Below, in pieces: positions 1-64,000 of a stretch of 64,000 nt of DNA. The stretch's first letter is position 1. Each line of letters opens with the position of its first letter. Source of the stretch: Prauserella marina. GTDB taxonomy: Bacteria > Actinomycetota > Actinomycetes > Mycobacteriales > Pseudonocardiaceae. A program made the translations under genes and the position numbers. The notes under the pieces were generated by a model that worked only from the letters and a program-made list of their open reading frames with translations, ran no database searches and was not told the origin of the DNA. The stretch spans positions 186,001-250,000 of the forward strand of contig NZ_CP016353.1 in NCBI RefSeq assembly GCF_002240355.1, written 5' to 3'.

Positions 1-308
1 TCGAGGCTCACTCCCGCGTCGACCACGACCTGACCGCTGTCAGGATCGATCGAGTGAATGCGATCGAGCGCGGTCATGTCGATCACGACGCCGCCCGCGT
101 TCTGTGCGGGGTCGCCGTAGGAGCGGCCGAGGCCGCGGGCGATCACTCCGCGTTCGCCCGCCTCTGTGACCGCGCGGGCGATCACCTCGACGTCGGAGGT
201 GCTCAGAACATTCGCAATTGTCGGGGCCGTGCGGCCCCAGCCGGAGAGTGTCCGGCGTTGCAGGTCTGGTTCCGGAGTCGCAGCGCTCACCCGAACCAGG
301 GTAACCAT
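1..308 (-). CDS. dprE1: Decaprenylphosphoryl-beta-D-ribose oxidase DprE1, N-terminal part
   Basis: Only the first 102 codons lie in the window; the gene continues past the left edge. The start is the ATG complementary to 306-308. The protein shows the FAD-binding signature [16 protein letters not shown] followed by [11 protein letters not shown], which is the p-cresol-methylhydroxylase-type FAD domain of DprE1. DprE1 oxidises decaprenylphosphoryl ribose in the formation of decaprenylphosphoryl arabinose, the arabinan donor. It is divergent from a GtrA gene, as its mycobacterial relative Rv3790 neighbours Rv3789. The substrate-binding domain cannot be seen, so another FAD-linked sugar oxidase is possible but less likely. 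Confidence 0.85.
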
Positions 309-397
309 GTCGAATTATGGCCCGACGGTGACCGGCCGCTCACATTTCCTACACTCGGAACCTGTCAACGAAAATTCCCGGCCGACGAGGTAGTGAC

Positions 398-856
398 GTG
401 GTGGCGACGAACTCGCAGGCAAGCGAGGCGGCACAACCTGCCTCACCCGGTCTGAAGGCACAACTTGTTCGGTTCGTCCTGATCGGCGGATTTTGCGCGC
501 TCATCGACTTCGGCATTTACAGCCTGTTGCTCACCGTGGGGCTTGGCGAAGGCGCGTGGGTGCACGTCGCGAAAGCGATCAGTTTCATCGCTGGCACGAC
601 GACCGCGTATTTCCTTAACCGGCGTTTTACGTTCAAGGCGGCCCAATCGGGCGGCGCGGCGCAGCTGGGCGGATTCGTCCTGCTCTACACGGTGACGTTT
701 TTCGTCAATGTGGGTACCAATGCGCTGGTACTGCATCTCATGGACGACGACACGCGGTTGACCAAGGGCATCGCGTGGGTGATCGCGCAGGGGATGGCCA
801 CCACGATCAATTTCGTCATGCTGAAGTGGGTCGTGTTTCGCGAACCACGCGGTTGA
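398..856 (+). CDS. GtrA-family membrane protein (Rv3789-like)
   Basis: This 152-residue protein has four hydrophobic segments, near residues 22-44, 56-75, 90-112 and 124-143, the length and topology of the GtrA family. The loop FLNRRFTF after the second segment is typical of the family. It starts with GTG at 398, with a second GTG at 401 also usable; GACGAGG lies just upstream. GtrA proteins are thought to move or organise polyprenyl-phosphate sugars. The mycobacterial relative next to dprE1 has been linked to arabinogalactan synthesis. The position divergent from dprE1 and upstream of glfT2 supports that role here. Confidence 0.85.
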   Translation: MVATNSQASEAAQPASPGLKAQLVRFVLIGGFCALIDFGIYSLLLTVGLGEGAWVHVAKAISFIAGTTTAYFLNRRFTFKAAQSGGAAQLGGFVLLYTVTFFVNVGTNALVLHLMDDDTRLTKGIAWVIAQGMATTINFVMLKWVVFREPRG

Positions 857-939
857 TGGCCGGTTCGAAGGCAGCGCCGGTGGCCTGTACCTTACGTGTG
901 CAGCCCCCGCGCGAATTTCCCTTGGAGGACTGAGGTCGC

Positions 940-2889
940 ATGCCTGGTAAAGCAGTTCCGGCCGCCGAGCGTCAGCCGGCTACGAACGGCAAGGCTCCGG
1001 CTACCACACCATCGAGTGAGGAGCGGGCACTGTTCACGGAGCACGCACCGCAGAGCGCGCTGCTCGCCCAGCGGGGCCTCTTCGCAGGTCCGTCCGACGT
1101 GGTGAGCAAGGACATGTACTCCGAGGTCGTCGAAGGAGTCGTCGCTCGCGACAGGGACGGCATCGCGCTCGAACCCTCGGCCAGGGTCTCCTGCAACACC
1201 TACTTCGGCCGGTTCCCAGCCAGCTACTGGCAGCGCTGGACCAAGGTCGGCAACGTCACCCTCCAGGCCGTCGTCACCGGTTCGGGACACCTCGCCGTGC
1301 GGGCGTCGGACGTCGAGGGCGACCCGAGGACCATCGCCGCAAGGACGGTCGACGGTGTCGACAAGGAGACTGTCCGGCTCGACGCGAAGCTCGACAAGTT
1401 CTTCGACGGCGGTGCGCTGTGGCTCGACCTGGAGACCGAGGCCGGCGAGCGGCTGACGGTCACCGACGTGCGCTGGACCGTCGAACCGCCTGAGCGGATC
1501 CGGCCAACCGCCGTGACCATCTGCACGATGAACCGCGCCGACGACTGCCTCGCCAACCTGAAGGCGCTCGCCGACTCGCTGCCCGCGCTCGAAACGCTCG
1601 ACGCCATCTACGTCGCCGACCAGGGCACCGACACCGTCGACTCGCGCGAGGGCTTCGCCGACGTCGCGAAGCGTCTCGGCGACAAGTTGCACTACATCAA
1701 GCAGCCCAACCTTGGTGGTGCGGGCGGCTTCACCCGTGGCCTCTACGAGGTCGCCGGGCACACCGAGACCGCGCACGCCAACGTGCTGTTCATGGACGAC
1801 GACGTGCTGCTCGAACCGGACCTGGTCATCCGGCTGACCGCGTTCTCCAACCGCGCGGCCAATCCGATGATCGTCGGTGGCCAGATGCTCAACCTGCTCC
1901 ACCCCAACCAGCTTCACGTCGGTGCGGAGTACGCAAGGCTGAACACCCTTGAGCCGGGGCAGCCCGTCGACCACAGCCTCGCCACCGCCGACCTGCTCGG
2001 CGTCGACAGTGACACCGGCAAGCCGAACCGCCAGGAGCGCAGGCTCGACGCCGGATACAACGGCTGGTGGTCCTGCCTCATCCCCTACGAGGTCGTCAAG
2101 GAGATCGGCTACCCCATGCCGTTCTTCTTCCAGTGGGACGACGCGGAGTACAGCTACCGGGCCCGCGCTCACGGGTTCCCCACGGTCACACTTCCCGGCG
2201 CCGGCGTGTGGCACGCCGACTTCCACTGGAAGGACTGGGACGAGTGGCACCGCTACTTCAACCTGCGTAACTCCATCATCACGGCCGCACTGCACAGCCC
2301 GTTCGACCTGAACCTGCTGTCGAGGGTGCTCATGGCCCAGCTCGTGCGCTACCTGCTCGGAATGCAGTACGGGCTTTCGGCGACGCTCATCAAGGCGGTC
2401 GAGGACTTCCTGGAGGGCCCCGAGGTCCTCAGGGACGGCGGTGTCGCCGCGATGAAGGAGATCAGGGAGATCAGGGCGCGGTACCCGGAGACGAAGCGTT
2501 ACCCCGCCACCGACGTTCCCGGCATCGCATCCAACGACATCGGGATCATCAACACCGCGCCGAGGCCGAGCATGCAGCGCGCCGTGCTGCTCAAGCGGGT
2601 GCTCAACCGGCTGCTCGGCAAGCACCGCTTCGCGCTGGGCGCCATCCCGAGCGACGAGGCGCACTGGTGGCACGTTTCGCTGTTCGAGACCGCCGTGGTC
2701 ACCGACGCTTCGCAGGAAGGCGTCCGGGTTCGCCGCTACGACCGCGACCGGATGTTCGAGCTCGCCAAGCACGGCGTCAAGGTGATCAACCGGCTGCGCA
2801 AGGAAGGCCGCGCGGTGCAGGCCCAGTACAAGCACGCGATGCCTGAGCTGACCAGCAGGGAGAACTGGACCCGGCTCTACGAGCTGTGA
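940..2889 (+). CDS. glfT2: Galactofuranosyltransferase GlfT2
   Basis: The 649-residue product matches the length and layout of mycobacterial GlfT2 (Rv3808c, 637 aa): an N-terminal beta-rich domain, a GT-A catalytic domain and a helical C-terminal part. The GT-A core begins with VTICTMNRADDC. The metal- and nucleotide-binding aspartates are D286-D288 in LFMDDDVLLEPD. The catalytic-base region reads FFQWDDAEYSYRARAHG and is followed by the conserved WHADFHWKDW. GlfT2 extends the galactan chain with alternating beta-1,5 and beta-1,6 galactofuranose at the inner membrane face, using UDP-Galf. GGAGG at 925-929 supports the ATG at 940. It converges with a small gene across a strong hairpin. Confidence 0.95.
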   Translation: MPGKAVPAAERQPATNGKAPATTPSSEERALFTEHAPQSALLAQRGLFAGPSDVVSKDMYSEVVEGVVARDRDGIALEPSARVSCNTYFGRFPASYWQRWTKVGNVTLQAVVTGSGHLAVRASDVEGDPRTIAARTVDGVDKETVRLDAKLDKFFDGGALWLDLETEAGERLTVTDVRWTVEPPERIRPTAVTICTMNRADDCLANLKALADSLPALETLDAIYVADQGTDTVDSREGFADVAKRLGDKLHYIKQPNLGGAGGFTRGLYEVAGHTETAHANVLFMDDDVLLEPDLVIRLTAFSNRAANPMIVGGQMLNLLHPNQLHVGAEYARLNTLEPGQPVDHSLATADLLGVDSDTGKPNRQERRLDAGYNGWWSCLIPYEVVKEIGYPMPFFFQWDDAEYSYRARAHGFPTVTLPGAGVWHADFHWKDWDEWHRYFNLRNSIITAALHSPFDLNLLSRVLMAQLVRYLLGMQYGLSATLIKAVEDFLEGPEVLRDGGVAAMKEIREIRARYPETKRYPATDVPGIASNDIGIINTAPRPSMQRAVLLKRVLNRLLGKHRFALGAIPSDEAHWWHVSLFETAVVTDASQEGVRVRRYDRDRMFELAKHGVKVINRLRKEGRAVQAQYKHAMPELTSRENWTRLYEL

Positions 2890-2905
2890 CGGAAGCCGTG
2901 TGACG

Positions 2906-2943
2906 ACACCGGGTGCGCCGCGCGAGGGCGGCGCACCCGGTGT
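2906..2943. terminator. Bidirectional terminator hairpin after glfT2
   Basis: A perfect 16-bp inverted repeat (2906-2921 against 2928-2943) with a 6-nt loop lies between glfT2 and the convergent small gene whose stop is at 2945. There is no long T run, so it is called from stem strength and convergent context. Confidence 0.75.
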
Positions 2944-2944
2944 G

Positions 2945-3187
2945 TCAGTGCAGGCCGAATACCTTGCCCTTGCGCTGTAGGTCGTCGATGTAGGCGACGG
3001 CCACATGCGCGAAGTTGACCAGAATCGTCGTGCCTTCCCTCGACGTCACCGGCTCCACCGAGCCGTGGTCGAGATGAAGGTGCAGTTGTTTTTCGAGTTC
3101 GGGCACGGTTTCGGGATCCAGTGCGAACAACAGTGGTTCCCCGCCGCTGATCAGATGTAGTACGAGTGCTGGTTTCTCATCGGCCAT
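2945..3187 (-). CDS. Small conserved-type protein of unknown function (80 aa)
   Basis: An 80-codon frame starts at the ATG complementary to 3185-3187 and stops next to the glfT2 terminator. The product is hydrophilic, begins MADEKPALVLHLISGGEP and ends with a beta-rich stretch containing ILVNFAHVAVAYIDD. I do not recognise a family. It lies alone between two galactan transferase genes and has a codon pattern like its neighbours, so it is probably a real small cytoplasmic protein. Confidence 0.6.
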   Translation of the reverse strand: MADEKPALVLHLISGGEPLLFALDPETVPELEKQLHLHLDHGSVEPVTSREGTTILVNFAHVAVAYIDDLQRKGKVFGLH

Positions 3188-3269
3188 ACGGTCAACAACA
3201 GCAGCAGGTGATCGCCGCGGCAACCCTGGTTCGCTCAGAGCAGACCTCAGTACCGTCATCGGCGAATAG

Positions 3270-3299
3270 CGAAGAGGCCCACGCGCGTGGGCCTCTTCG
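3270..3299 (-). terminator. Terminator hairpin downstream of glfT1
   Basis: The 30-nt segment is a perfect palindrome (CGAAGAGGCCCACGC and its complement) 12 bp beyond the glfT1 stop. It probably ends the glfT1-wzt-wzm transcript. Confidence 0.75.
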
Positions 3300-3311
3300 A
3301 CGATCTTGTGG

Positions 3312-4217
3312 TCACCGGTACCGGTAGAACTGTTCCTTCCGGCCCTGGCGAACCAGCCGCAACCACCGCAGGAACGCCTTCGGGTCGCGCTTGACGCCAA
3401 CGAAGTACAGGCCGAAGCGCAGTACCTCCAGCGCGCCGATCTTGCGCATACCCGGCTGGGAGAGCAGGAAACCGCGGTTGCGGTAGGTGTAGTACCGCTT
3501 GATGTCGTTCTCGGGGTCCTGCGCGTGGAACCGGCCGCCCAGCATCGGCTTGAACTCGTCGGAACCGTTGGGGTGCAGGTAAACCGTCTTCAGCGAGGTA
3601 CCGAAAGGAAGTCCCGACCTGACCAGCCTGCGGTGCAGTTCGACCTCGTCGCCCCGGAAGAACAGCCGTAGATCCGGAACGCCGGTGACCTCCAAAGTGG
3701 ACGCCCGGAACAGGGCGCCGTTCATGAGGGAGGCGATTCCGGGAAGGAAGTCCGTTCCGAGTTCGGCCGAGGAACGCTTCCACGTCAGGCCCCTGCGCAG
3801 CGGGAAGGCCAGCTTGTCCGGATCGTCGATGTTGGCGACGACGGGGGACACCTCGGCGAGCCCTCGTGCCCGCGCCTCTTCGAGAAGCACGGCGAGCACG
3901 TTCTCGTCGGCGGGCCGCCCGTCGTCGTCGGCGAGCCATATCCATTCGGCGCCCATGGCGAGCGCGTGCAGCATCCCGAGCGCGAACCCGCCCGCGCCAC
4001 CGAGGTTCCGGTGAGACGGAAGGTAGGTCGAGGCGAGCGGGTAGGCGTCGACGACGTCGCCCGCCGACTGATCGGGACCGTTGTCCACGACGATCAGGTG
4101 GTCCACCTGCCGGGTTTGCGCCGCGATGATCTTCAGCGAGTCGGCGAGCAGATCCCTGCGGTGCCTGGTGACGACGACCGCGACGACGGCGTCTTCCTTC
4201 AGCGGGTTGCCCTGCAT
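3312..4217 (-). CDS. glfT1: Galactofuranosyltransferase GlfT1
   Basis: A 301-residue GT2-family enzyme of the size of Rv3782. It has the opening VVAVVVTRHRRDLLADSL, the nucleotide-binding VVDNGPDQS, the NLGGAGGFALGM loop characteristic of bacterial Galf transferases, and the metal-binding WLADDDGRPADE. GlfT1 adds the first two galactofuranose residues to the decaprenyl-PP-GlcNAc-Rha acceptor before GlfT2 elongates. It starts one base after the wzt stop and so belongs to the wzm-wzt-glfT1 operon, the same set as Rv3783-Rv3781-Rv3782. Confidence 0.93.
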   Translation of the reverse strand: MQGNPLKEDAVVAVVVTRHRRDLLADSLKIIAAQTRQVDHLIVVDNGPDQSAGDVVDAYPLASTYLPSHRNLGGAGGFALGMLHALAMGAEWIWLADDDGRPADENVLAVLLEEARARGLAEVSPVVANIDDPDKLAFPLRRGLTWKRSSAELGTDFLPGIASLMNGALFRASTLEVTGVPDLRLFFRGDEVELHRRLVRSGLPFGTSLKTVYLHPNGSDEFKPMLGGRFHAQDPENDIKRYYTYRNRGFLLSQPGMRKIGALEVLRFGLYFVGVKRDPKAFLRWLRLVRQGRKEQFYRYR

Positions 4218-4218
4218 C

Positions 4219-5025
4219 TCAGTCGCCGCTCATGGCCGGTGCCTCGCCGAGGCGCTCCAGTGCCTCCTGGCTGAGGTTTTCGAACGGGTCCTTGCCCTTG
4301 TACGAGGTGAGCACTTCCCGCAGCGAGCCGTGCATCTTGACGTTGCCTTCGTCCATCCAGACCGCCGAGTCGCACAACTCGATCAGCAGCTCGTCGGAGT
4401 GGTTGGCGAACACGAGGAGGCCGGATCGCTTGACGAGGTCCTTGAGCCGGTCTCTGGCCTTGTTCAGGAACGCGGCGTCGACGGCTCCGATGCCCTCGTC
4501 GAGGATGAGGATTTCGGGGTCGATGGAGGTCACGATGCCCAGCGCGAGCCGTACCCGCATACCGGTCGAGTAGGTGCGCAGTGGCATCGCGAGGTAGTCG
4601 CCGAGTTCGGTGAACTCGGCGATGTCGTCGATGCGCTTCTCCATTTCCTTGCTGGTCATGCCGAGGAACAGGCCGCGGATGACGATGTTCTCGAAGCCGG
4701 AGATCTCGGGGTCCATTCCGACACCGAGGTCGAAAACGGGCGCGACCTTGCCGACGACCTTCGCCGAGCCTCTTGTCGGCTCGTAGATACCGGAGAGCAA
4801 CCGCAGCAACGTCGACTTGCCGGCGCCGTTGTGGCCGACGAGCGCGACCCGGTCGCCTTCCTTGAGGGAGAGCGTCACGTCGTGCAGTGCTTCGATGATC
4901 GGCACTTTGCTGTCGGTGCCGATCTTGCCGCCGACCTTGCCGAGAACCTTCTTCTTCAGCGAGCGGGTCTTGGCGTCGAAGATCGGGAAGTCGACGAAAG
5001 CGTTGCGGACCTCAATGCTGACCAT
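4219..5025 (-). CDS. wzt: Polysaccharide ABC exporter ATPase Wzt (RfbE-like, Rv3781-like)
   Basis: A 268-residue ABC ATPase with Walker A GHNGAGKSTLLRLL, Walker B EILILDEGIGAVDAAF and an H-loop histidine in VFANHSDELL. The ABC signature is the Wzt-type YSTGMRVRLALG rather than LSGGQ, which is typical of O-antigen and teichoic-acid exporters. Its partner is the permease encoded 4 bp upstream. With glfT1 immediately downstream, it most likely powers transport of the lipid-linked galactan across the membrane. It lacks the C-terminal carbohydrate-binding domain of some Wzt proteins. Confidence 0.92.
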   Translation of the reverse strand: MVSIEVRNAFVDFPIFDAKTRSLKKKVLGKVGGKIGTDSKVPIIEALHDVTLSLKEGDRVALVGHNGAGKSTLLRLLSGIYEPTRGSAKVVGKVAPVFDLGVGMDPEISGFENIVIRGLFLGMTSKEMEKRIDDIAEFTELGDYLAMPLRTYSTGMRVRLALGIVTSIDPEILILDEGIGAVDAAFLNKARDRLKDLVKRSGLLVFANHSDELLIELCDSAVWMDEGNVKMHGSLREVLTSYKGKDPFENLSQEALERLGEAPAMSGD

Positions 5026-5029
5026 TCAG

Positions 5030-5977
5030 TCACACCCAATACGAGACGCGAGCACGGTAGTTGCGCATTACGAGCAGTGCCAGCAGCCAGCCGACGATCG
5101 TGAAGCCGATGACGACGAACCAGCTGTTGATGCTCACCTGTTGTCCGATCAACGGCGCTCGAATTATCTGTATGAAGTGATAGAGCGGGTTGAACTGGAT
5201 GAAGGGCAATGCCCACGAAACGGCTTCCCTGCCACCACCTTGGTAGAGCTGGTCGACGGGCCACACGATGGGCGTCAAGTAGAAGAGCAGCTGGATCAGC
5301 GAGCTGATCACCTGCGGGATGTCGCGGTAGCGGGTCGAGATGACGCCGAGCATCAGGGTGACCCAGCCGGCGTTGATCGCGAGCAGCACGAAGGCGGGGA
5401 TCGCGGTCAGCGTGTACCAACCGAGGCCGGGGTGGCAGATACCGCCGGGTGTGCAGACCCCTTCTTGCAAGCCGTACTGATGGTTCAGGCTCGTGAAGAA
5501 GATCGACACGATGATCACGTAGACGATCAGGTTGTGCGCGAACATGAGCGTCTGCCGCCACACCGTGCGCAGGGCGTACACGCTCAGTGGCGCGGGCATC
5601 TGTTTGATGAGGCCCTCGTTGGAGATGAAGGTCTCCATGCCCTCCGAGAGGCAGCCGCTGATGAACGTCCAGACGATGAAACCCGTGCTGATGTAAGGCA
5701 GGAAGGTCTGGATGTGCAGGTTGAACAGCTGCGAGTACAGCAGGCCGAGGCCGAGTGCGATGACACCCTGGCTGATCGTGATCCAGAACGGTCCGATCAC
5801 CGACCTGCGGTAGCGCTGTTTGATGTCCTGCCAGCCGAGATGGCCCCAGAGCTCTCGATTCGACATACCGGTCTTGATGTCGTCGACGGCACGTTTCCAC
5901 GTGCGGCTATCGGATGCTGGTGGAGCCGTGTTCATGGCTGCTGTCTCTGGGGGTTCGACGGTGCTGGTGGCGTGCAC
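5030..5977 (-). CDS. wzm: Polysaccharide ABC exporter permease Wzm (RfbD-like, Rv3783-like)
   Basis: An ABC-2 type permease with six hydrophobic segments and the family's N-terminal amphipathic signature HLGWQDIKQRYRRSVIGPFW. It forms the transport pore for lipid-linked galactan together with the Wzt ATPase encoded next. The frame opens with GTG at 5977 (315 aa); an in-frame ATG at 5935 would give 301 aa, closer to the mycobacterial relative, and neither start has a clear ribosome site. A loop around residues 165-185 carries two cysteines (VCTPGGICHPG) that could form a disulfide outside the cell. Confidence 0.9.
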   Translation of the reverse strand: MHATSTVEPPETAAMNTAPPASDSRTWKRAVDDIKTGMSNRELWGHLGWQDIKQRYRRSVIGPFWITISQGVIALGLGLLYSQLFNLHIQTFLPYISTGFIVWTFISGCLSEGMETFISNEGLIKQMPAPLSVYALRTVWRQTLMFAHNLIVYVIIVSIFFTSLNHQYGLQEGVCTPGGICHPGLGWYTLTAIPAFVLLAINAGWVTLMLGVISTRYRDIPQVISSLIQLLFYLTPIVWPVDQLYQGGGREAVSWALPFIQFNPLYHFIQIIRAPLIGQQVSINSWFVVIGFTIVGWLLALLVMRNYRARVSYWV

Positions 5978-6026
5978 GAGATACGAGGGTACTGGCGAGG
6001 CGGATCGGCGGTCGCGCGTGTCCGCC

Positions 6027-6827
6027 TCAACCGGTGATTCGTACCGCGACCTGGCAATCCTCGTACGAGTAGGCCACGTAGGCGAATCGCACGCCAGTGT
6101 GGGTCAGGTACTCCTGCCATGCCCTGTGCTCGTGCTCGCGCCAGCCCGGGTAGTTGAAGTACTCGTCGAACACGATCACCGATCCCGGGCCGAGCCGGGG
6201 CCCGACGAGGTCGAGCACGGTTTTGGCCGAACTGTACAAATCGCTGTCGATGTGGACGAAATCGATCGGTTCCTGGTGCTCGGCGAGGAATCCGGGAAGC
6301 GTGTCGGCGAAAAGTCCGACGACCAGCTCGGCTCCGGGGACCTCCGGCAGGTCGGTTCTGGCGAAGGTTCCGGCAGGCATTCCGCTGAGCCATGCCTCGG
6401 GAAGTCCCTCGAACGAATCGAAACCGTACACGTGTCCTTCTTCGCGAATGGCGGTTATGCGGCGCAACGTGTTGCCAGACGCGACTCCGAATTCGAGAGC
6501 CATGCCACCTTTCGGGGCCAATGACACGGCGTAGTCGAGTGTTTCCCATGGGCGCCGGAAATGGCGGACACCGACGAGATGGACCGAGGCGAACCGGCAG
6601 CTTTCCGCCGCCGCTTCCTGATCACCGGCGTAGATGATGTCTCTTCTGCTGCGCACCTCGAATTCGATCAGCCGGTCCGACAGCCTGCCGAGGTCGGCGC
6701 GCAATTCGGACAGTTCGCGATCGAGTTGATCAAATCGGATGCGCTGCGCCCGGAAAAAAGGTGCTTGCGCGGTCTCGATCGCGCGAATGATTTTCGCTCG
6801 TAACGCGCTTCGTATTCGTCCGCGCAT
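6027..6827 (-). CDS. SAM-dependent methyltransferase (TylF/MycF-like, class I)
   Basis: A 266-residue protein. Residues 1-75 are a predicted helical, coiled-coil-like region; the rest is a Rossmann methyltransferase with the SAM-binding motif ALEFGVASGNTLRRI, the acidic GFDSFEGLPEAW and VHIDSDLYSS, and the metal-type motif VIVFDEYFNYPGW seen in sugar O-methyltransferases of the TylF/MycF type. It lies upstream of and codirectional with wzm-wzt-glfT1, so O-methylation of an envelope sugar is a reasonable guess. It shares a divergent promoter region with the GT29-like gene. The ATG at 6827 was chosen; upstream in-frame starts exist. Confidence 0.75.
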   Translation of the reverse strand: MRGRIRSALRAKIIRAIETAQAPFFRAQRIRFDQLDRELSELRADLGRLSDRLIEFEVRSRRDIIYAGDQEAAAESCRFASVHLVGVRHFRRPWETLDYAVSLAPKGGMALEFGVASGNTLRRITAIREEGHVYGFDSFEGLPEAWLSGMPAGTFARTDLPEVPGAELVVGLFADTLPGFLAEHQEPIDFVHIDSDLYSSAKTVLDLVGPRLGPGSVIVFDEYFNYPGWREHEHRAWQEYLTHTGVRFAYVAYSYEDCQVAVRITG

Positions 6828-6921
6828 CAACGGATGATAGGAGCCTCGCGGGGTGGTGTGCATCCGGTGGTGATACGTGCACTCTTCGCGCCCGGTTTGC
6901 GTAGTGATACCTTCCGACACC

Positions 6922-7581
6922 ATGGATTCTGGTGTCCTGGCGCCGAGTTGGCTGCGGAACCTGCTGGAGGCATACGCCGACCGGCCGGATCCACGTTCGG
7001 TCGCCGTCGTCGGCAACCAGCCGCTTCCCGCCGACGAGCAGCGCGCCAAAGCGATCGACAGCTGCGACATCGTCTTCCGGGTCAACGGTTTCGTCTGTGA
7101 CGAACCGGGGGGCCAGCCGGCCGTGGGCAGCCGCACCCACGTCGTCGTGTTCAACCGCGCACTGCGCGCGACGAAATGGGTTTTCCGCGACTATCGCTCG
7201 CGGCTGTACCTGCTTGTCGAGCCCGGCAGGCTGCACTGGGAACCGGACAACATCCCGCAATGGTGGCCGGAAGACCTCGGGTTCGTACCCGTCTCCAACA
7301 GGGACGTCACGCTCCCGCTCTCCGACGCTCTTGGGCTCGACAGCCGCACCGAGGAGCGCTGGGCCACGACGGGAACGATGGCGGCATGGATGGCGAGGAC
7401 GGCCTTCCCCGAGGCCGATCTTGTGCTCTCGGGGTTTTCTTTCGTCGACGACCCTCACCAGACATCGTGGCAGCACGCCGCGGGAGATTCGTGCATTGTG
7501 GGACCCGAGCATCAGATCATGGCCGAGGGCAGGCTGCTCGGTTCCTGGACGAAGACCGGCAGGACCAAGCTGCTTCGCTAG
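6922..7581 (+). CDS. GT29 (sialyltransferase)-like glycosyltransferase, candidate pseudaminyltransferase
   Basis: The 219-residue product carries the hallmarks of GT29 sialyltransferases. An L-motif-like stretch near residues 30-60 reads VAVVGNQPLP and then AIDSCDIVFRVNGF. An S-motif-like stretch reads TTGTMAAWMARTAF and then LVLSGFSFVDD. The terminal motif contains IVGPEHQIMAEG with the expected late histidine and glutamate. GT29 enzymes transfer nonulosonic acids from CMP donors. It heads an operon-like run with pseH and pseI, so the likely donor is CMP-pseudaminic acid. There is no signal peptide or membrane anchor, so it would act in the cytoplasm. The ATG at 6922 is chosen over an upstream in-frame ATG because the conserved region starts soon after it. 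Confidence 0.7.
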   Translation: MDSGVLAPSWLRNLLEAYADRPDPRSVAVVGNQPLPADEQRAKAIDSCDIVFRVNGFVCDEPGGQPAVGSRTHVVVFNRALRATKWVFRDYRSRLYLLVEPGRLHWEPDNIPQWWPEDLGFVPVSNRDVTLPLSDALGLDSRTEERWATTGTMAAWMARTAFPEADLVLSGFSFVDDPHQTSWQHAAGDSCIVGPEHQIMAEGRLLGSWTKTGRTKLLR

Positions 7582-7610
7582 TGCCGTTCACAAGTGAAGG
7601 AAACGTGTCA

Positions 7611-8078
7611 ATGGCCCCAGTCAATCCGTTGAAGCTGGTTCGCGAAGGGTTCGGCGACCGGCTTGCCCGGCTCGTGGACTTCCGGTTCGACCAGCGGATC
7701 CGTGACCACGCGGCGCGCGTTGCCGACCACGACGAGCGCATCACGGAACAGGAGCACTGCACGGTGGACCACCGGCGCAGGCTCGCCGCGCTGGAGAGCG
7801 GGCTCGACAAGGTGCGTGGTGACCTTCGCTGGACGGCGGGCGAGCTGGAGCGCTTGGTCCCGCACGTCGCCGCACAGGAAGCCCAGCTTGAGGATGTGCG
7901 CGCGAAGATCGCGGTGACGCCGTCCGCCGACAGTGGGCAGCTCGTCGAGGCGAGGGCGCTCATCGAGGAGGTGCAGCGGCAGCACGCGCAGATCAGGGTG
8001 CGGCTCACCGGCATCGCCAAGTACGAGGAGCGGCTGGCGAGGCTTGAGGAGCAGGCCAGCGTCAATGCCGGTGAGTAA
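7611..8078 (+). CDS. Coiled-coil protein of unknown function in the pseudaminic acid operon
   Basis: A 155-residue hydrophilic protein that is almost entirely heptad-rich helix (for example RLAALESGLDKVRGDL and EERLARLEEQ). AAGGAA at 7596-7602 fits the ATG at 7611. Its stop overlaps the start of the next gene as TAATG, so the two are translationally coupled. I see no catalytic motif. It may be a scaffold or chain-length or assembly partner for the glycosyltransferase encoded upstream, but that is a guess from position only. Confidence 0.7.
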   Translation: MAPVNPLKLVREGFGDRLARLVDFRFDQRIRDHAARVADHDERITEQEHCTVDHRRRLAALESGLDKVRGDLRWTAGELERLVPHVAAQEAQLEDVRAKIAVTPSADSGQLVEARALIEEVQRQHAQIRVRLTGIAKYEERLARLEEQASVNAGE

Positions 8079-8575
8079 TGCCGGAGGGTGAAGGCGGCAC
8101 CGCCGCGCTGACCGCGCGCTCCGCCACAGAGGCGGACGCGGAACTGCTGCTCGAATGGCGCAACGACCCCGTGACGCGGCAGTGGTCGCGAAACACCGAA
8201 CCCGTCGCGCCTGCCGACCACGAGGCGTGGCTGCGGCGCGTGCTCGGCTCGCCGGACAGGCTCCTTTTCGTCGTGGGCGCTCCCGAGGGAGACGTCGGCA
8301 CGGTGCGGTTCGACCGCACGGGGGAGAGCTCCCGGACGGCGTGGGAGGTCAGCATCACGCTCGCGCCCTCGTTCAGGGGACGGGGAATGGCGGCCGGTGT
8401 GCTCGCGGCGGGTGAGCGCGCGTTGCTCGCCGAGCACGACGCGACCGCTGTGCTAGCTACGGTGCACGAGGACAACGCGGCGTCGATGGCGCTGTTCGAG
8501 AGGGCCGGTTACCGGAAGCAGCAGTCGGTCGAAGGCCGGTTTCCGGTGCTGCGCAAGGAACTGGAGAATCGGTGA
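8078..8575 (+). CDS. pseH: GNAT N-acetyltransferase, PseH-like
   Basis: A 165-residue GNAT fold with the acetyl-CoA pyrophosphate-binding loop FRGRGMAAGVL and the late motif EDNAASMALFERAGY. The start VTARSATEADAELLLEWRNDP-like region (LLEWRNDP) is typical of sugar-amine acetyltransferases such as PseH. PseH acetylates the 4-amino group of UDP-4-amino-4,6-dideoxy-AltNAc, the product of PseC. It overlaps pseI by 4 bp (GTGA). Assignment as PseH rather than a generic GNAT rests on the neighbouring PseB, C, G, F and I genes. Confidence 0.75.
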   Translation: MPEGEGGTAALTARSATEADAELLLEWRNDPVTRQWSRNTEPVAPADHEAWLRRVLGSPDRLLFVVGAPEGDVGTVRFDRTGESSRTAWEVSITLAPSFRGRGMAAGVLAAGERALLAEHDATAVLATVHEDNAASMALFERAGYRKQQSVEGRFPVLRKELENR

Positions 8576-9624
8576 GCATGTCGGTCCGCATCGGGAAGCA
8601 CGAACTCGGCAGGCAGCACCCGCCCTTCGTCATCGCCGAGGTCTCCGGCAACCACAACGGTGATCTCGGCAGGGCGCTCGCGATCGTCGACGCCGTCGCC
8701 GAAGCCGGTGCGCAGGCGGTGAAACTACAGACCTACCGGCCGGACACGATCACCATCGACGCCGACGGTCCCGCTTTCCGGCTCAGCGAAGGGCACGAGC
8801 TGTGGGGCGGGCAGAACCTGTACCGGTTGTACGAGAAGGCCCACACGCCGTGGGAATGGCACGAACCGCTGTTCGCGCGTGCCCGCGAACACGGGCTCGA
8901 AGTGTTTTCGAGTCCCTTCGACCCGACGGCCGTCGAACTGCTCGAATCACTCGACGCGCCCGCGTACAAGATCGCGTCGTCGGAGATCGTCGACCTGCCG
9001 CTCGTCGAACTGTGTGCCGGTACGGGCAAACCGCTCGTGATTTCGACGGGAATGGCGACCGTCGCCGAGATCGACGCCGCCGTGCGCGTGGCGAGGCAGG
9101 CGGGCAACGATCAGCTCGTCGTACTGGCCTGCACGGCCAGCTACCCCGCCGCTCCCGAGGAGAGCAACCTGCGCGGCATTCCCGTGCTCGGTGAGGTGAC
9201 CGGTTCGCTGGTCGGCCTCTCCGACCACACGCCGGGAATCGGTGCTCCCGTCGCGGCCGTCGCACTCGGGGCGTGTGCCATCGAGAAGCACGTGACGTTG
9301 TCCCGCGAAGACGGAGGTGTCGATTCGGCGTTCTCGCTGGAGCCGTCCGAACTGGCACAGCTCGTCACCGAGACCAGGAGGGCATGGCAGGCGCTCGGCG
9401 AGCCGGTACTCGGCCCGAAGCCGAGCGAGCTGGAAGGGTTGCGGCTGCGCCGCTCGCTCTACGTCGTCGCCGACGTCCGCGAGGGCGAGCGGGTCACCGA
9501 GCACAACGTCCGCTCGATCAGGCCCGCCGGTGGACTTCCGCCCGCCGACATCACCAAGGTGCTCGGTCGCACCTTCCGCGCCGATGCCGTCAAAGGCACC
9601 CCGCTCACCTGGGATCTGATCTAG
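8572..9624 (+). CDS. pseI: Pseudaminic acid synthase PseI (NeuB family)
   Basis: A 350-residue NeuB-family synthase. The TIM-barrel domain opens with FVIAEVSGNHNGDLGRAL and KLQTYRPDTITID; KIASSEIVDLPLVE and LSDHTPGIG follow. The C-terminal SAF (antifreeze-like) domain covers roughly residues 290-350 (RRSLYVVADVREGERVT). These enzymes condense a 6-carbon diacetamido sugar with phosphoenolpyruvate to give the 9-carbon nonulosonic acid. The frame opens at GTG 8572, overlapping pseH; the ATG at 8578 is an alternative. Its TAG stop lies inside the left end of the inverted-repeat element. Confidence 0.88.
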   Translation: MSMSVRIGKHELGRQHPPFVIAEVSGNHNGDLGRALAIVDAVAEAGAQAVKLQTYRPDTITIDADGPAFRLSEGHELWGGQNLYRLYEKAHTPWEWHEPLFARAREHGLEVFSSPFDPTAVELLESLDAPAYKIASSEIVDLPLVELCAGTGKPLVISTGMATVAEIDAAVRVARQAGNDQLVVLACTASYPAAPEESNLRGIPVLGEVTGSLVGLSDHTPGIGAPVAAVALGACAIEKHVTLSREDGGVDSAFSLEPSELAQLVTETRRAWQALGEPVLGPKPSELEGLRLRRSLYVVADVREGERVTEHNVRSIRPAGGLPPADITKVLGRTFRADAVKGTPLTWDLI

Positions 9625-9785
9625 GCGTGTCTGACAATCCCGTTGCCTACTGCGCGAGGCCAGCGCGGCGGCTCGCCGCGTTGTCGGAAGGCCCGAGTAC
9701 GGCCCGGTACGAGGACCTTCCTCCGCCTTGCGAGCCACCACGCTGATCCCCGCTCGCACGGCAGAGGATCATCAGACACGCCTAG
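9621..9785. mobile_element. MITE-like element, 165 bp with 20-bp terminal inverted repeats
   Basis: The left end 9621-9640 (CTAGGCGTGTCTGACAATCC) and the complement of the right end 9766-9785 match at 18 of 20 positions. The outermost bases on both sides are CTAG, which could be a target duplication or part of the repeat. No coding capacity is seen inside. The stop codons of the convergent pseI and pseC both fall within the terminal CTAG. It resembles a non-autonomous derivative of an insertion sequence; it could instead serve only as a convergent terminator. Confidence 0.55.
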
Positions 9786-10921
9786 GCACCCAGAAACTCG
9801 CGTACCGCGTCGATGACCCTGTCCACGTCGGAGTCGGTCAGGCCGGGGAACAGCGGCAGCGACAGCTCTTCCTCGTAGTAGCGCTCGGCGTTGGGGCACA
9901 GCCCTCTGCGGTAGCCGAGGTCTTCGAAAACCGGGTGCCAGTACGCGGGGATGTAGTTGACCTGAACGCCGATGCCTTTGCTCCGCAAATGCTCGAACAG
10001 CGCCTTGCGGCGGCCGTCGCGCGCGCGCAGCGGGTAGAGGTGCCACATCGGGTCGGCTCCGGCCCTGGTGACCGGGGTGCGCACCTGGTCGAGACCGGCG
10101 AACGCCTTGTCGTAGCGCTGGTGGATCTCGGCGCGCCTGCTCTTGAAAGCGGCGAGTTTGCGCAGCTGCGCGATGCCTAGCGCGCACAGTACGTCGGGAA
10201 GCCGGTAGTTCAGTCCGAACGCGTGCACTTCCTGGTGCCAGTCGCCCTCGTCAGGGTAGCGCTGGGCCGCCTTCTCGCGCACGAGGCCGTGGTTGCGGAA
10301 CGCGGCGGCGTTGGCGAGCAGGTCGGGCGACGGCGAGGCGACCGCGCCACCCTCGGCGGTGGTGAGGTTCTTGGTCGCGAAGAACGAGAATGTGGTGACA
10401 TCGGCGATCGAGCCGACCGGCCTTCCGTTCAGCGCTCCACCGATCGAATGGGCCGCGTCCTCCAGTAGCAGTGCGTCCGCCGATTCGGCGACCGTCCGCA
10501 ACGCGTCGAGATCGGCGGGATGGCCCGCGTAGTCGACGGCGGCGACGACCCTGGTGTTCGGTCCGGCCGCTGCTCGGGCCGCTTCGGGATCGAGGTTTCC
10601 GGTGTCCTGCTCGACGTCGGCGAAAACTACCTTCGCCCCGTGCAGCGCCGCGGTCGCGGCAGTCGCGACGAAGGTCAGCGGGCTCGTCACCACCTCGTCG
10701 CCCGCACCGACCCCGGCGGCAGCGTAGGCGACGTGCAACGCGGCGGTACCCGACGTCACGGCGACGGCGGGAGTTCCCCCGAGGTGTTCGGCGAGGTCGG
10801 CCTCGAAGCGGGTCACCGAAGGGCCCGTCGTCAGCCAGTCGCCCCGCAGCACCTCTGCCACGGCGGCGATCTCGTCGTCGCCGAGCGACTGCCTGCCGTA
10901 GGGGAGGAAATCGCTAGCCAT
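9782..10921 (-). CDS. pseC: UDP-4-keto-sugar aminotransferase PseC (DegT/DnrJ/EryC1 family)
   Basis: A 379-residue PLP aminotransferase of the DegT family. It begins with FLPYGRQSLGDDEIAAV and has TSGTAALHVAYAAAGVG, the aspartate motif LLLEDAAHSIGG, the PLP lysine in FFATKNLTTAEGGAV and the C-terminal NYRLPDVLCALGIAQL. PseC converts the 4-keto sugar made by PseB to UDP-4-amino-4,6-dideoxy-beta-L-AltNAc. It overlaps pseB by 8 bp, so the two are translated together. Confidence 0.88.
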   Translation of the reverse strand: MASDFLPYGRQSLGDDEIAAVAEVLRGDWLTTGPSVTRFEADLAEHLGGTPAVAVTSGTAALHVAYAAAGVGAGDEVVTSPLTFVATAATAALHGAKVVFADVEQDTGNLDPEAARAAAGPNTRVVAAVDYAGHPADLDALRTVAESADALLLEDAAHSIGGALNGRPVGSIADVTTFSFFATKNLTTAEGGAVASPSPDLLANAAAFRNHGLVREKAAQRYPDEGDWHQEVHAFGLNYRLPDVLCALGIAQLRKLAAFKSRRAEIHQRYDKAFAGLDQVRTPVTRAGADPMWHLYPLRARDGRRKALFEHLRSKGIGVQVNYIPAYWHPVFEDLGYRRGLCPNAERYYEEELSLPLFPGLTDSDVDRVIDAVREFLGA

Positions 10922-11897
10922 GTTCGGCGATCAGCTCGTGCAGCTGGTCGGTGTCGAGCCACAGGTCGTTGGTGTCCGACCGGTAGGCGAAACCGTCGGC
11001 GACGGGGCTGCCTTCCGTGGGGGGTTCGTAGCCCCAGCCCGCGATGTGCGGCTGAACGACGTAGCGGTCGGAAAGCCGAAGCGTCCGCCGCGCGTCGTCG
11101 GGCGCGATCATCTCCTCGTGCAGCTTCTCGCCGGGCCGCACCCCGACCTCGTGCATGGGGCTGCCTGGCGCGATGGCCTGCGCGAGGTCGACGAGCCGCA
11201 TGCTCGGAATGCGCGGAACGTAGAGCTCCCCGCCGTTCATGAGGTCGAACGAGTCGACGACGAACCGCACGGCCTGGGGGAGCGTGATCCAGAACCTGGT
11301 CATCTCCTTGTGCGTGATGGGCAGCGACTCGCCCCGCTCGGCGAGTGACCGGAAGAACGGGATGACGCTGCCCCTCGACCCCATGACGTTGCCGTAGCGC
11401 ACGACGGCGAACCTGGTCGGGTGGGTGGCGGCGTAGTGGTTCGCGCTGATGAACATCCGGTCGGCGCACAGCTTCGTCGCGCCGTAGAGGTTGATCGGGC
11501 TCGATGCCTTGTCCGTCGACAGCGCGACGACCTTGCGGACACCGGTCTCGATCGCGGCTTCGATGACGTTCTGCGAACCCATCACGTTCGTCTGGACGAA
11601 TTCGAACGGGTTGTACTCGCCGGTGTCGACCTGCTTGAGCGCGGCTGCGTGCACGACGTAGTCGACGCCGTGCATCGCGCGTTCGAGCCTGCGCCGGTCG
11701 CGGACGTCGCCGATGAAGAACCGCAGTCGTGGGTCGTCGCCGAACTGCCTGCGCACCTCGTACTGCTTGAGCTCGTCTCGTGAGAGCACCACGAGCCGCC
11801 GTGGGTCGAGTTCGGTGAGCGCGAAGTTGATGAACGCCTTGCCGAACGAGCCCGTACCCCCGGTGAGCAGGATGCTCGCACCGTCGAGCTCGGCCAT
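10914..11897 (-). CDS. pseB: UDP-GlcNAc 4,6-dehydratase (inverting) PseB
   Basis: A 327-residue short-chain dehydrogenase-type protein with the NADP-binding GGTGSFGKAFINFAL, the catalytic LSTDKASSPINLYGATK (the TDK and YxxxK pattern of FlaA1/PseB inverting dehydratases) and SRGSVIPFF. It catalyses the first step of pseudaminic acid synthesis, C4 oxidation, 5,6-dehydration and C5 inversion of UDP-GlcNAc. The ATG at 11897 is divergent from pseF with about 40 bp between them, which must hold both promoters or a shared regulatory site. Confidence 0.9.
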   Translation of the reverse strand: MAELDGASILLTGGTGSFGKAFINFALTELDPRRLVVLSRDELKQYEVRRQFGDDPRLRFFIGDVRDRRRLERAMHGVDYVVHAAALKQVDTGEYNPFEFVQTNVMGSQNVIEAAIETGVRKVVALSTDKASSPINLYGATKLCADRMFISANHYAATHPTRFAVVRYGNVMGSRGSVIPFFRSLAERGESLPITHKEMTRFWITLPQAVRFVVDSFDLMNGGELYVPRIPSMRLVDLAQAIAPGSPMHEVGVRPGEKLHEEMIAPDDARRTLRLSDRYVVQPHIAGWGYEPPTEGSPVADGFAYRSDTNDLWLDTDQLHELIAEHG

Positions 11898-11938
11898 CGC
11901 CTAACCTCCGTGTCGCCGCGGCTTTGCCGCGAGCCATC

Positions 11939-12685
11939 ATGTCATCCATGCCGAACAGCCCTGTCGTGAACGTCGTGGTTCAAGCTCGGGCGTCCTCGAC
12001 AAGATTGCCAGGCAAAGTGCTGCGCTCGCTCGGCGGTCGCAGTGTGCTCGGCTGGGTCGTGCGTGCCGCGATCGCGAGCGCGCAAGGCCGAGTCATCGTC
12101 GCCACCTCGGAAGCGGCCGACGACGACGCCGTCGCCGACGAGGCCGCTCTGCACGGTGCCGAGGTCGTGCGAGGGCCGCTCGACGACGTGCTCGGCAGGT
12201 TCCTGCTGGCCTGTGAGCTCCATCCAGCCGATGCGGTGGTCCGGCTGACCGCGGACTGCCCCCTGCACGATCCGGCCCTGATCGGCCAGCTCACGGCCAT
12301 GTGGCTGGCCGACCCTTCGCTCGACTACGTCAGTACGACCTTGGTGCGCACGTTGCCCCGAGGATTCGACGCCGAGCTGGTGCGGGTTCCGGTCCTCGCC
12401 GAGCAGGGTGAGGTATCGCACGGCCCGCACCGCGAGCACGTGACGTACGGCGTCTACGGGGACCCGGGGCGTTACTCCTGTGCTGGTCTCGTGGTCGCGC
12501 CGCCTGCCGACGACCTGCGGGTGACCCTCGATACCGCCGCGGACTGGGACCTGTTGACCGGCGTCGTGGCCGAGCTGGGCGACCGGCCTCCTCGCTGGCA
12601 GGACGTCGTCGCGCTGCTCAGGGCACGGCCGGACCTCGTCGCGCTGAACGCGGACGTCGAGCAGAAGGAAGCGGGCAGCGCGTGA
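11939..12685 (+). CDS. pseF: CMP-pseudaminic acid synthetase-like cytidylyltransferase PseF/SpsF
   Basis: A nucleotidyltransferase of the CTP_transf_3 (SpsF) type with VVVQARASSTRLPGKVLRSL at the N-terminus, the metal-site region VVRLTADCPLHDP and a late HREHVTYGVY motif. It would activate pseudaminic acid with CTP for the GT29-like transferase. ATGs at 11939 and 11948 are both usable and a TTG further upstream is in frame. It overlaps pseG by 4 bp. SpsF-like proteins often occupy the PseF slot in Gram-positive clusters. Confidence 0.8.
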   Translation: MSSMPNSPVVNVVVQARASSTRLPGKVLRSLGGRSVLGWVVRAAIASAQGRVIVATSEAADDDAVADEAALHGAEVVRGPLDDVLGRFLLACELHPADAVVRLTADCPLHDPALIGQLTAMWLADPSLDYVSTTLVRTLPRGFDAELVRVPVLAEQGEVSHGPHREHVTYGVYGDPGRYSCAGLVVAPPADDLRVTLDTAADWDLLTGVVAELGDRPPRWQDVVALLRARPDLVALNADVEQKEAGSA

Positions 12686-13647
12686 AGGTCGTATTGCGTG
12701 CGGACTCCTCACGCCTGATCGGTGCTGGGCACGTCGCTCGGATGGTCGCGGTCGCGGAGGAGGCGAGTGCTCGCGGCTGGTCGGTGAGCTTCGCGGGCGA
12801 CACCGGCAACGCCGAATTCCTCACCGCGAGGCTCGCGGAGCTGGCCGTCCCAGTGCTTCCGCCCGATGCGCCCTCCGACGGCGCGGACGCGGTGATCGTC
12901 GATCACTACGGCATCGGTGAACTGCGGGCCGAGGTCAACGCGACGGGGGCGCTGCTGGTGTCCTTCGAGGACGGGCCGTTCGGGAGGAGGGCCGCCGACA
13001 TCGTGGTCGACTGCGGGTTCGATCCCGCGCCCCGGCCCGACGACGGCTCACCGATCGTGCTCGCGGGCGCCGAGTTCGCGCCGTTGCGCCAGGTCGTGGT
13101 TGCCGCGCGGGCCGAGCGTGCTCGCCGAGCCGCCGACACCTCCGACGTGCCGAGCGTGCTCGTCGTGCTCGGCGGCGGGGGAGTCTGGCAGGACACGGTC
13201 GTCGAACTGCTCACCGCGTTGCGGGACACGGGGATGCCGTTCGCCGCCGAAGCGCTCGTCAGGGGAGAGCCCGCGTTGCCGGAACCGGCGCCTGGACAGC
13301 GGTTCGTGCTGTCCGAGCCGGGAGACGGCTTGCTCGGCAAGCTCGTCGCCAGCGATCTCGTGGTGAGCGCGGCCGGGGTGACGCTGTACGAGCTGTGCTG
13401 TGTCGGCGTGCCGAGCGCACTTGTTCAGCTCGTCGACAACCAGGCGGCGGGATACGAGTCGGCCGTCGGCAACGGGCTGGCCGTGGGACTCGGCAGCGCG
13501 GCCGACCTGCGTGACGCGGCCGGGACACTCGCGAAACTCCTCGCCGACCCGAGCGCGCGCTACCGTATCGCGAGCACGGCGGCAGGCGTGGTCGACGGTA
13601 AGGGAGCGGGAAGAGTGCTCGATGCGCTCGCGGGGGCACTCCGGTGA
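12682..13647 (+). CDS. pseG: UDP-2,4-diacetamido-2,4,6-trideoxy-altropyranose hydrolase PseG
   Basis: A 321-residue GT-B fold hydrolase with the N-terminal GAGHVARMVAVAEEA carrying the catalytic-type histidine, the IVDHYGIG aspartate region, the nucleotide-binding VVLGGGGVWQDTV and the C-terminal VVSAAGVTLYELCCVGVP. PseG removes UDP from the diacetamido sugar before PseI. It starts with GTG overlapping the pseF stop (GTGA) and is itself coupled to the next gene, so pseF-pseG-membrane protein form one operon. Confidence 0.87.
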   Translation: MKVVLRADSSRLIGAGHVARMVAVAEEASARGWSVSFAGDTGNAEFLTARLAELAVPVLPPDAPSDGADAVIVDHYGIGELRAEVNATGALLVSFEDGPFGRRAADIVVDCGFDPAPRPDDGSPIVLAGAEFAPLRQVVVAARAERARRAADTSDVPSVLVVLGGGGVWQDTVVELLTALRDTGMPFAAEALVRGEPALPEPAPGQRFVLSEPGDGLLGKLVASDLVVSAAGVTLYELCCVGVPSALVQLVDNQAAGYESAVGNGLAVGLGSAADLRDAAGTLAKLLADPSARYRIASTAAGVVDGKGAGRVLDALAGALR

Positions 13648-15143
13648 ATCGGCTCGGCGCGCGGCTCGCGATCCTGCTCGTGATCTTCGCGTTCGGCACG
13701 TGGGCCGCTTGGTCGTTCGTCGTGGACGACGCCTACATCACCTTCCGCTACAGCGCGCATTTCGCAGAGGGCCACGGTCCGGTGTGGAACGTGGGCGGCG
13801 ATCCCGTCGAGGGGTTCACGAATTTCGGCTGGATGTCCTGGCTCGCGTTCCTCGGCTGGATGCAGCTCGATCTGCTGCTCGTCGCGAAGCTGACCTCGCT
13901 CGTCGTCGCGGTGATCATCCTCGTGTTGCTCGTCAGGGAAACCGAGGACGGCGCCTGGCTGGCGGGCGGGGCGTTCGTCGTGTTCCTGCCGACCTACTTC
14001 CATCTCTCCGGCGGACTCGAAACCATCGCGTTCGCCGCCGTGGTCCTGCGCGCTGCCATCGTCGGCATCAGGGTGTTGCAGGACAAGCGGGTGTGGGATT
14101 GGGAGCCGCCCGCGTTGCTGCTCGTCGCGGGGTTGCTCCGTCCGGAGGGTGTCCTCGCGACGTTGCCGGCCGTCGCGCTCTGGTTCTGGTACGAACGTGA
14201 CCGGCCTGGCCCGAAGCGGGCGCTCGTCGCCGCGGCCGTGCTCGGCGCGGCCTACTTCGGCTGGCGATGGATCTACTACGGCCAGTTCCTTCCCAACACC
14301 TTCTACGTGAAGTTCGGCGACCTCACGGCAGGCGGTGAATGGACAAAACAGACACTCGGCCTTTTTCTGCCGTTGTTGTTGCTGATGCTGGGTTTGTTGA
14401 TCCGCAAGGAAACCAGGGCGATCGGCGGGCTCCTGATCGCGATGGTGGTGCTCACCTACGCGACCTACGCACTGTCCGGACCGTCCATGGACTACCTCGG
14501 CCGGTTCGCGTATCACGCGTTTCCCGTGCTGTGCCTCGGCGCCGGGTTCGCGGTGACCGAGATCGGGAATCGCTGGGTTGCCATCGGCGTCAGTACCGTC
14601 GCGGTCGGCTGGGTCGCCGCGACCGGCGCGACGGCGAAGGACCTGCCGACGATGGCCAACTACGGTACGGATTTGCGGCGCGCGCACGTCGCCATCGGTG
14701 AAGGGCTCGCAGCTGCCGACGTTCCCGAGGAATTCCGCACCATCGCGGTGAGCGACGCCGGAGCCATCCCGTACTTCAGCGGCTGGAACGCCATCGACTA
14801 CATCGGACTCAACGACGAAGCCATCGCGGGAGGAGCCGATCCGACCGACGTGGTGAAGGCCGCGTCACCGATGGTGATCGTCGTGACCTCGTACACGCCA
14901 GAGGTCTCCGACGTGATGTACGGGCTGCGGGTCGCCGAGGCGACGGAGGGCTACGTGGACGTCGTTCAGGTGCGGATGCGGGAGGGGTACTGGCAGCACG
15001 TCTACGTGAAGACCGGGTGGGCGCCCCAGGTCGGCGACGCAGTGCGCGCGAGCGTAGAGGAAGCCCAGAGCACCATCGACCCCGGACGCTACGACTCGAC
15101 CGTCGACCGCTGGCTCGACCGCCTCCGGACCGGCCGCGATTAG
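13644..15143 (+). CDS. GT-C-type integral membrane glycosyltransferase-like protein
   Basis: A 499-residue protein with about ten hydrophobic segments and a soluble C-terminal part of about 150 residues. The first extracellular loop has the acidic motif VVDDAYITFRYSAHFAEGHG and then NVGGDPVEGFTNFGW, the pattern found in polyprenyl-phosphate-dependent GT-C enzymes such as AftB-like arabinosyltransferases. It is coupled by GTGA to pseG. Such an enzyme would add a lipid-linked sugar outside the membrane, possibly to the pseudaminic-acid-bearing polymer. Family membership is clear; donor and acceptor are not. Confidence 0.75.
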   Translation: MNRLGARLAILLVIFAFGTWAAWSFVVDDAYITFRYSAHFAEGHGPVWNVGGDPVEGFTNFGWMSWLAFLGWMQLDLLLVAKLTSLVVAVIILVLLVRETEDGAWLAGGAFVVFLPTYFHLSGGLETIAFAAVVLRAAIVGIRVLQDKRVWDWEPPALLLVAGLLRPEGVLATLPAVALWFWYERDRPGPKRALVAAAVLGAAYFGWRWIYYGQFLPNTFYVKFGDLTAGGEWTKQTLGLFLPLLLLMLGLLIRKETRAIGGLLIAMVVLTYATYALSGPSMDYLGRFAYHAFPVLCLGAGFAVTEIGNRWVAIGVSTVAVGWVAATGATAKDLPTMANYGTDLRRAHVAIGEGLAAADVPEEFRTIAVSDAGAIPYFSGWNAIDYIGLNDEAIAGGADPTDVVKAASPMVIVVTSYTPEVSDVMYGLRVAEATEGYVDVVQVRMREGYWQHVYVKTGWAPQVGDAVRASVEEAQSTIDPGRYDSTVDRWLDRLRTGRD

Positions 15144-15270
15144 GACTGTTTTCGGGTCGGCTTGCGCGGGGTGAGTAGCGGAACCCGCGGCGGCGCCGGT
15201 TGCTTGCCACCCAAGCGACTTCGTCGCACATGACGTGACAAGCGACCGGCCCGCTGGTCGGATCAGCTGC

Positions 15271-15846
15271 TCAGAGGTACTGCCCGGGGTTGCCGATGCC
15301 GCCGGGTGCCTCGGCGCCGCCCGTGCCGGGAGGCAGGCCGCGCCGCATGTGTTCGAGCTGGGAGCGGGCCGCCATCTGCTGCGCGAAGAGCGCGGTCTGG
15401 ATGCCGTGGAACAGACCTTCCAGCCAGCCGACGAGCTGAGCTTGGGCGATCCGCAGTTCGGCGTCGGAAGGCGTGCTGCCGTCGGTGAACGGCGATACCA
15501 GCCGCTCAAGCTCCTCCTGGAGTTCGGGCGCGAGCGCGTTCTCCAGTTCCTTGATCGACGTCGCGTGGATCTCGCGGAGCCGGTTGCGGCTGGCCTCGTC
15601 GAGCGGAGCCGCGCGCACCTCTTCGAGAAGCTGCTTGATCATCGTGCCGATGCGCATCACCTTGGCCGGTTCTTCGACCATGTCACCGACCGATTCGCTC
15701 TTCTCACCCTCCGCGGTCGGTCCGATCCGCGCCGCACCCACCGGCGAACCATCGGGGCCAACGACCACCACGTGGTGTGATTGTTCACCCTCCTGGCTAC
15801 CGGCTGTATGTGAATTCGGGGAATTGGGCTCGGTCATATGCTCCAT
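15271..15846 (-). CDS. bpa: Bacterial proteasome activator Bpa/PafE
   Basis: A 191-residue protein with an acidic disordered N-terminus, a helical core (residues about 60-150, containing MIKQLLEEVRAAPLDEASR and AQAQLVGWLEGLFHGIQTAL) and the C-terminal GQYL motif that docks on the 20S proteasome. It is the counterpart of Rv3780, an ATP-independent ring activator. ATGs at 15846 and 15837 are both possible. The location beside the Rv3778- and Rv3777-like genes matches mycobacterial gene order. Confidence 0.93.
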   Translation of the reverse strand: MEHMTEPNSPNSHTAGSQEGEQSHHVVVVGPDGSPVGAARIGPTAEGEKSESVGDMVEEPAKVMRIGTMIKQLLEEVRAAPLDEASRNRLREIHATSIKELENALAPELQEELERLVSPFTDGSTPSDAELRIAQAQLVGWLEGLFHGIQTALFAQQMAARSQLEHMRRGLPPGTGGAEAPGGIGNPGQYL

Positions 15847-15980
15847 CCTGGCTTATTTCGGAACGTGCTCACATCGCGTCCGGATACCCGATATCCGAGC
15901 GTAGCCGTATCCGTCGCTGCTTGTGTTCACCAGGGCAACCCCGAACGCGCAGCGAAATTACCCCTCCGTACGGTGTTGCC

Positions 15981-17180
15981 ATGGCGTTTGACGTCGCTCG
16001 GATCCGTGGGTTGTTTCCCGCACTGGGTGACGGCTGGATTCACTTCGATGGTGCTGCCGGAATGCTGGTGCCCGAACAGGTCGCTTCCGCGGTTTCCACG
16101 GCGATGCGGGCTCCGGTTTCCGGGCCTGGCGGAGCATTTCCGGCCTCCCAGCGTGCGGAGACCATCGTGGCTGCCGCGCGCCGTTCCGTCGCCGATCTCG
16201 TCGGAGGCCACCCTGACGGGGTCGTGCTGGGGCCAAGCGCCTCCGTGTTGCTCGGCAGGCTTGTCGACGCGCTCTCCTACCGCTGGACCCTCGGCGACGA
16301 AGTCGTCGTTTCCCGCCTCGACGAACAGGCCAACATCGCGCCGTGGGTGCGGGTCGCGAAGCGAATCGGTGCCAACGTCCGCTGGGGCGAGATCGACATC
16401 GAGAACTGCGAACTGCCTGCGTGGCAGTACGAAAACCTGGTCAACGCCCGCACCAAGGCCGTCGCGATCACCTGTGCCTCCGGTTCCGTCGGCACCAGGC
16501 CCGACGTGCCGACGGTCGTCGAGATCGCGAAGCGGGTCGGCGCGACCGTCATCGTCGATGCCACCTACGCCGCGCCGTTCGTCCCGCTCGACCTGAACGC
16601 GCTCGGGGCCGATGTCGTTGTGCTCTCCGCGCAGGCGTGGGGAGGACCCGCGGTCGGGGCGCTGGTCTTCCGCGATCCCGAGTTGCTGGAGAAGCTGCCT
16701 TCGGTGTCGCTGGAGCCAGGGGCACGTGGTCCGGCGCGGCTGGAACTGGGGCCGCACGCCTACCCTTTACTCGCCGGTGTCGTCGCCTCCGTCGACTATC
16801 TCGCCGGCCTGGACGACGCGGCGGGCGGTTCGCGCAGGGAGCGGTTGCTGACGTCGCTCGGCTCGGCGAAGTCCTACCATGCGGGTCTTCTCGCCCAGCT
16901 TTCGACGGAACTGCGGTCGCTGAGGCACGTCATGGTCATCGGCGACGCCATGCGGCGCATCCCGGTGCTGGCTTTCACCGTCGCGGACAAGAAGGCGGCC
17001 GAGGTCGCCGAATACCTTGCCTCGCAGGGACTGTGTGCCTTCGCGGACGAGGGCACGAGCGGGTTGTTCGCCGCGCTTGGCGTCGGTGAGGTCGGCGGAG
17101 CCGTCCGCATCGGACTCGCGCACTACTCCAACGTCTTCGAGATCAACCAACTGGTGCGGGTGCTCGAAGAACTCGGCTGA
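15981..17180 (+). CDS. Class V aminotransferase/cysteine desulfurase-like protein lacking the PLP lysine (Rv3778c-like)
   Basis: A 399-residue fold type I protein starting MAFDVARIRGLFPALGDGW. The PLP-domain aspartate region reads VIVDATYAAPFVPLDL. Where active enzymes have a lysine in an S-x-H-K pattern, this protein has LSAQAWGGPAVGAL, with no lysine. The mycobacterial relative has a similar AWGGP stretch, so the loss is probably old and family-wide. The enzyme may not use PLP in the usual way. The divergent neighbour is bpa; the gene converges with a quinone oxidoreductase 6 bp away. Confidence 0.85.
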   Translation: MAFDVARIRGLFPALGDGWIHFDGAAGMLVPEQVASAVSTAMRAPVSGPGGAFPASQRAETIVAAARRSVADLVGGHPDGVVLGPSASVLLGRLVDALSYRWTLGDEVVVSRLDEQANIAPWVRVAKRIGANVRWGEIDIENCELPAWQYENLVNARTKAVAITCASGSVGTRPDVPTVVEIAKRVGATVIVDATYAAPFVPLDLNALGADVVVLSAQAWGGPAVGALVFRDPELLEKLPSVSLEPGARGPARLELGPHAYPLLAGVVASVDYLAGLDDAAGGSRRERLLTSLGSAKSYHAGLLAQLSTELRSLRHVMVIGDAMRRIPVLAFTVADKKAAEVAEYLASQGLCAFADEGTSGLFAALGVGEVGGAVRIGLAHYSNVFEINQLVRVLEELG

Positions 17181-17186
17181 GCGCGC

Positions 17187-18161
17187 CTACTTGGCCATCA
17201 GCAGGATCTTGCCGAAGACGCCGCCCTCTTCGAGTGCCCTGTGCGCGTCGGCCGCTTCCGCGAGTGGCAGCACCTGACCGATCACCGGTTGCACGGTTCC
17301 GCGCTCGACCAGCGGCCACAGGCGTTCGCGGACATCGGCGACGATGGCGCCCTTCTCCTCGACGGGCCGTGCCCGCAGCGTCGTCGCGGCAACGCTCGCC
17401 CGTTTCATGATCAGCTTGCCAAGGTTCAGTTCGGCCTTGATGCCGCCCTGCATGCCGATGACGACGAGCCTGCCGCCGGTGGCGAGCGCGTCGATGTTGC
17501 GGTCGAGGTACTTCGCGCCCATGTTGTCGAGGATGACGTCGGCGCCGCCGGTTTCCTTGCGCAGCTCCTCGACGAAGTCCTGCTCGCGATAGTTGATCAC
17601 GATGTCGGCGCCGAGCTGGCGGCAGCTTTCCAGCCGCTCGGCCGATCCCGCCGTCACCGCGACCGTCGCGCCGAGCGCCTTGCCGGTCTGGATGGCGTGC
17701 GTGCCGATGCCGCCCGCGCCACCGTGTACGAGCAGTACATCGCCTTCGCCGAGTCCGGCGAGCATGACGACGTTCGACCACACCGTGCAGGCGACCTCCG
17801 GCAGCCCCGCCGCCGCCGCGAGCTCCACCTCACCGGGAACCGGAAGCAGTTGGACGGCGGGTACCGCGACCTTCTCCGCGTAGCCACCGCCGGCGAGCAA
17901 CGCGCACACCTCGTCGCCGACCTGCCAGCCTTCGACACCTTCACCGAGCGCGGCGATGGTGCCGGAGCATTCGAGGCCCATGATGTCGCTCGTGCCGGGA
18001 GGCGGCGCGTAGTTGCCCTTCCGCTGGAGCAGGTCCGCGCGGTTGACCGCCGTCGCGGTGACGTCGATGAGCACCTCGCCTTCGCCTGCGACCGGGTCGG
18101 GAACCTCGGTCCACTCCAGGTTTTCGGGGCCGCCTGGCTCGCGGATCGTGATCGCGTGCAT
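17187..18161 (-). CDS. NAD(P)H-quinone oxidoreductase, zinc-independent MDR family (Rv3777-like)
   Basis: A 324-residue medium-chain dehydrogenase/reductase. The GroES-like part contains NRADLLQRKGNYAPPPG; the cofactor domain has VLLVHGGAGGIGTHAIQ, the AxxGxxG-type NADPH motif. No structural or catalytic zinc cysteine cluster is visible. It belongs to the PIG3/QOR group that reduces quinones or enones. It completes the Rv3777-Rv3778-Rv3780 order conserved with mycobacteria. Confidence 0.88.
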   Translation of the reverse strand: MHAITIREPGGPENLEWTEVPDPVAGEGEVLIDVTATAVNRADLLQRKGNYAPPPGTSDIMGLECSGTIAALGEGVEGWQVGDEVCALLAGGGYAEKVAVPAVQLLPVPGEVELAAAAGLPEVACTVWSNVVMLAGLGEGDVLLVHGGAGGIGTHAIQTGKALGATVAVTAGSAERLESCRQLGADIVINYREQDFVEELRKETGGADVILDNMGAKYLDRNIDALATGGRLVVIGMQGGIKAELNLGKLIMKRASVAATTLRARPVEEKGAIVADVRERLWPLVERGTVQPVIGQVLPLAEAADAHRALEEGGVFGKILLMAK

Positions 18162-18278
18162 GGGTGGACCCTATGCCACCACGCAAGTCGGCGAACCTTC
18201 CCGACTCCTACTAATGGCCCTTGACCTTCACTTCACACCCGGGAACAGTGACCGCACTTGGACACGAAGGGGACGTGT

Positions 18279-19808
18279 ATGTCATCTCATGGAGGCAGAT
18301 CGAGGTCGGCGAAGTCGGCGGTAGTGCTCGCCGCGTGCGCGGGGCTCGTCCTCACCAGTGCGGGGACGGCAGTGGGAGCGCAGCAGGGATCCCAGGGCGG
18401 ACTCGCCGACAAGCTCGCACGCAAAGTCTCGGTCGACAACATCAACAGGCATCTCATCGCGATGCAGCGCATCGCGGACGTGGAAGGCGGAAGGGCAGCG
18501 AGCACGAACGGGCACGCCCGCTCGGCGGAATACATCGCAGGCAAGCTCGAAGCCGCTGGGTACTCGGTGACAAGGCAGGAGTTTCCGTTCACCTACACCG
18601 AGACGCTCGCCGAGAGCCTGAGCGTCGACGGAACCGATGTCCCGATCATCGTCATGAGCTACAGCCCCTCCACCCCGGAAGGCGGCCTCACGGCCCCGCT
18701 CGCCGTCGTCGCGCCCGACGACACTCCAGGGTGTGAGGCCGCGGACTACGGCGACGCGACCGGCAACATCGTGCTGGTCCAGCGCGGCGCGTGCTCGTTC
18801 GCGGAGAAGCAGGCCGCCGCCGCCGACGCGGGCGCGGTCGGCGCCATCATCTACAACAACGAGGAGGGCGACCTCAACGGCACGCTGGGCGATCCGTCCG
18901 CTGCCAGGATCCCCACCGGTGGCATCACGATGGCCGCCGGTCAGGAGCTCGCCGGGCAGGACGGCGCCGAGGTGAACCTCGATCTGCGAACCTTCCAGGA
19001 GGACCGCACCAGCTACAACGTCATCGCCGAAACCAAGACGGGCCGCAAGGACAACGTCGTGATGGCCGGTGCCCACCTCGACAGCGTGCCCCACGGGCCT
19101 GGCATCAACGACAACGGTACGGGCTCGGCCGCGCTGCTGGAGACCGCGCTACAGCTCGGTGGGAAGCCGAAGACGAGCAACGCGGTGAGGTTCGCGTGGT
19201 GGAGCGCCGAGGAGTTCGGACTCGTCGGATCGACCCACTACGTCAACTCGCTGTCGTTCGAGCAGCAACTCGACATCGCGTTGTACCTGAACTTCGACAT
19301 GATCGGCTCGCCGAACGCGGGGTACTTCGTCTACGACGGCGACGACTCCGACGGCGAAGGCGCGGGGGCAGGCCCCTACGGTTCGGCACAGATCGAGGCG
19401 TCCTTCGTCGACCGGCTCGGCGCGCTCGGTATCGAGACCGAGGGCACCGACTTCGACGGCAGATCCGACTACGGTGAGTTCATCGCCGTCGGCATCCCCG
19501 CAGGAGGTTTGTTCACCGGAGCGGAAGGTCTCAAGACGGCCGAACAGGCGGCGAAGTGGGGCGGACAGGCCGACGTCTCCTACGACCCGTGCTATCACCA
19601 GACCTGCGACAACCTCGGAAACGTCGACAGGGCGGCACTCGACCGCAACGCCGACGCCATGGCGTGGGTGACCGGCAAGTACGCGACCAGTACCGAAGAG
19701 GTCAACGGGGTCGTGCCGGAGAAGGGCAAGAACAGGGCGAAGGTGGCGGACCAGCGGGCCGCGCAGCGGACACTGGCCGCTGAGCACTCGCACACCGACG
19801 CTGCCTGA
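18279..19808 (+). CDS. Secreted M28-family aminopeptidase with PA domain
   Basis: A 509-residue preprotein. Residues 1-35 form a signal peptide (arginine-rich start, hydrophobic VVLAACAGLVLTSAG, AVGAQ cleavage region). A protease-associated domain follows at about 125-230. The M28 catalytic domain shows zinc ligands and catalytic acids in AGAHLDSVPHG, GINDNGTGSAAL, WWSAEEFGLVG, NFDMIG and CYHQTCDNLG. This matches Streptomyces-type aminopeptidase S and extracellular dizinc aminopeptidases. GAAGGGGA 6 bp before the ATG at 18279 fixes the start over an earlier in-frame ATG at 18258. A terminator follows. Confidence 0.92.
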   Translation: MSSHGGRSRSAKSAVVLAACAGLVLTSAGTAVGAQQGSQGGLADKLARKVSVDNINRHLIAMQRIADVEGGRAASTNGHARSAEYIAGKLEAAGYSVTRQEFPFTYTETLAESLSVDGTDVPIIVMSYSPSTPEGGLTAPLAVVAPDDTPGCEAADYGDATGNIVLVQRGACSFAEKQAAAADAGAVGAIIYNNEEGDLNGTLGDPSAARIPTGGITMAAGQELAGQDGAEVNLDLRTFQEDRTSYNVIAETKTGRKDNVVMAGAHLDSVPHGPGINDNGTGSAALLETALQLGGKPKTSNAVRFAWWSAEEFGLVGSTHYVNSLSFEQQLDIALYLNFDMIGSPNAGYFVYDGDDSDGEGAGAGPYGSAQIEASFVDRLGALGIETEGTDFDGRSDYGEFIAVGIPAGGLFTGAEGLKTAEQAAKWGGQADVSYDPCYHQTCDNLGNVDRAALDRNADAMAWVTGKYATSTEEVNGVVPEKGKNRAKVADQRAAQRTLAAEHSHTDAA

Positions 19809-19827
19809 CCCCCAAGCAGAAACCTGA

Positions 19828-19871
19828 AGGGCCCGTTGTGCGCGCGGCAAGCGCGGGCAACGGGCCTTTTT
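19828..19871 (+). terminator. Rho-independent terminator of the M28 peptidase gene
   Basis: The stem GGCCCGTTG pairs with CAACGGGCC across a loop with its own GC-rich hairpin, and five T residues follow at the 3' side. It lies about 20 bp after the peptidase stop. Confidence 0.85.
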
Positions 19872-19914
19872 CAGACGGACGTCCTTTTTGTCTGGAACGT
19901 CTTTTGGCATAAAA

Positions 19915-20055
19915 AGCCTGGGTGCGGAATTACCGGAAGGCACCGCACCCAGGTCTACCGAGGTTGTCCAGTTGTCTAACGGTCGATCGCTTTCCCGGGC
20001 CGGTGCACAAAGCTGGGGTGTGGCTCCGATGCCACACCGGAAAACAGCTCACAAT
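19915..20055 (-). ncRNA. Candidate structured minus-strand small RNA with its own terminator
   Basis: On the minus strand an 11-bp stem (19943-19953 with 19917-19927, 15-nt loop) is followed by CTTTTTA, a convincing intrinsic terminator. No minus-strand protein gene ends here. Upstream of it on the same strand an 8-bp hairpin (20031-20038 with 20017-20024) is enclosed by a second AGCTG/CAGCT helix. Together these suggest a short structured transcript. The 5' end and promoter were not found, so both limits are approximate. Confidence 0.35.
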
Positions 20056-20386
20056 CGCACCGTTGTGCGCGAGAAGACGCTTGAATACCCGTGCTGTTCA
20101 CAATCGCGGCTGGACTGGTTCACGCCATCCCAACCGTGGGGACACAGCGGGCGATCAACCGCGGGCGAATCATTCGTCACGGCACCACCTGAACCTCTCC
20201 CGGGGGCGACCGAACCGGCACTCCGGGTAGGAGTCGGTGTCGGTTCGGTACGACTCCTCCGTCCCCTCCAGGATCCACCTTTCGAACCAGCGTCACAACC
20301 ATTTCGGTTCGCCACAATCCGGTGATAACGGAACAGAGTCGACCGCGGTGGCCGCTTTGTCGGGCGGAGGTTTTACTCTCCGTAGC
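20056..20386. other. Intergenic region upstream of the MarR gene, nothing firm
   Basis: No convincing gene is seen on either strand; the open frames present are short and arginine- or serine-biased like antisense frames. The last 30 bp must contain the marR-type promoter, with GGCGGAGG at 20363-20370 rather far from the ATG. Confidence 0.4.
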
Positions 20387-20863
20387 ATGACCGAGGTTTC
20401 CGACGATGTGCGCTGGCTCTCCGATACGGAGATGGTCGCTTGGCGGTCATATATCGTGTCGACCTTCATGCTGCGACAGCGTCTGCATCGCGAACTCGCC
20501 GAACGGCATGACGTCTCCTTGATCGACTACGAAGTACTCGTATGTCTTTCGTCGACACAAGAGGGGCGCATGCGGATGACCGAGCTCGCCAGCATGCTCG
20601 GCTCCACGAAGAGCAGGCTGTCGCACCAGGTCGGCCGGATGGAGGTCGCCGGCTACCTCAGGAGGGTCAAGGATCCGGACGACCGAAGGGGCGTGACGGC
20701 CGAGCTGACCGAAGCGGGTGCCGAGTTGTTGCGTACGGCCGCGCCGACGCACGTCGCGGGCGTGAGGGCGCACCTGATCGACCTGATGACCACCGAGGAG
20801 CAGTTGACGATGGGCAGGGCGTTCAGCAGAGTGCTCCAGCACCTGACGGACCTCGAAGACTGA
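20387..20863 (+). CDS. MarR-family transcriptional regulator
   Basis: A 158-residue winged-helix protein. The recognition region reads MTELASMLGSTKSRLSHQVGRM and the wing VKDPDDRRGVTAELTEAG, both typical of MarR/SlyA proteins, with long dimerisation helices at each end. The ligand and target are unknown; the only close genes are the M28 peptidase upstream and a tRNA downstream. The start at 20387 places the dimerisation helix at the usual distance. Confidence 0.85.
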   Translation: MTEVSDDVRWLSDTEMVAWRSYIVSTFMLRQRLHRELAERHDVSLIDYEVLVCLSSTQEGRMRMTELASMLGSTKSRLSHQVGRMEVAGYLRRVKDPDDRRGVTAELTEAGAELLRTAAPTHVAGVRAHLIDLMTTEEQLTMGRAFSRVLQHLTDLED

Positions 20864-20883
20864 GACGTTAAGCTTGCCGACAG

Positions 20884-20968
20884 GGAAGCGTGGCAGAGCG
20901 GCCGAATGCACTCGCCTTGAAAGCGAGCGTGGGTAAAACCACCGGGGGTTCAAATCCCTCCGCTTCCG
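20884..20968 (+). tRNA. tRNA-Ser (UGA)
   Basis: An 85-nt tRNA with acceptor stem GGAAGCG/CGCTTCC, D-arm, anticodon stem CTCGC/GCGAG with loop reading CTTGAAA (anticodon TGA), a long variable arm as expected for serine tRNA, and a T-loop GTTCAAATC. No CCA is encoded. Confidence 0.95.
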
Positions 20969-20975
20969 CGTCGAT

Positions 20976-21034
20976 GACCAGGGCAGACCGTCGAGCGTGG
21001 CACTTGCGCCACTGAGCGACGATCTGCCCTGGTC
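20976..21034. terminator. Long hairpin between tRNA-Ser and the convergent gene
   Basis: An 18-bp stem with one mismatch (20976-20993 with 21017-21034) encloses a second helix AGCGTGGC/CGCCACT. It lies just past the tRNA and just past the end of the convergent minus-strand gene, so it probably terminates both. Confidence 0.75.
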
Positions 21035-21046
21035 TCATTCTTGGTC

Positions 21047-21946
21047 TCAGTTCCGAGCGGGTGCCCGGCCGGTGGGGCGCTCGGCGATGATCTCCATGCC
21101 GCCGGAACTGTCGAGCAGCAGGACGCAGGGAACAAGGTCGCCGCTCGTGTCGGGTGAGGTGCGCACCCAGTCCGTGATCTCGTCGACCCAACCCGAACTC
21201 GCACCGGCCACGTAGATGTGGTCAGGGCTGACCAGCGCCACGACGAGCTTGTCCTCGCCGACCAGTTCGGCGGCGCGCTCGTGGAACTCGCCCAGCACGA
21301 TCGCGGATCCGGCGCAGAGGTTGTTGTCGCTCCGCGCAACGGTGAGTAGCTGCCCCTTCGTCCCGTCCTCTTGTCCCTTGAAGACGAGGCCGCTCTTGAG
21401 GTTGTCGAGTGCCGCGTTGGCGAACTCGAAGAACTCGTCCTTGCTCATCTCCTCGAACTGGCCACGCAGCAGGTGAGACATTCCGATGTGGCCTGAGGGC
21501 GTGATCGTCGTCTTGGCGAACCCGAGGTACAGCCTGTTCTTCACCAGTGGCAAGGAAGCGTAGAGCTTCAACGGGCCGTCATAGGTATGAAGAATCGGCA
21601 GCCACGTGTCCTCTTCGGCCTGCGGGGGCGTCTCCTCGGAGTTTTCGTTGCCCGCTTTGCCAGCGAGTTCGAAGGCTTCGCTCCAGTCGTCGCCGTCGGG
21701 CCGATCGAACTGATAGCTGTACTCGGCGCCGGGGAACATCCCCGCGAGGAAAATACGGTCCATTCGCGAGGCTTGCCAGGTGCTTCGCACTCCGGTCACG
21801 TCGGATGCCTGTATCTGTCGCGCTTCGCACACCTGATGCCATGCCTGCCGAACGGCGTCATCGGCCTTGGCCGGCGCCATGCCCTGGGGCGGGTTGTCGT
21901 CTTTGTTTTTCGTCTGGAAAACGATGATGTTGGTGTCCATAGCCAT
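21047..21946 (-). CDS. Conserved-type cytoplasmic protein of unknown function
   Basis: A 299-residue acidic protein without signal peptide or membrane segments. The N-terminus reads MAMDTNIIVFQTKNKDDNPP; the middle contains GFAKTTITPSGHIGMSHLL and MSKDEFFEFANAALDNLKSG. The layout faintly recalls DUF1444-type proteins, but I do not claim that. Starts at 21940, 21946 and a GTG at 21952 are all in frame with no strong ribosome site. It sits between tRNA-Ser and a mycothiol-enzyme-like gene and has no operon partner. Confidence 0.7.
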   Translation of the reverse strand: MAMDTNIIVFQTKNKDDNPPQGMAPAKADDAVRQAWHQVCEARQIQASDVTGVRSTWQASRMDRIFLAGMFPGAEYSYQFDRPDGDDWSEAFELAGKAGNENSEETPPQAEEDTWLPILHTYDGPLKLYASLPLVKNRLYLGFAKTTITPSGHIGMSHLLRGQFEEMSKDEFFEFANAALDNLKSGLVFKGQEDGTKGQLLTVARSDNNLCAGSAIVLGEFHERAAELVGEDKLVVALVSPDHIYVAGASSGWVDEITDWVRTSPDTSGDLVPCVLLLDSSGGMEIIAERPTGRAPARN

Positions 21947-22227
21947 ATTCACGATCCGGCGATGCTACCCGACCCATCGGCGGCCCTCAGACGTTCTTCG
22001 AACAATGCGAGTAAACCGTTGGGGGAGCCAACAACGCGGGGCAAGCCGGTTCGCCGCTGTCGCCGAGATCCGCACTCAGGACGGCGAGATGCGCGCCCAG
22101 ACCGTCGAGATCCGCGTTCGGCGAAGGCCGAGCAGACCTACACGCGCTCTGCCCATGACGTCGACGGGTCACACCCACCGGGCGAAAGCCTCCTCCGGTG
22201 GTGTGGGAAGGGAGTACTCTCCGCGCC

Positions 22228-22845
22228 ATGAGCGACATGGAGATGGCGAGCGCGGAGCGGGCCGACCTCGCCGACCTGCTGAGCACGCTGACTCCGGAAC
22301 AGTGGGACACCCCTTCGCTGTGCGAAGGATGGCGGGTGCGCGATGTCGTCGCCCACGTGGCCGGTTATGAGGATCTTGACCGGTTCGGGTTGGCCCGCCG
22401 CTTCGTTCGCGGCTGGATCGTCAACACCAACCAGGTGCGAGTGGAGGAATTGCGCGGGTTGACCAACGAGGAATTGCTCGATCGGCTGCGTTCCCATCTC
22501 GTTCCTCGCGGCGTCACTTCCGGATTCGGTGGGATGATCGCGCTCGTCGACGGCACGATCCATCACCAGGACATCCGGCGACCGCTGGGATTGCCCAGGG
22601 AAATTCCAGCAGCCCGGCTGCGGCGCGTCCTCGACGCCACCATGCGCAATCCCCGGCTTCCGGCTTGGCGCGTCACCAGAGGGCTGCGCCTCACGGCAAC
22701 CGACCTTGACTGGAGCCATGGCAAAGGCCGCGAGGTCAGAGGTCCCGCGGAGGCGCTTTTGATGGCGGCGGCGGGCAGGCAGGACGCCGTCACCGAGCTC
22801 GAAGGCCCAGGTCAGCGAATACTGGCAAACAGGCTCGCCCGCTGA
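22228..22845 (+). CDS. Maleylpyruvate isomerase-like/TIGR03083 (DinB-superfamily) protein
   Basis: A 205-residue four-helix-bundle protein with the family pattern LTPEQWDTPSLCEGWRVRDV and the metal-site histidines in VAHVAGYE and IHHQDIRRPLG. Actinobacterial members are thought to be mycothiol-dependent enzymes. The substrate is unknown. The ATG at 22228 is preceded by GGGAAGGGAG. It converges with the phosphoribosyltransferase gene 14 bp away. Confidence 0.8.
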   Translation: MSDMEMASAERADLADLLSTLTPEQWDTPSLCEGWRVRDVVAHVAGYEDLDRFGLARRFVRGWIVNTNQVRVEELRGLTNEELLDRLRSHLVPRGVTSGFGGMIALVDGTIHHQDIRRPLGLPREIPAARLRRVLDATMRNPRLPAWRVTRGLRLTATDLDWSHGKGREVRGPAEALLMAAAGRQDAVTELEGPGQRILANRLAR

Positions 22846-22859
22846 TTGAACCACATCGC

Positions 22860-23621
22860 TCATGGGGGGCAGCGTCCCGTGGTCCACGGGCAACTCAACG
22901 GTTCGTAGTCCTCGGTGAGGTGCTGCTCGATGAATGCCGCATTGCTCCCGAAGGTCGGTCGCAGGAATCGTGCGATGGAAAGTATCGAAACGGTTGCCGC
23001 GCCCGCTTTTCGTACGGCGAGTGCCGCCGACTGGGCGTGGCCGCCCTGAACCCAGGTGTCTTCGACCACCAGTACATGGGCGCGGTGAGGCAGCGTCGAG
23101 GCGGTTGCGAAATGGTCCCCGCGCAAGGCCCGAGGGTCGACGACCTCGGCAGTGGGTGCGGAGTGCAGCGGCATTTCCGGAAACTGTGTCACCAAGGACC
23201 GCAGTAGCGAGCGAAGCGGGTGCTCGCCGGGTTTCGTGGGAAGAGAAGGCACGGCACACCAATGCGATACGGGGTTGGCCGCAATGTGGTTGAGGCAGCG
23301 AACATGATGGTGGAGCGCGAGAGCGACCAGCATGCCGACGACGTTCTGGTGTTCTCTGATCGGTCTTGACGCTTTGTACATGCGCATGAGGTAGTGCGAC
23401 TGCTTCGTTTCGATCGCGTAGGCAAGGGTGCCGACGTGATCTGCCTTGTCACCACGCGCTGCTTCGGAGTGCCTTTTACAGGCAAGACACCGGTTGTAGC
23501 CACCGGCGACGGGTGTTGAACACACGGCGCAGGTGATGCCTCGGAGCCGCATGGTGTTTCGCAGGTAGCCGCCTGCGGCCTCGATCAGCCTTGCTCGCAG
23601 TAGGCTCGCGGGGTCGTTCAT
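22860..23621 (-). CDS. Zinc-ribbon phosphoribosyltransferase-like protein (ShosT-like/ComF-like)
   Basis: A 253-residue protein. Near residues 31-50 it has a zinc ribbon of the form CAVC and CLAC separated by ten residues. The C-terminal half has a type I phosphoribosyltransferase core with the PRPP-loop motif VLVVEDTWVQGGHAQS, in which the acidic pair is kept but the usual TGxT is changed to QGGH. The overall plan is ComF-like, but it overlaps a dprA gene by 4 bp (ATGA). That pairing is the composition of ShosTA, a toxin-antitoxin and anti-phage module in which ShosT has the phosphoribosyltransferase domain. It would be the candidate toxin. Confidence 0.75.
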   Translation of the reverse strand: MNDPASLLRARLIEAAGGYLRNTMRLRGITCAVCSTPVAGGYNRCLACKRHSEAARGDKADHVGTLAYAIETKQSHYLMRMYKASRPIREHQNVVGMLVALALHHHVRCLNHIAANPVSHWCAVPSLPTKPGEHPLRSLLRSLVTQFPEMPLHSAPTAEVVDPRALRGDHFATASTLPHRAHVLVVEDTWVQGGHAQSAALAVRKAGAATVSILSIARFLRPTFGSNAAFIEQHLTEDYEPLSCPWTTGRCPP

Positions 23622-24535
23622 TTGAGAGCTGAGGCGACCCGCTCGATCTCGTCCTCCACGTCAAGTCGAGTCGTCGACGCGTGTAGAGCGAGTTCAACGA
23701 CCTGCTGTAGATCGTCCGCCCTGTGCACTCCGGGCCGCCCGCACAGCTTCTTGGCCCACTCGTTCTGGTCGATAACGGTGCCGACGAGTATCACCGTCCT
23801 GCCGTGCTCGACCGCCATACGTGCTTGTACCCGTGTTCCGCTGTTCTCTCCCGCCTCCACCACGACCGTGGCCAGGCCGTATCCCGACATGGTCGCGTTC
23901 CGCATCAGGAAGGTGTGCTTCTGTGGCGGAGCGTCCGGCCAGAACTGGGACAGCAGAAGCCCTCGCCGACCGATTTCGTTTTGCAGCTCGTGGTTCTCCG
24001 AGGGGTAATTGCGATTGATACCGGTTCCGAGTACGGCGACGGTTCGTCCCCCCGCGTCGAGCGCTGCCCGGTGAGCGGACGTGTCGACGCCGTTCGCCAG
24101 CCCTGCGATCACCGTGAGGCCACGGGAAACCAAGGCCCTGCTGATGTCACCCGCGATTCTGAGGCCACGGTTCGTGGCAGCACGTGACCCCACGATCGAA
24201 ACGGCCGGGTCGTCCTCGACGAGACCTCCGCGCGCGAACAGCAGGGGCGGCGCCTGGTGGATTCCTCGCAGCCGCTGCGGGTATCGGTCATCAGTGATGG
24301 TGAGGACCGTGAGCCCCGAAGACTCCCACTTCCGCAGGCTCGCCTCGGCCGAGGTGAGCGCGTCCGGGCGGCCGGGTTCGTCGAAAAGCGCGGGAGGGCG
24401 ATGTTCGTGCCACACGTCGAGGGCGCTCCCGTTGGCGAGAACGTCAGCGGTGATGTCTGCCCAGGTCAGGCCGTTCGGCTGAGTTTGAAGCAGGGCGATG
24501 AGAGCTGCCTGCTCCAGACGATCCACCTTGCCCAC
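23618..24535 (-). CDS. DprA/Smf-family protein (ShosA-like)
   Basis: A 305-residue DprA protein. The Rossmann/SLOG core has VSIVGSRAATNRGLRIAGD, then VIAGLANGVDTSAHRAAL, AVLGTGINRNYPSEN, LLLSQFWPDAPPQKHTF and VVVEAGENSGTRVQARMA. It is shorter than housekeeping DprA, the usual GSRxAT and SGxAxGID motifs are slightly changed (GLANGVD), and no C-terminal winged helix is evident. It starts with GTG at 24535 behind AAGGTGAGG and is coupled to the phosphoribosyltransferase gene. It is not beside topA, rnhB or other usual dprA neighbours, which favours a defence or toxin-antitoxin role over natural transformation. Confidence 0.85.
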   Translation of the reverse strand: MGKVDRLEQAALIALLQTQPNGLTWADITADVLANGSALDVWHEHRPPALFDEPGRPDALTSAEASLRKWESSGLTVLTITDDRYPQRLRGIHQAPPLLFARGGLVEDDPAVSIVGSRAATNRGLRIAGDISRALVSRGLTVIAGLANGVDTSAHRAALDAGGRTVAVLGTGINRNYPSENHELQNEIGRRGLLLSQFWPDAPPQKHTFLMRNATMSGYGLATVVVEAGENSGTRVQARMAVEHGRTVILVGTVIDQNEWAKKLCGRPGVHRADDLQQVVELALHASTTRLDVEDEIERVASALK

Positions 24536-24587
24536 GTCCTCACCTTATGCTCCGCCGTCGAACCCGGCTTACCGGCACGCCAGGGCC

Positions 24588-24617
24588 ATAGTATCGAACT
24601 TACGTTCGAATAGCCAA
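24588..24617 (-). promoter_or_regulatory. LexA-controlled promoter of the dprA-phosphoribosyltransferase operon
   Basis: On the minus strand TTGGCT (-35, 24617-24612) and TACTAT (-10, 24593-24588) are spaced 18 bp apart. The spacer contains TCGAACTTACGTTCGA (24594-24609), a perfect match to the Gram-positive/actinobacterial SOS box TCGAAC-N4-GTTCGA. The predicted start of transcription is about 45 bp before the dprA GTG. Confidence 0.75.
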
Positions 24618-24671
24618 GCTGGAAAGTAACGAGCTTGACCCTGACGTCGCGTGAGGCTTCAGGCTGTCGTC

Positions 24672-25178
24672 ATGACCGAAACATTCTCCGCGTTCTCCAT
24701 CAGCCCGGTGCCCGTGCCCGGCCCCGGCACCGAGCCAGCCGAACTGTTCCGAGGCATCTACGGGATGCCGACGTTCGTCACCGTTCCCACGGCCGACCTC
24801 GCCGCGTCCGTCGACTTCTGGACGCGGGGGCTCGGGTTCTTCGACCTGTTCTCGGTCGAGGGCGCGATCACTCACCTGCGGCGCTGGGCCTTCCAGGACG
24901 TGCTACTTGTGCCTGGCGAGCCGGCCGAGGGGACTCCGGCGCTGAGCGTGACCTTCTCCTGCGTGCTCAAGCAAATCGACGAGATCAAGGCCGCGTGCGA
25001 GCGTCTCGCACCCGGCAGCACGCGGGGCCCGGAGACGAAGCCCTGGAACTCGGTCGAGCTTGAGGTCCGCACACCGGACAACACCAGGGTGATCATGAGC
25101 GCGGCACAGCCCTACGATCCCGACAGTCCCGAGGCGGCGAACCTCAGGGACATGGGGATCGAGGGGCCCGGCAGGTAA
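24672..25178 (+). CDS. VOC/glyoxalase-fold protein
   Basis: A 168-residue protein with the vicinal-oxygen-chelate pattern: TVPTADLAASVDFWTRGLGFF at the first module and a late NSVELEVRTPDNTRVIM strand. Only one module pair is present, as in small resistance- or glyoxalase-like proteins. Substrate unknown. It is divergent from the LexA-box operon, so its promoter may also be influenced by that site. The next gene is a TipA-type regulator 14 bp downstream, so the two may form an operon. Confidence 0.75.
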   Translation: MTETFSAFSISPVPVPGPGTEPAELFRGIYGMPTFVTVPTADLAASVDFWTRGLGFFDLFSVEGAITHLRRWAFQDVLLVPGEPAEGTPALSVTFSCVLKQIDEIKAACERLAPGSTRGPETKPWNSVELEVRTPDNTRVIMSAAQPYDPDSPEAANLRDMGIEGPGR

Positions 25179-25192
25179 CCGGCGAGGCTCGA

Positions 25193-26035
25193 ATGACTGT
25201 CACACTGGGCGGCATGCCCCATCGAGCCCACGACAACGCGTCCTCGGCGGGCACCGGCCTCACGGTCGGTGCCGTCGCGGCGCGCGTCGGGGTGACGGTC
25301 AGGGCTCTGCATCACTGGGACTCGATCGGGCTCGTCCGGCCTTCGGGACGAACGCACGCGGGATACCGGCTCTACACGGCGCAGGACCTGTCCAGGGTCC
25401 ACCGGGTGCTGGTCTATCGCGAGCTCGGCGTCCCGCTCGACGACATCTTGGCGTTGCTTGAGGCGCCTGGGGCCGACGCGGACGCGTCGTTGCGCAAACA
25501 GCGCGACCGGCTGCGGGAGCGCATGGCGAGGCTCCGCGGGATGGCCGAGGCGCTCGACAGGGTCATCGAGGCCAGGGAGTCCGGAATCCTGCTCTCTGCC
25601 GATCAGCAGGTCGAGATCTTCGGCGAGAACTGGGATCCGTCGTGGGCGGGCGAGGCGTACAAGCGCTGGGGCGACACCCGGCAGTGGGCTCAGTACGCCG
25701 AGCGTTCCGCTGAGAGGACAGCCGAGGAGTGGCGGCGGATCGCCGACGGCGTCGAAGCGCTCACCGCCGATCTCGCCGCCGCGTTCAGAAAGGGAACGGA
25801 GGCCGGAAGCGAGGAAGCCAATGCCCTCGCCGATCGGCACAGGGCTTCGATCGATTCCTATTTCGACTGCACGATCTCCATGCAGGTGTGCATCGGAAGG
25901 GGCTTCGTCACCGATCCCGAGGTCGCCACCTTCTACGACGACGTCGAACCGGGACTCGCCAACTGGCTGCGGGAGATCATCGAGGCGAACGCGCGCGCCA
26001 ACGGGGTCGATCCCGAAACGGCGACCTGGAACTGA
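25193..26035 (+). CDS. MerR-family regulator with TipAS ligand domain
   Basis: A 280-residue protein. Residues about 23-95 are a MerR helix-turn-helix (VGAVAARVGVTVRALHHWDS, then AGYRLYTAQDLSRVHRV). A coiled coil follows at about 100-140, and residues 155-275 match the TipAS antibiotic-binding domain, with W-rich ENWDPSWAGEAYKRWGDT. TipA proteins sense and sequester thiopeptide-like drugs and activate efflux or their own synthesis. ATGs at 25193 and 25214 are in frame. It abuts pxpC tail to tail with no spacer. Confidence 0.88.
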   Translation: MTVTLGGMPHRAHDNASSAGTGLTVGAVAARVGVTVRALHHWDSIGLVRPSGRTHAGYRLYTAQDLSRVHRVLVYRELGVPLDDILALLEAPGADADASLRKQRDRLRERMARLRGMAEALDRVIEARESGILLSADQQVEIFGENWDPSWAGEAYKRWGDTRQWAQYAERSAERTAEEWRRIADGVEALTADLAAAFRKGTEAGSEEANALADRHRASIDSYFDCTISMQVCIGRGFVTDPEVATFYDDVEPGLANWLREIIEANARANGVDPETATWN

Positions 26036-26896
26036 TCAGTCGGCGACGAAGCGCAACCGGAGCCCCGGCCTCGCCTGCGCGGCCTTGTCGACGTCGGCCG
26101 AAACCACGACGGCGATGGCGGGGTAGCCGCCGATGACGGGGTGGTCGGCGAGAAAAAGCGTGGGGCGGCTCGACGGCGGCACGTGCAGTGCGCCGGTGAC
26201 GATGCCTTCGTTGGGCAGTGATTCGTCGCGGACCCTGGCAAGCGCGGGGCCGTCGAGCCGGATGCCGATGCGGTTGCTTTCCGACGTCACGCGATAGTCG
26301 CCGGTCAGCAGGGTTTCCAGCGCGGATTCCTCGAACCAGTCGAGGCGGGGGCCCGGCAAGACGCGCAGGGTCACCTCGTCCGAGGGCGGTGGGGGCACCG
26401 AGGCGGTGCCGGTGGAGGATTGCGTCGCGGGCGCGGCGCCGAGTGGGAGCCGCGTGCCCGCACGCAGGAGGGGTGGACCGAGGCCGGTCAGCAAATCGGT
26501 CGAACGTGACCCGAGAACGGGTTCGACCTCGATGCCGCCGGCCACGGCCACATAACTGCGCATTCCCGATTTGGGCGAGCCGAGCCGCAGTACCGAACCA
26601 GCCGGTACCCGGATCGCGGAGTTCAGCGCGCCACCGCGGGTGTCTACTGTGATCGGACAGGGCGCACCCGTGATGGCCACGACGAGGTCTTCGTCGGCCC
26701 GTGCGGTGAAGCCGCCGAATGTCACCTCGACGGCCGCCGCTCCCTCCTCATTTCCGACGAGCTGGTTGGCGAGCCGCAGCGAGCCGCGGTCCGCACCTCC
26801 CGACATCCCCACTCCGATGTCGGCAAGCCCTGGCCTGCCCAGATCTTGCACTGTCGCAAGTGGACCAGGCTCAAGCACTTCCAGCTCGTTGTTCAT
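26036..26896 (-). CDS. pxpC: 5-oxoprolinase subunit C PxpC (KipA family)
   Basis: A 286-residue protein of the biotin-dependent carboxyltransferase-like AHS2 domain. It shows LEPGPLATVQDLGRPGLADIG at the N-terminus, the NQLVGNEEGAAAVEVTFGG stretch and late PNEGIVTGALHVPPSSRP. With PxpA and PxpB it hydrolyses 5-oxoproline to glutamate using ATP. Its start shares one base with the pxpB stop. Confidence 0.92.
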   Translation of the reverse strand: MNNELEVLEPGPLATVQDLGRPGLADIGVGMSGGADRGSLRLANQLVGNEEGAAAVEVTFGGFTARADEDLVVAITGAPCPITVDTRGGALNSAIRVPAGSVLRLGSPKSGMRSYVAVAGGIEVEPVLGSRSTDLLTGLGPPLLRAGTRLPLGAAPATQSSTGTASVPPPPSDEVTLRVLPGPRLDWFEESALETLLTGDYRVTSESNRIGIRLDGPALARVRDESLPNEGIVTGALHVPPSSRPTLFLADHPVIGGYPAIAVVVSADVDKAAQARPGLRLRFVAD

Positions 26897-27510
26897 CAGG
26901 CAGCCTCCTGGAACCGCACTCGCACGCCCGGTCGGAGCAGCGCGGGTGGGTTGTGGTCGGCGTGCCAGATTTCCATTTCGGTGTGTCCGATGAGTTGCCA
27001 GCCGCCAGCGGAATCCCGAGGGTAGATACCGCTGTACTCGCCCGCGAGTCCGACGGCACCTGCTGGAATCCTGGTGCGAGGTTCACTGCGTCTTGGCACG
27101 GTCAGCGCCTCGGGTCCACCGGAGAGATATCCGAAACCCGGGGCGAAACCGTCGAATCCCACCGTCCATTCCGAACTGGTGTGCGCCGCGACGACCTCGT
27201 TTTCGGTGAGGCCGGTCAACTTCGCCACAGCGGCGAGGTCGGCGCCGTCGTACACGACAGGGACGCGTACGACTTCCGGTGCGCTGTCGCTGTCCTCCGT
27301 GCAGGGCCGTACGGAAAGCACGGCCTGCTCGACCTCGGCGATGTCAGCCAGCCGAGGATCGAGGAGCAGCAGCAGTGTCCGGGGAGCGGGAACGAAGTCG
27401 ACGACGCCATGCGGCCTTTCGTTGGTGAGCGCCTGATGCAGCGCGCGCACCTCGGCCACGTCGTCGACCTCGATCAGCAACCCGGAATCAGCGCACCGCA
27501 GCAAGCGCAT
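26896..27510 (-). CDS. pxpB: 5-oxoprolinase subunit B PxpB (KipI family)
   Basis: A 204-residue AHS1-domain protein with VPVVYDGADLAAVAKLTGL and the GFAPGFGYLSGGPEAL motif of the KipI family. It forms a complex with PxpC. It overlaps pxpA by 23 bp and pxpC by 1 bp, indicating tight translational coupling. Confidence 0.92.
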   Translation of the reverse strand: MRLLRCADSGLLIEVDDVAEVRALHQALTNERPHGVVDFVPAPRTLLLLLDPRLADIAEVEQAVLSVRPCTEDSDSAPEVVRVPVVYDGADLAAVAKLTGLTENEVVAAHTSSEWTVGFDGFAPGFGYLSGGPEALTVPRRSEPRTRIPAGAVGLAGEYSGIYPRDSAGGWQLIGHTEMEIWHADHNPPALLRPGVRVRFQEAA

Positions 27511-28285
27511 CGCGGTTCACCGCCTCGCGGGGCGGTGCGAAAGACGTCAGCGTGATGCCTGCCGAAACGAGCTGCTGTCGCACCGACTTCGCGACGCGCA
27601 CGGCGCCTTCGGTGTCGCCGTGTACGCAGATCGAGTCGGCTCGCACGGTGATGAGGCTACCGTCGATGGCTTCGAACGGTTCACCGTTGGCCAGCTTCAC
27701 GCATCGCGCCGCGATGAGCTCGGGATCGTGCAGCACCGCGCCGGGTTCCCTTCTGGACACGAGCGTGCCCTGAGGGGTGTAGGCGCGGTCGGCGAACGCC
27801 TCGTGGAACACGCGCAACCCTTCGGCTTCCGCACTGGCAAGCCATGACGCACCCGCGAGACCGAGTACGGCGAGTTCGGGGTTGTACTGGCGAACCGCGG
27901 TGATGACCGCTTCCGCCTGCTCCGCGTGCGACACGATCGCGTTGTAGAGCGCGCCGTGCGGTTTCACGTAGGTGACCTCTGTGCCCGCCACCTTGGCGAT
28001 CCCTTCGAGCGCGCCGATCTGGTAGATCAGATCGTCGATGAGCTCGCGGGGATCGATGTCGATGAACCGCCTGCCGAAGCCTGCCAGGTCGCGATACCCG
28101 ACCTGGGCGCCGATCGCGACACCTTGTTCGACGGCGAGGTGACAGGCCCGCCGGATGACACCAGGGTCCCCGGCATGGAAGCCACAGGCGACGTTGGCGC
28201 TGGTGACGACCCGGAGGAGTTCCGCGTCGTCACCCAGCTCCCAACGGCCGAAACCTTCTGCGAGGTCCGCGTTGAGGTCTACCAC
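27488..28285 (-). CDS. pxpA: 5-oxoprolinase subunit A PxpA (LamB/YcsF family)
   Basis: A 265-residue YcsF-family protein opening with the diagnostic DLNADLAEGFGRW and NVACGFHAGDPGVIRRA, then YVKPHGALYNAI and the late SICVHGDTEGAV. It starts with GTG at 28285. It follows the NRAMP-like transporter by 8 bp, the same association as ycsF-ycsG in Bacillus subtilis. Confidence 0.93.
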   Translation of the reverse strand: MVDLNADLAEGFGRWELGDDAELLRVVTSANVACGFHAGDPGVIRRACHLAVEQGVAIGAQVGYRDLAGFGRRFIDIDPRELIDDLIYQIGALEGIAKVAGTEVTYVKPHGALYNAIVSHAEQAEAVITAVRQYNPELAVLGLAGASWLASAEAEGLRVFHEAFADRAYTPQGTLVSRREPGAVLHDPELIAARCVKLANGEPFEAIDGSLITVRADSICVHGDTEGAVRVAKSVRQQLVSAGITLTSFAPPREAVNRDALAAVR

Positions 28286-28293
28286 TTGTCAGA

Positions 28294-29562
28294 TCAGCTC
28301 CACAGGTCGGCGATACCGCTGAGCGAGTTCCAGCCGAGGTACAGGGTCAGCACCCAGGCCAGCACACCGATGACCAGCAGGTAGCGCGGGTAGCGGTAAC
28401 CCTTCAGCAGGTCGGTCCGGCGAGCGGCGACCCACATGAGGACACCGAAGCCGACCGGCAGGATCAGACCGTTGAGCGCACCGGCCAGGATCAGCAGGTT
28501 CGCGGGGGCCTGGTCCAGGAGCAGGAAGAAGCCAGCCGAGATGGCGATGAAGCCGACGACGAGCCAGTTCTGCCTCTCCTTGAGCTTCGGCGAGAACGTG
28601 ACGATGAACGACACCGAGGTGTAGGAAGCACCGACGACCGAGGTGAGCGCCGCGCCCCAGAGGATCACGCCGAACATCCGGACACCGACTTCGCCGGCGG
28701 CGTGGCCGAAGGCTTCCGCTGCCATGTTGTCACTGGTGAGTGCGACACCACCGGCGACGACGCCGAAGATGGCGAGGAACAGCAGGACCCGCATGAGGCC
28801 GGTGACCAGTAGCGAGATGATCGAGCTGCGGCTGACGTCGACGATGTTCTTCGGGCCGGTGACGCCTGCGTCGACGAGCCGGTGAGCACCGGCGTAGGTG
28901 ATGTAGCCACCCACGGTGCCACCGATGAGCGTGGTGATGACGAGGAAGTCGATGTCGTCCGGCAGCACGGTCTGCTTGATGGCCTCGCCGACCGGCGGGC
29001 CCGCGACGATCGCGACGTACAGCGTCAGGCCGATCATGATGACGCCGAGGAGCACGACGATGCGGTCCATGGCGAGGCCGGCCTTCTTGCTGAGGAAGAT
29101 GCCGATCGCCAGCGCCGCCGAGATGGCGCCACCGATCTTGACGTCGAGCCCCATCATCGCGTCGAGACCGAGTGAGGCACCCGCGACGTTACCGATGTTG
29201 AAGACGAGGCCACCGAACACGACCAGTACGGCCATCAGGATGCCGAGTCCTGGCAGGACCTTGTTGCCGAGTTCCTGTGCGCGCATACCGGAGACACCGA
29301 TGACGCGCCAAACGTTGAGCTGCACCGCGATGTCGACGATGATCGAAATCAGGATGGCGAACGCGAAGGCCGCGCCCATCTGCACGGTGAACGTGGTGGT
29401 CTGGGTGATGAACCCGGGGCCGATGGCGCTGGTCGCCATCAAGAAGACGGCACCGAGCAGTGTGCTGCGCTTGACGCCGCTGCCCTTCTTGCCGCCCGAC
29501 TCGGGGTCCGGGGTTACTTCCGTGGATTCTGACGCCCTTGAGCTGTCAAGGTTTTCGCTCAT
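28294..29562 (-). CDS. NRAMP-superfamily transporter (YcsG-like)
   Basis: A 422-residue membrane protein with about eleven hydrophobic segments. The first reads LLGAVFLMATSAIGPGFITQT, where NRAMP metal transporters have the DPGN motif; here the aspartate and asparagine are absent (IGPGF). That suggests a substrate other than a divalent metal. Being first in the pxpABC operon, it may import 5-oxoproline or a related solute. GGAG spaced 6 bp supports the ATG at 29562; the N-terminal 35 residues are charged and cytoplasmic. Confidence 0.85.
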   Translation of the reverse strand: MSENLDSSRASESTEVTPDPESGGKKGSGVKRSTLLGAVFLMATSAIGPGFITQTTTFTVQMGAAFAFAILISIIVDIAVQLNVWRVIGVSGMRAQELGNKVLPGLGILMAVLVVFGGLVFNIGNVAGASLGLDAMMGLDVKIGGAISAALAIGIFLSKKAGLAMDRIVVLLGVIMIGLTLYVAIVAGPPVGEAIKQTVLPDDIDFLVITTLIGGTVGGYITYAGAHRLVDAGVTGPKNIVDVSRSSIISLLVTGLMRVLLFLAIFGVVAGGVALTSDNMAAEAFGHAAGEVGVRMFGVILWGAALTSVVGASYTSVSFIVTFSPKLKERQNWLVVGFIAISAGFFLLLDQAPANLLILAGALNGLILPVGFGVLMWVAARRTDLLKGYRYPRYLLVIGVLAWVLTLYLGWNSLSGIADLWS

Positions 29563-29602
29563 TGCTACTCCGATCACAATCAGTGCGACGAAAGGTACAT
29601 AG

Positions 29603-29613
29603 TTGTTGAACAA
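29603..29613. promoter_or_regulatory. FadR-type GntR operator candidate upstream of the pxp operon
   Basis: TTGTTGAACAA is a perfect 11-bp palindrome (odd centre) that fits the FadR-subfamily consensus TNGTNNNACNA. It lies about 40 bp before the transporter start. Related but imperfect TTGT-N-AAC elements follow at 29627 and 29650, roughly 24 bp apart. Confidence 0.45.
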
Positions 29614-29885
29614 TCCTGCAAGCCTCTTGTGCAACTTTCGTGTTAAGATGTTGTGCTAAGAGCAGGGGTAGTCCTCACGAGGCGAAGTAGCCGCGACTAC
29701 CTCGTTTTTGCTTGTCTCTGATCTGGATTCGCGCTGGTGGCTGCCCATATCCGGGAAGATCGGCCCGATCGGCTTCGTCAACATACGCCTCGGATGCAAG
29801 CGCTCTCCGTAACCGGACGACTACCGAACGGCGCTTGCGATCGACGGGATGTGGAGGTAGCGGCCGCGACCACCGGGTACCAAGG
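29614..29885. other. Intergenic region without a recognisable gene
   Basis: This stretch separates the pxp promoter region from the terminator of the small minus-strand gene. It holds the two imperfect TTGT repeats noted for the operator and is AT-richer at its left end. The plus-strand open frame crossing it has no family-like features. Confidence 0.4.
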
Positions 29886-29923
29886 CGATCGCGCGGCACC
29901 GGTCAACCGGCGCCGCGCGATCG
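29886..29923 (-). terminator. Hairpin downstream of the small CxxC protein gene
   Basis: A 12-bp stem CGATCGCGCGGC with its complement at 29912-29923 encloses a 14-nt loop that itself can pair (ACCGG/CCGG). It is placed to end the minus-strand transcript of the small gene at 30007-30300. Confidence 0.55.
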
Positions 29924-30006
29924 GCACGTCCGTTGTGGACGCCGTGAAACCGTGGTCGGCCGGGTCGGGGCTCGGCCTCCCACGGCGCTTTCCGGGTGTC
30001 GGATCC

Positions 30007-30300
30007 TCAGCGTGCCGAGAGAGCGTTTGCCTGTCGTGCCTTGGATCCCGATGTGTTCCAACGCCGCCGGAGCCAGGCCGCCGCGGCGTCCTTGAGTCTC
30101 GCGCTCGGTCGCTTTCTCGCGCGGTCGCCTGGTCTCGGCTGGTGCACCGTGGACGGCACCGACCGTGCGGGACGGGTGGAGCACGCCTTGCAGGGGACCT
30201 GCTCCGAGGTGACGAGGCCGGTCTCGTGGTCGATGACGGTGTCCAGCAGCCAACCGCCCGCGTTTCCGCCGTCCCGGCAGAGGTCCGCTCTCCTCGCCAT
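30007..30300 (-). CDS. Small basic protein with a CxxC motif, unknown function
   Basis: A 97-residue product beginning MARRADLCRDGGNAGGWLLD with ATG at 30300 and AAGGCGG upstream. A central QVPCKACSTRPARS contains a CxxC pair, followed by an arginine-rich helix. No family is recognised. Evidence for it being real is the ribosome site, the downstream hairpin and the balanced composition of the first half; the alternative is non-coding DNA. Confidence 0.45.
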   Translation of the reverse strand: MARRADLCRDGGNAGGWLLDTVIDHETGLVTSEQVPCKACSTRPARSVPSTVHQPRPGDRARKRPSARLKDAAAAWLRRRWNTSGSKARQANALSAR

Positions 30301-30489
30301 GACGTTCCGCCTTTCGCCATTCCGGTTCGGCAGCGGTTCTGACCCTACAAGGCAATTGTGGTCGAGAATCCTGACGAATCGGCCACGACTGCCCCTGAGT
30401 GTTCTTTGTGGAAAAGGCGGTGGTCACGGGTTTGAAAGGAAGATCGGAAATGTATCTGCTACGGATCTACTACGGTAGCGCTGTCATGG

Positions 30490-32433
30490 CTACTGCGTAG
30501 TTTTCCTTCTGCGGACGGCGAGTCCGCCGACGAGGAGAGCGACCAGCACGAGCACTCCCGCGCTCGCGATGACGATCCACCCGGTGGTCGAGACCATGCT
30601 GGTGCTTGCGGCCGTGTTGACCTGATTCGCTTCGGAACGCGCATCGCCGTCGTCGGCGGGTGTGCCCGGTGCCCGTTGACCGCCGAATGGTCCGTTTTTC
30701 CTGTCCTCATCGGAGGCGAACTGATACGAGGGGCCTTGTTCGATCTCGTCGGTGACGGTGAGGTCGAGCTTGATCGGCACGGAGGGAGCCGTTCCGTCGT
30801 CGGTGTGCGGCGGGCTCACCTTGACGGCGATGTAGTACCAGCCCGCGACGCTCTGACTCCTGGCGTCCCGCACGTCGGCGTCCCTGTTGTTGTAGCGAAC
30901 CGGGACCGTGGAGATGGCGGGGTCGTTCGCGGGCAGTGTCTTCGCCTCGCCGGTGTAGACGGTCGTGTCCCAGTCGATTTCCTCCCGGTAAGGGGAATAG
31001 AACGTCGTCGAGATGTTGGAGACCGTCCTCGTGCCGTCCTTGGGCGTCTCGTCGAACCGGACCCGGTAGGCGAGGCCCTGTCCCCAGTCGAGCTTGACCT
31101 TGTAGAAGACGAACTCGCCCCGCTGGACGGTGTCCGCGTAGGTGTGGGAGCCGTCGATCACGCCCGCGACGTTGAAGGAACCACCGCCGACGACGGGAAT
31201 GTCGGCGCCAGAGGGTTCGCTGAACTCGACCTTCGGCTTCACCGCGACGGGGCCGGTCTCGGTGGCGGCTGGTTCGACGCCGACGAGCAGTTCGACCGGA
31301 AGCCGCTCGGGAACCCCGGACGACACGGTGGCCCACTCCAGCGCGAAGTAGTAGCGGCCACCTCCCTGGCAGCGGTCGCGGTTGGTTTCCCCCGTCTTCT
31401 CCTCGATGGCGCCCTTCCACGTCGTCGCGACGGTCAGCGGGATGCCGTCGCTGGAACGGGTTGCCATCTCCGACGCGAACTCGTGGCAGTCCTGTCCGTT
31501 CTCGCCGTAGGTGCGCAGTTGCAGCGAGTTGATGTCGTCGGTCATCGAGACCCCGGAAAGGCGGGGGAAGGAGACGGTGGCGCTGAAGTACGCGGTCGCA
31601 CCCTGCGGAACGTCGACGGCGTAGTAGCGCTTTTCCTTCTGCCCGATGGTGTCGAGGTGCTGGCCTGGCTTCGCGGCCGGAGCGGGATCGTAGGTCTCGG
31701 TCCCCGTGATCGGCGTGCCGGCGGGTTCGTAGTTGCGCAGCGCGGTCGCGGTGACTCTCGGGAGGGTCTGTTCGAGCGTCTTGGCGTCCGGTGCGTCGGT
31801 GTAGGTGCCGCCGGTGCTCTGCGCGACGCAGGTCAACTGCTTCCTCGCGGCGTCGTCGACCCCGAAGCCGACGGTGTGCACGACGAGTTCGACGCCCCTG
31901 CCGTCGAGTTGTTTGACGACCTCACAGGGCTCGGGTGGCGCGCAGGTGTCCTCTCCGTCGGAGACGAGCACGATGGAGCGCGGACCATCCTCGGGAAGTT
32001 GCTCCGCCGCGACCTGTAGTGCCTTGCCGATCGGCGTGTAGCCGCTGGGGGACAGCCCGTCGACGGCTTTGGTGAGCGCGTCCTTCTTGATCGGCTGGGG
32101 CTCGTGCACGACCGTGACGTCCTGGCAGCCCCGTGCTTTCTCGGCGGCGGAGTTGCCAGTGCCCGTGCCGTAGGCGGCGAGGCCGACCTGGGAACCGGTG
32201 GGCGCGGCTTCGACGACGCCGTGGACGGCTCGTTTGGCCGCGTCCATTTTCGTGCCCCCGCTGGGGTCCTCACCCGCCATCGAGCCAGACGCGTCGAGCA
32301 CGAGCATGGTCGGCGCGTACTGCTCCTTCGGCTCGGCCTCTTGTGCCTGCGCCGCGGTAGCGGGCAGGGCGAGGAAGGTCGCCGCCGCGAGCGCTGCCGT
32401 CAGCAGCTTGGCCGGCCTGGCGGGTCTCGACAT
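30490..32433 (-). CDS. Secreted, membrane-anchored VWA-domain protein
   Basis: A 647-residue protein. A signal peptide covers residues 1-31 (LLTAALAAATFLALPATAAQAQ). A von Willebrand A domain follows at about 38-235 with the metal-site motif LVLDASGSMAGEDPSGG (DxSxS), a threonine in SPSGYTPIGKAL and VLVSDGEDTCAPP. The next 340 residues are beta-rich. A single C-terminal membrane helix near 610-640 is followed by RRRKTTQ. It would face outward on the membrane. Neighbouring genes on the other side of a 515-bp gap start the ESX locus, so it may help assemble or display T7SS products; that link is positional only. Confidence 0.85.
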   Translation of the reverse strand: MSRPARPAKLLTAALAAATFLALPATAAQAQEAEPKEQYAPTMLVLDASGSMAGEDPSGGTKMDAAKRAVHGVVEAAPTGSQVGLAAYGTGTGNSAAEKARGCQDVTVVHEPQPIKKDALTKAVDGLSPSGYTPIGKALQVAAEQLPEDGPRSIVLVSDGEDTCAPPEPCEVVKQLDGRGVELVVHTVGFGVDDAARKQLTCVAQSTGGTYTDAPDAKTLEQTLPRVTATALRNYEPAGTPITGTETYDPAPAAKPGQHLDTIGQKEKRYYAVDVPQGATAYFSATVSFPRLSGVSMTDDINSLQLRTYGENGQDCHEFASEMATRSSDGIPLTVATTWKGAIEEKTGETNRDRCQGGGRYYFALEWATVSSGVPERLPVELLVGVEPAATETGPVAVKPKVEFSEPSGADIPVVGGGSFNVAGVIDGSHTYADTVQRGEFVFYKVKLDWGQGLAYRVRFDETPKDGTRTVSNISTTFYSPYREEIDWDTTVYTGEAKTLPANDPAISTVPVRYNNRDADVRDARSQSVAGWYYIAVKVSPPHTDDGTAPSVPIKLDLTVTDEIEQGPSYQFASDEDRKNGPFGGQRAPGTPADDGDARSEANQVNTAASTSMVSTTGWIVIASAGVLVLVALLVGGLAVRRRKTTQ

Positions 32434-32948
32434 CGTGAGTCCTATTCGGGTTGTCAGTGGATGCTCCGCTCGGACGGCGGGACACCCCAGATGGTTCCAC
32501 GTGCAAATGTCTAGTTGGCTAACGTTATTCCGCGCGGCTTGAGCGGTGCTCGCGTTCCGGGAAGGAACGCGCTTGGCGACCTCGCCCTCTTCGACGATGA
32601 TCACCAGGTCGGTGCGAAACGTTTCGCGAGTCCACTTCTTGTGCGAGAGTCAGCACGGCGGTGTGGCCGGGACGATCGCGATGTCTCTTCCCAGAGCCTG
32701 CGCCCCGAAGCGCGGCCGAGGTCACTGCGCGGTCATCCGCCCGACCCCCGAGCGAAGAGTACTGACGTCGTTATCAGGATGGCGCAGGACCATGTCGGTG
32801 GACTGCTGCCATGCTGGCACCGGCATGGACAACGAGCGGCTGTTGGACCAGGTTGACTGGCAGCGAAGTACGGGAGGGCTACGGAGTTGGTGAATCAGGT
32901 GCCGGTTCGGCTCATGGGCGGGTCGCTCATGGGAGCTATCGTTACCGC
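32434..32948. other. Divergent control region between the VWA gene and eccE
   Basis: No convincing gene is present in these 515 bp. Besides the palindrome annotated separately, the stretch near 32515-32535 (AGTTGGCTAACGTTATTCC) is AT-richer and could hold the minus-strand promoter of the VWA gene. Confidence 0.4.
32614..32627. promoter_or_regulatory. LacI-type operator-like palindrome
   Basis: GCGAAACGTTTCGC is a perfect 14-bp palindrome centred on CG, the shape of LacI-family operators. No LacI-family gene is in the window, so the binding protein is unknown. Confidence 0.35.
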
Positions 32949-34148
32949 GTGGCAGCGGCTCCACACGCGATGACGCCCGGCAGCAAACCTGGAGGCAGCA
33001 CGAACGCCAACCACCCGCAGGCCCGCGCTACCGCTCAACAGGATCGGAGCCGCGGACGCGAGTGGTTCAGGCCGCGTCGTGCCCCAGGGCGTTTCGGCGT
33101 GCTCAGCATGACCCGGCTTCTCGTCTTCGAGGTGACGCTCGGCATCGTCTTCTTCGTCGTGCTCCAGCAACCCTGGGCCATGATGGTGGGCGGGGTACTT
33201 GGCGTCGCGGCCGTGGCGGCCATGTTCGGCAGATCCAACGGCCGCTGGTGGACCGACACCTTCATGTTATGGCTGCGTTACAAGATGCGGTCAGGCTCCT
33301 CGGGGTCCAAGAGACAGGACCCGAGGCTGGCCGCGCTGTGCGAGCTGGCCCCCGACCTGGTCATCGAGGACATCGACGACCAGGACGACAAGAAACTCGG
33401 CATGGGCAGCGACAGCGCGGGCTGGTTCGCCGTTCTCGAGGTGGCGACCACCAGCATCGAGCACGCGCTCCCGCCGGTCCCGATCGCCGCGCTCGCCAAG
33501 ATCGCTTCCGAGGCCGAACAAGCCGGCGTCGTGATGCAGGTCGTCTCGCACACGTCCGCGATGAACGGGACTGCCGCCCGTGACCACGTCATCTGGGTCG
33601 CCGTCAGGCTCGATGCCAGTGCCGTTGCCCAGTCGATGATCGATCACGCCGGCAAGGACGTCGACATCCCCGCTGTACTGGCGGAGGTGGTGCACCGCGC
33701 GGAGCGGCTGCTGCGCCGTCGCGACCTGCGAGTGCGGACGTTGCCCGCCGAGGAGCTCGTCGACGCGCTCGCGCGCTCGTGCGATCTGCTCCCCACCGCC
33801 CAGACCGTCGTCAGGGAGGACTGGGACGCCTGGAACTCGACAAGGCTGGTGCACGGCTGTTTCTGGCTGCACACCTGGCCCGACGCCGAGCGCACCGCGT
33901 GGCTGCTCGCGATGCTCGCCGAGGTACCGGCCGCGTTGGTCAGCATCGCGTTCATCATCGAACCTTCCTATGAAGGGACAAGCATTCGCTGCTTGGTGCG
34001 AGTTGCCACAACACGGGAGCATTACCGGCAGACCTGTGACAGGGTGATGCGTGTTGCCGGATGGGCGGGCGCTCAAATGTCCCGTTTGGATGGCCAGCAT
34101 GCGCCGGCGGTTTACGCCTCGGCGCCGAGCGGAGGAGGTGCCCGGTGA
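32949..34148 (+). CDS. eccE: Type VII secretion protein EccE
   Basis: A 399-residue protein with two adjacent membrane helices near residues 52-92 (LLVFEVTLGIVFFVVLQQ and MVGGVLGVAAVAAMF) followed by a soluble domain with FAVLEVATTSIEHALPPVP, as in EccE. EccE sits at the edge of the ESX inner-membrane complex. GTG at 32949 is taken as start; ATG at 32970 is an alternative. It is coupled by GTGA to the next gene. The rest of the Ecc genes lie 10-18 kb away, separated by unrelated genes. Confidence 0.8.
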   Translation: MAAAPHAMTPGSKPGGSTNANHPQARATAQQDRSRGREWFRPRRAPGRFGVLSMTRLLVFEVTLGIVFFVVLQQPWAMMVGGVLGVAAVAAMFGRSNGRWWTDTFMLWLRYKMRSGSSGSKRQDPRLAALCELAPDLVIEDIDDQDDKKLGMGSDSAGWFAVLEVATTSIEHALPPVPIAALAKIASEAEQAGVVMQVVSHTSAMNGTAARDHVIWVAVRLDASAVAQSMIDHAGKDVDIPAVLAEVVHRAERLLRRRDLRVRTLPAEELVDALARSCDLLPTAQTVVREDWDAWNSTRLVHGCFWLHTWPDAERTAWLLAMLAEVPAALVSIAFIIEPSYEGTSIRCLVRVATTREHYRQTCDRVMRVAGWAGAQMSRLDGQHAPAVYASAPSGGGAR

Positions 34149-35245
34149 ATTCCGGTCAGCAGCAGCAACCGCCGCCCCGGCCGATGCCGCAGCAACATCC
34201 GCAGCAGCCGCCACCGCCTCAGCAATATCAGCAGCAACAGCAACCAGCGCCGGGGCATCCGCAGCAGGCACGGCCGGCGGCTCCTCCGCAGACGCCCCCG
34301 CACGGAGTGCAGGCGCCTGCTCAGCAACAGGGTGCGAACGTCATCGGGGCGGCTCCGCCGCCGTCGCGGACCCAGCAGCAGTCTGGAGCGCAACACCAGC
34401 ACGTCGGCAACGAGCTGGCCATGGCGGCCACGGCGGAGGTCGCGCGCCCGCAGCCGCTCGCGGTCAGCGCGCCGGCTGGCATGCCTCCCGCGCCGGGCGG
34501 TCCCGCACCGGTCGAGGACCCGCAGGGCAGCTCCAGGCAGCACAGGGACTGGCGACTTCGCAAGCACAGGGCCATGCCCCGGCTGCGAATCGGTCAGCAC
34601 TACGCGCCGGAAGAAGCGCTTGAGCAGCTCCAGATGGTCGGCGGCACGTTCGGTTTTCAGCTCGGCAGAAACCAGTCGGGCTTCCCGGTCACCCTCACTC
34701 TCTTCCGGCCGCGCCCCGTGCGGGCGTACCTCGTCGGTGGGTTGTGGGCCGCGCGGCTGATGGCGTTGCGGGCCTTGCGGTTCGGCGTCCGGGTCGTCGT
34801 GTCGACACACCAGCCCGAAGGCTGGGCCGCGCTCGGCAGGTCGGTCACCGGTCGAAGCGACAGAGTCATCGTGCTCGACCACGGCGAGGCATCCGACGTG
34901 GTGGCCTCCCCTGGGGCGCCAGTGCTGCGCCTGCACGACGCGCCGCATCCCGCGGCCGCGGAGGATCCCATGCCATGGCAGACGCAGATGACGGTCATCC
35001 GCAGGCTCGGTCCAGAGGGAATGCAGGCGCTGCCGCAAGCGGACATCGTGCTTGCCCAGCGGCTCACGGCCAACGAGGCCATGGTCGCGGCCTCCGCTTT
35101 GCGGCTGTCGCAGAACATCACGCGTCAGCTCCAGGCGTTGCGGGACGACATGATGGCGAGTCTCACGCACACCGAGCGCTCGGTGTTCTGGCTGAGCGCG
35201 GTTCCCTTCGAACGCGAGCGGCTCGGCAACCCGGTCCGGCACTGA
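34145..35245 (+). CDS. Q/P-rich ESX-associated protein of unknown function
   Basis: A 366-residue protein. Residues 1-110 are low-complexity glutamine and proline; residues about 135-360 are an ordered alpha/beta region with GGTFGFQLGRNQSGFPVTLTL, ARLMALRALRFGVRVVVSTH and VIVLDHGEASDVV. There is no membrane helix. The conserved-looking part resembles a nucleotide-fold domain without a P-loop. GTGA coupling to eccE indicates it works with EccE at the cytoplasmic side of the secretion complex. Confidence 0.75.
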   Translation: MNSGQQQQPPPRPMPQQHPQQPPPPQQYQQQQQPAPGHPQQARPAAPPQTPPHGVQAPAQQQGANVIGAAPPPSRTQQQSGAQHQHVGNELAMAATAEVARPQPLAVSAPAGMPPAPGGPAPVEDPQGSSRQHRDWRLRKHRAMPRLRIGQHYAPEEALEQLQMVGGTFGFQLGRNQSGFPVTLTLFRPRPVRAYLVGGLWAARLMALRALRFGVRVVVSTHQPEGWAALGRSVTGRSDRVIVLDHGEASDVVASPGAPVLRLHDAPHPAAAEDPMPWQTQMTVIRRLGPEGMQALPQADIVLAQRLTANEAMVAASALRLSQNITRQLQALRDDMMASLTHTERSVFWLSAVPFERERLGNPVRH

Positions 35246-35248
35246 CGC

Positions 35249-35265
35249 TGCCCCTGGCAGGGGCA
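35249..35265 (+). terminator. Short hairpin after the eccE operon
   Basis: TGCCCCT pairs with AGGGGCA over a 3-nt loop directly after the stop codon of the Q/P-rich gene. The stem is short and has no T run, so termination is only possible. Confidence 0.35.
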
Positions 35266-35299
35266 GGCTGATTCCCGCGAATCGCGGCACGATGAGCTG

Positions 35300-36190
35300 G
35301 TGAACACGACACCGGCAGCCGATCTCGGCGGCTTCTTGCGCAGCAGAAGGGAAAGCCTGACGCCGGAGGCGGCGGGCATCGAACCGGGTCTGACCCGTCG
35401 AAGGGTTCCCGGGCTGCGCAGGGAAGAACTGGCGGAACTCGCGGGCGTCAGCGTCGGCTACTACACGCGGCTTGAGCAGGGAGTCAGTGTCGGTGCCTCC
35501 GACGCCGTCATCGACGCTCTGGCGGCAGCGCTGAGACTCGACCCCGCTGAGCATCAGCACCTGCGAACGCTTGCCGGTCCCCGGAAACCGACGCGGTCCC
35601 GTTCTCGAAGGAGCAGGCTGAGGTCATCGGTGCGGGAGCTGATCGACGCGATCCCCGGTGTGCCCGCGATCGTCATCGATCATCGTGCGGACGTCCTGGG
35701 GTGGAACCGCCTCGGGCACGCATTGCTGGCAGGACACCTCGATGTCGATGCCCCGGATGCGGCTGTTCGTCCGAACGTCGCCCGGATGCTGTTCCTGGAC
35801 CCGCACCACAAGGCGTTGTACCGCGACTGGCAGGCCAAAGCGCAGGTCACGGTCGCGGCTCTACATCAGGCCGCCGCACGGTATCCGGCCGATTCCGAAC
35901 TGCGACAACGGATCGGCGGGCTTGCGGCCGACAGCCCCGAGTTCGCACGAATGTGGGCACGGCGGCCGGTCCGAACCTGTTCGTACTACGTGCGCGAACT
36001 CGACCATCCGCTTGTCGGGCGGCTGACTCTGGCCAACGAAACCCTTGCCCTGCCCGACGACGACCAGCAGCTCGGACTGTTCTATGCGCGTCAGGACAGC
36101 GCGGCAGCCGATGGGCTCGTACTGCTGGCCCGGAGCATCGTCCCCGGTGGCTCGCGGCAAACCCGCTCACGGAGGGAGAACGCGCGATGA
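35300..36190 (+). CDS. XRE-family regulator with MmyB-like ligand-binding domain
   Basis: A 296-residue protein with an N-terminal helix-turn-helix (RREELAELAGVSVGYYTRLEQG, split at residues about 37-60) and a C-terminal MmyB-type domain containing VIDHRADVLGWNRLGHALL and late FYARQDSAAADGL. These regulators normally control an adjacent oxidoreductase; here an SDR gene overlaps its stop by 4 bp (ATGA). Starts with GTG at 35300. Confidence 0.88.
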   Translation: MNTTPAADLGGFLRSRRESLTPEAAGIEPGLTRRRVPGLRREELAELAGVSVGYYTRLEQGVSVGASDAVIDALAAALRLDPAEHQHLRTLAGPRKPTRSRSRRSRLRSSVRELIDAIPGVPAIVIDHRADVLGWNRLGHALLAGHLDVDAPDAAVRPNVARMLFLDPHHKALYRDWQAKAQVTVAALHQAAARYPADSELRQRIGGLAADSPEFARMWARRPVRTCSYYVRELDHPLVGRLTLANETLALPDDDQQLGLFYARQDSAAADGLVLLARSIVPGGSRQTRSRRENAR

Positions 36191-36792
36191 GGGTTCTCGC
36201 GGTCGGTGGTGCGGGCACCATCGGGAGAAGGCTGGTCCCCGCGCTGCGATCCCGTGGTCACGAGGTGGTCGTCGCGGGGCGCGAATCGGGTGACGTACAT
36301 GTGGACCTGGCTTCGCCGGGCACCGTCGAGGACATGTACCACGCTGTCGGCGCTGTTGACGGGGTCGTGAGCATCGCGGCACACGGCGCTCTCGACGAGT
36401 TCGGCTCACTCACGTCGGCGGAACTGCGGGAGAACATGCGAGCCAAGTTCTTCGGGCAGGTCGATCTGGTCCTCGCCGGTCAGCGACATTGTGCCGACGG
36501 CGCTTCGTTCACGCTGACGTCGGGCATCTTCGCCGACGAGGCGTGGCCGGGTGTGACCGGTGGCGCGGTCATCAACGCCGCGCTGCACGGTTTCGTCCTT
36601 TCGGCTGCCGTCGAGCTGCCGAGGGGCATGCGGATCAACGCGGTCAGCCCGACGATGATCGGAGACTCGGTCGCAGTGTTCGTCGACCACTTTCCAGGGA
36701 TGCGCCCCGTGCCGATGGATGAGCTGATCGGCCATTACCTCCACTGCGTGGAAGGTGGGGACACCGGGCACATCATCCGGGCGTACGGCTGA
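36187..36792 (+). CDS. Short-chain dehydrogenase/reductase
   Basis: A 201-residue small SDR with the nucleotide-binding VLAVGGAGTIGRRLVPAL and a short form of the family fold (VDGVVSIAAHGALDEF, INAVSPTMIGDS). The canonical YxxxK is not seen; the position after TLTSGIFADEAWPGV carries GGAVINAALHGF instead, as in catalytically atypical short SDRs. Coupled to the MmyB-like regulator upstream. Substrate unknown. Confidence 0.8.
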   Translation: MRVLAVGGAGTIGRRLVPALRSRGHEVVVAGRESGDVHVDLASPGTVEDMYHAVGAVDGVVSIAAHGALDEFGSLTSAELRENMRAKFFGQVDLVLAGQRHCADGASFTLTSGIFADEAWPGVTGGAVINAALHGFVLSAAVELPRGMRINAVSPTMIGDSVAVFVDHFPGMRPVPMDELIGHYLHCVEGGDTGHIIRAYG

Positions 36793-36808
36793 GCGCGCCT
36801 GGTGTGCT

Positions 36809-36834
36809 AATCTCTGACCGTGCGGTCAGAGATT
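36809..36834. promoter_or_regulatory. TetR operator overlapping the start codon of the TetR gene
   Basis: AATCTCTGACC, a GTGC spacer and GGTCAGAGATT form a perfect 11+4+11 inverted repeat spanning the GTG start at 36820. A TGCTAAT -10-like element directly precedes it, so the transcript may be leaderless. Autorepression by the encoded TetR protein is the simplest reading. Confidence 0.7.
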
Positions 36835-37470
36835 TCACCAAAAGGTCAGCGAGAGCTGACTTTCACCGAGCGGATGCGGCGTGCGCAGATCATCGACGCC
36901 GCGACAAGGGCGCTCGCCGCTCACGGTTTCGGTGGTGCCTCGCTGACCAAGATCGCGGCCGAAGTGGGGATCTCCAAGGGTTTGGTGCTCTACCACTTCG
37001 GCAGCAGGACCGAGCTGATGCGCGAGGTCGTCTTCGCGCAATACGGGAGAATGGCGGGTGCCGCGCTCGAAGGGATCGACTGGAAGGGCTCGGCCACCGC
37101 GATATTGCGCGACCTGATCACTCGCTCCATCCGGGTCAGTCTCGAACGCGGGGAAGTGCGCCGCGCGATCGCCGAGGTCATCGGCAACCTGCGCGATGGC
37201 GATGGTCGACACGTCATCACGTTCGACCAGAAGGACGACATCTACACCGGATTCGAGAAGGTCTACCGGCAGGGCCAGGAGTCGGGTGAGTTCCGCGACT
37301 TCGAGCCACGACCGATGGCCGTCATTCAGCAGTCCTCCGTGGACGGTGCGGTGAACTACCTTGAGTCGCATGTGGATACCGATGCGTCTGACTTCTCCGA
37401 TAGTGTTGCCGATCTGCTGATCGCCGCCGTGCGTTCGGAAAACCAGGGACATCCGGGGGAAACGCCATGA
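36820..37470 (+). CDS. TetR-family repressor
   Basis: A 216-residue protein with a TetR helix-turn-helix at residues about 22-65 (QIIDAATRALAAHGFGGASL, then ISKGLVLYHFGSRTELM) and a helical ligand domain. It overlaps the amidohydrolase gene by 4 bp (ATGA) and its own start lies inside a perfect palindrome, so it probably regulates this two-gene operon in response to the hydrolase substrate. Confidence 0.9.
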   Translation: MRSEISPKGQRELTFTERMRRAQIIDAATRALAAHGFGGASLTKIAAEVGISKGLVLYHFGSRTELMREVVFAQYGRMAGAALEGIDWKGSATAILRDLITRSIRVSLERGEVRRAIAEVIGNLRDGDGRHVITFDQKDDIYTGFEKVYRQGQESGEFRDFEPRPMAVIQQSSVDGAVNYLESHVDTDASDFSDSVADLLIAAVRSENQGHPGETP

Positions 37471-39293
37471 GCCACGCCGAAACCACGATCATCAGCAGGG
37501 TCCGGGTTTTCACCGGCGAAGGTCCCGTCCGCGATGACGTCGACGTCGTCGTCTCGAATGGACGGATCGAGCGAGTGTCGGTGGAACGAGTCGACTTGCC
37601 GGGTGCGCGCGTCATCCACGGTGCGGGCAAAACTCTCATTCCCGGGCTGATCGACGCACATGTGCACCTCGACTACCTGACCGCCCGCAGCAGGCCGCAC
37701 GCTGCTGTGTGGACGCGTTTCATGCTGCGATCCGCGTTGCGCAAGCTGCTGGAGAACGGGATCACTGGGATCCGGTGTATGGGCGATCCGCTCGGTCAGA
37801 TCACCAAGCTGAAACGAAAAGTCAACGCGGGGAAGATCGCTGGGCCGCGCATGTCGGCGGCAGGACCGGTGCTCACCGCGCACGGTGGCCATCCTTCGAG
37901 CACGGTGTGCGGGGACAATCCGTGGCTGCGAAGGAACATGGTCGTGCACCTCGACAACGAGGACGACGCGCGCGCCGCCGTGCGGCGCCTTCACGGCGCC
38001 GGTGTCGACGTCATCAAGTTCGTCTATCAGGGCGGGCGGTATGCCGAGAGTGACGTGGTGCTCGGGAAACTGCCGCTGGACGTGGTCAAGGCGATCATCA
38101 CCGAGGCACACCGGCTCGGCCTTCCGGCCAGCGGTCATACCCACTACGAGGACGATGTGAACGATCTACTCGACGCCGGTGTGGACAGTCTTGAACACGG
38201 CGTCATCGAACACGACCTTGCCGAAGGCGACACCGTGAGTCGCTGGAAAGCGGCGGGAACCAAGTTGGTGCCCACGCTGACCATTGCCGCGTTCGTCAAG
38301 GACGAAAACGGAAAGCCTTACCTCGATCGCGCGAGCAGGAACCTCGCCCGTGCGGCCGAAGCGGGGGTGCCGATCGTCGCGGGCACCGACAGCATGGTCG
38401 GCGCGATGCCGGCGAACTCGCTGCACGACGAACTCCGGCACATGGTCGCGGCTGGGCTTTCGCCCGCCGACGCGCTCAGCGCGGCGACCGCGGATGCCGC
38501 GAACTTTCTCGGCCTTGAGGGCCGAGGAATGATCGCCGAAGGAGCCGTCGCCGATCTCGTTTTGCTCAACTCCGATCCGTTGGAGGAGATCGAGAACGTC
38601 GGCGACATAGACAGGGTCTTCCAAGACGGAAGGATCGTCTATCACACGCAGGTACCCAAACGCCCGGTACTGCGGGAATACGTGGCTCGTGAACCTACAC
38701 TGTCCTTTGTTGATCGGACAAAGGCCACCGCGTCGAGTGAGGCGTTCCTGCGATATGACACCAGTCAATTCGCCGAAGACGGTGTCCGGGTGCTCAGCTA
38801 TGTCGACTCGGAAACCGGTACCCTGCTGCGAAGGGAGTCGGTCACATCGGGGCCGGATCTGGTGACTCTACAGTGGACCTGCGAGATCCCGGCCGACGAC
38901 ACGGAGCTCCACGCCGAGCGGACCGAACGGCATGTGAAGCTTGAGGGGCGGTTCCAGGGAACGCCGGTCTCGCGGACGTATCCGTTGCGGGGCAGGATAT
39001 GGATGCAGTCGCTGATGTTCGATCCCGCCACGTTCGTCGTCGGTCCCGACGAGAAGCTGTCGATCGTCTCGATGGGCACCTCAGGTCGCGGCGCGTTGGA
39101 GCTGACTGATTTCGAGGTGGCGAAGACCGGGTCCACTTCACAGGGGCGTCGCGAGGTGGTCACCGCCGAACTGGTGATGCCGCAATGGAAACGATTCTGG
39201 GGAGCGCTGCTCACCTACGATGCCGACAGCGGAGATCTGCTGCGCTACCAGATCAGAGGCAAGAAAGCCTCCACTGTGGAACGAGTGGTGTGA
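37467..39293 (+). CDS. Amidohydrolase fused to a beta-rich C-terminal domain
   Basis: A 608-residue protein. Residues 1-400 are an amidohydrolase of the imidazolonepropionase/prolidase-like group with metal ligands in LIDAHVHLDY, a lysine-bearing VIKFVYQGG, ASGHTHYEDDV, SLEHGVIEHD and the aspartate in IVAGTDSMVG. Residues about 410-608 are a separate beta-rich domain (YVDSETGTLLRRESVTSG, WMQSLMFDPATFVVGPDE) that recalls DUF6134-like proteins. Substrate unknown. Coupled to the TetR gene. Confidence 0.85.
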   Translation: MSHAETTIISRVRVFTGEGPVRDDVDVVVSNGRIERVSVERVDLPGARVIHGAGKTLIPGLIDAHVHLDYLTARSRPHAAVWTRFMLRSALRKLLENGITGIRCMGDPLGQITKLKRKVNAGKIAGPRMSAAGPVLTAHGGHPSSTVCGDNPWLRRNMVVHLDNEDDARAAVRRLHGAGVDVIKFVYQGGRYAESDVVLGKLPLDVVKAIITEAHRLGLPASGHTHYEDDVNDLLDAGVDSLEHGVIEHDLAEGDTVSRWKAAGTKLVPTLTIAAFVKDENGKPYLDRASRNLARAAEAGVPIVAGTDSMVGAMPANSLHDELRHMVAAGLSPADALSAATADAANFLGLEGRGMIAEGAVADLVLLNSDPLEEIENVGDIDRVFQDGRIVYHTQVPKRPVLREYVAREPTLSFVDRTKATASSEAFLRYDTSQFAEDGVRVLSYVDSETGTLLRRESVTSGPDLVTLQWTCEIPADDTELHAERTERHVKLEGRFQGTPVSRTYPLRGRIWMQSLMFDPATFVVGPDEKLSIVSMGTSGRGALELTDFEVAKTGSTSQGRREVVTAELVMPQWKRFWGALLTYDADSGDLLRYQIRGKKASTVERVV

Positions 39294-39309
39294 GCGATCA
39301 CCTGTTCCG

Positions 39310-41271
39310 CTACGTGCCGAGTGCCCTGGGTTCGGCGCGATAGCCCTCTTGTTTGTTGCTGGAGACGACAGGGCCACCCGGATTGGCGACATCCCAGGCG
39401 TCGGCCGACGGCGTGTTTTCCGTGGAACGTAGGGCGCGGTCAGCCTGTGTAGCCGGGGCCTTGCCCCGATCCTGCTCGTTGTTCCCCGAGTAGGCCGGTC
39501 CCCTCAATGCGATCGGCACGTCTCCGAGCGGCTGTTGGTCCGGTTGTCGGCGCGGCTGGGCCAGCCGTCCCTCGAACACCGGCACCGTGCCGGTGGGAAC
39601 CTCCGCGGTGAACTCGGACTGTGTTGGTTCCGCAGGACGAGTGGGTCGCTTCCGGCGTGCGTCGCCACCGGCCTTGGTTTCGATTCTCGCGTTGGAAAGG
39701 ACGGGGGGAGTGGCTTCGCGAACCGAAGGCGTCCGCAGCTGCTCGGCGGCGGAAGCTTCGCTTCGTGCCCGCTTCTTGGTGTTCCTCTTCGTGTCGACGA
39801 TGGACGGCGCGGTCGGCGGCGGAGGCCGGAAGGCATTGTCGTCCGATGGCGGCGCGGCGCCGTTGTCAGCGCGAACGGATTTTCGTCCGTCCTTTCTAGA
39901 CGGTGGAGCGCCAGCGGGAGGTGGAGGAACCGAGCCGGGGTGTCCCATGCCCGGAGCCGGATTCTGTTCCTTCCTGCCGAGCGTTTTGCCCTTGAGGTTC
40001 GGTCTCTGTGGGGCCCCACCCCCGGGAGGCGGCATGATCGTGCCTGGCATGCCGGTGTTTCCGCGCGGTGTGAAGGTCCCGGGAGCGTTGGACCCAGGTG
40101 CGGCTGGTGGGGTGTTGCCGGGCGCTCTCAGCCCGGACACCGGTGGCGCGGGGCGGGCGGAAAGACCGGCGAGATTCGGTGCCGGTGCCGATCCTGTGCC
40201 GGGAGGTCGTGGGCCGCTCACACCGGGCGGCGTTGGCGGAATCGCGACCGAACCTCGCGCGAAAGCCGGTGGGATACCCGGCGAAGCCGGTGTCGCTGCT
40301 GGTGGGCGAGGAGCGTTCCCCGCAGGGCGTGGATCGGCGAACGTCGGTTGCCCCGCGCCGTTAAACGTCGGCGCGGGAGGTCTGCCCGCAGGGGGTCCCG
40401 GAGGCGCCGTGTTGAACGCGCCAGGCATCGCCGGAGGTGGGGGACCACTTCCGATTGGGGGCACGTCTATCGGTATGCCGGCCGCCTCGGGGTGCAGAAT
40501 CGCGTTCATCGGGGTCATGCGCCGTGCTCGCGCTGTTTCCAGCTTGGAGATCGAGGTGGCATAGGAGTCGGCTGTTTCGCTGATCAGTTCCCGCGCTTCC
40601 TGGTCGTATCGCCAGCGCACGTTGGACGCCTTGTTCGAGTTGCCGAGGATCGAGTCCTTGTGTGATGCGCGGACCCGGTCGCGGCGGCCAAGATCGGCCT
40701 GCCGATCGCCGAGTGGTCCTTCCGTCGCGTCCTGTAGCGCGCGCTGATAGCGCTGCCACAGCTCTTCCATCTTGGTTTGTGCGCTGCGCATGGCACCTGC
40801 CAACATGGCCAGCCCCTGGTGGTTGGCGGCCGCTGCTTCCCGCCACACCTCGACGTGCGCCAGCGTTTCGCCCACCTTTCTCAGGTAGGCATCCTTGGCC
40901 GCCGGCGATTCCCAGTTCGCCTCAAGAGAGTCGGTCTGCCTGAACAGCTCACTCTGCAAGTAGAAGAGCATGGATTCGACGTTGTACCACTGCGTTGCTC
41001 TGTCCGATGCGGTGCCGGGTTGCTCGCCCATGATCTGGTCGTAGATCTGCTCGATCGTGAGCGATTCGGCTCTTTCGTCGCCGGGGGCGGGCGTCTCCGC
41101 GTCAGGGGACAGTAGGGGCATACTGGATTGCTGGTCGAACGGCTTTCCCTGATTCCAGTAGCTGCTGTAGCTGACCGGGTAGCTGGGAACCCATTGTGTG
41201 ATACCGCTTCCGGACATGTCTTGCCGGAGCCGGTCGACGTTATAGCCGAAGAAACGCCAGTTCGGGTCCAT
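39310..41271 (-). CDS. ESX-associated WXG-superfamily protein with proline-rich tail (paralogue 1)
   Basis: A 653-residue protein. Residues 1-30 read MDPNWRFFGYNVDRLRQDMS. Residues 90-235 are helical with NWESPAAKDAYLRKVGETLA, a WXG/PPE-like signature. Residues about 240-560 are proline, glycine and alanine rich and probably disordered. The last 90 residues contain PLGDVPIALRGPA and end DVANPGGPVVSSNKQEGYRA. It is clearly paralogous to the protein at 42347-44470. The lack of a signal peptide fits export by, or a chaperone role in, the ESX system. Confidence 0.78.
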   Translation of the reverse strand: MDPNWRFFGYNVDRLRQDMSGSGITQWVPSYPVSYSSYWNQGKPFDQQSSMPLLSPDAETPAPGDERAESLTIEQIYDQIMGEQPGTASDRATQWYNVESMLFYLQSELFRQTDSLEANWESPAAKDAYLRKVGETLAHVEVWREAAAANHQGLAMLAGAMRSAQTKMEELWQRYQRALQDATEGPLGDRQADLGRRDRVRASHKDSILGNSNKASNVRWRYDQEARELISETADSYATSISKLETARARRMTPMNAILHPEAAGIPIDVPPIGSGPPPPAMPGAFNTAPPGPPAGRPPAPTFNGAGQPTFADPRPAGNAPRPPAATPASPGIPPAFARGSVAIPPTPPGVSGPRPPGTGSAPAPNLAGLSARPAPPVSGLRAPGNTPPAAPGSNAPGTFTPRGNTGMPGTIMPPPGGGAPQRPNLKGKTLGRKEQNPAPGMGHPGSVPPPPAGAPPSRKDGRKSVRADNGAAPPSDDNAFRPPPPTAPSIVDTKRNTKKRARSEASAAEQLRTPSVREATPPVLSNARIETKAGGDARRKRPTRPAEPTQSEFTAEVPTGTVPVFEGRLAQPRRQPDQQPLGDVPIALRGPAYSGNNEQDRGKAPATQADRALRSTENTPSADAWDVANPGGPVVSSNKQEGYRAEPRALGT

Positions 41272-41274
41272 GGG

Positions 41275-41340
41275 TCAAGCTCTCTCGGGAGCCTGGTCGG
41301 CCCGGCCCAACGATCCGAACCAATCTGCGTTGAGTGCCAT
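41275..41340 (-). CDS. Possible 21-residue leader peptide upstream of paralogue 1
   Basis: A short frame begins ATG at 41340 with AAGGAAAG just upstream, encodes a peptide starting MALNADWFGSLG, and stops 3 bp before the ATG of the 653-residue protein. Spacing suggests translational coupling. It could also be chance. Confidence 0.35.
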   Translation of the reverse strand: MALNADWFGSLGRADQAPERA

Positions 41341-41738
41341 CGACTTTCCTTCGAAGTTCGAGTTGGGCGGCAATGAATACAGCCCCGCACGAGAAGTGCG
41401 CTGTCGGTCGACGGCCGCGCCTGGGCGGGTGCTGGGCTGGTGAGTTATTGGGAAACCCCGCTGCCGCAACGTATTCGAGCTCGCCAGGCTGCTCGTAACC
41501 ATCATTACCACAACGCGAGCTGATGAGCCAAAACTGACTTTTGTCATGCCGGACGTGATCCTGTTGAATGCTGTCCAGCTATCCCGTACCTGCGCCGTAC
41601 CGAATTGGCTGACCAGCTTGTTCTCGTCGGGTTTCCGTGGGATTCCGGACAATCCGGCCGGGCAACATCGATGCATTGGGAACCCCGGTGGGCGTGATCG
41701 GTGTCGTCAGGAATGGTTGTACTGAGGGGAAAATAGTC
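41341..41738. other. Intergenic region between ESX paralogue 1 and the SapA-like gene
   Basis: No gene is recognised in these 398 bp. The region is less GC-rich than the genes on either side and should contain the divergent promoters for both; I could not assign -35/-10 pairs with confidence. Confidence 0.4.
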
Positions 41739-42167
41739 ATGAGCAAGTTGAAGCGGGCCGCGACGGTGGCAATGGCGACGTCGGCGATGCTGGCTGGTTC
41801 GGCGTTACTGGCTGGGCCCGCGAACGCGGTCGCGTCATCGCCTGAGGAGGTGTGTGGTTCGGGGTACCGGGTCATCAACACCGAGTCGATCGGTGGCATC
41901 TCGACGCTTTACCTGCTGTACAACGGAAACACAAACTGCGTGGTCAACTGGAAGACCAAGTATCGTGGTACCGCGTCTTCAGTCAGCGCGGGGCTTCAGG
42001 TGCAGAACGGCGGTTCGGACCGGGACGCCGGAAGCTTCAAGTACTACGCGGGCCCCGCGAAGGTGTCCGGCGCCGCCGGGCGCTGCGTCAGGTGGGAAGG
42101 AACGACCCGAGACCTGAGCGACAACACCGACCACGGTTGGTCCTCGCCATGGGAGCACTGCGGCTAG
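41739..42167 (+). CDS. Secreted protein resembling spore-associated protein A (SapA)
   Basis: A 142-residue preprotein with a signal peptide (residues 1-30, VAMATSAMLAGSALLAG, cleavage near PANAVA). The mature part has the pattern of actinobacterial SapA: CGSGYRVINTESI, YLLYNGNTNCVVNWKT, FKYYAGPAKV, GRCVRWEGTT and the terminal SPWEHCG. Four cysteines are placed to form two disulfides. GAGGGGA 8 bp upstream supports the ATG. Related proteins are found on spores of Streptomyces; its role here is unknown. Confidence 0.75.
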   Translation: MSKLKRAATVAMATSAMLAGSALLAGPANAVASSPEEVCGSGYRVINTESIGGISTLYLLYNGNTNCVVNWKTKYRGTASSVSAGLQVQNGGSDRDAGSFKYYAGPAKVSGAAGRCVRWEGTTRDLSDNTDHGWSSPWEHCG

Positions 42168-42292
42168 TGGTTGTCCTCGAAAAGTCGACGGGGCCTGACC
42201 CGTGAGCCAGCGATACTCACGGCGCGGCACATCGGCGTATCCTGCCGAGGACTGTTGTTCCGTTCTCCGGGGAACCCGGTGATCACCGCACG

Positions 42293-42337
42293 ACGAACGA
42301 GGGGCGGAGCCCGAAAGCCCCGCCCCTCGTTCGTTTT
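42293..42337. terminator. Bidirectional terminator between the SapA-like gene and paralogue 2
   Basis: A perfect 15-bp stem (42293-42307 with 42320-42334, 12-nt loop) is followed by TTTT on the plus strand. The genes on both sides converge on it. Confidence 0.85.
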
Positions 42338-42346
42338 CAGCGTTCT

Positions 42347-44470
42347 TTACTGCTTTGTTCCCAGTGCCTTCTTGGGTTCCGCGCGATACTCGTCTCGTTT
42401 GGTGCTGGAGACGACAGGGCCGCCAGGAGTGTCGACGTCCCAGGAATCCGCGGTGCGTTGCTCCGGCTGGGATGTGCCGTTGGTGCCGGAGCGCAGTACC
42501 GAGCGGGTGGTGCGGTCGGCCTGTGGGGTGCCGTGCCGTTGGTGTTCGGCCAGCGTGGCCGCAGCGGGGCCGCGCAGCGCGATGGGAACGTCGCCCAGCG
42601 GTTGCTGACCGTTCTGAGCCTGCTGTTCGGCGAGCCTGCCCTCGAACACCGGTGCGGTCCCGGTGTCGATGCCCGCCATGAGCTCGGCAGGCACCGCGCC
42701 TTCGGTGGCGGGACGCTTGCGTTGCTTCTTGGCAGCGGCCTTGCTCTTGGGCTCGACGCGTGCGCCGGACAGCACCGGCGGAATCGCCCCTGGAACGGAG
42801 GGAAGGCGGTCCCGTTCAGCCTCGGCCGCGGCGGCTTGGGCCTTCGCGCGCTTCTTGGTGTTCTTGTTGGTGTCGAGCACCGGTGCCGCAGGCGGGGGTG
42901 GCGGCCTGAACACGTCCTGGGATTCCAGCATCGGCGGGAGCCCAGGCAGAGGGACACCGGGCTTGTTGTTCTGCCTCCCCGGCGGTGCGCCCGCGGGAGG
43001 GGGCGGCACGGAACCGGGCCGGCCCATACCGGGAACGGGCGGCTCGCCGTCCTTGTTGCCCAGTACCTTGCCCTGCTGTTTCGGCTTCTGGGGGACACCT
43101 CCGGCTGGAGGCGGCATGACCTTGCCCGGCATCGCGCCTTTGGCCGGTGGGGCTCCGCCGGGAAGGCCGCCTCCTGGTGGCACCGGCGGCGATCCTCCCG
43201 GCGAGCTCGCGCCGAGGGTCGGCGGTACGCCCAGACCCTTGCCGCCCAGTCCAGGTGGCGCGCCGAGGCCCGGCGCCATGGGTGGTGCGCCAGGCTGGCG
43301 TAGCCCACTCGCACCTGGCGCTACGGGCGGAGCGACCGCCGGTGCGCCAGGTGGCGCACCGACAGGTCCCGAGGTGGGCGCGTTCGGAGGATTGAGGACC
43401 GGCGTCGCCGTCGGTGCCCGAGGAGTCGCGGTCGGCGCGACAGGAGGCCGCGCGCCGGGGGCCCTCGGCGCGCCTCCGGGGGGCTGCGCCCCGCCGAACA
43501 TCGGAGGCGGCGGAGCGCCATTGAACGCGGGAGCGGGCGGCCTTCCGCCCGGTGGTGTCGGCGTGGGACCGCTGAACGACGTCGGACCCGGGCCGGGCGG
43601 GGTCGGACCGCCACCGGGAGGCATTGGTGGCAGCGGCATACCGGTGGCCTCGGGGTGGAGGATCGCGTTCATCGGGGCCATCCGGTTCGCGCGAGCCGAT
43701 TCCAGCTTCGAGATGGCGTCGGAGTACGAATTGGCCGTCTCGCTGATGAGCTGCCGTGCCTCTTCGTTGTACTTCTCCCGCTGCTCCTTCATGAACGGCA
43801 GGTCATAACGATCGAGGACGGACTGCCGCACGGCGGTCCTCGCGTCACCCTCCAGTCCGGCGAGAGGGCCACTCGTCGCGTACCTCGAACCAGCGGGTGG
43901 GGCGTTGAGATAGTCGTCGGTCGCCTGCCACATGGCGTCCTTGTAGCGCTTCCACAGGTCCTTCATGTTGTTCTGCGCGGTACGCATCGCACCCGACAGC
44001 AGCGAAAGGCCGAGGTGGTTGGCTTCGGCTGCCTCGCGCCACATCTCGATGTGCGCCAGAGTTCCGCCTACCTTCATCAGGTAGGCCTCTTTCGCGGCAG
44101 GCGATTCCCACTCGGCTTCGAGCGAGCTGGTCTGGTTGAACAACTCGTTCTGGACGAAGAACAGCATCGCCTCGATGTTCCACCACTGGGTGGCCCTGTC
44201 CGACGTTGTCCCTGGCTGCTCGCCCATGATCTGATCGTTGATCTGGTCGATGTCGAGCGATTCGGCGGCGTCGGAGTCGGGCCCCGGCGTCTGGGCGTTC
44301 TCCAGCAACATCGGGGGAGAGGACTGCTCGTCGAGCGGTTTGCCCTGATTCCAGTAGGAGCTGTAGGTGACGGTATAGCCGGGGACGTGCTGGACGGCGA
44401 CGCTCTCGCCGGACAGGTCCTGGCGAAGCCGGTTGATGTCGTAACCGAAGTACTTCCAGTTCGGATCCAT
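42347..44470 (-). CDS. ESX-associated WXG-superfamily protein with proline-rich tail (paralogue 2)
   Basis: A 707-residue protein with the same plan as the 653-residue paralogue: MDPNWKYFGYDINRLRQDLS at the start, EWESPAAKEAYLMKVGGTLA in the helical domain (residues about 90-260), a very proline- and glycine-rich stretch from about 265 to 610, then PLGDVPIALRGPA and an end containing WDVDTPGGPVVSSTKRDEYR. It starts 3 bp after the stop of the gene upstream, so the three genes from 45487 down to 42347 and possibly 39310 belong to one ESX substrate block. Confidence 0.78.
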   Translation of the reverse strand: MDPNWKYFGYDINRLRQDLSGESVAVQHVPGYTVTYSSYWNQGKPLDEQSSPPMLLENAQTPGPDSDAAESLDIDQINDQIMGEQPGTTSDRATQWWNIEAMLFFVQNELFNQTSSLEAEWESPAAKEAYLMKVGGTLAHIEMWREAAEANHLGLSLLSGAMRTAQNNMKDLWKRYKDAMWQATDDYLNAPPAGSRYATSGPLAGLEGDARTAVRQSVLDRYDLPFMKEQREKYNEEARQLISETANSYSDAISKLESARANRMAPMNAILHPEATGMPLPPMPPGGGPTPPGPGPTSFSGPTPTPPGGRPPAPAFNGAPPPPMFGGAQPPGGAPRAPGARPPVAPTATPRAPTATPVLNPPNAPTSGPVGAPPGAPAVAPPVAPGASGLRQPGAPPMAPGLGAPPGLGGKGLGVPPTLGASSPGGSPPVPPGGGLPGGAPPAKGAMPGKVMPPPAGGVPQKPKQQGKVLGNKDGEPPVPGMGRPGSVPPPPAGAPPGRQNNKPGVPLPGLPPMLESQDVFRPPPPPAAPVLDTNKNTKKRAKAQAAAAEAERDRLPSVPGAIPPVLSGARVEPKSKAAAKKQRKRPATEGAVPAELMAGIDTGTAPVFEGRLAEQQAQNGQQPLGDVPIALRGPAAATLAEHQRHGTPQADRTTRSVLRSGTNGTSQPEQRTADSWDVDTPGGPVVSSTKRDEYRAEPKKALGTKQ

Positions 44471-44473
44471 GGC

Positions 44474-45487
44474 TCAGAACCCTGTCTGCCTGCGAGACTG
44501 CTCCATCTGCTGATCCATCCGCTGGCGCCAGTCGTCCATGTCCATGGCTTCCGGCTGCGCGCCGATGTAGCGCTCGCCCGAAGTCACGGGATCCCCCAAC
44601 TCCTCCGTGTCCGGGTCCCACTTCTCTGTCTCGGTGTAGTACTCCCTGCTCTGGGTGCCGTCGTCGTGCTCGGTGGTGATCATGTGCTGGGTTGTCCGGT
44701 GGGTGACTTCACCATCGGCGTTCGTCGTCTCGGTGATGTTGCGTTGGTGTCCGCCGTCGGTCTCGGTTCGGCGTTCGGTGGTGTTGGTCGGCTCGCCGTC
44801 CTGGTTGTAGTTCGTGGTCGTGATGTCGCCGTTCTGATTGCCGGACGACTCGTAGATGAGGTTGCCGTCCTTGTCGTACAGCTTCTCGGTACGTCCGTTG
44901 ATGGTGTTCGTCACGACCCGCTGGCCACCGCTCGCGGTCCGGTACGTCACGGAGTTGCCGCCGGTGAAAGTCGTGCCGCTGATTCGGACGTCCTGAGCGG
45001 GGTTGTTGTCGGCCTCGCCGCTCTCCTCCATCGATTGTTCGATGGTGGTTCCGTCGATGTACTCCGGCAGTTCGACGCCCGGCGGCTTCTTGTCGGTGAG
45101 CGCGAACGCGTAGTCGATGGCGGCGAGGGAGGCGCCGCTTGAATTGTCGGTATTTTCGTACAGTTCGGCCAGAATGAGCGCCGCGGAAGGAATGGCGAGC
45201 AGATTGGTGCTCAAATCCTGCATGAAACCGGACATTTCGGAAGCATTTCGGCCTGCCAATTGTTCGCAGTAGCCGCCTTCGGGCATGCCGCCCGTGCTGA
45301 GCGAGATGTCCTCGCCGCCACCGTGCAGCAGCATGACCGGGCCCGTGAGGTCGTCCCGGAAATTGCTGCCGAGTGCCGCGATGTTCTGCCCGTAGCCCCG
45401 GAAGGAATCCGGCTCGGCGTCGAGTGTCTTCTCCCCCGAGTAGACCCATTCCGGATAGGAAGGCCCTGTTGGCTCAGGCTCGACCAT
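44474..45487 (-). CDS. ESX-associated protein, likely secreted substrate or partner
   Basis: A 337-residue protein. Residues 1-120 are a helical domain of the WXG/EspB-like kind (FRGYGQNIAALGSNFRDDL). Residues about 155-300 are hydrophilic and threonine-, asparagine- and glutamate-rich with repeated short beta-like units (NTINGRTEKLYDKDGNLIY), reminiscent of RHS/YD-type repeats. The C-terminus is a charged helix. GGAGGAAAT spaced 6 bp fixes the ATG at 45487 rather than an upstream start. No signal peptide. Confidence 0.75.
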   Translation of the reverse strand: MVEPEPTGPSYPEWVYSGEKTLDAEPDSFRGYGQNIAALGSNFRDDLTGPVMLLHGGGEDISLSTGGMPEGGYCEQLAGRNASEMSGFMQDLSTNLLAIPSAALILAELYENTDNSSGASLAAIDYAFALTDKKPPGVELPEYIDGTTIEQSMEESGEADNNPAQDVRISGTTFTGGNSVTYRTASGGQRVVTNTINGRTEKLYDKDGNLIYESSGNQNGDITTTNYNQDGEPTNTTERRTETDGGHQRNITETTNADGEVTHRTTQHMITTEHDDGTQSREYYTETEKWDPDTEELGDPVTSGERYIGAQPEAMDMDDWRQRMDQQMEQSRRQTGF

Positions 45488-45608
45488 GATTTCCTCCGAA
45501 TCCCCTGTGGTCAACGGATGACTGGCGCGCACGACACGGGCGCGCCGCAGGCACCCGCGTTCTTGAGATAACCATCACGAGGCAACCCCCTCCCTGGCCA
45601 TGCGGTGT

Positions 45609-48600
45609 TCAGTCCTCTTGAGGTAGATGTGCGAACTGCACGAGCCGTTCCCCTTCGCCACGTGTAATCAGCCAGCCTCGGCCCGGCGGCAGTTCCTCCG
45701 GCCTCCGGTTGCCGATCAGCGGGCCCTCCTCCCGCTTCCCCGACATCATGATGCCAGGAGAAGCGAGATCGCGGATGCGTGAAACTACGGGATCGAACAT
45801 CGCCCTTCCCGCGCCGCCTGAACGCCGGGTCAGCACGAGGTGCAGACCGATGTCACGGCCCTGGGTGAGGTAGTCGAGCAGCGGGCGGAGCGGGTTGTCG
45901 TGCGAACTGGGCGCGACGAGGTCGAAGTCGTCGACCAGCAGGAACAGCTCTGGTCCTTTCCACCAGCTCCGCTTTTTGAGCTGGTCAGGGGTGATGTTTC
46001 CGCCCGGCAGCCGCTTCTGCATCGCGCCGATGGTCACGTCGACCATTTCCTTGACCATCTTGTTGGTCGTCGAGTAGCCGATCAGATACTCGTCGGGAAT
46101 GAGGCCGAGGAGGCTTCGCCGGTAGTCGATGACCGCGATCTGGGCGCCCTCCGGGCTGTACCGGTTCATGATGCCGGTGGCCAGTGCCCGCAGGAAGTTG
46201 CTCTTGCCGCACTCGACGTCGCCGAAGAGCAGCAGGTGCGGTTCCGCCTCGAAGTTGAGGTACGCGGGCCCGAGGTCGTGCTCGGAGATGCCGACCGGGA
46301 TGCCGGGACCCTCGGAAGCCGGAGGAAGCTGCGAGAAGGGCAGTTCGGCAGGCAGCAGCCTCACGCGCGGCGCCGTGCGGCCGGTCCACGTGCCGTTGAT
46401 GGCATCGGCGAACGCCCCGATCGCGTCGGCGAGGTCGGTGTCGCTCGACGTGTTGTCGATGCGAGGGACGGCGGCGAGGAGCTGCCCGCCATCGGGGGAG
46501 AGGCCCCTGCCTGGCGAATTGGCCGGAACGCTCGCGGCCTGCCTCCTGCCGAACGAGGAGTCGATCGGGTCGCCGAGTCGCATCTCGACCCTGCTGCCGA
46601 ACATGTCGCGCACGTTCATGCGCAGGTCCATCCAGCGGTTCGCCGCGGCGAGGATGTGGATTCCGAAGCCGAGACCCCTGTTGACCAGCTCGTTGATCGT
46701 GGGTTCGACCTTCTCGAACTCACTGCGGAGGGTCGCCCAGCCGTCGATGACGATGAAGAGGTCGCCGAACGGGTCGTCCTTGTGCCTTCCTGCCTTCCGC
46801 TGCTTGCGGTAGGTGGCCATGCTGTCGATGCCGTATTCGGTGAAGCGCTGTTCCCGCTGCATCATCAGCGTGTAGGCCTCGGCGATACTGCGCCGCACCT
46901 CGTTGACCTGCCTGCGGCCCGCGATGCTGCTGACGTGCGCGAGGTTGCGCATCGCGGCCATTCCGCCGCCGCCGAAGTCGAGGCAGACGAACTGCACTTC
47001 CTCTGGTGTGTGGGTGAGCGCGAGACTGCCCATGATCGAGCGGAGCGCGGTGCTCTTCCCGCTGTGCGGTCCGCCGATGACGAGGACGTGGCCGCCGGAG
47101 CCTTCGAGATCCAGCCAGCACACGTCACGCCGCTGCTCGGCGGGCCGGTCGATGATGCCCGCCGCCGCGCGGAGGTTGCCGTGAAGTTCGGTGTTCTCGG
47201 TCGTCAGGCCACGATCCCTCGTGGCGACGAGCGGGCCGAGCAACTGGTCGAGCGTCGACGGCTCGTCGAGTGGCGGAAGCCACACCTGGTGGGCTGGCCT
47301 TCCCCTTCCCTCAAGCCGTTCGACGAGAACATCAAGCAGTGTTTCGCCGACTTCTTCCGACTCGTCCGGTTTGGCCTCGGCGACTGGCTCCTCCGCGATC
47401 CGGGGCCTCGCGTACCGCGTCGAGTAGTCCTGGACGGGGTCGAGCTGCCTGCCCTGGTTGTCGGTGCGGACGGGCGCGCCACCCTTGCGGTGAACGCCGG
47501 AGACATAGGCGGCCCTGAACCGCAGCAGATCGTCCGTGCCCGAGCGCAGGAAGCCGTTACCCGGCGAGCGCGGAAGCTGGAAGGCGTCCGGAGATCCGAT
47601 GGCTGCCCTGCTCTCCATGGCGGAGAAGGTTCGAAGGCCGATGCGGTAGGAAAGGTGCGAGTCGAGGCCGCGCAGCTTGCCTTCCTCCAGCCGCTGCGAG
47701 GCGAGCAACAGGTGGACGCCGAGTGAACGCCCGACTCGGCCGATCTGCACGAACATGTCGATGAAGTCGGGGCGGGCGGTGAGCAACTCCGAGAACTCGT
47801 CGACGATGACGAGCAGGGCGGGAAGCGGGTCGAGTGGAGCACCGGCCGCGCGAGCCTTCTCGTAGTCGCGCTGTGACCCGTAGTTACCCGCGCTACGTAG
47901 CAATTCCTGCCTTCGCAGCAGCTCGCCCTGTATCGCGTCGAGCATGCGGTCGACGAGGTGCAATTCGTCGGAAAGGTTGGTGATCACGGCGCTCGTGTGC
48001 GCGAGCCGGTCGAGTTTCGTGAAGGTGGCGCCACCCTTGAAGTCGACGAGCACGAAGTTGAGGATCTCGGAGTCGTGCGTCACGGCGAGCGCGAGCACCA
48101 GTGTGCGCAGAAGTTCCGATTTGCCCGAACCGGTCGCGCCGACGAGTAGACCGTGCGGGCCCATCCCGTCCTGGGCCGACTCCTTGAGGTCGAGTTCCAT
48201 CAGCCTGCCATCGGAGTTCAATCCGATCGGCACGCGAAGGCGGTCCCTGTTCGATCGCGTGGCCCACGCCTCCGACAGATCGAATTCGTAGGGATCACCC
48301 AGACCGAGCAAATCGGTCAGCTCAAGCGAGTTCGCAAGCGGTTGCTCGCTTGTGGACAGTGCGGAAAGGCGCATGGGGGCCAGGCTGCGGGCGAGCCCGT
48401 AGATGCCCGGGATGTCGAGGGCGTCGGCCTTGCCGATCGTGCCCTCGCCGTCCATCGTGCGGCTGTTCATCGCCCCCTCGGCGTCGATGTCCAGTACCAA
48501 GGTCGTCGCGTCGAGGATGCGGGGAGGCGGAGCGGAAAGGCTCACCAGCGTGACGCCCTCGACACCGCCGTCGATCATGAGGTGTTCGGAGCCGGCCGTT

Positions 48601-49577
48601 TCCCCTCCGTCGAGGAAAACGACGACGTGGGTGTTGCCGTCGCCGGTGATGGCGCCTGGGCTGAACCTCGGCCGGTTTGCCAGTACGTCGTCCAGCATCG
48701 CTTCCACCGAGCTGATACTCGGTGCCACCAGGCGAATCGGGCCAATAGCGTCCTGTTTGGACGGATGGAGGGCGTGGGGGATCCATTTCGCCCACTCCCA
48801 CTTTTCCCTGTCGTCGGGGTTGATGCAGAAGGCGGCGACGACGTCGCCGGGTGCGTGGAAAGTCGCGAGCTGGGCCATCAACGCACGCGCGAACGCGCGC
48901 TTTCTCTCCTGATCACCGGTGACGTAGATCCTCGAGAATCCGCGCAACGCGACGGCGACGGGAAGGTCGGGAACGGTCGAGTACGTGGTGACGAACTTCC
49001 GGAGCGCCATCGCGCACAGCGGCTCCAGTTCGTCGACCGGTTTCGTGTCGGGTGGCACGAGGGGTGTCGCCAGCTCCTGGCTGCCGACGCCGATCCGCAA
49101 GATCGTGAAGTCCCAGTCGTCCGGCCTTCGCTCCCATAACCTGGCACTGTGCGCCGTCGACCACAACTGGTCCGGGTTCGGATGCCGGTAGAACATGGCG
49201 AGGCGCTGCCGTTCGATGGTGTCGCGCACCTGCGCCCTCAGCTTGCTGAGCCGCCTCATGTACTTGCGCCGGTTCTCCAGCATCTCCTGCTTGCTGGGGC
49301 CGCCGCCTGCCTGGCTCATGATCTGGAACAGGATCATGCCGAGAATGGCGAATCCGTACAGACCGCCCGCGACGTACATAAGGGGGCCGCTACGGCCGGC
49401 CGTCATCATCAGGGCCATACCCGCCGTTCCGGCGAGCATCGGCAGGATCATGAGGGTGCGGGTCCAGTTCTTTTGCCCTGGTCCCGGGTTTTCCGGAGGT
49501 GATTCGAGAACGACCTCGCCTGAGGGGAGGTCAGGCGCGGGCCGGCGCAGCGGGCGCTTGACTATGATCGTTCCCAA
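45609..49577 (-). CDS. eccC: Type VII secretion ATPase EccC (FtsK/SpoIIIE family)
   Basis: A 1322-residue motor of the ESX system. Two membrane helices lie near residues 40-90, followed by three FtsK/SpoIIIE ATPase domains with P-loops GATGSGKSELLRTL, GGPHSGKSTALRSI and GDVECGKSNFLRAL and Walker B strands LLVIVDEFSELL, LFIVIDGWATL and LFLLVDDFDLV. The first P-loop is canonical; domains 2 and 3 keep the lysine. Family members begin with a short TIIVKRP strand, so the TTG at 49577, 7 bp after GGGAGG, is the best start; the frame extends to 49628. Divergent from eccD. Confidence 0.95.
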   Translation of the reverse strand: MGTIIVKRPLRRPAPDLPSGEVVLESPPENPGPGQKNWTRTLMILPMLAGTAGMALMMTAGRSGPLMYVAGGLYGFAILGMILFQIMSQAGGGPSKQEMLENRRKYMRRLSKLRAQVRDTIERQRLAMFYRHPNPDQLWSTAHSARLWERRPDDWDFTILRIGVGSQELATPLVPPDTKPVDELEPLCAMALRKFVTTYSTVPDLPVAVALRGFSRIYVTGDQERKRAFARALMAQLATFHAPGDVVAAFCINPDDREKWEWAKWIPHALHPSKQDAIGPIRLVAPSISSVEAMLDDVLANRPRFSPGAITGDGNTHVVVFLDGGETAGSEHLMIDGGVEGVTLVSLSAPPPRILDATTLVLDIDAEGAMNSRTMDGEGTIGKADALDIPGIYGLARSLAPMRLSALSTSEQPLANSLELTDLLGLGDPYEFDLSEAWATRSNRDRLRVPIGLNSDGRLMELDLKESAQDGMGPHGLLVGATGSGKSELLRTLVLALAVTHDSEILNFVLVDFKGGATFTKLDRLAHTSAVITNLSDELHLVDRMLDAIQGELLRRQELLRSAGNYGSQRDYEKARAAGAPLDPLPALLVIVDEFSELLTARPDFIDMFVQIGRVGRSLGVHLLLASQRLEEGKLRGLDSHLSYRIGLRTFSAMESRAAIGSPDAFQLPRSPGNGFLRSGTDDLLRFRAAYVSGVHRKGGAPVRTDNQGRQLDPVQDYSTRYARPRIAEEPVAEAKPDESEEVGETLLDVLVERLEGRGRPAHQVWLPPLDEPSTLDQLLGPLVATRDRGLTTENTELHGNLRAAAGIIDRPAEQRRDVCWLDLEGSGGHVLVIGGPHSGKSTALRSIMGSLALTHTPEEVQFVCLDFGGGGMAAMRNLAHVSSIAGRRQVNEVRRSIAEAYTLMMQREQRFTEYGIDSMATYRKQRKAGRHKDDPFGDLFIVIDGWATLRSEFEKVEPTINELVNRGLGFGIHILAAANRWMDLRMNVRDMFGSRVEMRLGDPIDSSFGRRQAASVPANSPGRGLSPDGGQLLAAVPRIDNTSSDTDLADAIGAFADAINGTWTGRTAPRVRLLPAELPFSQLPPASEGPGIPVGISEHDLGPAYLNFEAEPHLLLFGDVECGKSNFLRALATGIMNRYSPEGAQIAVIDYRRSLLGLIPDEYLIGYSTTNKMVKEMVDVTIGAMQKRLPGGNITPDQLKKRSWWKGPELFLLVDDFDLVAPSSHDNPLRPLLDYLTQGRDIGLHLVLTRRSGGAGRAMFDPVVSRIRDLASPGIMMSGKREEGPLIGNRRPEELPPGRGWLITRGEGERLVQFAHLPQED

Positions 49578-49677
49578 GACCGAACCTCCCGAACGCGGTT
49601 TTTCCCGTGGCCCACTTCCGTGGCGCACATTGTTACTCTGCCAGGCAAGCCTGGGTTCCTAATTGGAGGTATGTGCC

Positions 49678-51078
49678 ATGACGTCCGCGATGGGCACGAG
49701 GCTCACCAAGGTGACCATTACCACGCCGAAACGTGGTATAGACGTCGCCTTGCCTGAGGACGTCACCGTCGCCGAGTTGCTGCCCTACATTCTGCGGCAC
49801 GCCGGTGACGACGCCGCCGATACCGGCGAGCGGCACGGCGGCTGGGCGCTGCGGCGGCCTACCGGCGAACGACTGGATCCCAGGCAGACCCTTGGGGCGC
49901 AAGAAGTCCGCGACGGCGAGGTCCTGCACCTTGTTCCGGGCCAGGTGGAGTGGCCCGAGCTGGAGTATGACGACCTGGTGGAGGCCGTGGCAAGTGGCGC
50001 TCGCCGCTACGGCCGAAGCTGGGGAAGGGTGGCGACACGCAAGGCGGGCCTCGCGCTGTGCGTCGCCGTGCTCGCGCTCGGCACCCTCGTGACCTTCCTG
50101 TTCCGGTCGCCGTGGCTCGTGCCCGGCCTCGTCATGCTCATCGCCGCCGTCGTGCTCACCTCGGTGGGCGTCGTGCTCGCCCGCGCCGTTCCCGACGCGA
50201 AAGCAGGGGCGGCCTTCGCCGGACCCGCGCTGCTTTACGCCTTCGTCGGCGGGCTGGTCATCACGGCCCCGAACCATCTCGGTCTGTGGGAACTCGGCGC
50301 ACCACACCTGCTGCTCGGCTCGGTCGCGCTGTTGCTGTTCGGGATCATCGGCTACGTCGGTGTCGGTGCGACCGGGCGCATCTTCGTCGCGGCCATCATG
50401 ATCGGAGTGCTCAGCGCACTCGGAGCGCTCTTCGGCAACTCGATGTCTCCTGACGGTGCCGCCGCCCTCGTGCTGACGATCGGTATCGCGTTGCTTCCCG
50501 GCTACCCGATGCTGGCGATCAGGATGGGAAGGCTGCCGCTGCCCGAACTGCCGCAACGTGCCTCGGACCTGCTGGAGGAGGACAAGCCGAAGCCGACGCC
50601 CGTGGTGTTCGCCGCGGCGGCCAGGGCGGACGAGATCCTTTCCGGCCTGCTCCTCGGCCTTTCGGTGACCAGCGTCTTCGCCTCGTTCTACCTGCTGGCT
50701 CACGGCGGAGGGCCGTGGCTCATCATGCTGACCCTCGTCGCCGTGGCCCTGCTGCTGAGGGCCAGGTTGTTCCCCGTGCCGAGGCAGCGTCTTCCGCTGT
50801 TGCTCGGCGGAGTGCTCGCCGGGGCCATGCTCGCCTACTCGTTCATCGACGCCCCCGAGGACAACGCGCAGGTCGCGTTCTTCCTGATGGTCGTTGGCGC
50901 CATCGCGATGCTCATCGCGTTCGCGGGGGTGGTGTACAGCAAGAAGAACCCCTCGCCGTACCTCGGCCGGTTTGCCGACATACTCGACGTGGTCGCCATC
51001 CTGGCGTTGATCCCGTTCGCCGCCTACATCACCGGGTTCTTCGGTTACGTGCAGGGCCTGATGGCCTCGATTGGTTGA
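49678..51078 (+). CDS. eccD: Type VII secretion membrane protein EccD
   Basis: A 466-residue protein by this start: a ubiquitin-like YukD domain at residues 8-95 (KVTITTPKRGIDVALPEDVT) and about eleven membrane helices from residue 118 onward. GGAGG 8 bp before the ATG at 49678 sets the start. EccD forms the hydrophobic barrel of the ESX complex. The next gene, eccB, follows by 11 bp. Confidence 0.95.
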   Translation: MTSAMGTRLTKVTITTPKRGIDVALPEDVTVAELLPYILRHAGDDAADTGERHGGWALRRPTGERLDPRQTLGAQEVRDGEVLHLVPGQVEWPELEYDDLVEAVASGARRYGRSWGRVATRKAGLALCVAVLALGTLVTFLFRSPWLVPGLVMLIAAVVLTSVGVVLARAVPDAKAGAAFAGPALLYAFVGGLVITAPNHLGLWELGAPHLLLGSVALLLFGIIGYVGVGATGRIFVAAIMIGVLSALGALFGNSMSPDGAAALVLTIGIALLPGYPMLAIRMGRLPLPELPQRASDLLEEDKPKPTPVVFAAAARADEILSGLLLGLSVTSVFASFYLLAHGGGPWLIMLTLVAVALLLRARLFPVPRQRLPLLLGGVLAGAMLAYSFIDAPEDNAQVAFFLMVVGAIAMLIAFAGVVYSKKNPSPYLGRFADILDVVAILALIPFAAYITGFFGYVQGLMASIG

Positions 51079-51089
51079 GGGAATAGAAC

Positions 51090-52511
51090 GTGCCCACTCG
51101 GAAGGACCAATTACAGGCATACCAGTTCATGATGCGCCGGGTCACCTCCGCGCTCATCGTGCACGAGACCGATCCCGAGCAGACCCCTCTGCGCAGAGGG
51201 GTCGGCGCCGTGTTCGCGGGCGTGATGATCGCGGTGCTGGTCGCGGCGGGTTTCGGCATCTACGGCATCTTTACCGGCATGGGCGGCAACTCGTGGCGCC
51301 AGGACGGCACGGTGATCATCGAGAAGGAGACCGGCGCTACCTACGTTTACAGTGGTGAGGCGCTCCAGCCGGTGCTCAACGTCGTGTCGGGCAAACTGCT
51401 GAGCTCGGGCCAGAATCAGGGCGCCGAGCCGAAGCGGGTCTCCGGTTCCGACCTCGCGGACATGCCACGGAGGCCGATGGTCGGCATCGCGGGCGCTCCT
51501 GCCTCACTCCCGCCCGCCGACCGCGTCGCGAGTGCGCCGTGGACGATGTGTTCCGTCGGTGGCGAGGACATGGCCGGCTCCCCGACGACAAGCACGACCC
51601 TGATGGTCGGCGACCGGCTTTCCGACGACGTTCCGCTCGGATCGAACGGTCTGCTCGTCAGGGATGTCGAAGACGACTCGCTCTACCTGATCTGGAACAA
51701 CCACAGGTACCGGATCGCCGGTGACCGTCCCGACGCCGTCGTGCGGTCGGTCTTCGGTGCCCAGGCCGCCGTCATGGACGTGGGCACCGCGATGCTCAAC
51801 GGGTTGCCCGTCGGCCAGGACATCGGTCCGATCCAGGTCGATGGAAGGGGTAATTCCTCGACGGTCGTCTCCGGTTTCCAGGTCGGCGACATCGTCTTCC
51901 ACCCTGTCGGCGGCGGCGAGCAGTACTACCTCGTGCGCGGGGACGGGCTCGCTCCCATCACCGAATTGCAGACCCGGATCCTGCGTGGTCAGTACTCGGT
52001 GGAGCCCAAGGAGATCTCGGCTTCGGTCGCCAACTCGGCTCCGACGAGCGACGCGTTGGCGCCGGCGCAGGGCGAGGCAGCTCCGCCGCCGGTGGCACCG
52101 CCGCTCGCCGCCCCGGAGAACGGCACGGGATCCGCGTTGTGCGCCAGCACCTCGAACGCGCGCTCCGCGCCCGAGATCACGCTGGGCGGCGACACGTCGG
52201 CGCTGGACCACGGCATTGGTACGACCTCCGAAACCGAAGCTGGTACGAAGCTGGCCGACCAGGTCCTTGTGCCACCTGGCCATGTTTCGGTGGTCAGGGC
52301 CATGCCCTCGACAGGGCAGGGCGCCGGTGCTTTCGCCATCGTCACCGACGTCGGCCTGCGGTATCCGGTGCCTTCGCCGGATGTCCTCGCCGCGCTCGGT
52401 TACTCGGCCGAAACTGCCATCGACATGCCTGCCGCGTTGGTGCAGCGCATCCCGGCGGGTCCAACGCTGTCGCCAGAGGCCGCGATGCAGACGGCGCCAG
52501 CGCTCCCGTAG
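51090..52511 (+). CDS. eccB: Type VII secretion protein EccB
   Basis: A 473-residue protein with the diagnostic start TRKDQLQAYQFMMRRVTSAL, one membrane helix at about 42-65 (VFAGVMIAVLVAAGFGIYGIF) and a periplasmic-side domain with four repeat units. Two cysteines (APWTMCSVGG and GSALCASTS) match the conserved EccB disulfide. Starts with GTG at 51090. It is the third gene of the core ESX set after eccC and eccD. Confidence 0.95.
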   Translation: MPTRKDQLQAYQFMMRRVTSALIVHETDPEQTPLRRGVGAVFAGVMIAVLVAAGFGIYGIFTGMGGNSWRQDGTVIIEKETGATYVYSGEALQPVLNVVSGKLLSSGQNQGAEPKRVSGSDLADMPRRPMVGIAGAPASLPPADRVASAPWTMCSVGGEDMAGSPTTSTTLMVGDRLSDDVPLGSNGLLVRDVEDDSLYLIWNNHRYRIAGDRPDAVVRSVFGAQAAVMDVGTAMLNGLPVGQDIGPIQVDGRGNSSTVVSGFQVGDIVFHPVGGGEQYYLVRGDGLAPITELQTRILRGQYSVEPKEISASVANSAPTSDALAPAQGEAAPPPVAPPLAAPENGTGSALCASTSNARSAPEITLGGDTSALDHGIGTTSETEAGTKLADQVLVPPGHVSVVRAMPSTGQGAGAFAIVTDVGLRYPVPSPDVLAALGYSAETAIDMPAALVQRIPAGPTLSPEAAMQTAPALP

Positions 52512-52713
52512 CTGGTGTCAGACCGCGCGCAGTTGCTGTCAGCCTGCCCGTAGCGAGGCCGCACTCGCCGGGATCGTTGTGGGTCGCGTCGAGCCTTGAC
52601 CTGCATTTTTGTGATGACTTTGCCCGGAATCGCCACGACGGGGAACCGTCAGCTTTACGATTTAGTCTGAGCAGTAAACGGCGATACCTATACAAACTTT
52701 GGGGTGACGGGCG

Positions 52714-53079
52714 TTGGCAGGAGATCTGAATCTTGACCCGGACTTGGTCACGCAACTAGAAGGCGAGATCGGGGAGACCGGCGAGCAGGCCGCCGAGAAG
52801 ATGAACCAGATCCGAGAGGCATACCTCTCGACGGTCGGTGCTTCTTGGCAGGGTGGCGCGGCGAACAAGGCGCTGGAGAAGCAGGAAGAGTTCAACGAGG
52901 TCTGGCTCCGGCTGAAGGGCATCCTCGTCAACCTCCAGGAAAATCTGGGCGGCGCCAAGAAACTCCAGATGGAGACGGACGCCGACGACGAACTTCTCCT
53001 CGGCCAGGTCGACCCCGCCGCGGCAGCCGCCGCGGAAGGCTACGGTGGCGGCATGGGCGGCAACGTGGGCCGGCTCTGA
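52714..53079 (+). CDS. WXG100-family protein (EsxB-like)
   Basis: A 121-residue helical hairpin with the WXG turn in TVGASWQGGAANKAL and a glycine-rich tail ending GGGMGGNVGRL. It begins with TTG at 52714. A -10-like TATACAAACT lies about 25 bp before the start. It probably pairs with the WXG100 protein encoded next, forming the heterodimer exported by the ESX system. Confidence 0.88.
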   Translation: MAGDLNLDPDLVTQLEGEIGETGEQAAEKMNQIREAYLSTVGASWQGGAANKALEKQEEFNEVWLRLKGILVNLQENLGGAKKLQMETDADDELLLGQVDPAAAAAAEGYGGGMGGNVGRL

Positions 53080-53135
53080 TGGTCCGGACAACCAATCAGC
53101 TAGCGACTTCCACAACGAGTTTCAGGGGGTAGGAC

Positions 53136-53420
53136 ATGGTCCTCAAGTACACCGGAGCTGTCAGCGAGACCGGTAGCAGCGCCGTCGCCCAGGCAGAACA
53201 GATGAAGCAGCTCTTCACGGACCTCATGACGAGGGTCAAGGGCATCGACGAGGTCACCTGGAGCGGGCAGGTGCGCCAGTACTTCGAAGAAGCGCAGATC
53301 GCATGGAACAACGAGGCCGACGGCCTGAACAACGCCAACACCGACATCGGTCGGCTCACCCAGCAAGCGTACGAAAACGCCATGGGCGCCGACGCCAGGG
53401 GCGGAGCGATGTTGGCCTAG
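53136..53420 (+). CDS. WXG100-family protein (EsxA-like)
   Basis: A 94-residue protein with the WXG motif in EVTWSGQVRQYF and a C-terminal helix QQAYENAMGADARGG. The usual YxxxD/E export signal is not clear (Y is followed by a methionine at +4). CAGGGGG lies about 10 bp before the ATG. A strong terminator follows. Confidence 0.9.
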   Translation: MVLKYTGAVSETGSSAVAQAEQMKQLFTDLMTRVKGIDEVTWSGQVRQYFEEAQIAWNNEADGLNNANTDIGRLTQQAYENAMGADARGGAMLA

Positions 53421-53429
53421 CAGGGGCCC

Positions 53430-53476
53430 AGTCGAAATCGGCCCTGGAGTCAACTACTCCAGGGCCGATTTCGACT
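53430..53476. terminator. 21-bp perfect hairpin after the WXG100 pair
   Basis: The arms 53430-53450 and 53456-53476 are perfectly complementary with a 5-nt loop. It lies between the WXG100 operon and the end of the convergent mycosin gene. Confidence 0.88.
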
Positions 53477-53581
53477 GCTATAGGTAAGAGCAGGGAGTAG
53501 CCAGGCATCGACGGCTGCCGGGGTCACTGCGAGAGGTGTGAGGGGGAGGATTCACCGATGCGCGCGCGGGGAGCAGCTTGC

Positions 53582-54883
53582 TCACCTTGGGGGAGCTTCG
53601 CGGTCGCCGAACAGTTCGGCCGGCGGCTCGGGCAGGAAGTCCTCCGGCCGGTCGTAGGGATCTTCGGCGAATCCGGACTTCCAACGGCGGCGCTTGCCCT
53701 TGGGGCCGAAGACCATGAACGCCACGACACCGAGCGCGAGCGCGGCTCCACCGCCTGCCATCGCGATGGCGAGCGAGTTGCTGCTGTCTTCCGCGTTCGC
53801 CCTCGCCTCGGCGACCGGGTCGACGGGTGTCGGCTCCAGCGGTCCCAATTCGGTGGGATTTCCCTCCATGATTTTTTCCGTCACCGCTTGATAGGGGTTG
53901 ACGAGGCCGTAACCGTAGCGGTCGCTTCCCGTTCCTTCCGGCGCGGGTGCCGCGGTGGCCAATACTTTCCGCACCGTTTCACTCGCGGACAATTCGCCAT
54001 GGTAGGAGCGCGTCAGCGCGACCGTACCCGCCACGTAGGCCGCGGCGAAGGCGCTACCGGCCGCAGGCCCTACTCCGCCGTCCGGGTAGCTCGTGATCAC
54101 TCCGTCACCAGGGGCCACGAGGTCGACGTCAGAGGCGCGGGCCGACTGGGATACGACGCCCTCCGGGCCCACGGAGCTCACCCCGATCACCCCGGCGTAG
54201 GCCGCGGGGTATGGCCTGGCCGAAGGGGGCTCGTCGCGGGAGACCTCTCCGGTCGCGGCCACGACCACGATGTTGGCGTTGAGCGCCCTGTCGACGGCGG
54301 AGCGCAGTGCTTCGTTGTCCTCGTAGGTCACCGTCGACACGGTGATCACGGTCGCGTTCCTGTCGACGGCCCAGTTGATCGCGGCGGCAATGGGGCCGGC
54401 ACCGATGGTTTGACCCTGGCCCGATGGGAACCGGTCTCCGACGACCTTCGCCGACAGAATCGATGCTCCAGGCGCGACTCCGTGAAAGCCGTTGCCTGGG
54501 GTTTCCTGCGCGGCGACGATGCCAGCGACACCCGTACCGATGCCGATGCAGTCGCGCTTGCCGCTCGGCTCGCTGTTGCGCTCGGGGGGCACGAACTCCG
54601 TGCGCTCGGCCACGCGACCCGCGACGCTCGGGTTGTCCCCGACACCGGTCCCGACCACGGCGACTCGCTGACCGGAGCCGTTCGTGAGCGGCCAGACGCG
54701 CTCGGGCGAGAGCAGCTCCTGCGACCAGGGGCGAGGAGCCGAATCCGCGCCCGCCGTCGCGCAATCCTGTTGGGCCTGCGCGGGTGTCGCGGTCAGAATC
54801 GGTGCGCCGACCGCGAGAAGCAGACCACAGGTGGTCGACGCGAGGGTGCCGCGCAAGGTGTGATTCACATGCACGACCGGCAT
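53582..54883 (-). CDS. Mycosin-like subtilase with all catalytic residues replaced
   Basis: A 433-residue protein with a signal peptide (to about residue 37, LLLAVGAPILTATPAQAQ), a subtilisin S8 domain (about 55-375) and a C-terminal membrane helix (about 385-405) followed by KGKRRRW, the layout of MycP. The triad is gone: VAVVGTGVG has G78 for the Asp, GIGTGVAG has I115 for the His, and GSAFAAAYVAG has A278 for the Ser. The oxyanion Asn position reads ATGE. The fold motifs around each site are kept. Mycosins have a structural role in ESX complexes separate from proteolysis, which may be what remains. The ATG at 54883 is chosen because the signal peptide starts there. Confidence 0.88.
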   Translation of the reverse strand: MPVVHVNHTLRGTLASTTCGLLLAVGAPILTATPAQAQQDCATAGADSAPRPWSQELLSPERVWPLTNGSGQRVAVVGTGVGDNPSVAGRVAERTEFVPPERNSEPSGKRDCIGIGTGVAGIVAAQETPGNGFHGVAPGASILSAKVVGDRFPSGQGQTIGAGPIAAAINWAVDRNATVITVSTVTYEDNEALRSAVDRALNANIVVVAATGEVSRDEPPSARPYPAAYAGVIGVSSVGPEGVVSQSARASDVDLVAPGDGVITSYPDGGVGPAAGSAFAAAYVAGTVALTRSYHGELSASETVRKVLATAAPAPEGTGSDRYGYGLVNPYQAVTEKIMEGNPTELGPLEPTPVDPVAEARANAEDSSNSLAIAMAGGGAALALGVVAFMVFGPKGKRRRWKSGFAEDPYDRPEDFLPEPPAELFGDREAPPR

Positions 54884-54940
54884 GCTAGCGGAACCGGGCT
54901 GGCCGTCGCGGAAGTCGAAGCTGGGTAAGGAGGCAAGAGC

Positions 54941-55384
54941 ATGTTCGAGTGGCAAGGCGAGAAGTTCGAGTTCCATGAGGAGAAGGTCGATCCGATCTTC
55001 CAGCAGCTTCTGGACCAACTACAGCAGACGATGAACAACGTGCCGGAGATCCAGCGCAAGATGACGGAGGTCACCGGGACGGCGTGGTCGGACGACCGCA
55101 TGATCAAGGTCGTCGTCGGTCCGCGAGGTCAACTGGTCGATCTGGACATTGATCCGCGGATCTTCCGCAAGCCTGATGCCGCCGCCATGCGGAGCCAAAT
55201 CCTCGCTACGACACAGAAAGCCGTGCGGGAGGCCACCGACAAGGTCAACGAGCTCATGGAGAGCCAGTTCCCGCCCGAGATCGAAGAGATGCGGCAGAAG
55301 TACATTCCGGAGAGGGAGAGCTCTGCTCCGGAGTTCACTCGTACCGATGCCGAATTTTACGCGGAACGAGAGGATGGCAAATGA
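54941..55384 (+). CDS. YbaB/EbfC-family protein (EspL-like) in the ESX locus
   Basis: A 147-residue protein whose core (residues about 20-115) matches the YbaB/EbfC fold: VVVGPRGQLVDLDIDPRIF and SQILATTQKAVREATDK. In ESX loci YbaB-like proteins such as EspL act as cytoplasmic partners of substrates. It overlaps the next gene by 4 bp (ATGA) and lies upstream of the giant protein gene. Confidence 0.8.
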   Translation: MFEWQGEKFEFHEEKVDPIFQQLLDQLQQTMNNVPEIQRKMTEVTGTAWSDDRMIKVVVGPRGQLVDLDIDPRIFRKPDAAAMRSQILATTQKAVREATDKVNELMESQFPPEIEEMRQKYIPERESSAPEFTRTDAEFYAEREDGK

Positions 55385-55707
55385 GTTCCCAATTCAGCGT
55401 CAATACCGGTTTCGCCGAAATCCAGGCAGCAGGTGAACGGCTGGCCACTCTGGCCAGTGAGTACGCCGAATCGGCCGGGAAGATCAGGGGTGAGCTCGAG
55501 GACAAGATGACTCCCGCCGTCTACGGCAGCGACAAGCCCGGTAGCCACATGACGTCGAACCTCCCGGATCTTGAGCTGCTGTACGGCGGTCAGCGTGATC
55601 TCGGGAACCAGGGGAGCGACATCGGCGGCACTATCCAGACCGTCATGTCGGAGCTGGAGAACGTCGACAACGGCGACCGCGATGAGATGGGCGGGGTCCA
55701 AGCCTGA
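55381..55707 (+). CDS. Small WXG-like/EspC-like protein
   Basis: A 108-residue helical protein (IQAAGERLATLASEYAESAGKI) followed by a polar segment; it lacks the tryptophan of WXG100 proteins but has the length and helix pattern of EspC- or WXG-like ESX partners. Coupled to the YbaB-like gene. Probably the dedicated co-substrate or chaperone of the large protein encoded 73 bp downstream. Confidence 0.7.
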   Translation: MSSQFSVNTGFAEIQAAGERLATLASEYAESAGKIRGELEDKMTPAVYGSDKPGSHMTSNLPDLELLYGGQRDLGNQGSDIGGTIQTVMSELENVDNGDRDEMGGVQA

Positions 55708-55780
55708 CCCTTCTCGCAGTACCCGAGTTTCCACTCTCTGAATTTGTTCGCTCGTCGATGACCCGCTGAGGAGGTGCGCG

Positions 55781-58700
55781 TTGGGTGTCAACCCGCTTGA
55801 TGGCCCAATAGCCGCCTTCGCACAGGCCATGAAGGACTTCGGCGGGTCCATCGACGACTTCGTCAGGGAGTTCAACGACTGGCTTGGCTTCAGCGCCGCA
55901 CCTCCGGTTGCCGGAATGATGATCGAGGGTCTTTTCGGCCCGTATCCGGAAGCGCTGGACGAGAAGGTCGCCGAGATTGTCCGGCTGGCGATGGAGGACG
56001 CCGAGAACAGCGCGGACTTCTTCGAGAACATGGCTTCCGCGGTCGAGGGCATCGACCTGAACTGGCAGGGTGACGGAGCCCCGCAGAGCCTGCAGATCCT
56101 GATGTCGAACTACATCATGAGTGGTAACGACATCGTGCGGAGCAAGCTCGACATCGCGAAGGGTAACGCTGACTTCTATCAGCAGACGATCCTTTCGAAG
56201 AACATGTACCAGGCCAACTTGATTTTCCTGCTCTTCGAGTTGGTCAGGGCCGTGATCGCGGCGATCCCTTCATTGGGTACCTCGCTCGCGGGGATTCCGA
56301 TCGCACTGGGGGTGGCCTGGACGGCGGTCAGGTCAGTGGCAAGAGCCCTCGCGAGCGGCGTTTCGTCGATCAGCATGCAGGTCGCCTTCCGTGGGCTGGC
56401 CAGGGGTACTGGCGTCGTCTTGTACAACGCGGGTAAAACGGCCGTGACAGCCGCCGGTAGGGCGGTGCCGGCCGCGGGTAGAGGAATCGTCACGGGTGGG
56501 CGGAATTTCGCCCGCAACTACAGCATCAGGCCCAGTTCGATCGCCGGGCGTATCGGTGCCTCGCAAGTTCAGCGGCAGGCGGTCAACAAGGCCATCCGCG
56601 AAGGGGCGACGCGCGCCACGGTGCGCGAACTGAAGAGCGCGGCGGCCCGTCGGGCGATCGCGCATCAACTGACTCAGCAGTTCAGGGGAAGAGCAGGGGC
56701 CACACTCGCGAACTCGCTCTCCAACCCGGCAAGGGCCGCCATCACCAGCGGCATCAGTCAGGCATTGGTGGCCTCGACCGCGAGGCGCGGCTTGATGGGC
56801 AGGGCTCTCGGTATGAGCGCCACGCACACCGTCAAGGGCATGAGTACGTGGAACGTCATCGGGCAGAAGCTCATGGGCTACGGCGTGCGCAGTGCCTTCA
56901 TGTTCGGTTTGGCATCGGATCTTGCCGGTCAGGGCATGACCATGTGGGAAACCCGGCAGATCGAAGGTAACGCCGATCTCCAGAAACTCATGCGGTACGA
57001 CTACAACGGCGTCAGTACCGCGGCTGCCATCGTCGGTGCCGGCGTCGGCGGTGGTGGGCTTGCCTTCGCCAGCGGGATACCCGGATACATCGTGACGGGT
57101 GCGGCGAGCGGTGTCCTCGCGCATTTCAGTACCGTCGCCCTTACGGCTGCTCTCGACCCGAATGCGACGTTCTCTCTTCCTGGCAGGGCGACGGCTGGTG
57201 CCGACCCGAACCAGATGACCTGGGAAGAGGTTGCCCAGGCAGCCGTCGGTGGCGCGATGGGCGGTATCTGGGAAGTCAAGGTCGGCGACGCCAGCTTCCG
57301 GGACTTCGGCCATAACCTCGCGGACGCCAAGCACGCGTTCTCCAACATGAGCTTTATGAACGACCTGAGGGGCAACTCGGTCGCGCCAGGGGGCTACGTG
57401 GCCAGTGCGCCTCTCCCCATGGGAGGGGCAAGCGCGGTGGCCGGAGCGAACACCGCAGCCGCGAACCTTCAGGCCCAGAACGCCCAGAACGCGGCCAACA
57501 CCGCATCGGGTTCTGGGCAATCACCAGCCGGAAGGGCAACCGGACCGTCCACAGGGGAGCAAACTGGCAATACGGGTTCCCGTACCCCTGGGGCGAGCGA
57601 CAACAACGGAGCCGACCGGCAGACAGACGAGAATTCCGTTCCGCAGCAAAGGGCCGAGTCGCCTGAGTCGGGTGAGACCGAGTCGCAGGTGCCCGAAGCG
57701 CAGCCCGACTCCGGTACTCCGCAGACCGGAGAGAGTGCAGCGGATCGCCAGGTCAATGTCCTTCCCGATGGGTCCATTCCGGACAGTGCGCAGCAGTCGG
57801 ATGTCGGAGATCCGGGAACACAAACACAGTCACCTGAACAGTCTGATGTGGACCGAGGTGACCCGCAAGCTGGGCAGCAGGCCGATCAGGGAGATGGCTC
57901 GGAGGGAGCGGGCCAGTCTTCACAAGACGATCGCGGTGAAACAGCGGATCAGCCTGGGGCAGCCGTCACGGCCGAAACCGGCGACGGGGCGAACGCCGAC
58001 GGTGCCACGTCCGAAACGGGCGACAGCGCGGACACGAGTGACACTTCTCAGCAGGCGACCGGCGACAGCGCAACCGACGGTCAGACGCGGCTCAACGAGC
58101 CGACGCGCAACGAGGCGCAGACGTTGTCTCCGGGCGAAGCGCTAACCGACTCCGTGGAGTCCCCTGACAACGTCAAGGCATTCATCGCGCGGGAAATCGA
58201 CGCGATGACGAGCGCCGGCTCGGCCTCGGTCGACCAGAGCACGGGAGTCATTACCTTCACCTCGGCGGGGCAGGTCGGGCACGCCGTCGCTACCCTCAAC
58301 TCGGACCTGGCGCCAGGTGAAGCGAGGTTCGTTCCCGGCGAGTACATGCTGACCTCGGAAGGCTGGGTCGAGACATCGCCCGCGCAGCTGCAGTATTCGC
58401 CCGAGGTTTCGCCCGACTTCACCGAGGCCGCAACTCAGATTTCGAGGCACACTGTCCAAATGGGAGAGTTGCTGCTCTCCGATTCGCCGATTGTCGATCC
58501 GGCGAACATCACGGCGAAGTCCGGTGTCGCGGCTGCGGCCGCGAACGACCCGCGTCCTCCCGTCGACGGTGATGTCCAACGGCCGCTGGCGCGATTGATC
58601 CGTTTTGGAGGGACGTCGGCGACCACGGCGGCGACATCCGAATCCGATGCCGTACGTACGCTGAACGCGGCACTTCAGGACGTGCAGACCTCGCTCAGCA

Positions 58701-61700
58701 ACGGCACGGAATCCGGTTCCGGAAGCGATCGGGTCGTGGCGCTGGTCGGTGACGTCGAGGCCGGAACGTCGGAGCAAGTGGGGCAGGGAGACAACGGCCA
58801 GCTCCCGTTCGGCATGGGAACGAGCTCTTCGGAAGGAAGACTCGTCGCCTATTTCGCCGATGGGACGGGGATTCCGGTCGACATCGGTATCGATGGAGAC
58901 CTCGCGCCCGGCACCGCGCGGGTGAGTTCGGCGGAATGGTATTTCACGAACGGGCAGTGGACGACGCCGAACGGAGTCGCCGAGGTTGCGATCGCACCTG
59001 GTGGGACCGAGGCACAAATGCGGTCCGCCGTTCTCGAAGCCCTCAGCGGTCTGCGAGAGGACGTGCCGGGTAGCGGCAACTCCGACGTAGGCCAATCCGC
59101 GAACCGGTACAACATCCACGCCGCACGGTCACTGGCGCAGCAGCAAGCGGTTAGCAGGGACGTCGGCAGTTCGGAGAGCCACACCTCGCGCCAGGGCGAG
59201 ATGTCCGCACATTTGCATGCTGCCATCGATCGGTTGTCGCAGCCTGGTGCGCTCGTCGTGTCGGACGCCGATTCCAGCGTGGCGCAGAACAACGACGAGA
59301 GACTGCCGACGAAGGCGGAGTTCCTGACGTCGACGCTGGTGCGATTGCACTATCCCAACGCGACAGTCGACATGCGCGTCATGGTCGGCGGGGAGCAGCA
59401 GGTCATCCCGCCCCAGGTCGATGTCGTCGACGGGGTACTGGTTCAGGTCGGCCTCGGAATCATGCAGTTCACGGGCAACGGTCCCGAGGGTGCGATGGCT
59501 CAGCAGTTGCTGGCGAATGTCCAGGCGCGGCAAGCTTTGGTGGACCTCGGGGCGATGGTCGAAGGTCAGGGCAACGTCGCAGACGGCCGGATGCAAGTCG
59601 CTCTCGACAGCTCGCTTTACTCGATCTCCGAAGCGATCCGGACGGCGGTCGACAACGCGTCCCAGGTATCGGAGCACCTCACCTCCGAAACCCCGGAAGC
59701 GCACCGGGCGAGCCTGTTGCCGGATCACCTCGCGCCGCGGGGCGAGCAAGGGTATTACGCGGTGCGCCTTCCCGGGCACGGTGTCTTCGCGGACCAAGCG
59801 CAAGCGGCATTGGCGGCCGTCGCGGCACAGGGCTTCCGGCTTCTGGGCATCACCGATGGCTGGGCACAGGGCCAGCCCGGTGTGGTTTCCTCGTGGCATG
59901 ACCAGGCGACCGGCCGGACTCTGCATCTGCGGTTGACGACTCCGGACGGTATCGTCGCGGCGCGCAGGGCGGGCGAACTCGGCGAACTGGCGGGGGAAAC
60001 TCCGAGTGCCGACGTCCTCGAACAGCGCCAGCAGATTCTCGAAGCGGTCAAGCGTCCGTCCGATGTGGACGCTGTGCTGGCTTTCGACCCGTCGGGCTCG
60101 GCGACACCCAATGCGTGGGACATCGTCACCGACTCCCGCCATCCGGAGCCCTCCTCCATCGCACTGTCGAGTACGACGCTCGACGACATCATGACGACGC
60201 GTGGCCCGGAGTCCACGGCCGCCGAACTGGCGAGGTTCGCGCCTGAGCTGTTCGCCGAAGGGGAGAGCCCGCGTGACCTCGTGCGGGACATCGTGACCAG
60301 CGTCGCGATGAACCCGGACACCGTCATTGGGCGTGACGACGATGGCAATTGGACGGTGCGCGGCCAACGGCACGGCGTCACGGTCGAGGTCATCGTGGCG
60401 GAAGACGGGGCAATCACCAGAGCCGTCCCCACTGACGGTGACTTGGTCAGGCAGGGTGGCGAAGTCCGAACCTCTGGTGAACAGTCCACGGCCTCACTCC
60501 TTGGCGGGTCACTCACCTCTGAGCAGCTCGCTACCCTGACGTCGGCGGTGAACGGCGTCGAAGGTGCCGCGCTGACTCCCGGCCTCGCCACGACTGACGG
60601 CGCGGCGCGGTTCACCGTCCGGCTTCCGGAAGCCGGCAGCTTCGTCGACAACGCGGCGACGGTGCTGCAATCTCTCACGAACGACGGCTATCGGGTCACC
60701 ATGCTGCCGGAACAGGGCCCGGTTGGTGCGCGGAACACCATGCTCGTCGGCGTCAGGCAGCCTGATTCGAGCCGCATGATCTTCCTGCGGTTCGATGTCG
60801 AGGGCGCGCCCGCAATCCCCGCTGAGGCGGCTTTCGCCGACGTGGTGAGTGTTGTCGACGACGTCGACAGCAGCTTCACCGTCACCTCGGTCGGCGAACC
60901 AGGAGGCGCTGCCGCCCCGCTGAAAGTCGAAGTGGCCGCGAAGACCTACGTGAGGGATTCCGAGGCAATCCTGCAAAGTCTCGCCGACAGGGGCTATCGG
61001 CTTGTCGGTGCGAACAACAACTGGGGCAAGCCGGGGCAGGCAGGCTGGGGCACCGTCTGGCAGTCACCGCACGGCGGAACCGTTGCTCTGCTGCTGACGA
61101 CGGCGGAAGCGGATGCCTTCAACGCCGACCTCGCGGAGCGGCTGGAAGAGATGCCGGAAGGCGACCGGCGTCGCAGGGTGTGGCTGCGGAACCAGCAACT
61201 CTTGGGCCGTCTGGGGGAGACTCCGATCCCCCTCGGGGCCGACCGGCTGAGGCTGCCCGACCTTCCGATGGCCGAGAGCCAGAGCGGCGCGACTTTTGAC
61301 CAACAGGCTTCACTGGACGCGCAAGCCGATGTGCCGATCAAGGTGCGCATTCAGCCGGGTAAGTACGTGACGATCATCGTCTCGGCCGATCCCGGTACCA
61401 CGCCGCTCGACGCCGCGGAGCGCGTCGCCGCCGGGTTGCGGCAGGGAGCGAACCGACTGGATGGCGAAGAGGTCGTCGTCACCGTGCCCAGCGGGGTCGA
61501 CCCGAGCACACTCGGTTTCGATCTGCGGGCATTCGGCACAGCGCTGTCCACCAAACTTGGCGGGGCCGACGTGGGGAGCGTCGCACCGGCCAATTGGCAG
61601 CCGCCGCGTTATCCGGCAGATAACGTCACCGTCAGCGACGTCGCCCTGGATCGTGTCATTGCCCAGATCGGGCCGGAATCGACGGCGCCGGGAGCGCTCG

Positions 61701-64000
61701 CGCTTGACGCCTCCTGGTTCGGCGGCGACGACGTTCGCGCCAGGATGACGTCGGTCATCAGTACCGTAACGAGGCTGCCAACCAGTGTGCGGGCGGAAGG
61801 CGAGGGGCTGTTCCGGCACTGGGTGGTGGAAGGTACTCATGCCGGTGTCACCTTTGGTGTCGTCGTCAGGCTGGACGGGTCCGTCGAGAGTGTCCACGTC
61901 CTCGACGGCAGCCAGGGCGACCTCAGGAAGGTTCCGAACGTCAGGCGCTCGGGCAGCGCCAGCTCCTGGCGGCCGCCCGAGGAAGAAGCTGAGCAGGAAC
62001 CGCACCAGCCTCCGCGGTTCCCGCCGCGGCCACCACAGGCTCCCTCACGCTTCGATCCGGACGGTTTCGATCGGGATGCGTTCGGCGATGCCCGCCAGGG
62101 ACCGTACCGGCCGCGGGATCTCGGTCTCGGCGACGTTTGGTACTACGACTCGGAATACGCACCGGCGCAACAGCCGCTGATTCCGGTTGCCCCTGACGCG
62201 TTGGCATCGCCGAGTGCCGACAGAGCGCCCTCGGATGCGCCGACGACTCCGATCAGCACCGAGAGTTCCAACCCCGTGCTGCGCGTGTCACCGGGGCCGA
62301 CGGTTCTGGACGCCGCCTCACTCGACCTTGAGGAGACAGCACAGCTCGTCGGTGGCGCCCTTGCCGACATCGAAGGTGACGCGGTGATCACCCATGTCCC
62401 GGATCAGGACAATCCGGGACGGTGGAGGGTCGAATCGTCCGATGGCCTGCGGTGGGAGTTCCAGGTCGGCACCCAGCGCGGCGTGCCAAGCATCACCGTT
62501 CCCGAACTTCGTCTCGTGGACGGCAAATGGGAGTTGACCGGGCCGGTCGAGGTGATGCTTCCTACGCTCCCCATCGGTAGTCAGGCGCAGGCCGAGACTG
62601 TTGGTCCGGTGTTGAGTGCAGCCCTCACGCAGACTCCTTCCGAGATGCGGAGGCTGGTTTCCGAGGTACCGGCAACCAGCGACGAGGCGCTACCGCCGCT
62701 CGGTGACCTGCTCCCGCAGCCACCGCCCGCGCCGGGATCTGCTCAGTTGCCCTCGGTCGTCCCCGACGGCAACCATGCTGCCGCGCGCATCGGCAACGGG
62801 GCTGACTGGATTCGTACCTTGCCCGCGAATCAGCAGGTCGCGTTGCAGGACGCGATCGCCCTTCGTTCCGACGAACGCAACAATGCGTTGCGGACGCTCA
62901 CCGGCAACTTGACGCCTGCGCAGCAAGCCGAGTTCTCCCGTCGCCCTGTCACGGGACAGGAATTGCTGGAATCCGGCGCTTTCGCCCGTCATTCCGATGA
63001 AACAGCCGCAAGGACAGCGGAAACCGAAGCCAACACCGTCAACAATCTGGATAGGGCGTTCGCCGGCGCTGTGTCCTCGACGGCACCCGCGAAGGTGCAC
63101 TGGTGGTCCGACAGCGTCGGTGCTGTTTTCGGCGGCGACCTCACGAACCTTGAGGGCCGACGGTTTGTCAACGCGGGGCACACATCCACCAACCTCCACC
63201 AGCCGACGACCGGTCAGCCCGAGGTTCGTGCCACGGTGCTCCTTCCCTCCGGCACCAAGGCAATCCATGCGGGCGAACTCTCCGACAACACGGTCCTGCT
63301 GCCCCGTGGGTCGGAGTTCACGGTCGTCAACGCGGAGCAGGCCGTTGTCGACGGCAGGGAAGTGCTGCTGCTCGAACTGGAACTGACCGGCGGTCCCGCA
63401 CTCAGCGGAACGGAAATGTCCAGCGTCGCGGACATGACCAAACTGGAGGACTGGACAGGCCAGGCTTCCAGCCCTTCGGCGATCTTCCAGGATGCCGAAG
63501 GTCGGCAGTGGTACGTCAAATCCGCCGGCTCCGCGCTGCACGCGGAGAACGAGGTCGCGGCAGGAGCGCTGTATCGTGCCTTCGCCGACAACTTCTACCA
63601 GGCCACTGGCGTTCGGTTGCCCGCGCCGGAGACGAAGGTGGTCCGGCTTGAGGGAGAACTCGATCCGCGTAGTGAGTACGGTGTCGCAAGCGCCTGGCTG
63701 GAGAACGACGGTGCGCTGACCGCCGACGCGATGGCCGAACTTTCCGCCGAGCAACAGCATCAGGTGTGGGGTGGCTTCGCCGCCGATGCGTGGCTCGCGA
63801 ACTGGGATGTCGCGGGCCCCCAGCACGTCGATGTCTCCGGTGGCACGTTCGAGAACGTGCGCTCGACGGGACGCGGTCCGGCGCGCATCGAGTTCGGCGG
63901 GGCGATGTTGTTCACCGGCCTCGGCATCGAGAAGGGAGGTCAGTTCGGCGGGGATGTCACCGAGCTGGCCGGTTTGCGCAACTCTGCCGTCAACCGTACG
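55781..64000 (+). CDS. Giant ESX-type polymorphic toxin-like protein, C-terminus beyond the window
   Basis: The frame stays open from TTG at 55781 (GAGGAGGT 5 bp before it) to the window edge, at least 2740 residues. Residues 1-145 are helical with a WXG-type turn (W95-Q-G97). Hydrophobic segments lie at about 147-190 and 411-458. Residues about 548-784 are acidic, Q- and S-rich linker. About 785-2060 are beta-rich modules including three related copies of an LPxxG-xxxGYR unit (about 1322, 1609 and 1700). About 2062-2140 is proline-rich. Residues about 2425-2547 resemble an ADP-ribosyltransferase fold with altered key residues, and 2548-2740 a kinase-like fold. No signal peptide; export by the ESX machinery is inferred from position. 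Confidence 0.85.
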   Translation, partial: MGVNPLDGPIAAFAQAMKDFGGSIDDFVREFNDWLGFSAAPPVAGMMIEGLFGPYPEALDEKVAEIVRLAMEDAENSADFFENMASAVEGIDLNWQGDGAPQSLQILMSNYIMSGNDIVRSKLDIAKGNADFYQQTILSKNMYQANLIFLLFELVRAVIAAIPSLGTSLAGIPIALGVAWTAVRSVARALASGVSSISMQVAFRGLARGTGVVLYNAGKTAVTAAGRAVPAAGRGIVTGGRNFARNYSIRPSSIAGRIGASQVQRQAVNKAIREGATRATVRELKSAAARRAIAHQLTQQFRGRAGATLANSLSNPARAAITSGISQALVASTARRGLMGRALGMSATHTVKGMSTWNVIGQKLMGYGVRSAFMFGLASDLAGQGMTMWETRQIEGNADLQKLMRYDYNGVSTAAAIVGAGVGGGGLAFASGIPGYIVTGAASGVLAHFSTVALTAALDPNATFSLPGRATAGADPNQMTWEEVAQAAVGGAMGGIWEVKVGDASFRDFGHNLADAKHAFSNMSFMNDLRGNSVAPGGYVASAPLPMGGASAVAGANTAAANLQAQNAQNAANTASGSGQSPAGRATGPSTGEQTGNTGSRTPGASDNNGADRQTDENSVPQQRAESPESGETESQVPEAQPDSGTPQTGESAADRQVNVLPDGSIPDSAQQSDVGDPGTQTQSPEQSDVDRGDPQAGQQADQGDGSEGAGQSSQDDRGETADQPGAAVTAETGDGANADGATSETGDSADTSDTSQQATGDSATDGQTRLNEPTRNEAQTLSPGEALTDSVESPDNVKAFIAREIDAMTSAGSASVDQSTGVITFTSAGQVGHAVATLNSDLAPGEARFVPGEYMLTSEGWVETSPAQLQYSPEVSPDFTEAATQISRHTVQMGELLLSDSPIVDPANITAKSGVAAAAANDPRPPVDGDVQRPLARLIRFGGTSATTAATSESDAVRTLNAALQDVQTSLSNGTESGSGSDRVVALVGDVEAGTSEQVGQGDNGQLPFGMGTSSSEGRLVAYFADGTGIPVDIGIDGDLAPGTARVSSAEWYFTNGQWTTPNGVAEVAIAPGGTEAQMRSAVLEALSGLREDVPGSGNSDVGQSANRYNIHAARSLAQQQAVSRDVGSSESHTSRQGEMSAHLHAAIDRLSQPGALVVSDADSSVAQNNDERLPTKAEFLTSTLVRLHYPNATVDMRVMVGGEQQVIPPQVDVVDGVLVQVGLGIMQFTGNGPEGAMAQQLLANVQARQALVDLGAMVEGQGNVADGRMQVALDSSLYSISEAIRTAVDNASQVSEHLTSETPEAHRASLLPDHLAPRGEQGYYAVRLPGHGVFADQAQAALAAVAAQGFRLLGITDGWAQGQPGVVSSWHDQATGRTLHLRLTTPDGIVAARRAGELGELAGETPSADVLEQRQQILEAVKRPSDVDAVLAFDPSGSATPNAWDIVTDSRHPEPSSIALSSTTLDDIMTTRGPESTAAELARFAPELFAEGESPRDLVRDIVTSVAMNPDTVIGRDDDGNWTVRGQRHGVTVEVIVAEDGAITRAVPTDGDLVRQGGEVRTSGEQSTASLLGGSLTSEQLATLTSAVNGVEGAALTPGLATTDGAARFTVRLPEAGSFVDNAATVLQSLTNDGYRVTMLPEQGPVGARNTMLVGVRQPDSSRMIFLRFDVEGAPAIPAEAAFADVVSVVDDVDSSFTVTSVGEPGGAAAPLKVEVAAKTYVRDSEAILQSLADRGYRLVGANNNWGKPGQAGWGTVWQSPHGGTVALLLTTAEADAFNADLAERLEEMPEGDRRRRVWLRNQQLLGRLGETPIPLGADRLRLPDLPMAESQSGATFDQQASLDAQADVPIKVRIQPGKYVTIIVSADPGTTPLDAAERVAAGLRQGANRLDGEEVVVTVPSGVDPSTLGFDLRAFGTALSTKLGGADVGSVAPANWQPPRYPADNVTVSDVALDRVIAQIGPESTAPGALALDASWFGGDDVRARMTSVISTVTRLPTSVRAEGEGLFRHWVVEGTHAGVTFGVVVRLDGSVESVHVLDGSQGDLRKVPNVRRSGSASSWRPPEEEAEQEPHQPPRFPPRPPQAPSRFDPDGFDRDAFGDARQGPYRPRDLGLGDVWYYDSEYAPAQQPLIPVAPDALASPSADRAPSDAPTTPISTESSNPVLRVSPGPTVLDAASLDLEETAQLVGGALADIEGDAVITHVPDQDNPGRWRVESSDGLRWEFQVGTQRGVPSITVPELRLVDGKWELTGPVEVMLPTLPIGSQAQAETVGPVLSAALTQTPSEMRRLVSEVPATSDEALPPLGDLLPQPPPAPGSAQLPSVVPDGNHAAARIGNGADWIRTLPANQQVALQDAIALRSDERNNALRTLTGNLTPAQQAEFSRRPVTGQELLESGAFARHSDETAARTAETEANTVNNLDRAFAGAVSSTAPAKVHWWSDSVGAVFGGDLTNLEGRRFVNAGHTSTNLHQPTTGQPEVRATVLLPSGTKAIHAGELSDNTVLLPRGSEFTVVNAEQAVVDGREVLLLELELTGGPALSGTEMSSVADMTKLEDWTGQASSPSAIFQDAEGRQWYVKSAGSALHAENEVAAGALYRAFADNFYQATGVRLPAPETKVVRLEGELDPRSEYGVASAWLENDGALTADAMAELSAEQQHQVWGGFAADAWLANWDVAGPQHVDVSGGTFENVRSTGRGPARIEFGGAMLFTGLGIEKGGQFGGDVTELAGLRNSAVNRT

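Follow-up and report, generated by a model that had tools for sequence, protein, structure and literature searches.

Genomic context of the giant gene

The window, i.e., the whole 64-kb stretch of DNA analyzed here, corresponds to positions 186001–250000 of contig C1 in the 6.99-Mb genome of Prauserella marina, which consists of two contigs. It carries a giant ORF preceded by genes matching EccC, EccB, mycosin, and YbaB (Table 1), in agreement with the original prediction that the giant lies downstream of YbaB-like and WXG-like genes in an ESX locus. The small WXG-like gene just upstream of the giant matched no Pfam or NCBIfam family, and neither EccD nor EccE was identified within the 64-kb window.

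Table 1. Features of the ESX locus and of the giant ORF in the window.
Feature	Position in window	Strand	Evidence
EccC ATPase	45609..49628	-	TIGR03924 2.4e-286, TIGR03925 1.5e-257
EccB	51090..52511	+	TIGR03919 1.8e-86
WXG100 gene	53136..53420	+	PF06013 3.5e-6
Mycosin-like subtilisin protease	53582..55018	-	TIGR03921 2.2e-68, under its cut-off
YbaB/EbfC-family gene	54941..55384	+	PF02575 1.6e-15
Small WXG-like gene, 108 aa, ~74 bp 5' of giant	55381..55707	+	Homologues in the G070, G102, and G001 loci
Giant ORF, first 2,740 of 19,259 codons	55781..64000	+	ORF reading, contig flank
Conserved N-terminal block, aa 15–498, W95-x-G97	55823..57274	+	Aligned over 6 giants, 22–32% identity to window copy
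Hydrophobic segment, aa 144–168	56210..56284	+	Hydropathy scan
Acidic Gly/Ser/Thr/Gln-rich linker, aa 501–790	57281..58150	+	Composition
Internal repeat copy 1, aa 1439–1566	60095..60478	+	Self-BLAST, 28.8% identity, E 1e-5
Internal repeat copy 2, aa 1932–2058	61574..61954	+	Self-BLAST vs. copy 1
ADP-ribosyltransferase-like module, aa 2388–2541	62942..63403	+	PF03496 2.3e-4 (under its cut-off); PDB 8za7 4.9e-4, 1ojq 0.006 (profile)
Kinase-like module, aa 2561–2764, cut by window edge	63461..64000	+	By eye only; alignment with four other giants

The giant had been predicted to be a single gene of more than 8.2 kb with its true C-terminus outside the window, and this was borne out: the frame shows no stop before the window end and continues on the contig for another 49,560 bp past that end, up to C1:299560, giving a total of 19,259 codons (57.8 kb). 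The start codon is TTG, with AGGAGG in front of it. The length of an ORF is by itself no proof of a gene in GC-rich DNA of this kind, where antisense ORFs reach 1,842 aa inside the window giant and up to 5,702 aa inside other giants, although all of these are far shorter than the present frame. The GC contents at codon positions 1, 2, and 3 of the giant (about 0.69, 0.49, and 0.79, respectively) form a coding pattern which is kept over the entire frame. In the aligned parts of two pairs of related giants, the dN/dS ratios ranged from 0.15 to 0.52 (G070/G102, 21 windows of 700 aa) and from 0.27 to 0.67 (G002/G003, 13 windows of 700 aa), all 34 values being below 1; judging by these ratios, the giants of both pairs are under purifying selection throughout. 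Since the coding GC pattern is present and dN/dS is below 1 in these pairs, the giant is taken to be one long gene under selection.

The synteny was compared around the 18 giants: a YbaB homologue is located 343–480 bp upstream of the giant in all the 18 loci, and EccC lies nearby in 15 of them, including that in the window. The stop codon of the window giant is followed after 55 bp by a gene encoding a 297-aa SseB-domain protein (PF07179, 9.2e-7), which also matches the NCBI family "type VII secretion system-associated protein" (1.3e-6, below the cut-off), and 5 kb further on by an HTH-BTAD-NB-ARC-TPR regulator. Regulators of the HTH-BTAD type flank 7 of the 18 giants (L005:14621-17881, L017, L022, L058, L061, L077, and L082; flanks of unequal length). 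Two cysteine-free ORFs of 653 aa (window 39310-41271) and 707 aa (42347-44470), both on the minus strand and with similar starts (MDPNW..FGY), are homologous to ORFs found in ESX loci next to other giants and show no NCBIfam match at 0.01. The same genome carries four EccC-type ATPases (G000:C1 at 232, 669, 4472, and 4911 kb), three of which (232, 4472, and 4911 kb) are near giant or multi-kb toxin-like ORFs.

Features of the giant inside the window

The N-terminus had been described as being of the WXG type. In its homologues, the WXG100_2 domain (PF25547) was recognized at this position (1.2e-12 in the P. cavernicola copy and 0.022 in the G020 copy), but the window copy did not reach this family at E 0.1, so that the description holds via the aligned homologues and not via the window copy itself. 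No YxxxD/E motif occurs in the first 260 residues of the giant or in its small WXG-like partner. The long acidic linker was confirmed by its composition (16% D+E vs. 4% K+R). Hydrophobic segments had been announced in the plural, and one was found in the window part; of the repeats described as beta modules, one pair was found there at the protein level. As for the enzyme-like folds expected near the window edge, an ADP-ribosyltransferase-like module can tentatively be assigned with the scores given in Table 1, and the kinase-like module next to it was supported by neither a PDB nor a Pfam match.

The family of giants and the 830-aa module

When the N-terminal 566 aa were used as a query against 60 genomes, matches were obtained in six of them, counting the genome of origin and one weak match (9.3e-4). 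The same-genus relatives compared were Prauserella cavernicola, P. endophytica, and P. flavalba. The genome of origin encodes a second giant (G000b) of 27,313 aa on the minus strand (C1:4825894-4907835). This second giant adjoins another EccC (loci L017–L021), a convergent HTH-BTAD regulator lies 60 bp from it, and its last ~10,600 aa seem to consist of a unit of ~2,750 aa repeated four times.

Near the C-terminus of the window giant (aa ~16,863–17,693) lies an 830-aa module, which was found in 20 of the 200 genomes of the taxonomic family, belonging to 5 of 44 genera (four candidates being scored per genome); among 393 genomes sampled in the class, it was found in the genome of origin, along with two partial matches. 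The 23 ORFs carrying the module measure 8,440–27,324 aa in 22 cases and 3,433 aa in one. Eighteen giants (8,437–27,313 aa) were read whole, G153, G210, G185, and G120 of the 23 ORFs being left out. All 18 carry the module (35 matches, several split in two), which in 12 of them is a matter of selection because they were found through it; the five giants found independently by their N-terminus (G000b, G020, and G001–G003) carry it as well. The N-terminal block was detected by profile in 17 of the 18. A third module-bearing ORF in the genome of origin (L123, G000:C1:3999039-4007834, minus strand) measures 2,931 aa, contains no cysteine, and has a convergent HTH-BTAD regulator ending 8 bp from it.

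No relative of the module was found in Pfam, nor in the PDB sequences at E 1. Its AlphaFold2 model (pLDDT 75.7, pTM 0.75), in which small sheets alternate with long helical hairpins, yielded no Foldseek match at 0.001. A membrane role for the module would be a guess based on the helical hairpins of this model.

Four giants are devoid of the module, which was searched for in each of them without any match: G023 (11,177 aa), G015 (11,795 aa), G062 (9,289 aa), and G000d (5,134 aa; loci L158–L164 and L168–L169 for the set, which leaves out a 12,488-aa frame of G029). Like the module-bearing giants, they are very long and cysteine-poor and show PF15644 matches.

In the G070/G102 pair, the proportion of changed synonymous sites is mostly 0.22–0.57 before aa 9,800 and then 0.12–0.20, a drop which makes the C-terminal third look as if it had recently been exchanged.

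Cysteine depletion

The window giant does not contain a single cysteine in its 19,259 aa. The 18 giants together contain 18 cysteines in 290,869 aa (0.006%), eight of them having none, along with 1.4% Trp and 2.4% His (two copies being incomplete in this latter count). Twenty ordinary CpnT-type toxins of the taxonomic family contain 80 cysteines in 59,144 aa, a rate of 0.135% that falls to 0.090% when the first 130 aa are left out; the former rate would predict 26 cysteines for the window giant and 393 for the set of 18. The cysteine content was 0.81% in 142 other mechanically defined ORFs of the same stretches, some of which are surely not genes, and 0.6% in ten mechanically defined ORFs of the window. 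ESX toxins of the CpnT type are thus cysteine-poor in general, and the giants, which have lost nearly all their cysteine, are 15 to 22 times poorer. The four module-less giants contain 18 cysteines in 37,395 aa (0.048%), 13 of which are located in repeated or PF15644-type motifs (NCTRC, LIACDSAVG, VVACAPGEA, GCNIRAH, and similar ones) that can be read as active sites, whereas the window giant has lost these cysteine sites.

These data bear on whether the giant leaves the cell at all. APH-like and amidohydrolase folds, which resemble modules of the giant, are common in cytosolic metabolism, and a cytosolic protein, for example a multi-enzyme scaffold that is never exported and sits in the ESX locus by chance of position, might contain them. 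However, cytosolic proteins would not be expected to exclude cysteine, and together with the WXG-type N-terminus and the constant ESX position, this makes a cytosolic giant very improbable.

Enzyme-like modules and conservation of catalytic residues

Besides the ADP-ribosyltransferase-like (ART-like) module, the window giant contains PF15644 (papain-fold, deamidase-like) and APH-like modules. In the ART-like module, with the motifs placed by eye, the STS-like sequence HTSTN is kept, and the region of the ExE motif reads SDNTVLLPRG, with no Glu. The catalytic signature of the Tox-PL1/PF15644 glutamine deamidases is given as NC-H-DxQ (PMC3482391). The PF15644 modules of the window giant do not show this signature: NDVAANLALHD, without Cys, is found at 14172 and 18126, whereas 13 of 17 rows from frames shorter than 5,000 aa carry Cys at this site. 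With no cysteine anywhere in the window giant, none of the papain-fold deamidase-like modules in it can act as a cysteine enzyme. A caspase-like module, recognized by eye, is present in three copies in the window giant, none of them with Cys. The 27,313-aa paralogue has just two cysteines, in LLSCRAGG and LSVCRAGD, motifs which look like caspase/CHAT active sites.

Other modules do not depend on cysteine. The zincin-like copies, for which no supporting Pfam or PDB match was found, carry HExxH in 22 of 52 cases among the giants, in one of 18 among the eight giants of one genus (g26), and in four of six in the window giant, which also keeps four HxDxxxxN motifs. The amidohydrolase-like module (aa 9262–9720) combines a TIM barrel, in a structure model of modest confidence (pLDDT 65.5), with the HxH, H, H, and D metal ligands, which are invariant across 12 alignment rows. 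It matched no Pfam family, nor any Foldseek structure at E 0.001, and HxH was missing from the corresponding copy of the 27,313-aa paralogue in a simple scan.

Many modules thus look dead, namely the PF15644 and caspase-like modules, which are without Cys, and the ART copy, which is without ExE. The main rival explanation starts from this point: the giant might be a mostly non-catalytic scaffold or decoy, secreted or exposed at the surface, the dead enzyme folds of which bind ligands without modifying them. The inactivation of the cysteine-dependent modules, the loss of HExxH from most zincin-like copies, in genus g26 especially, and the fact that purifying selection nonetheless persists are all in line with this idea. 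But the invariant amidohydrolase ligands and the HExxH and HxDxxxxN motifs retained in the window giant argue against it, and we consider a mainly non-catalytic role rather unlikely.

C-terminal region and downstream genes

The C-terminal ends were compared window by window in seven pairs of related giants, whole copies being used in the case of G093/G060. In six of the seven pairs, the last window aligned at 61–85%, and the large differences between the members of these pairs consist of internal jumps of up to ~2,900 aa. In two Prauserella pairs, the last 1,500–1,700 aa are the least conserved (48–61%), the last 166 aa of G002 being conserved at 70%, and the highest dN/dS values (0.52–0.67) were obtained in the last part of the G002/G003 giants. 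The seventh pair, G093/G060, shows a rearrangement of aa 13,000–20,500 and ends that match only in part: similarity is 64% over the last 159 aligned aa, after which G060 extends for roughly another 470 aa. Swapped C-termini, which the original prediction had proposed to look for in relatives, were therefore not seen in the pairs compared.

The search for a downstream immunity gene led to the conserved SseB-like gene. This gene directly follows the giant (within 400 bp) in 10 of the 17 testable loci, including that in the window, and lies 1.6–3.2 kb downstream in five more, where other ORFs are present in between, which amounts to 15 of 17 loci within 3.2 kb; G221 was left out because its flank measures only 467 bp. 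The two exceptions are G000b, which is followed by a convergent regulator, and G020, which has an SseB-like gene upstream. Among the ORFs in between, those of 345 and 339 aa in the G093 and G060 loci, respectively, are 75% alike.

In a classical polymorphic toxin, a conserved export stalk would carry an exchangeable C-terminal toxin, with the cognate immunity protein encoded next door. The WXG-type N-terminus in an ESX locus and the toxin-like folds are consistent with this pattern, as are the lower conservation of the last 1,500–1,700 aa in the Prauserella pairs and the extension of G060 past the end of G093, and the SseB-like neighbor could be a general immunity protein. However, the similarity of the last windows in six of seven pairs, the recurrence of the same SseB-like family in almost all the loci despite the differing contents of the giants, and its match to a family associated with type VII secretion speak against it; a cognate immunity gene beside the giant is unlikely, and so is a classical polymorphic toxin as a whole. 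Of the modular type VII effector with a toxin tip originally predicted, the ESX link, the modularity, and the enzyme-like domains were retained, but not the exchangeable tip. Since toxin-like folds are present, several of them without catalytic residues, the combined lack of a toxin-like domain, a variable tip, and an immunity gene, which had been put forward as the outcome speaking against the prediction, was observed only in part.

Comparison with known systems and proposed function

Giant actinobacterial proteins with multiple toxin domains are already known: the longest toxin of the set of Zhang et al. (2012; PMC3482391) is SACTE_5178 of Streptomyces sp. SirexAA-E, with 13,652 aa. The window giant, with 19,259 aa and its ART-like, PF15644, and APH modules, belongs to the class defined there by a length of more than 10,000 aa and several toxin folds. 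Like the giants of the SACTE_5178 type, the present ones are actinobacterial, exceed 10,000 aa, and combine several effector folds (ART and papain-like, and possibly zincin and caspase-like) per chain; unlike them, as far as the available description of SACTE_5178 goes, they show lengths of 19,259–27,313 aa, a near-total exclusion of Cys, the 830-aa module, and an ESX locus with an SseB-like gene. What is new is therefore the size, the cysteine purge, and the shared module. Since a survey of huge proteins (PMC11573180) points to Omnitrophota proteins among the largest on record, the present giant is not put forward as the largest known. No literature on cysteine-free ESX giants, Prauserella giants, or the 830-aa module was found in open-licence papers, preprints excluded.

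With the CpnT-type ESX toxins, the giants share the WXG100_2 N-terminal domain (PF25547), which is present in the homologues; among the matches listed, the CpnT-type frames measure 290–6,235 aa, whereas the giants are longer by thousands of residues. MARTX and other large multi-effector toxins carry many effectors in one huge chain, use type I secretion, and have a known processing peptidase. The giants resemble them in the number of effectors per chain and differ from them in their ESX locus, where no processing peptidase was identified.

On balance, it is slightly more likely than not that the giant is an ESX-exported multi-domain effector and not a classical polymorphic toxin. Computation established the ORF, the locus, the cysteine purge, the module, the purifying selection in two pairs, and the lack of a swapped tip in the pairs compared; export, threading, a membrane role, enzyme activity, and a target are inferred along the following lines. 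The WXG100_2-type N-terminal hairpin, probably in a pair with the small WXG-like product of the upstream gene, would target the giant to EccC. The chain would be threaded through the machine in a mostly unfolded state, and its lack of Cys would spare it disulfides and reactive thiols on the way. Once outside the cell, the 830-aa module might serve as a membrane anchor, insert into a membrane, or act as a spacer for the cargo, and the Cys-independent modules (amidohydrolase-like, zincin-like, APH-like, and ART-like) might act on the target cell. As neither a swapped tip nor an evident immunity gene was seen, a sister strain would be a less likely target than a distant bacterium or a eukaryotic grazer.

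A more far-reaching version of this proposal is possible, with chances clearly below even: the giants may constitute a class of ESX substrates (~1–3 MDa) specific to their lineage, with the export channel governing their evolution. Cysteine would have been purged almost everywhere, the other giants mostly sparing active-site-like motifs and the present family hardly any, which would leave the Cys-independent enzymes alive; the module, with up to four copies in tandem, would be a new membrane-translocation unit, and the target would be a eukaryotic grazer.

Near-Cys-free proteins of 8,000–27,000 residues in ESX loci constitute a natural experiment on how large a protein type VII secretion can export, and in which folding state, with modules that can be tested singly. 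Threading may have left its mark in the cysteine content of these proteins, and the present data suggest that a giant ESX protein need not be a polymorphic toxin with immunity.
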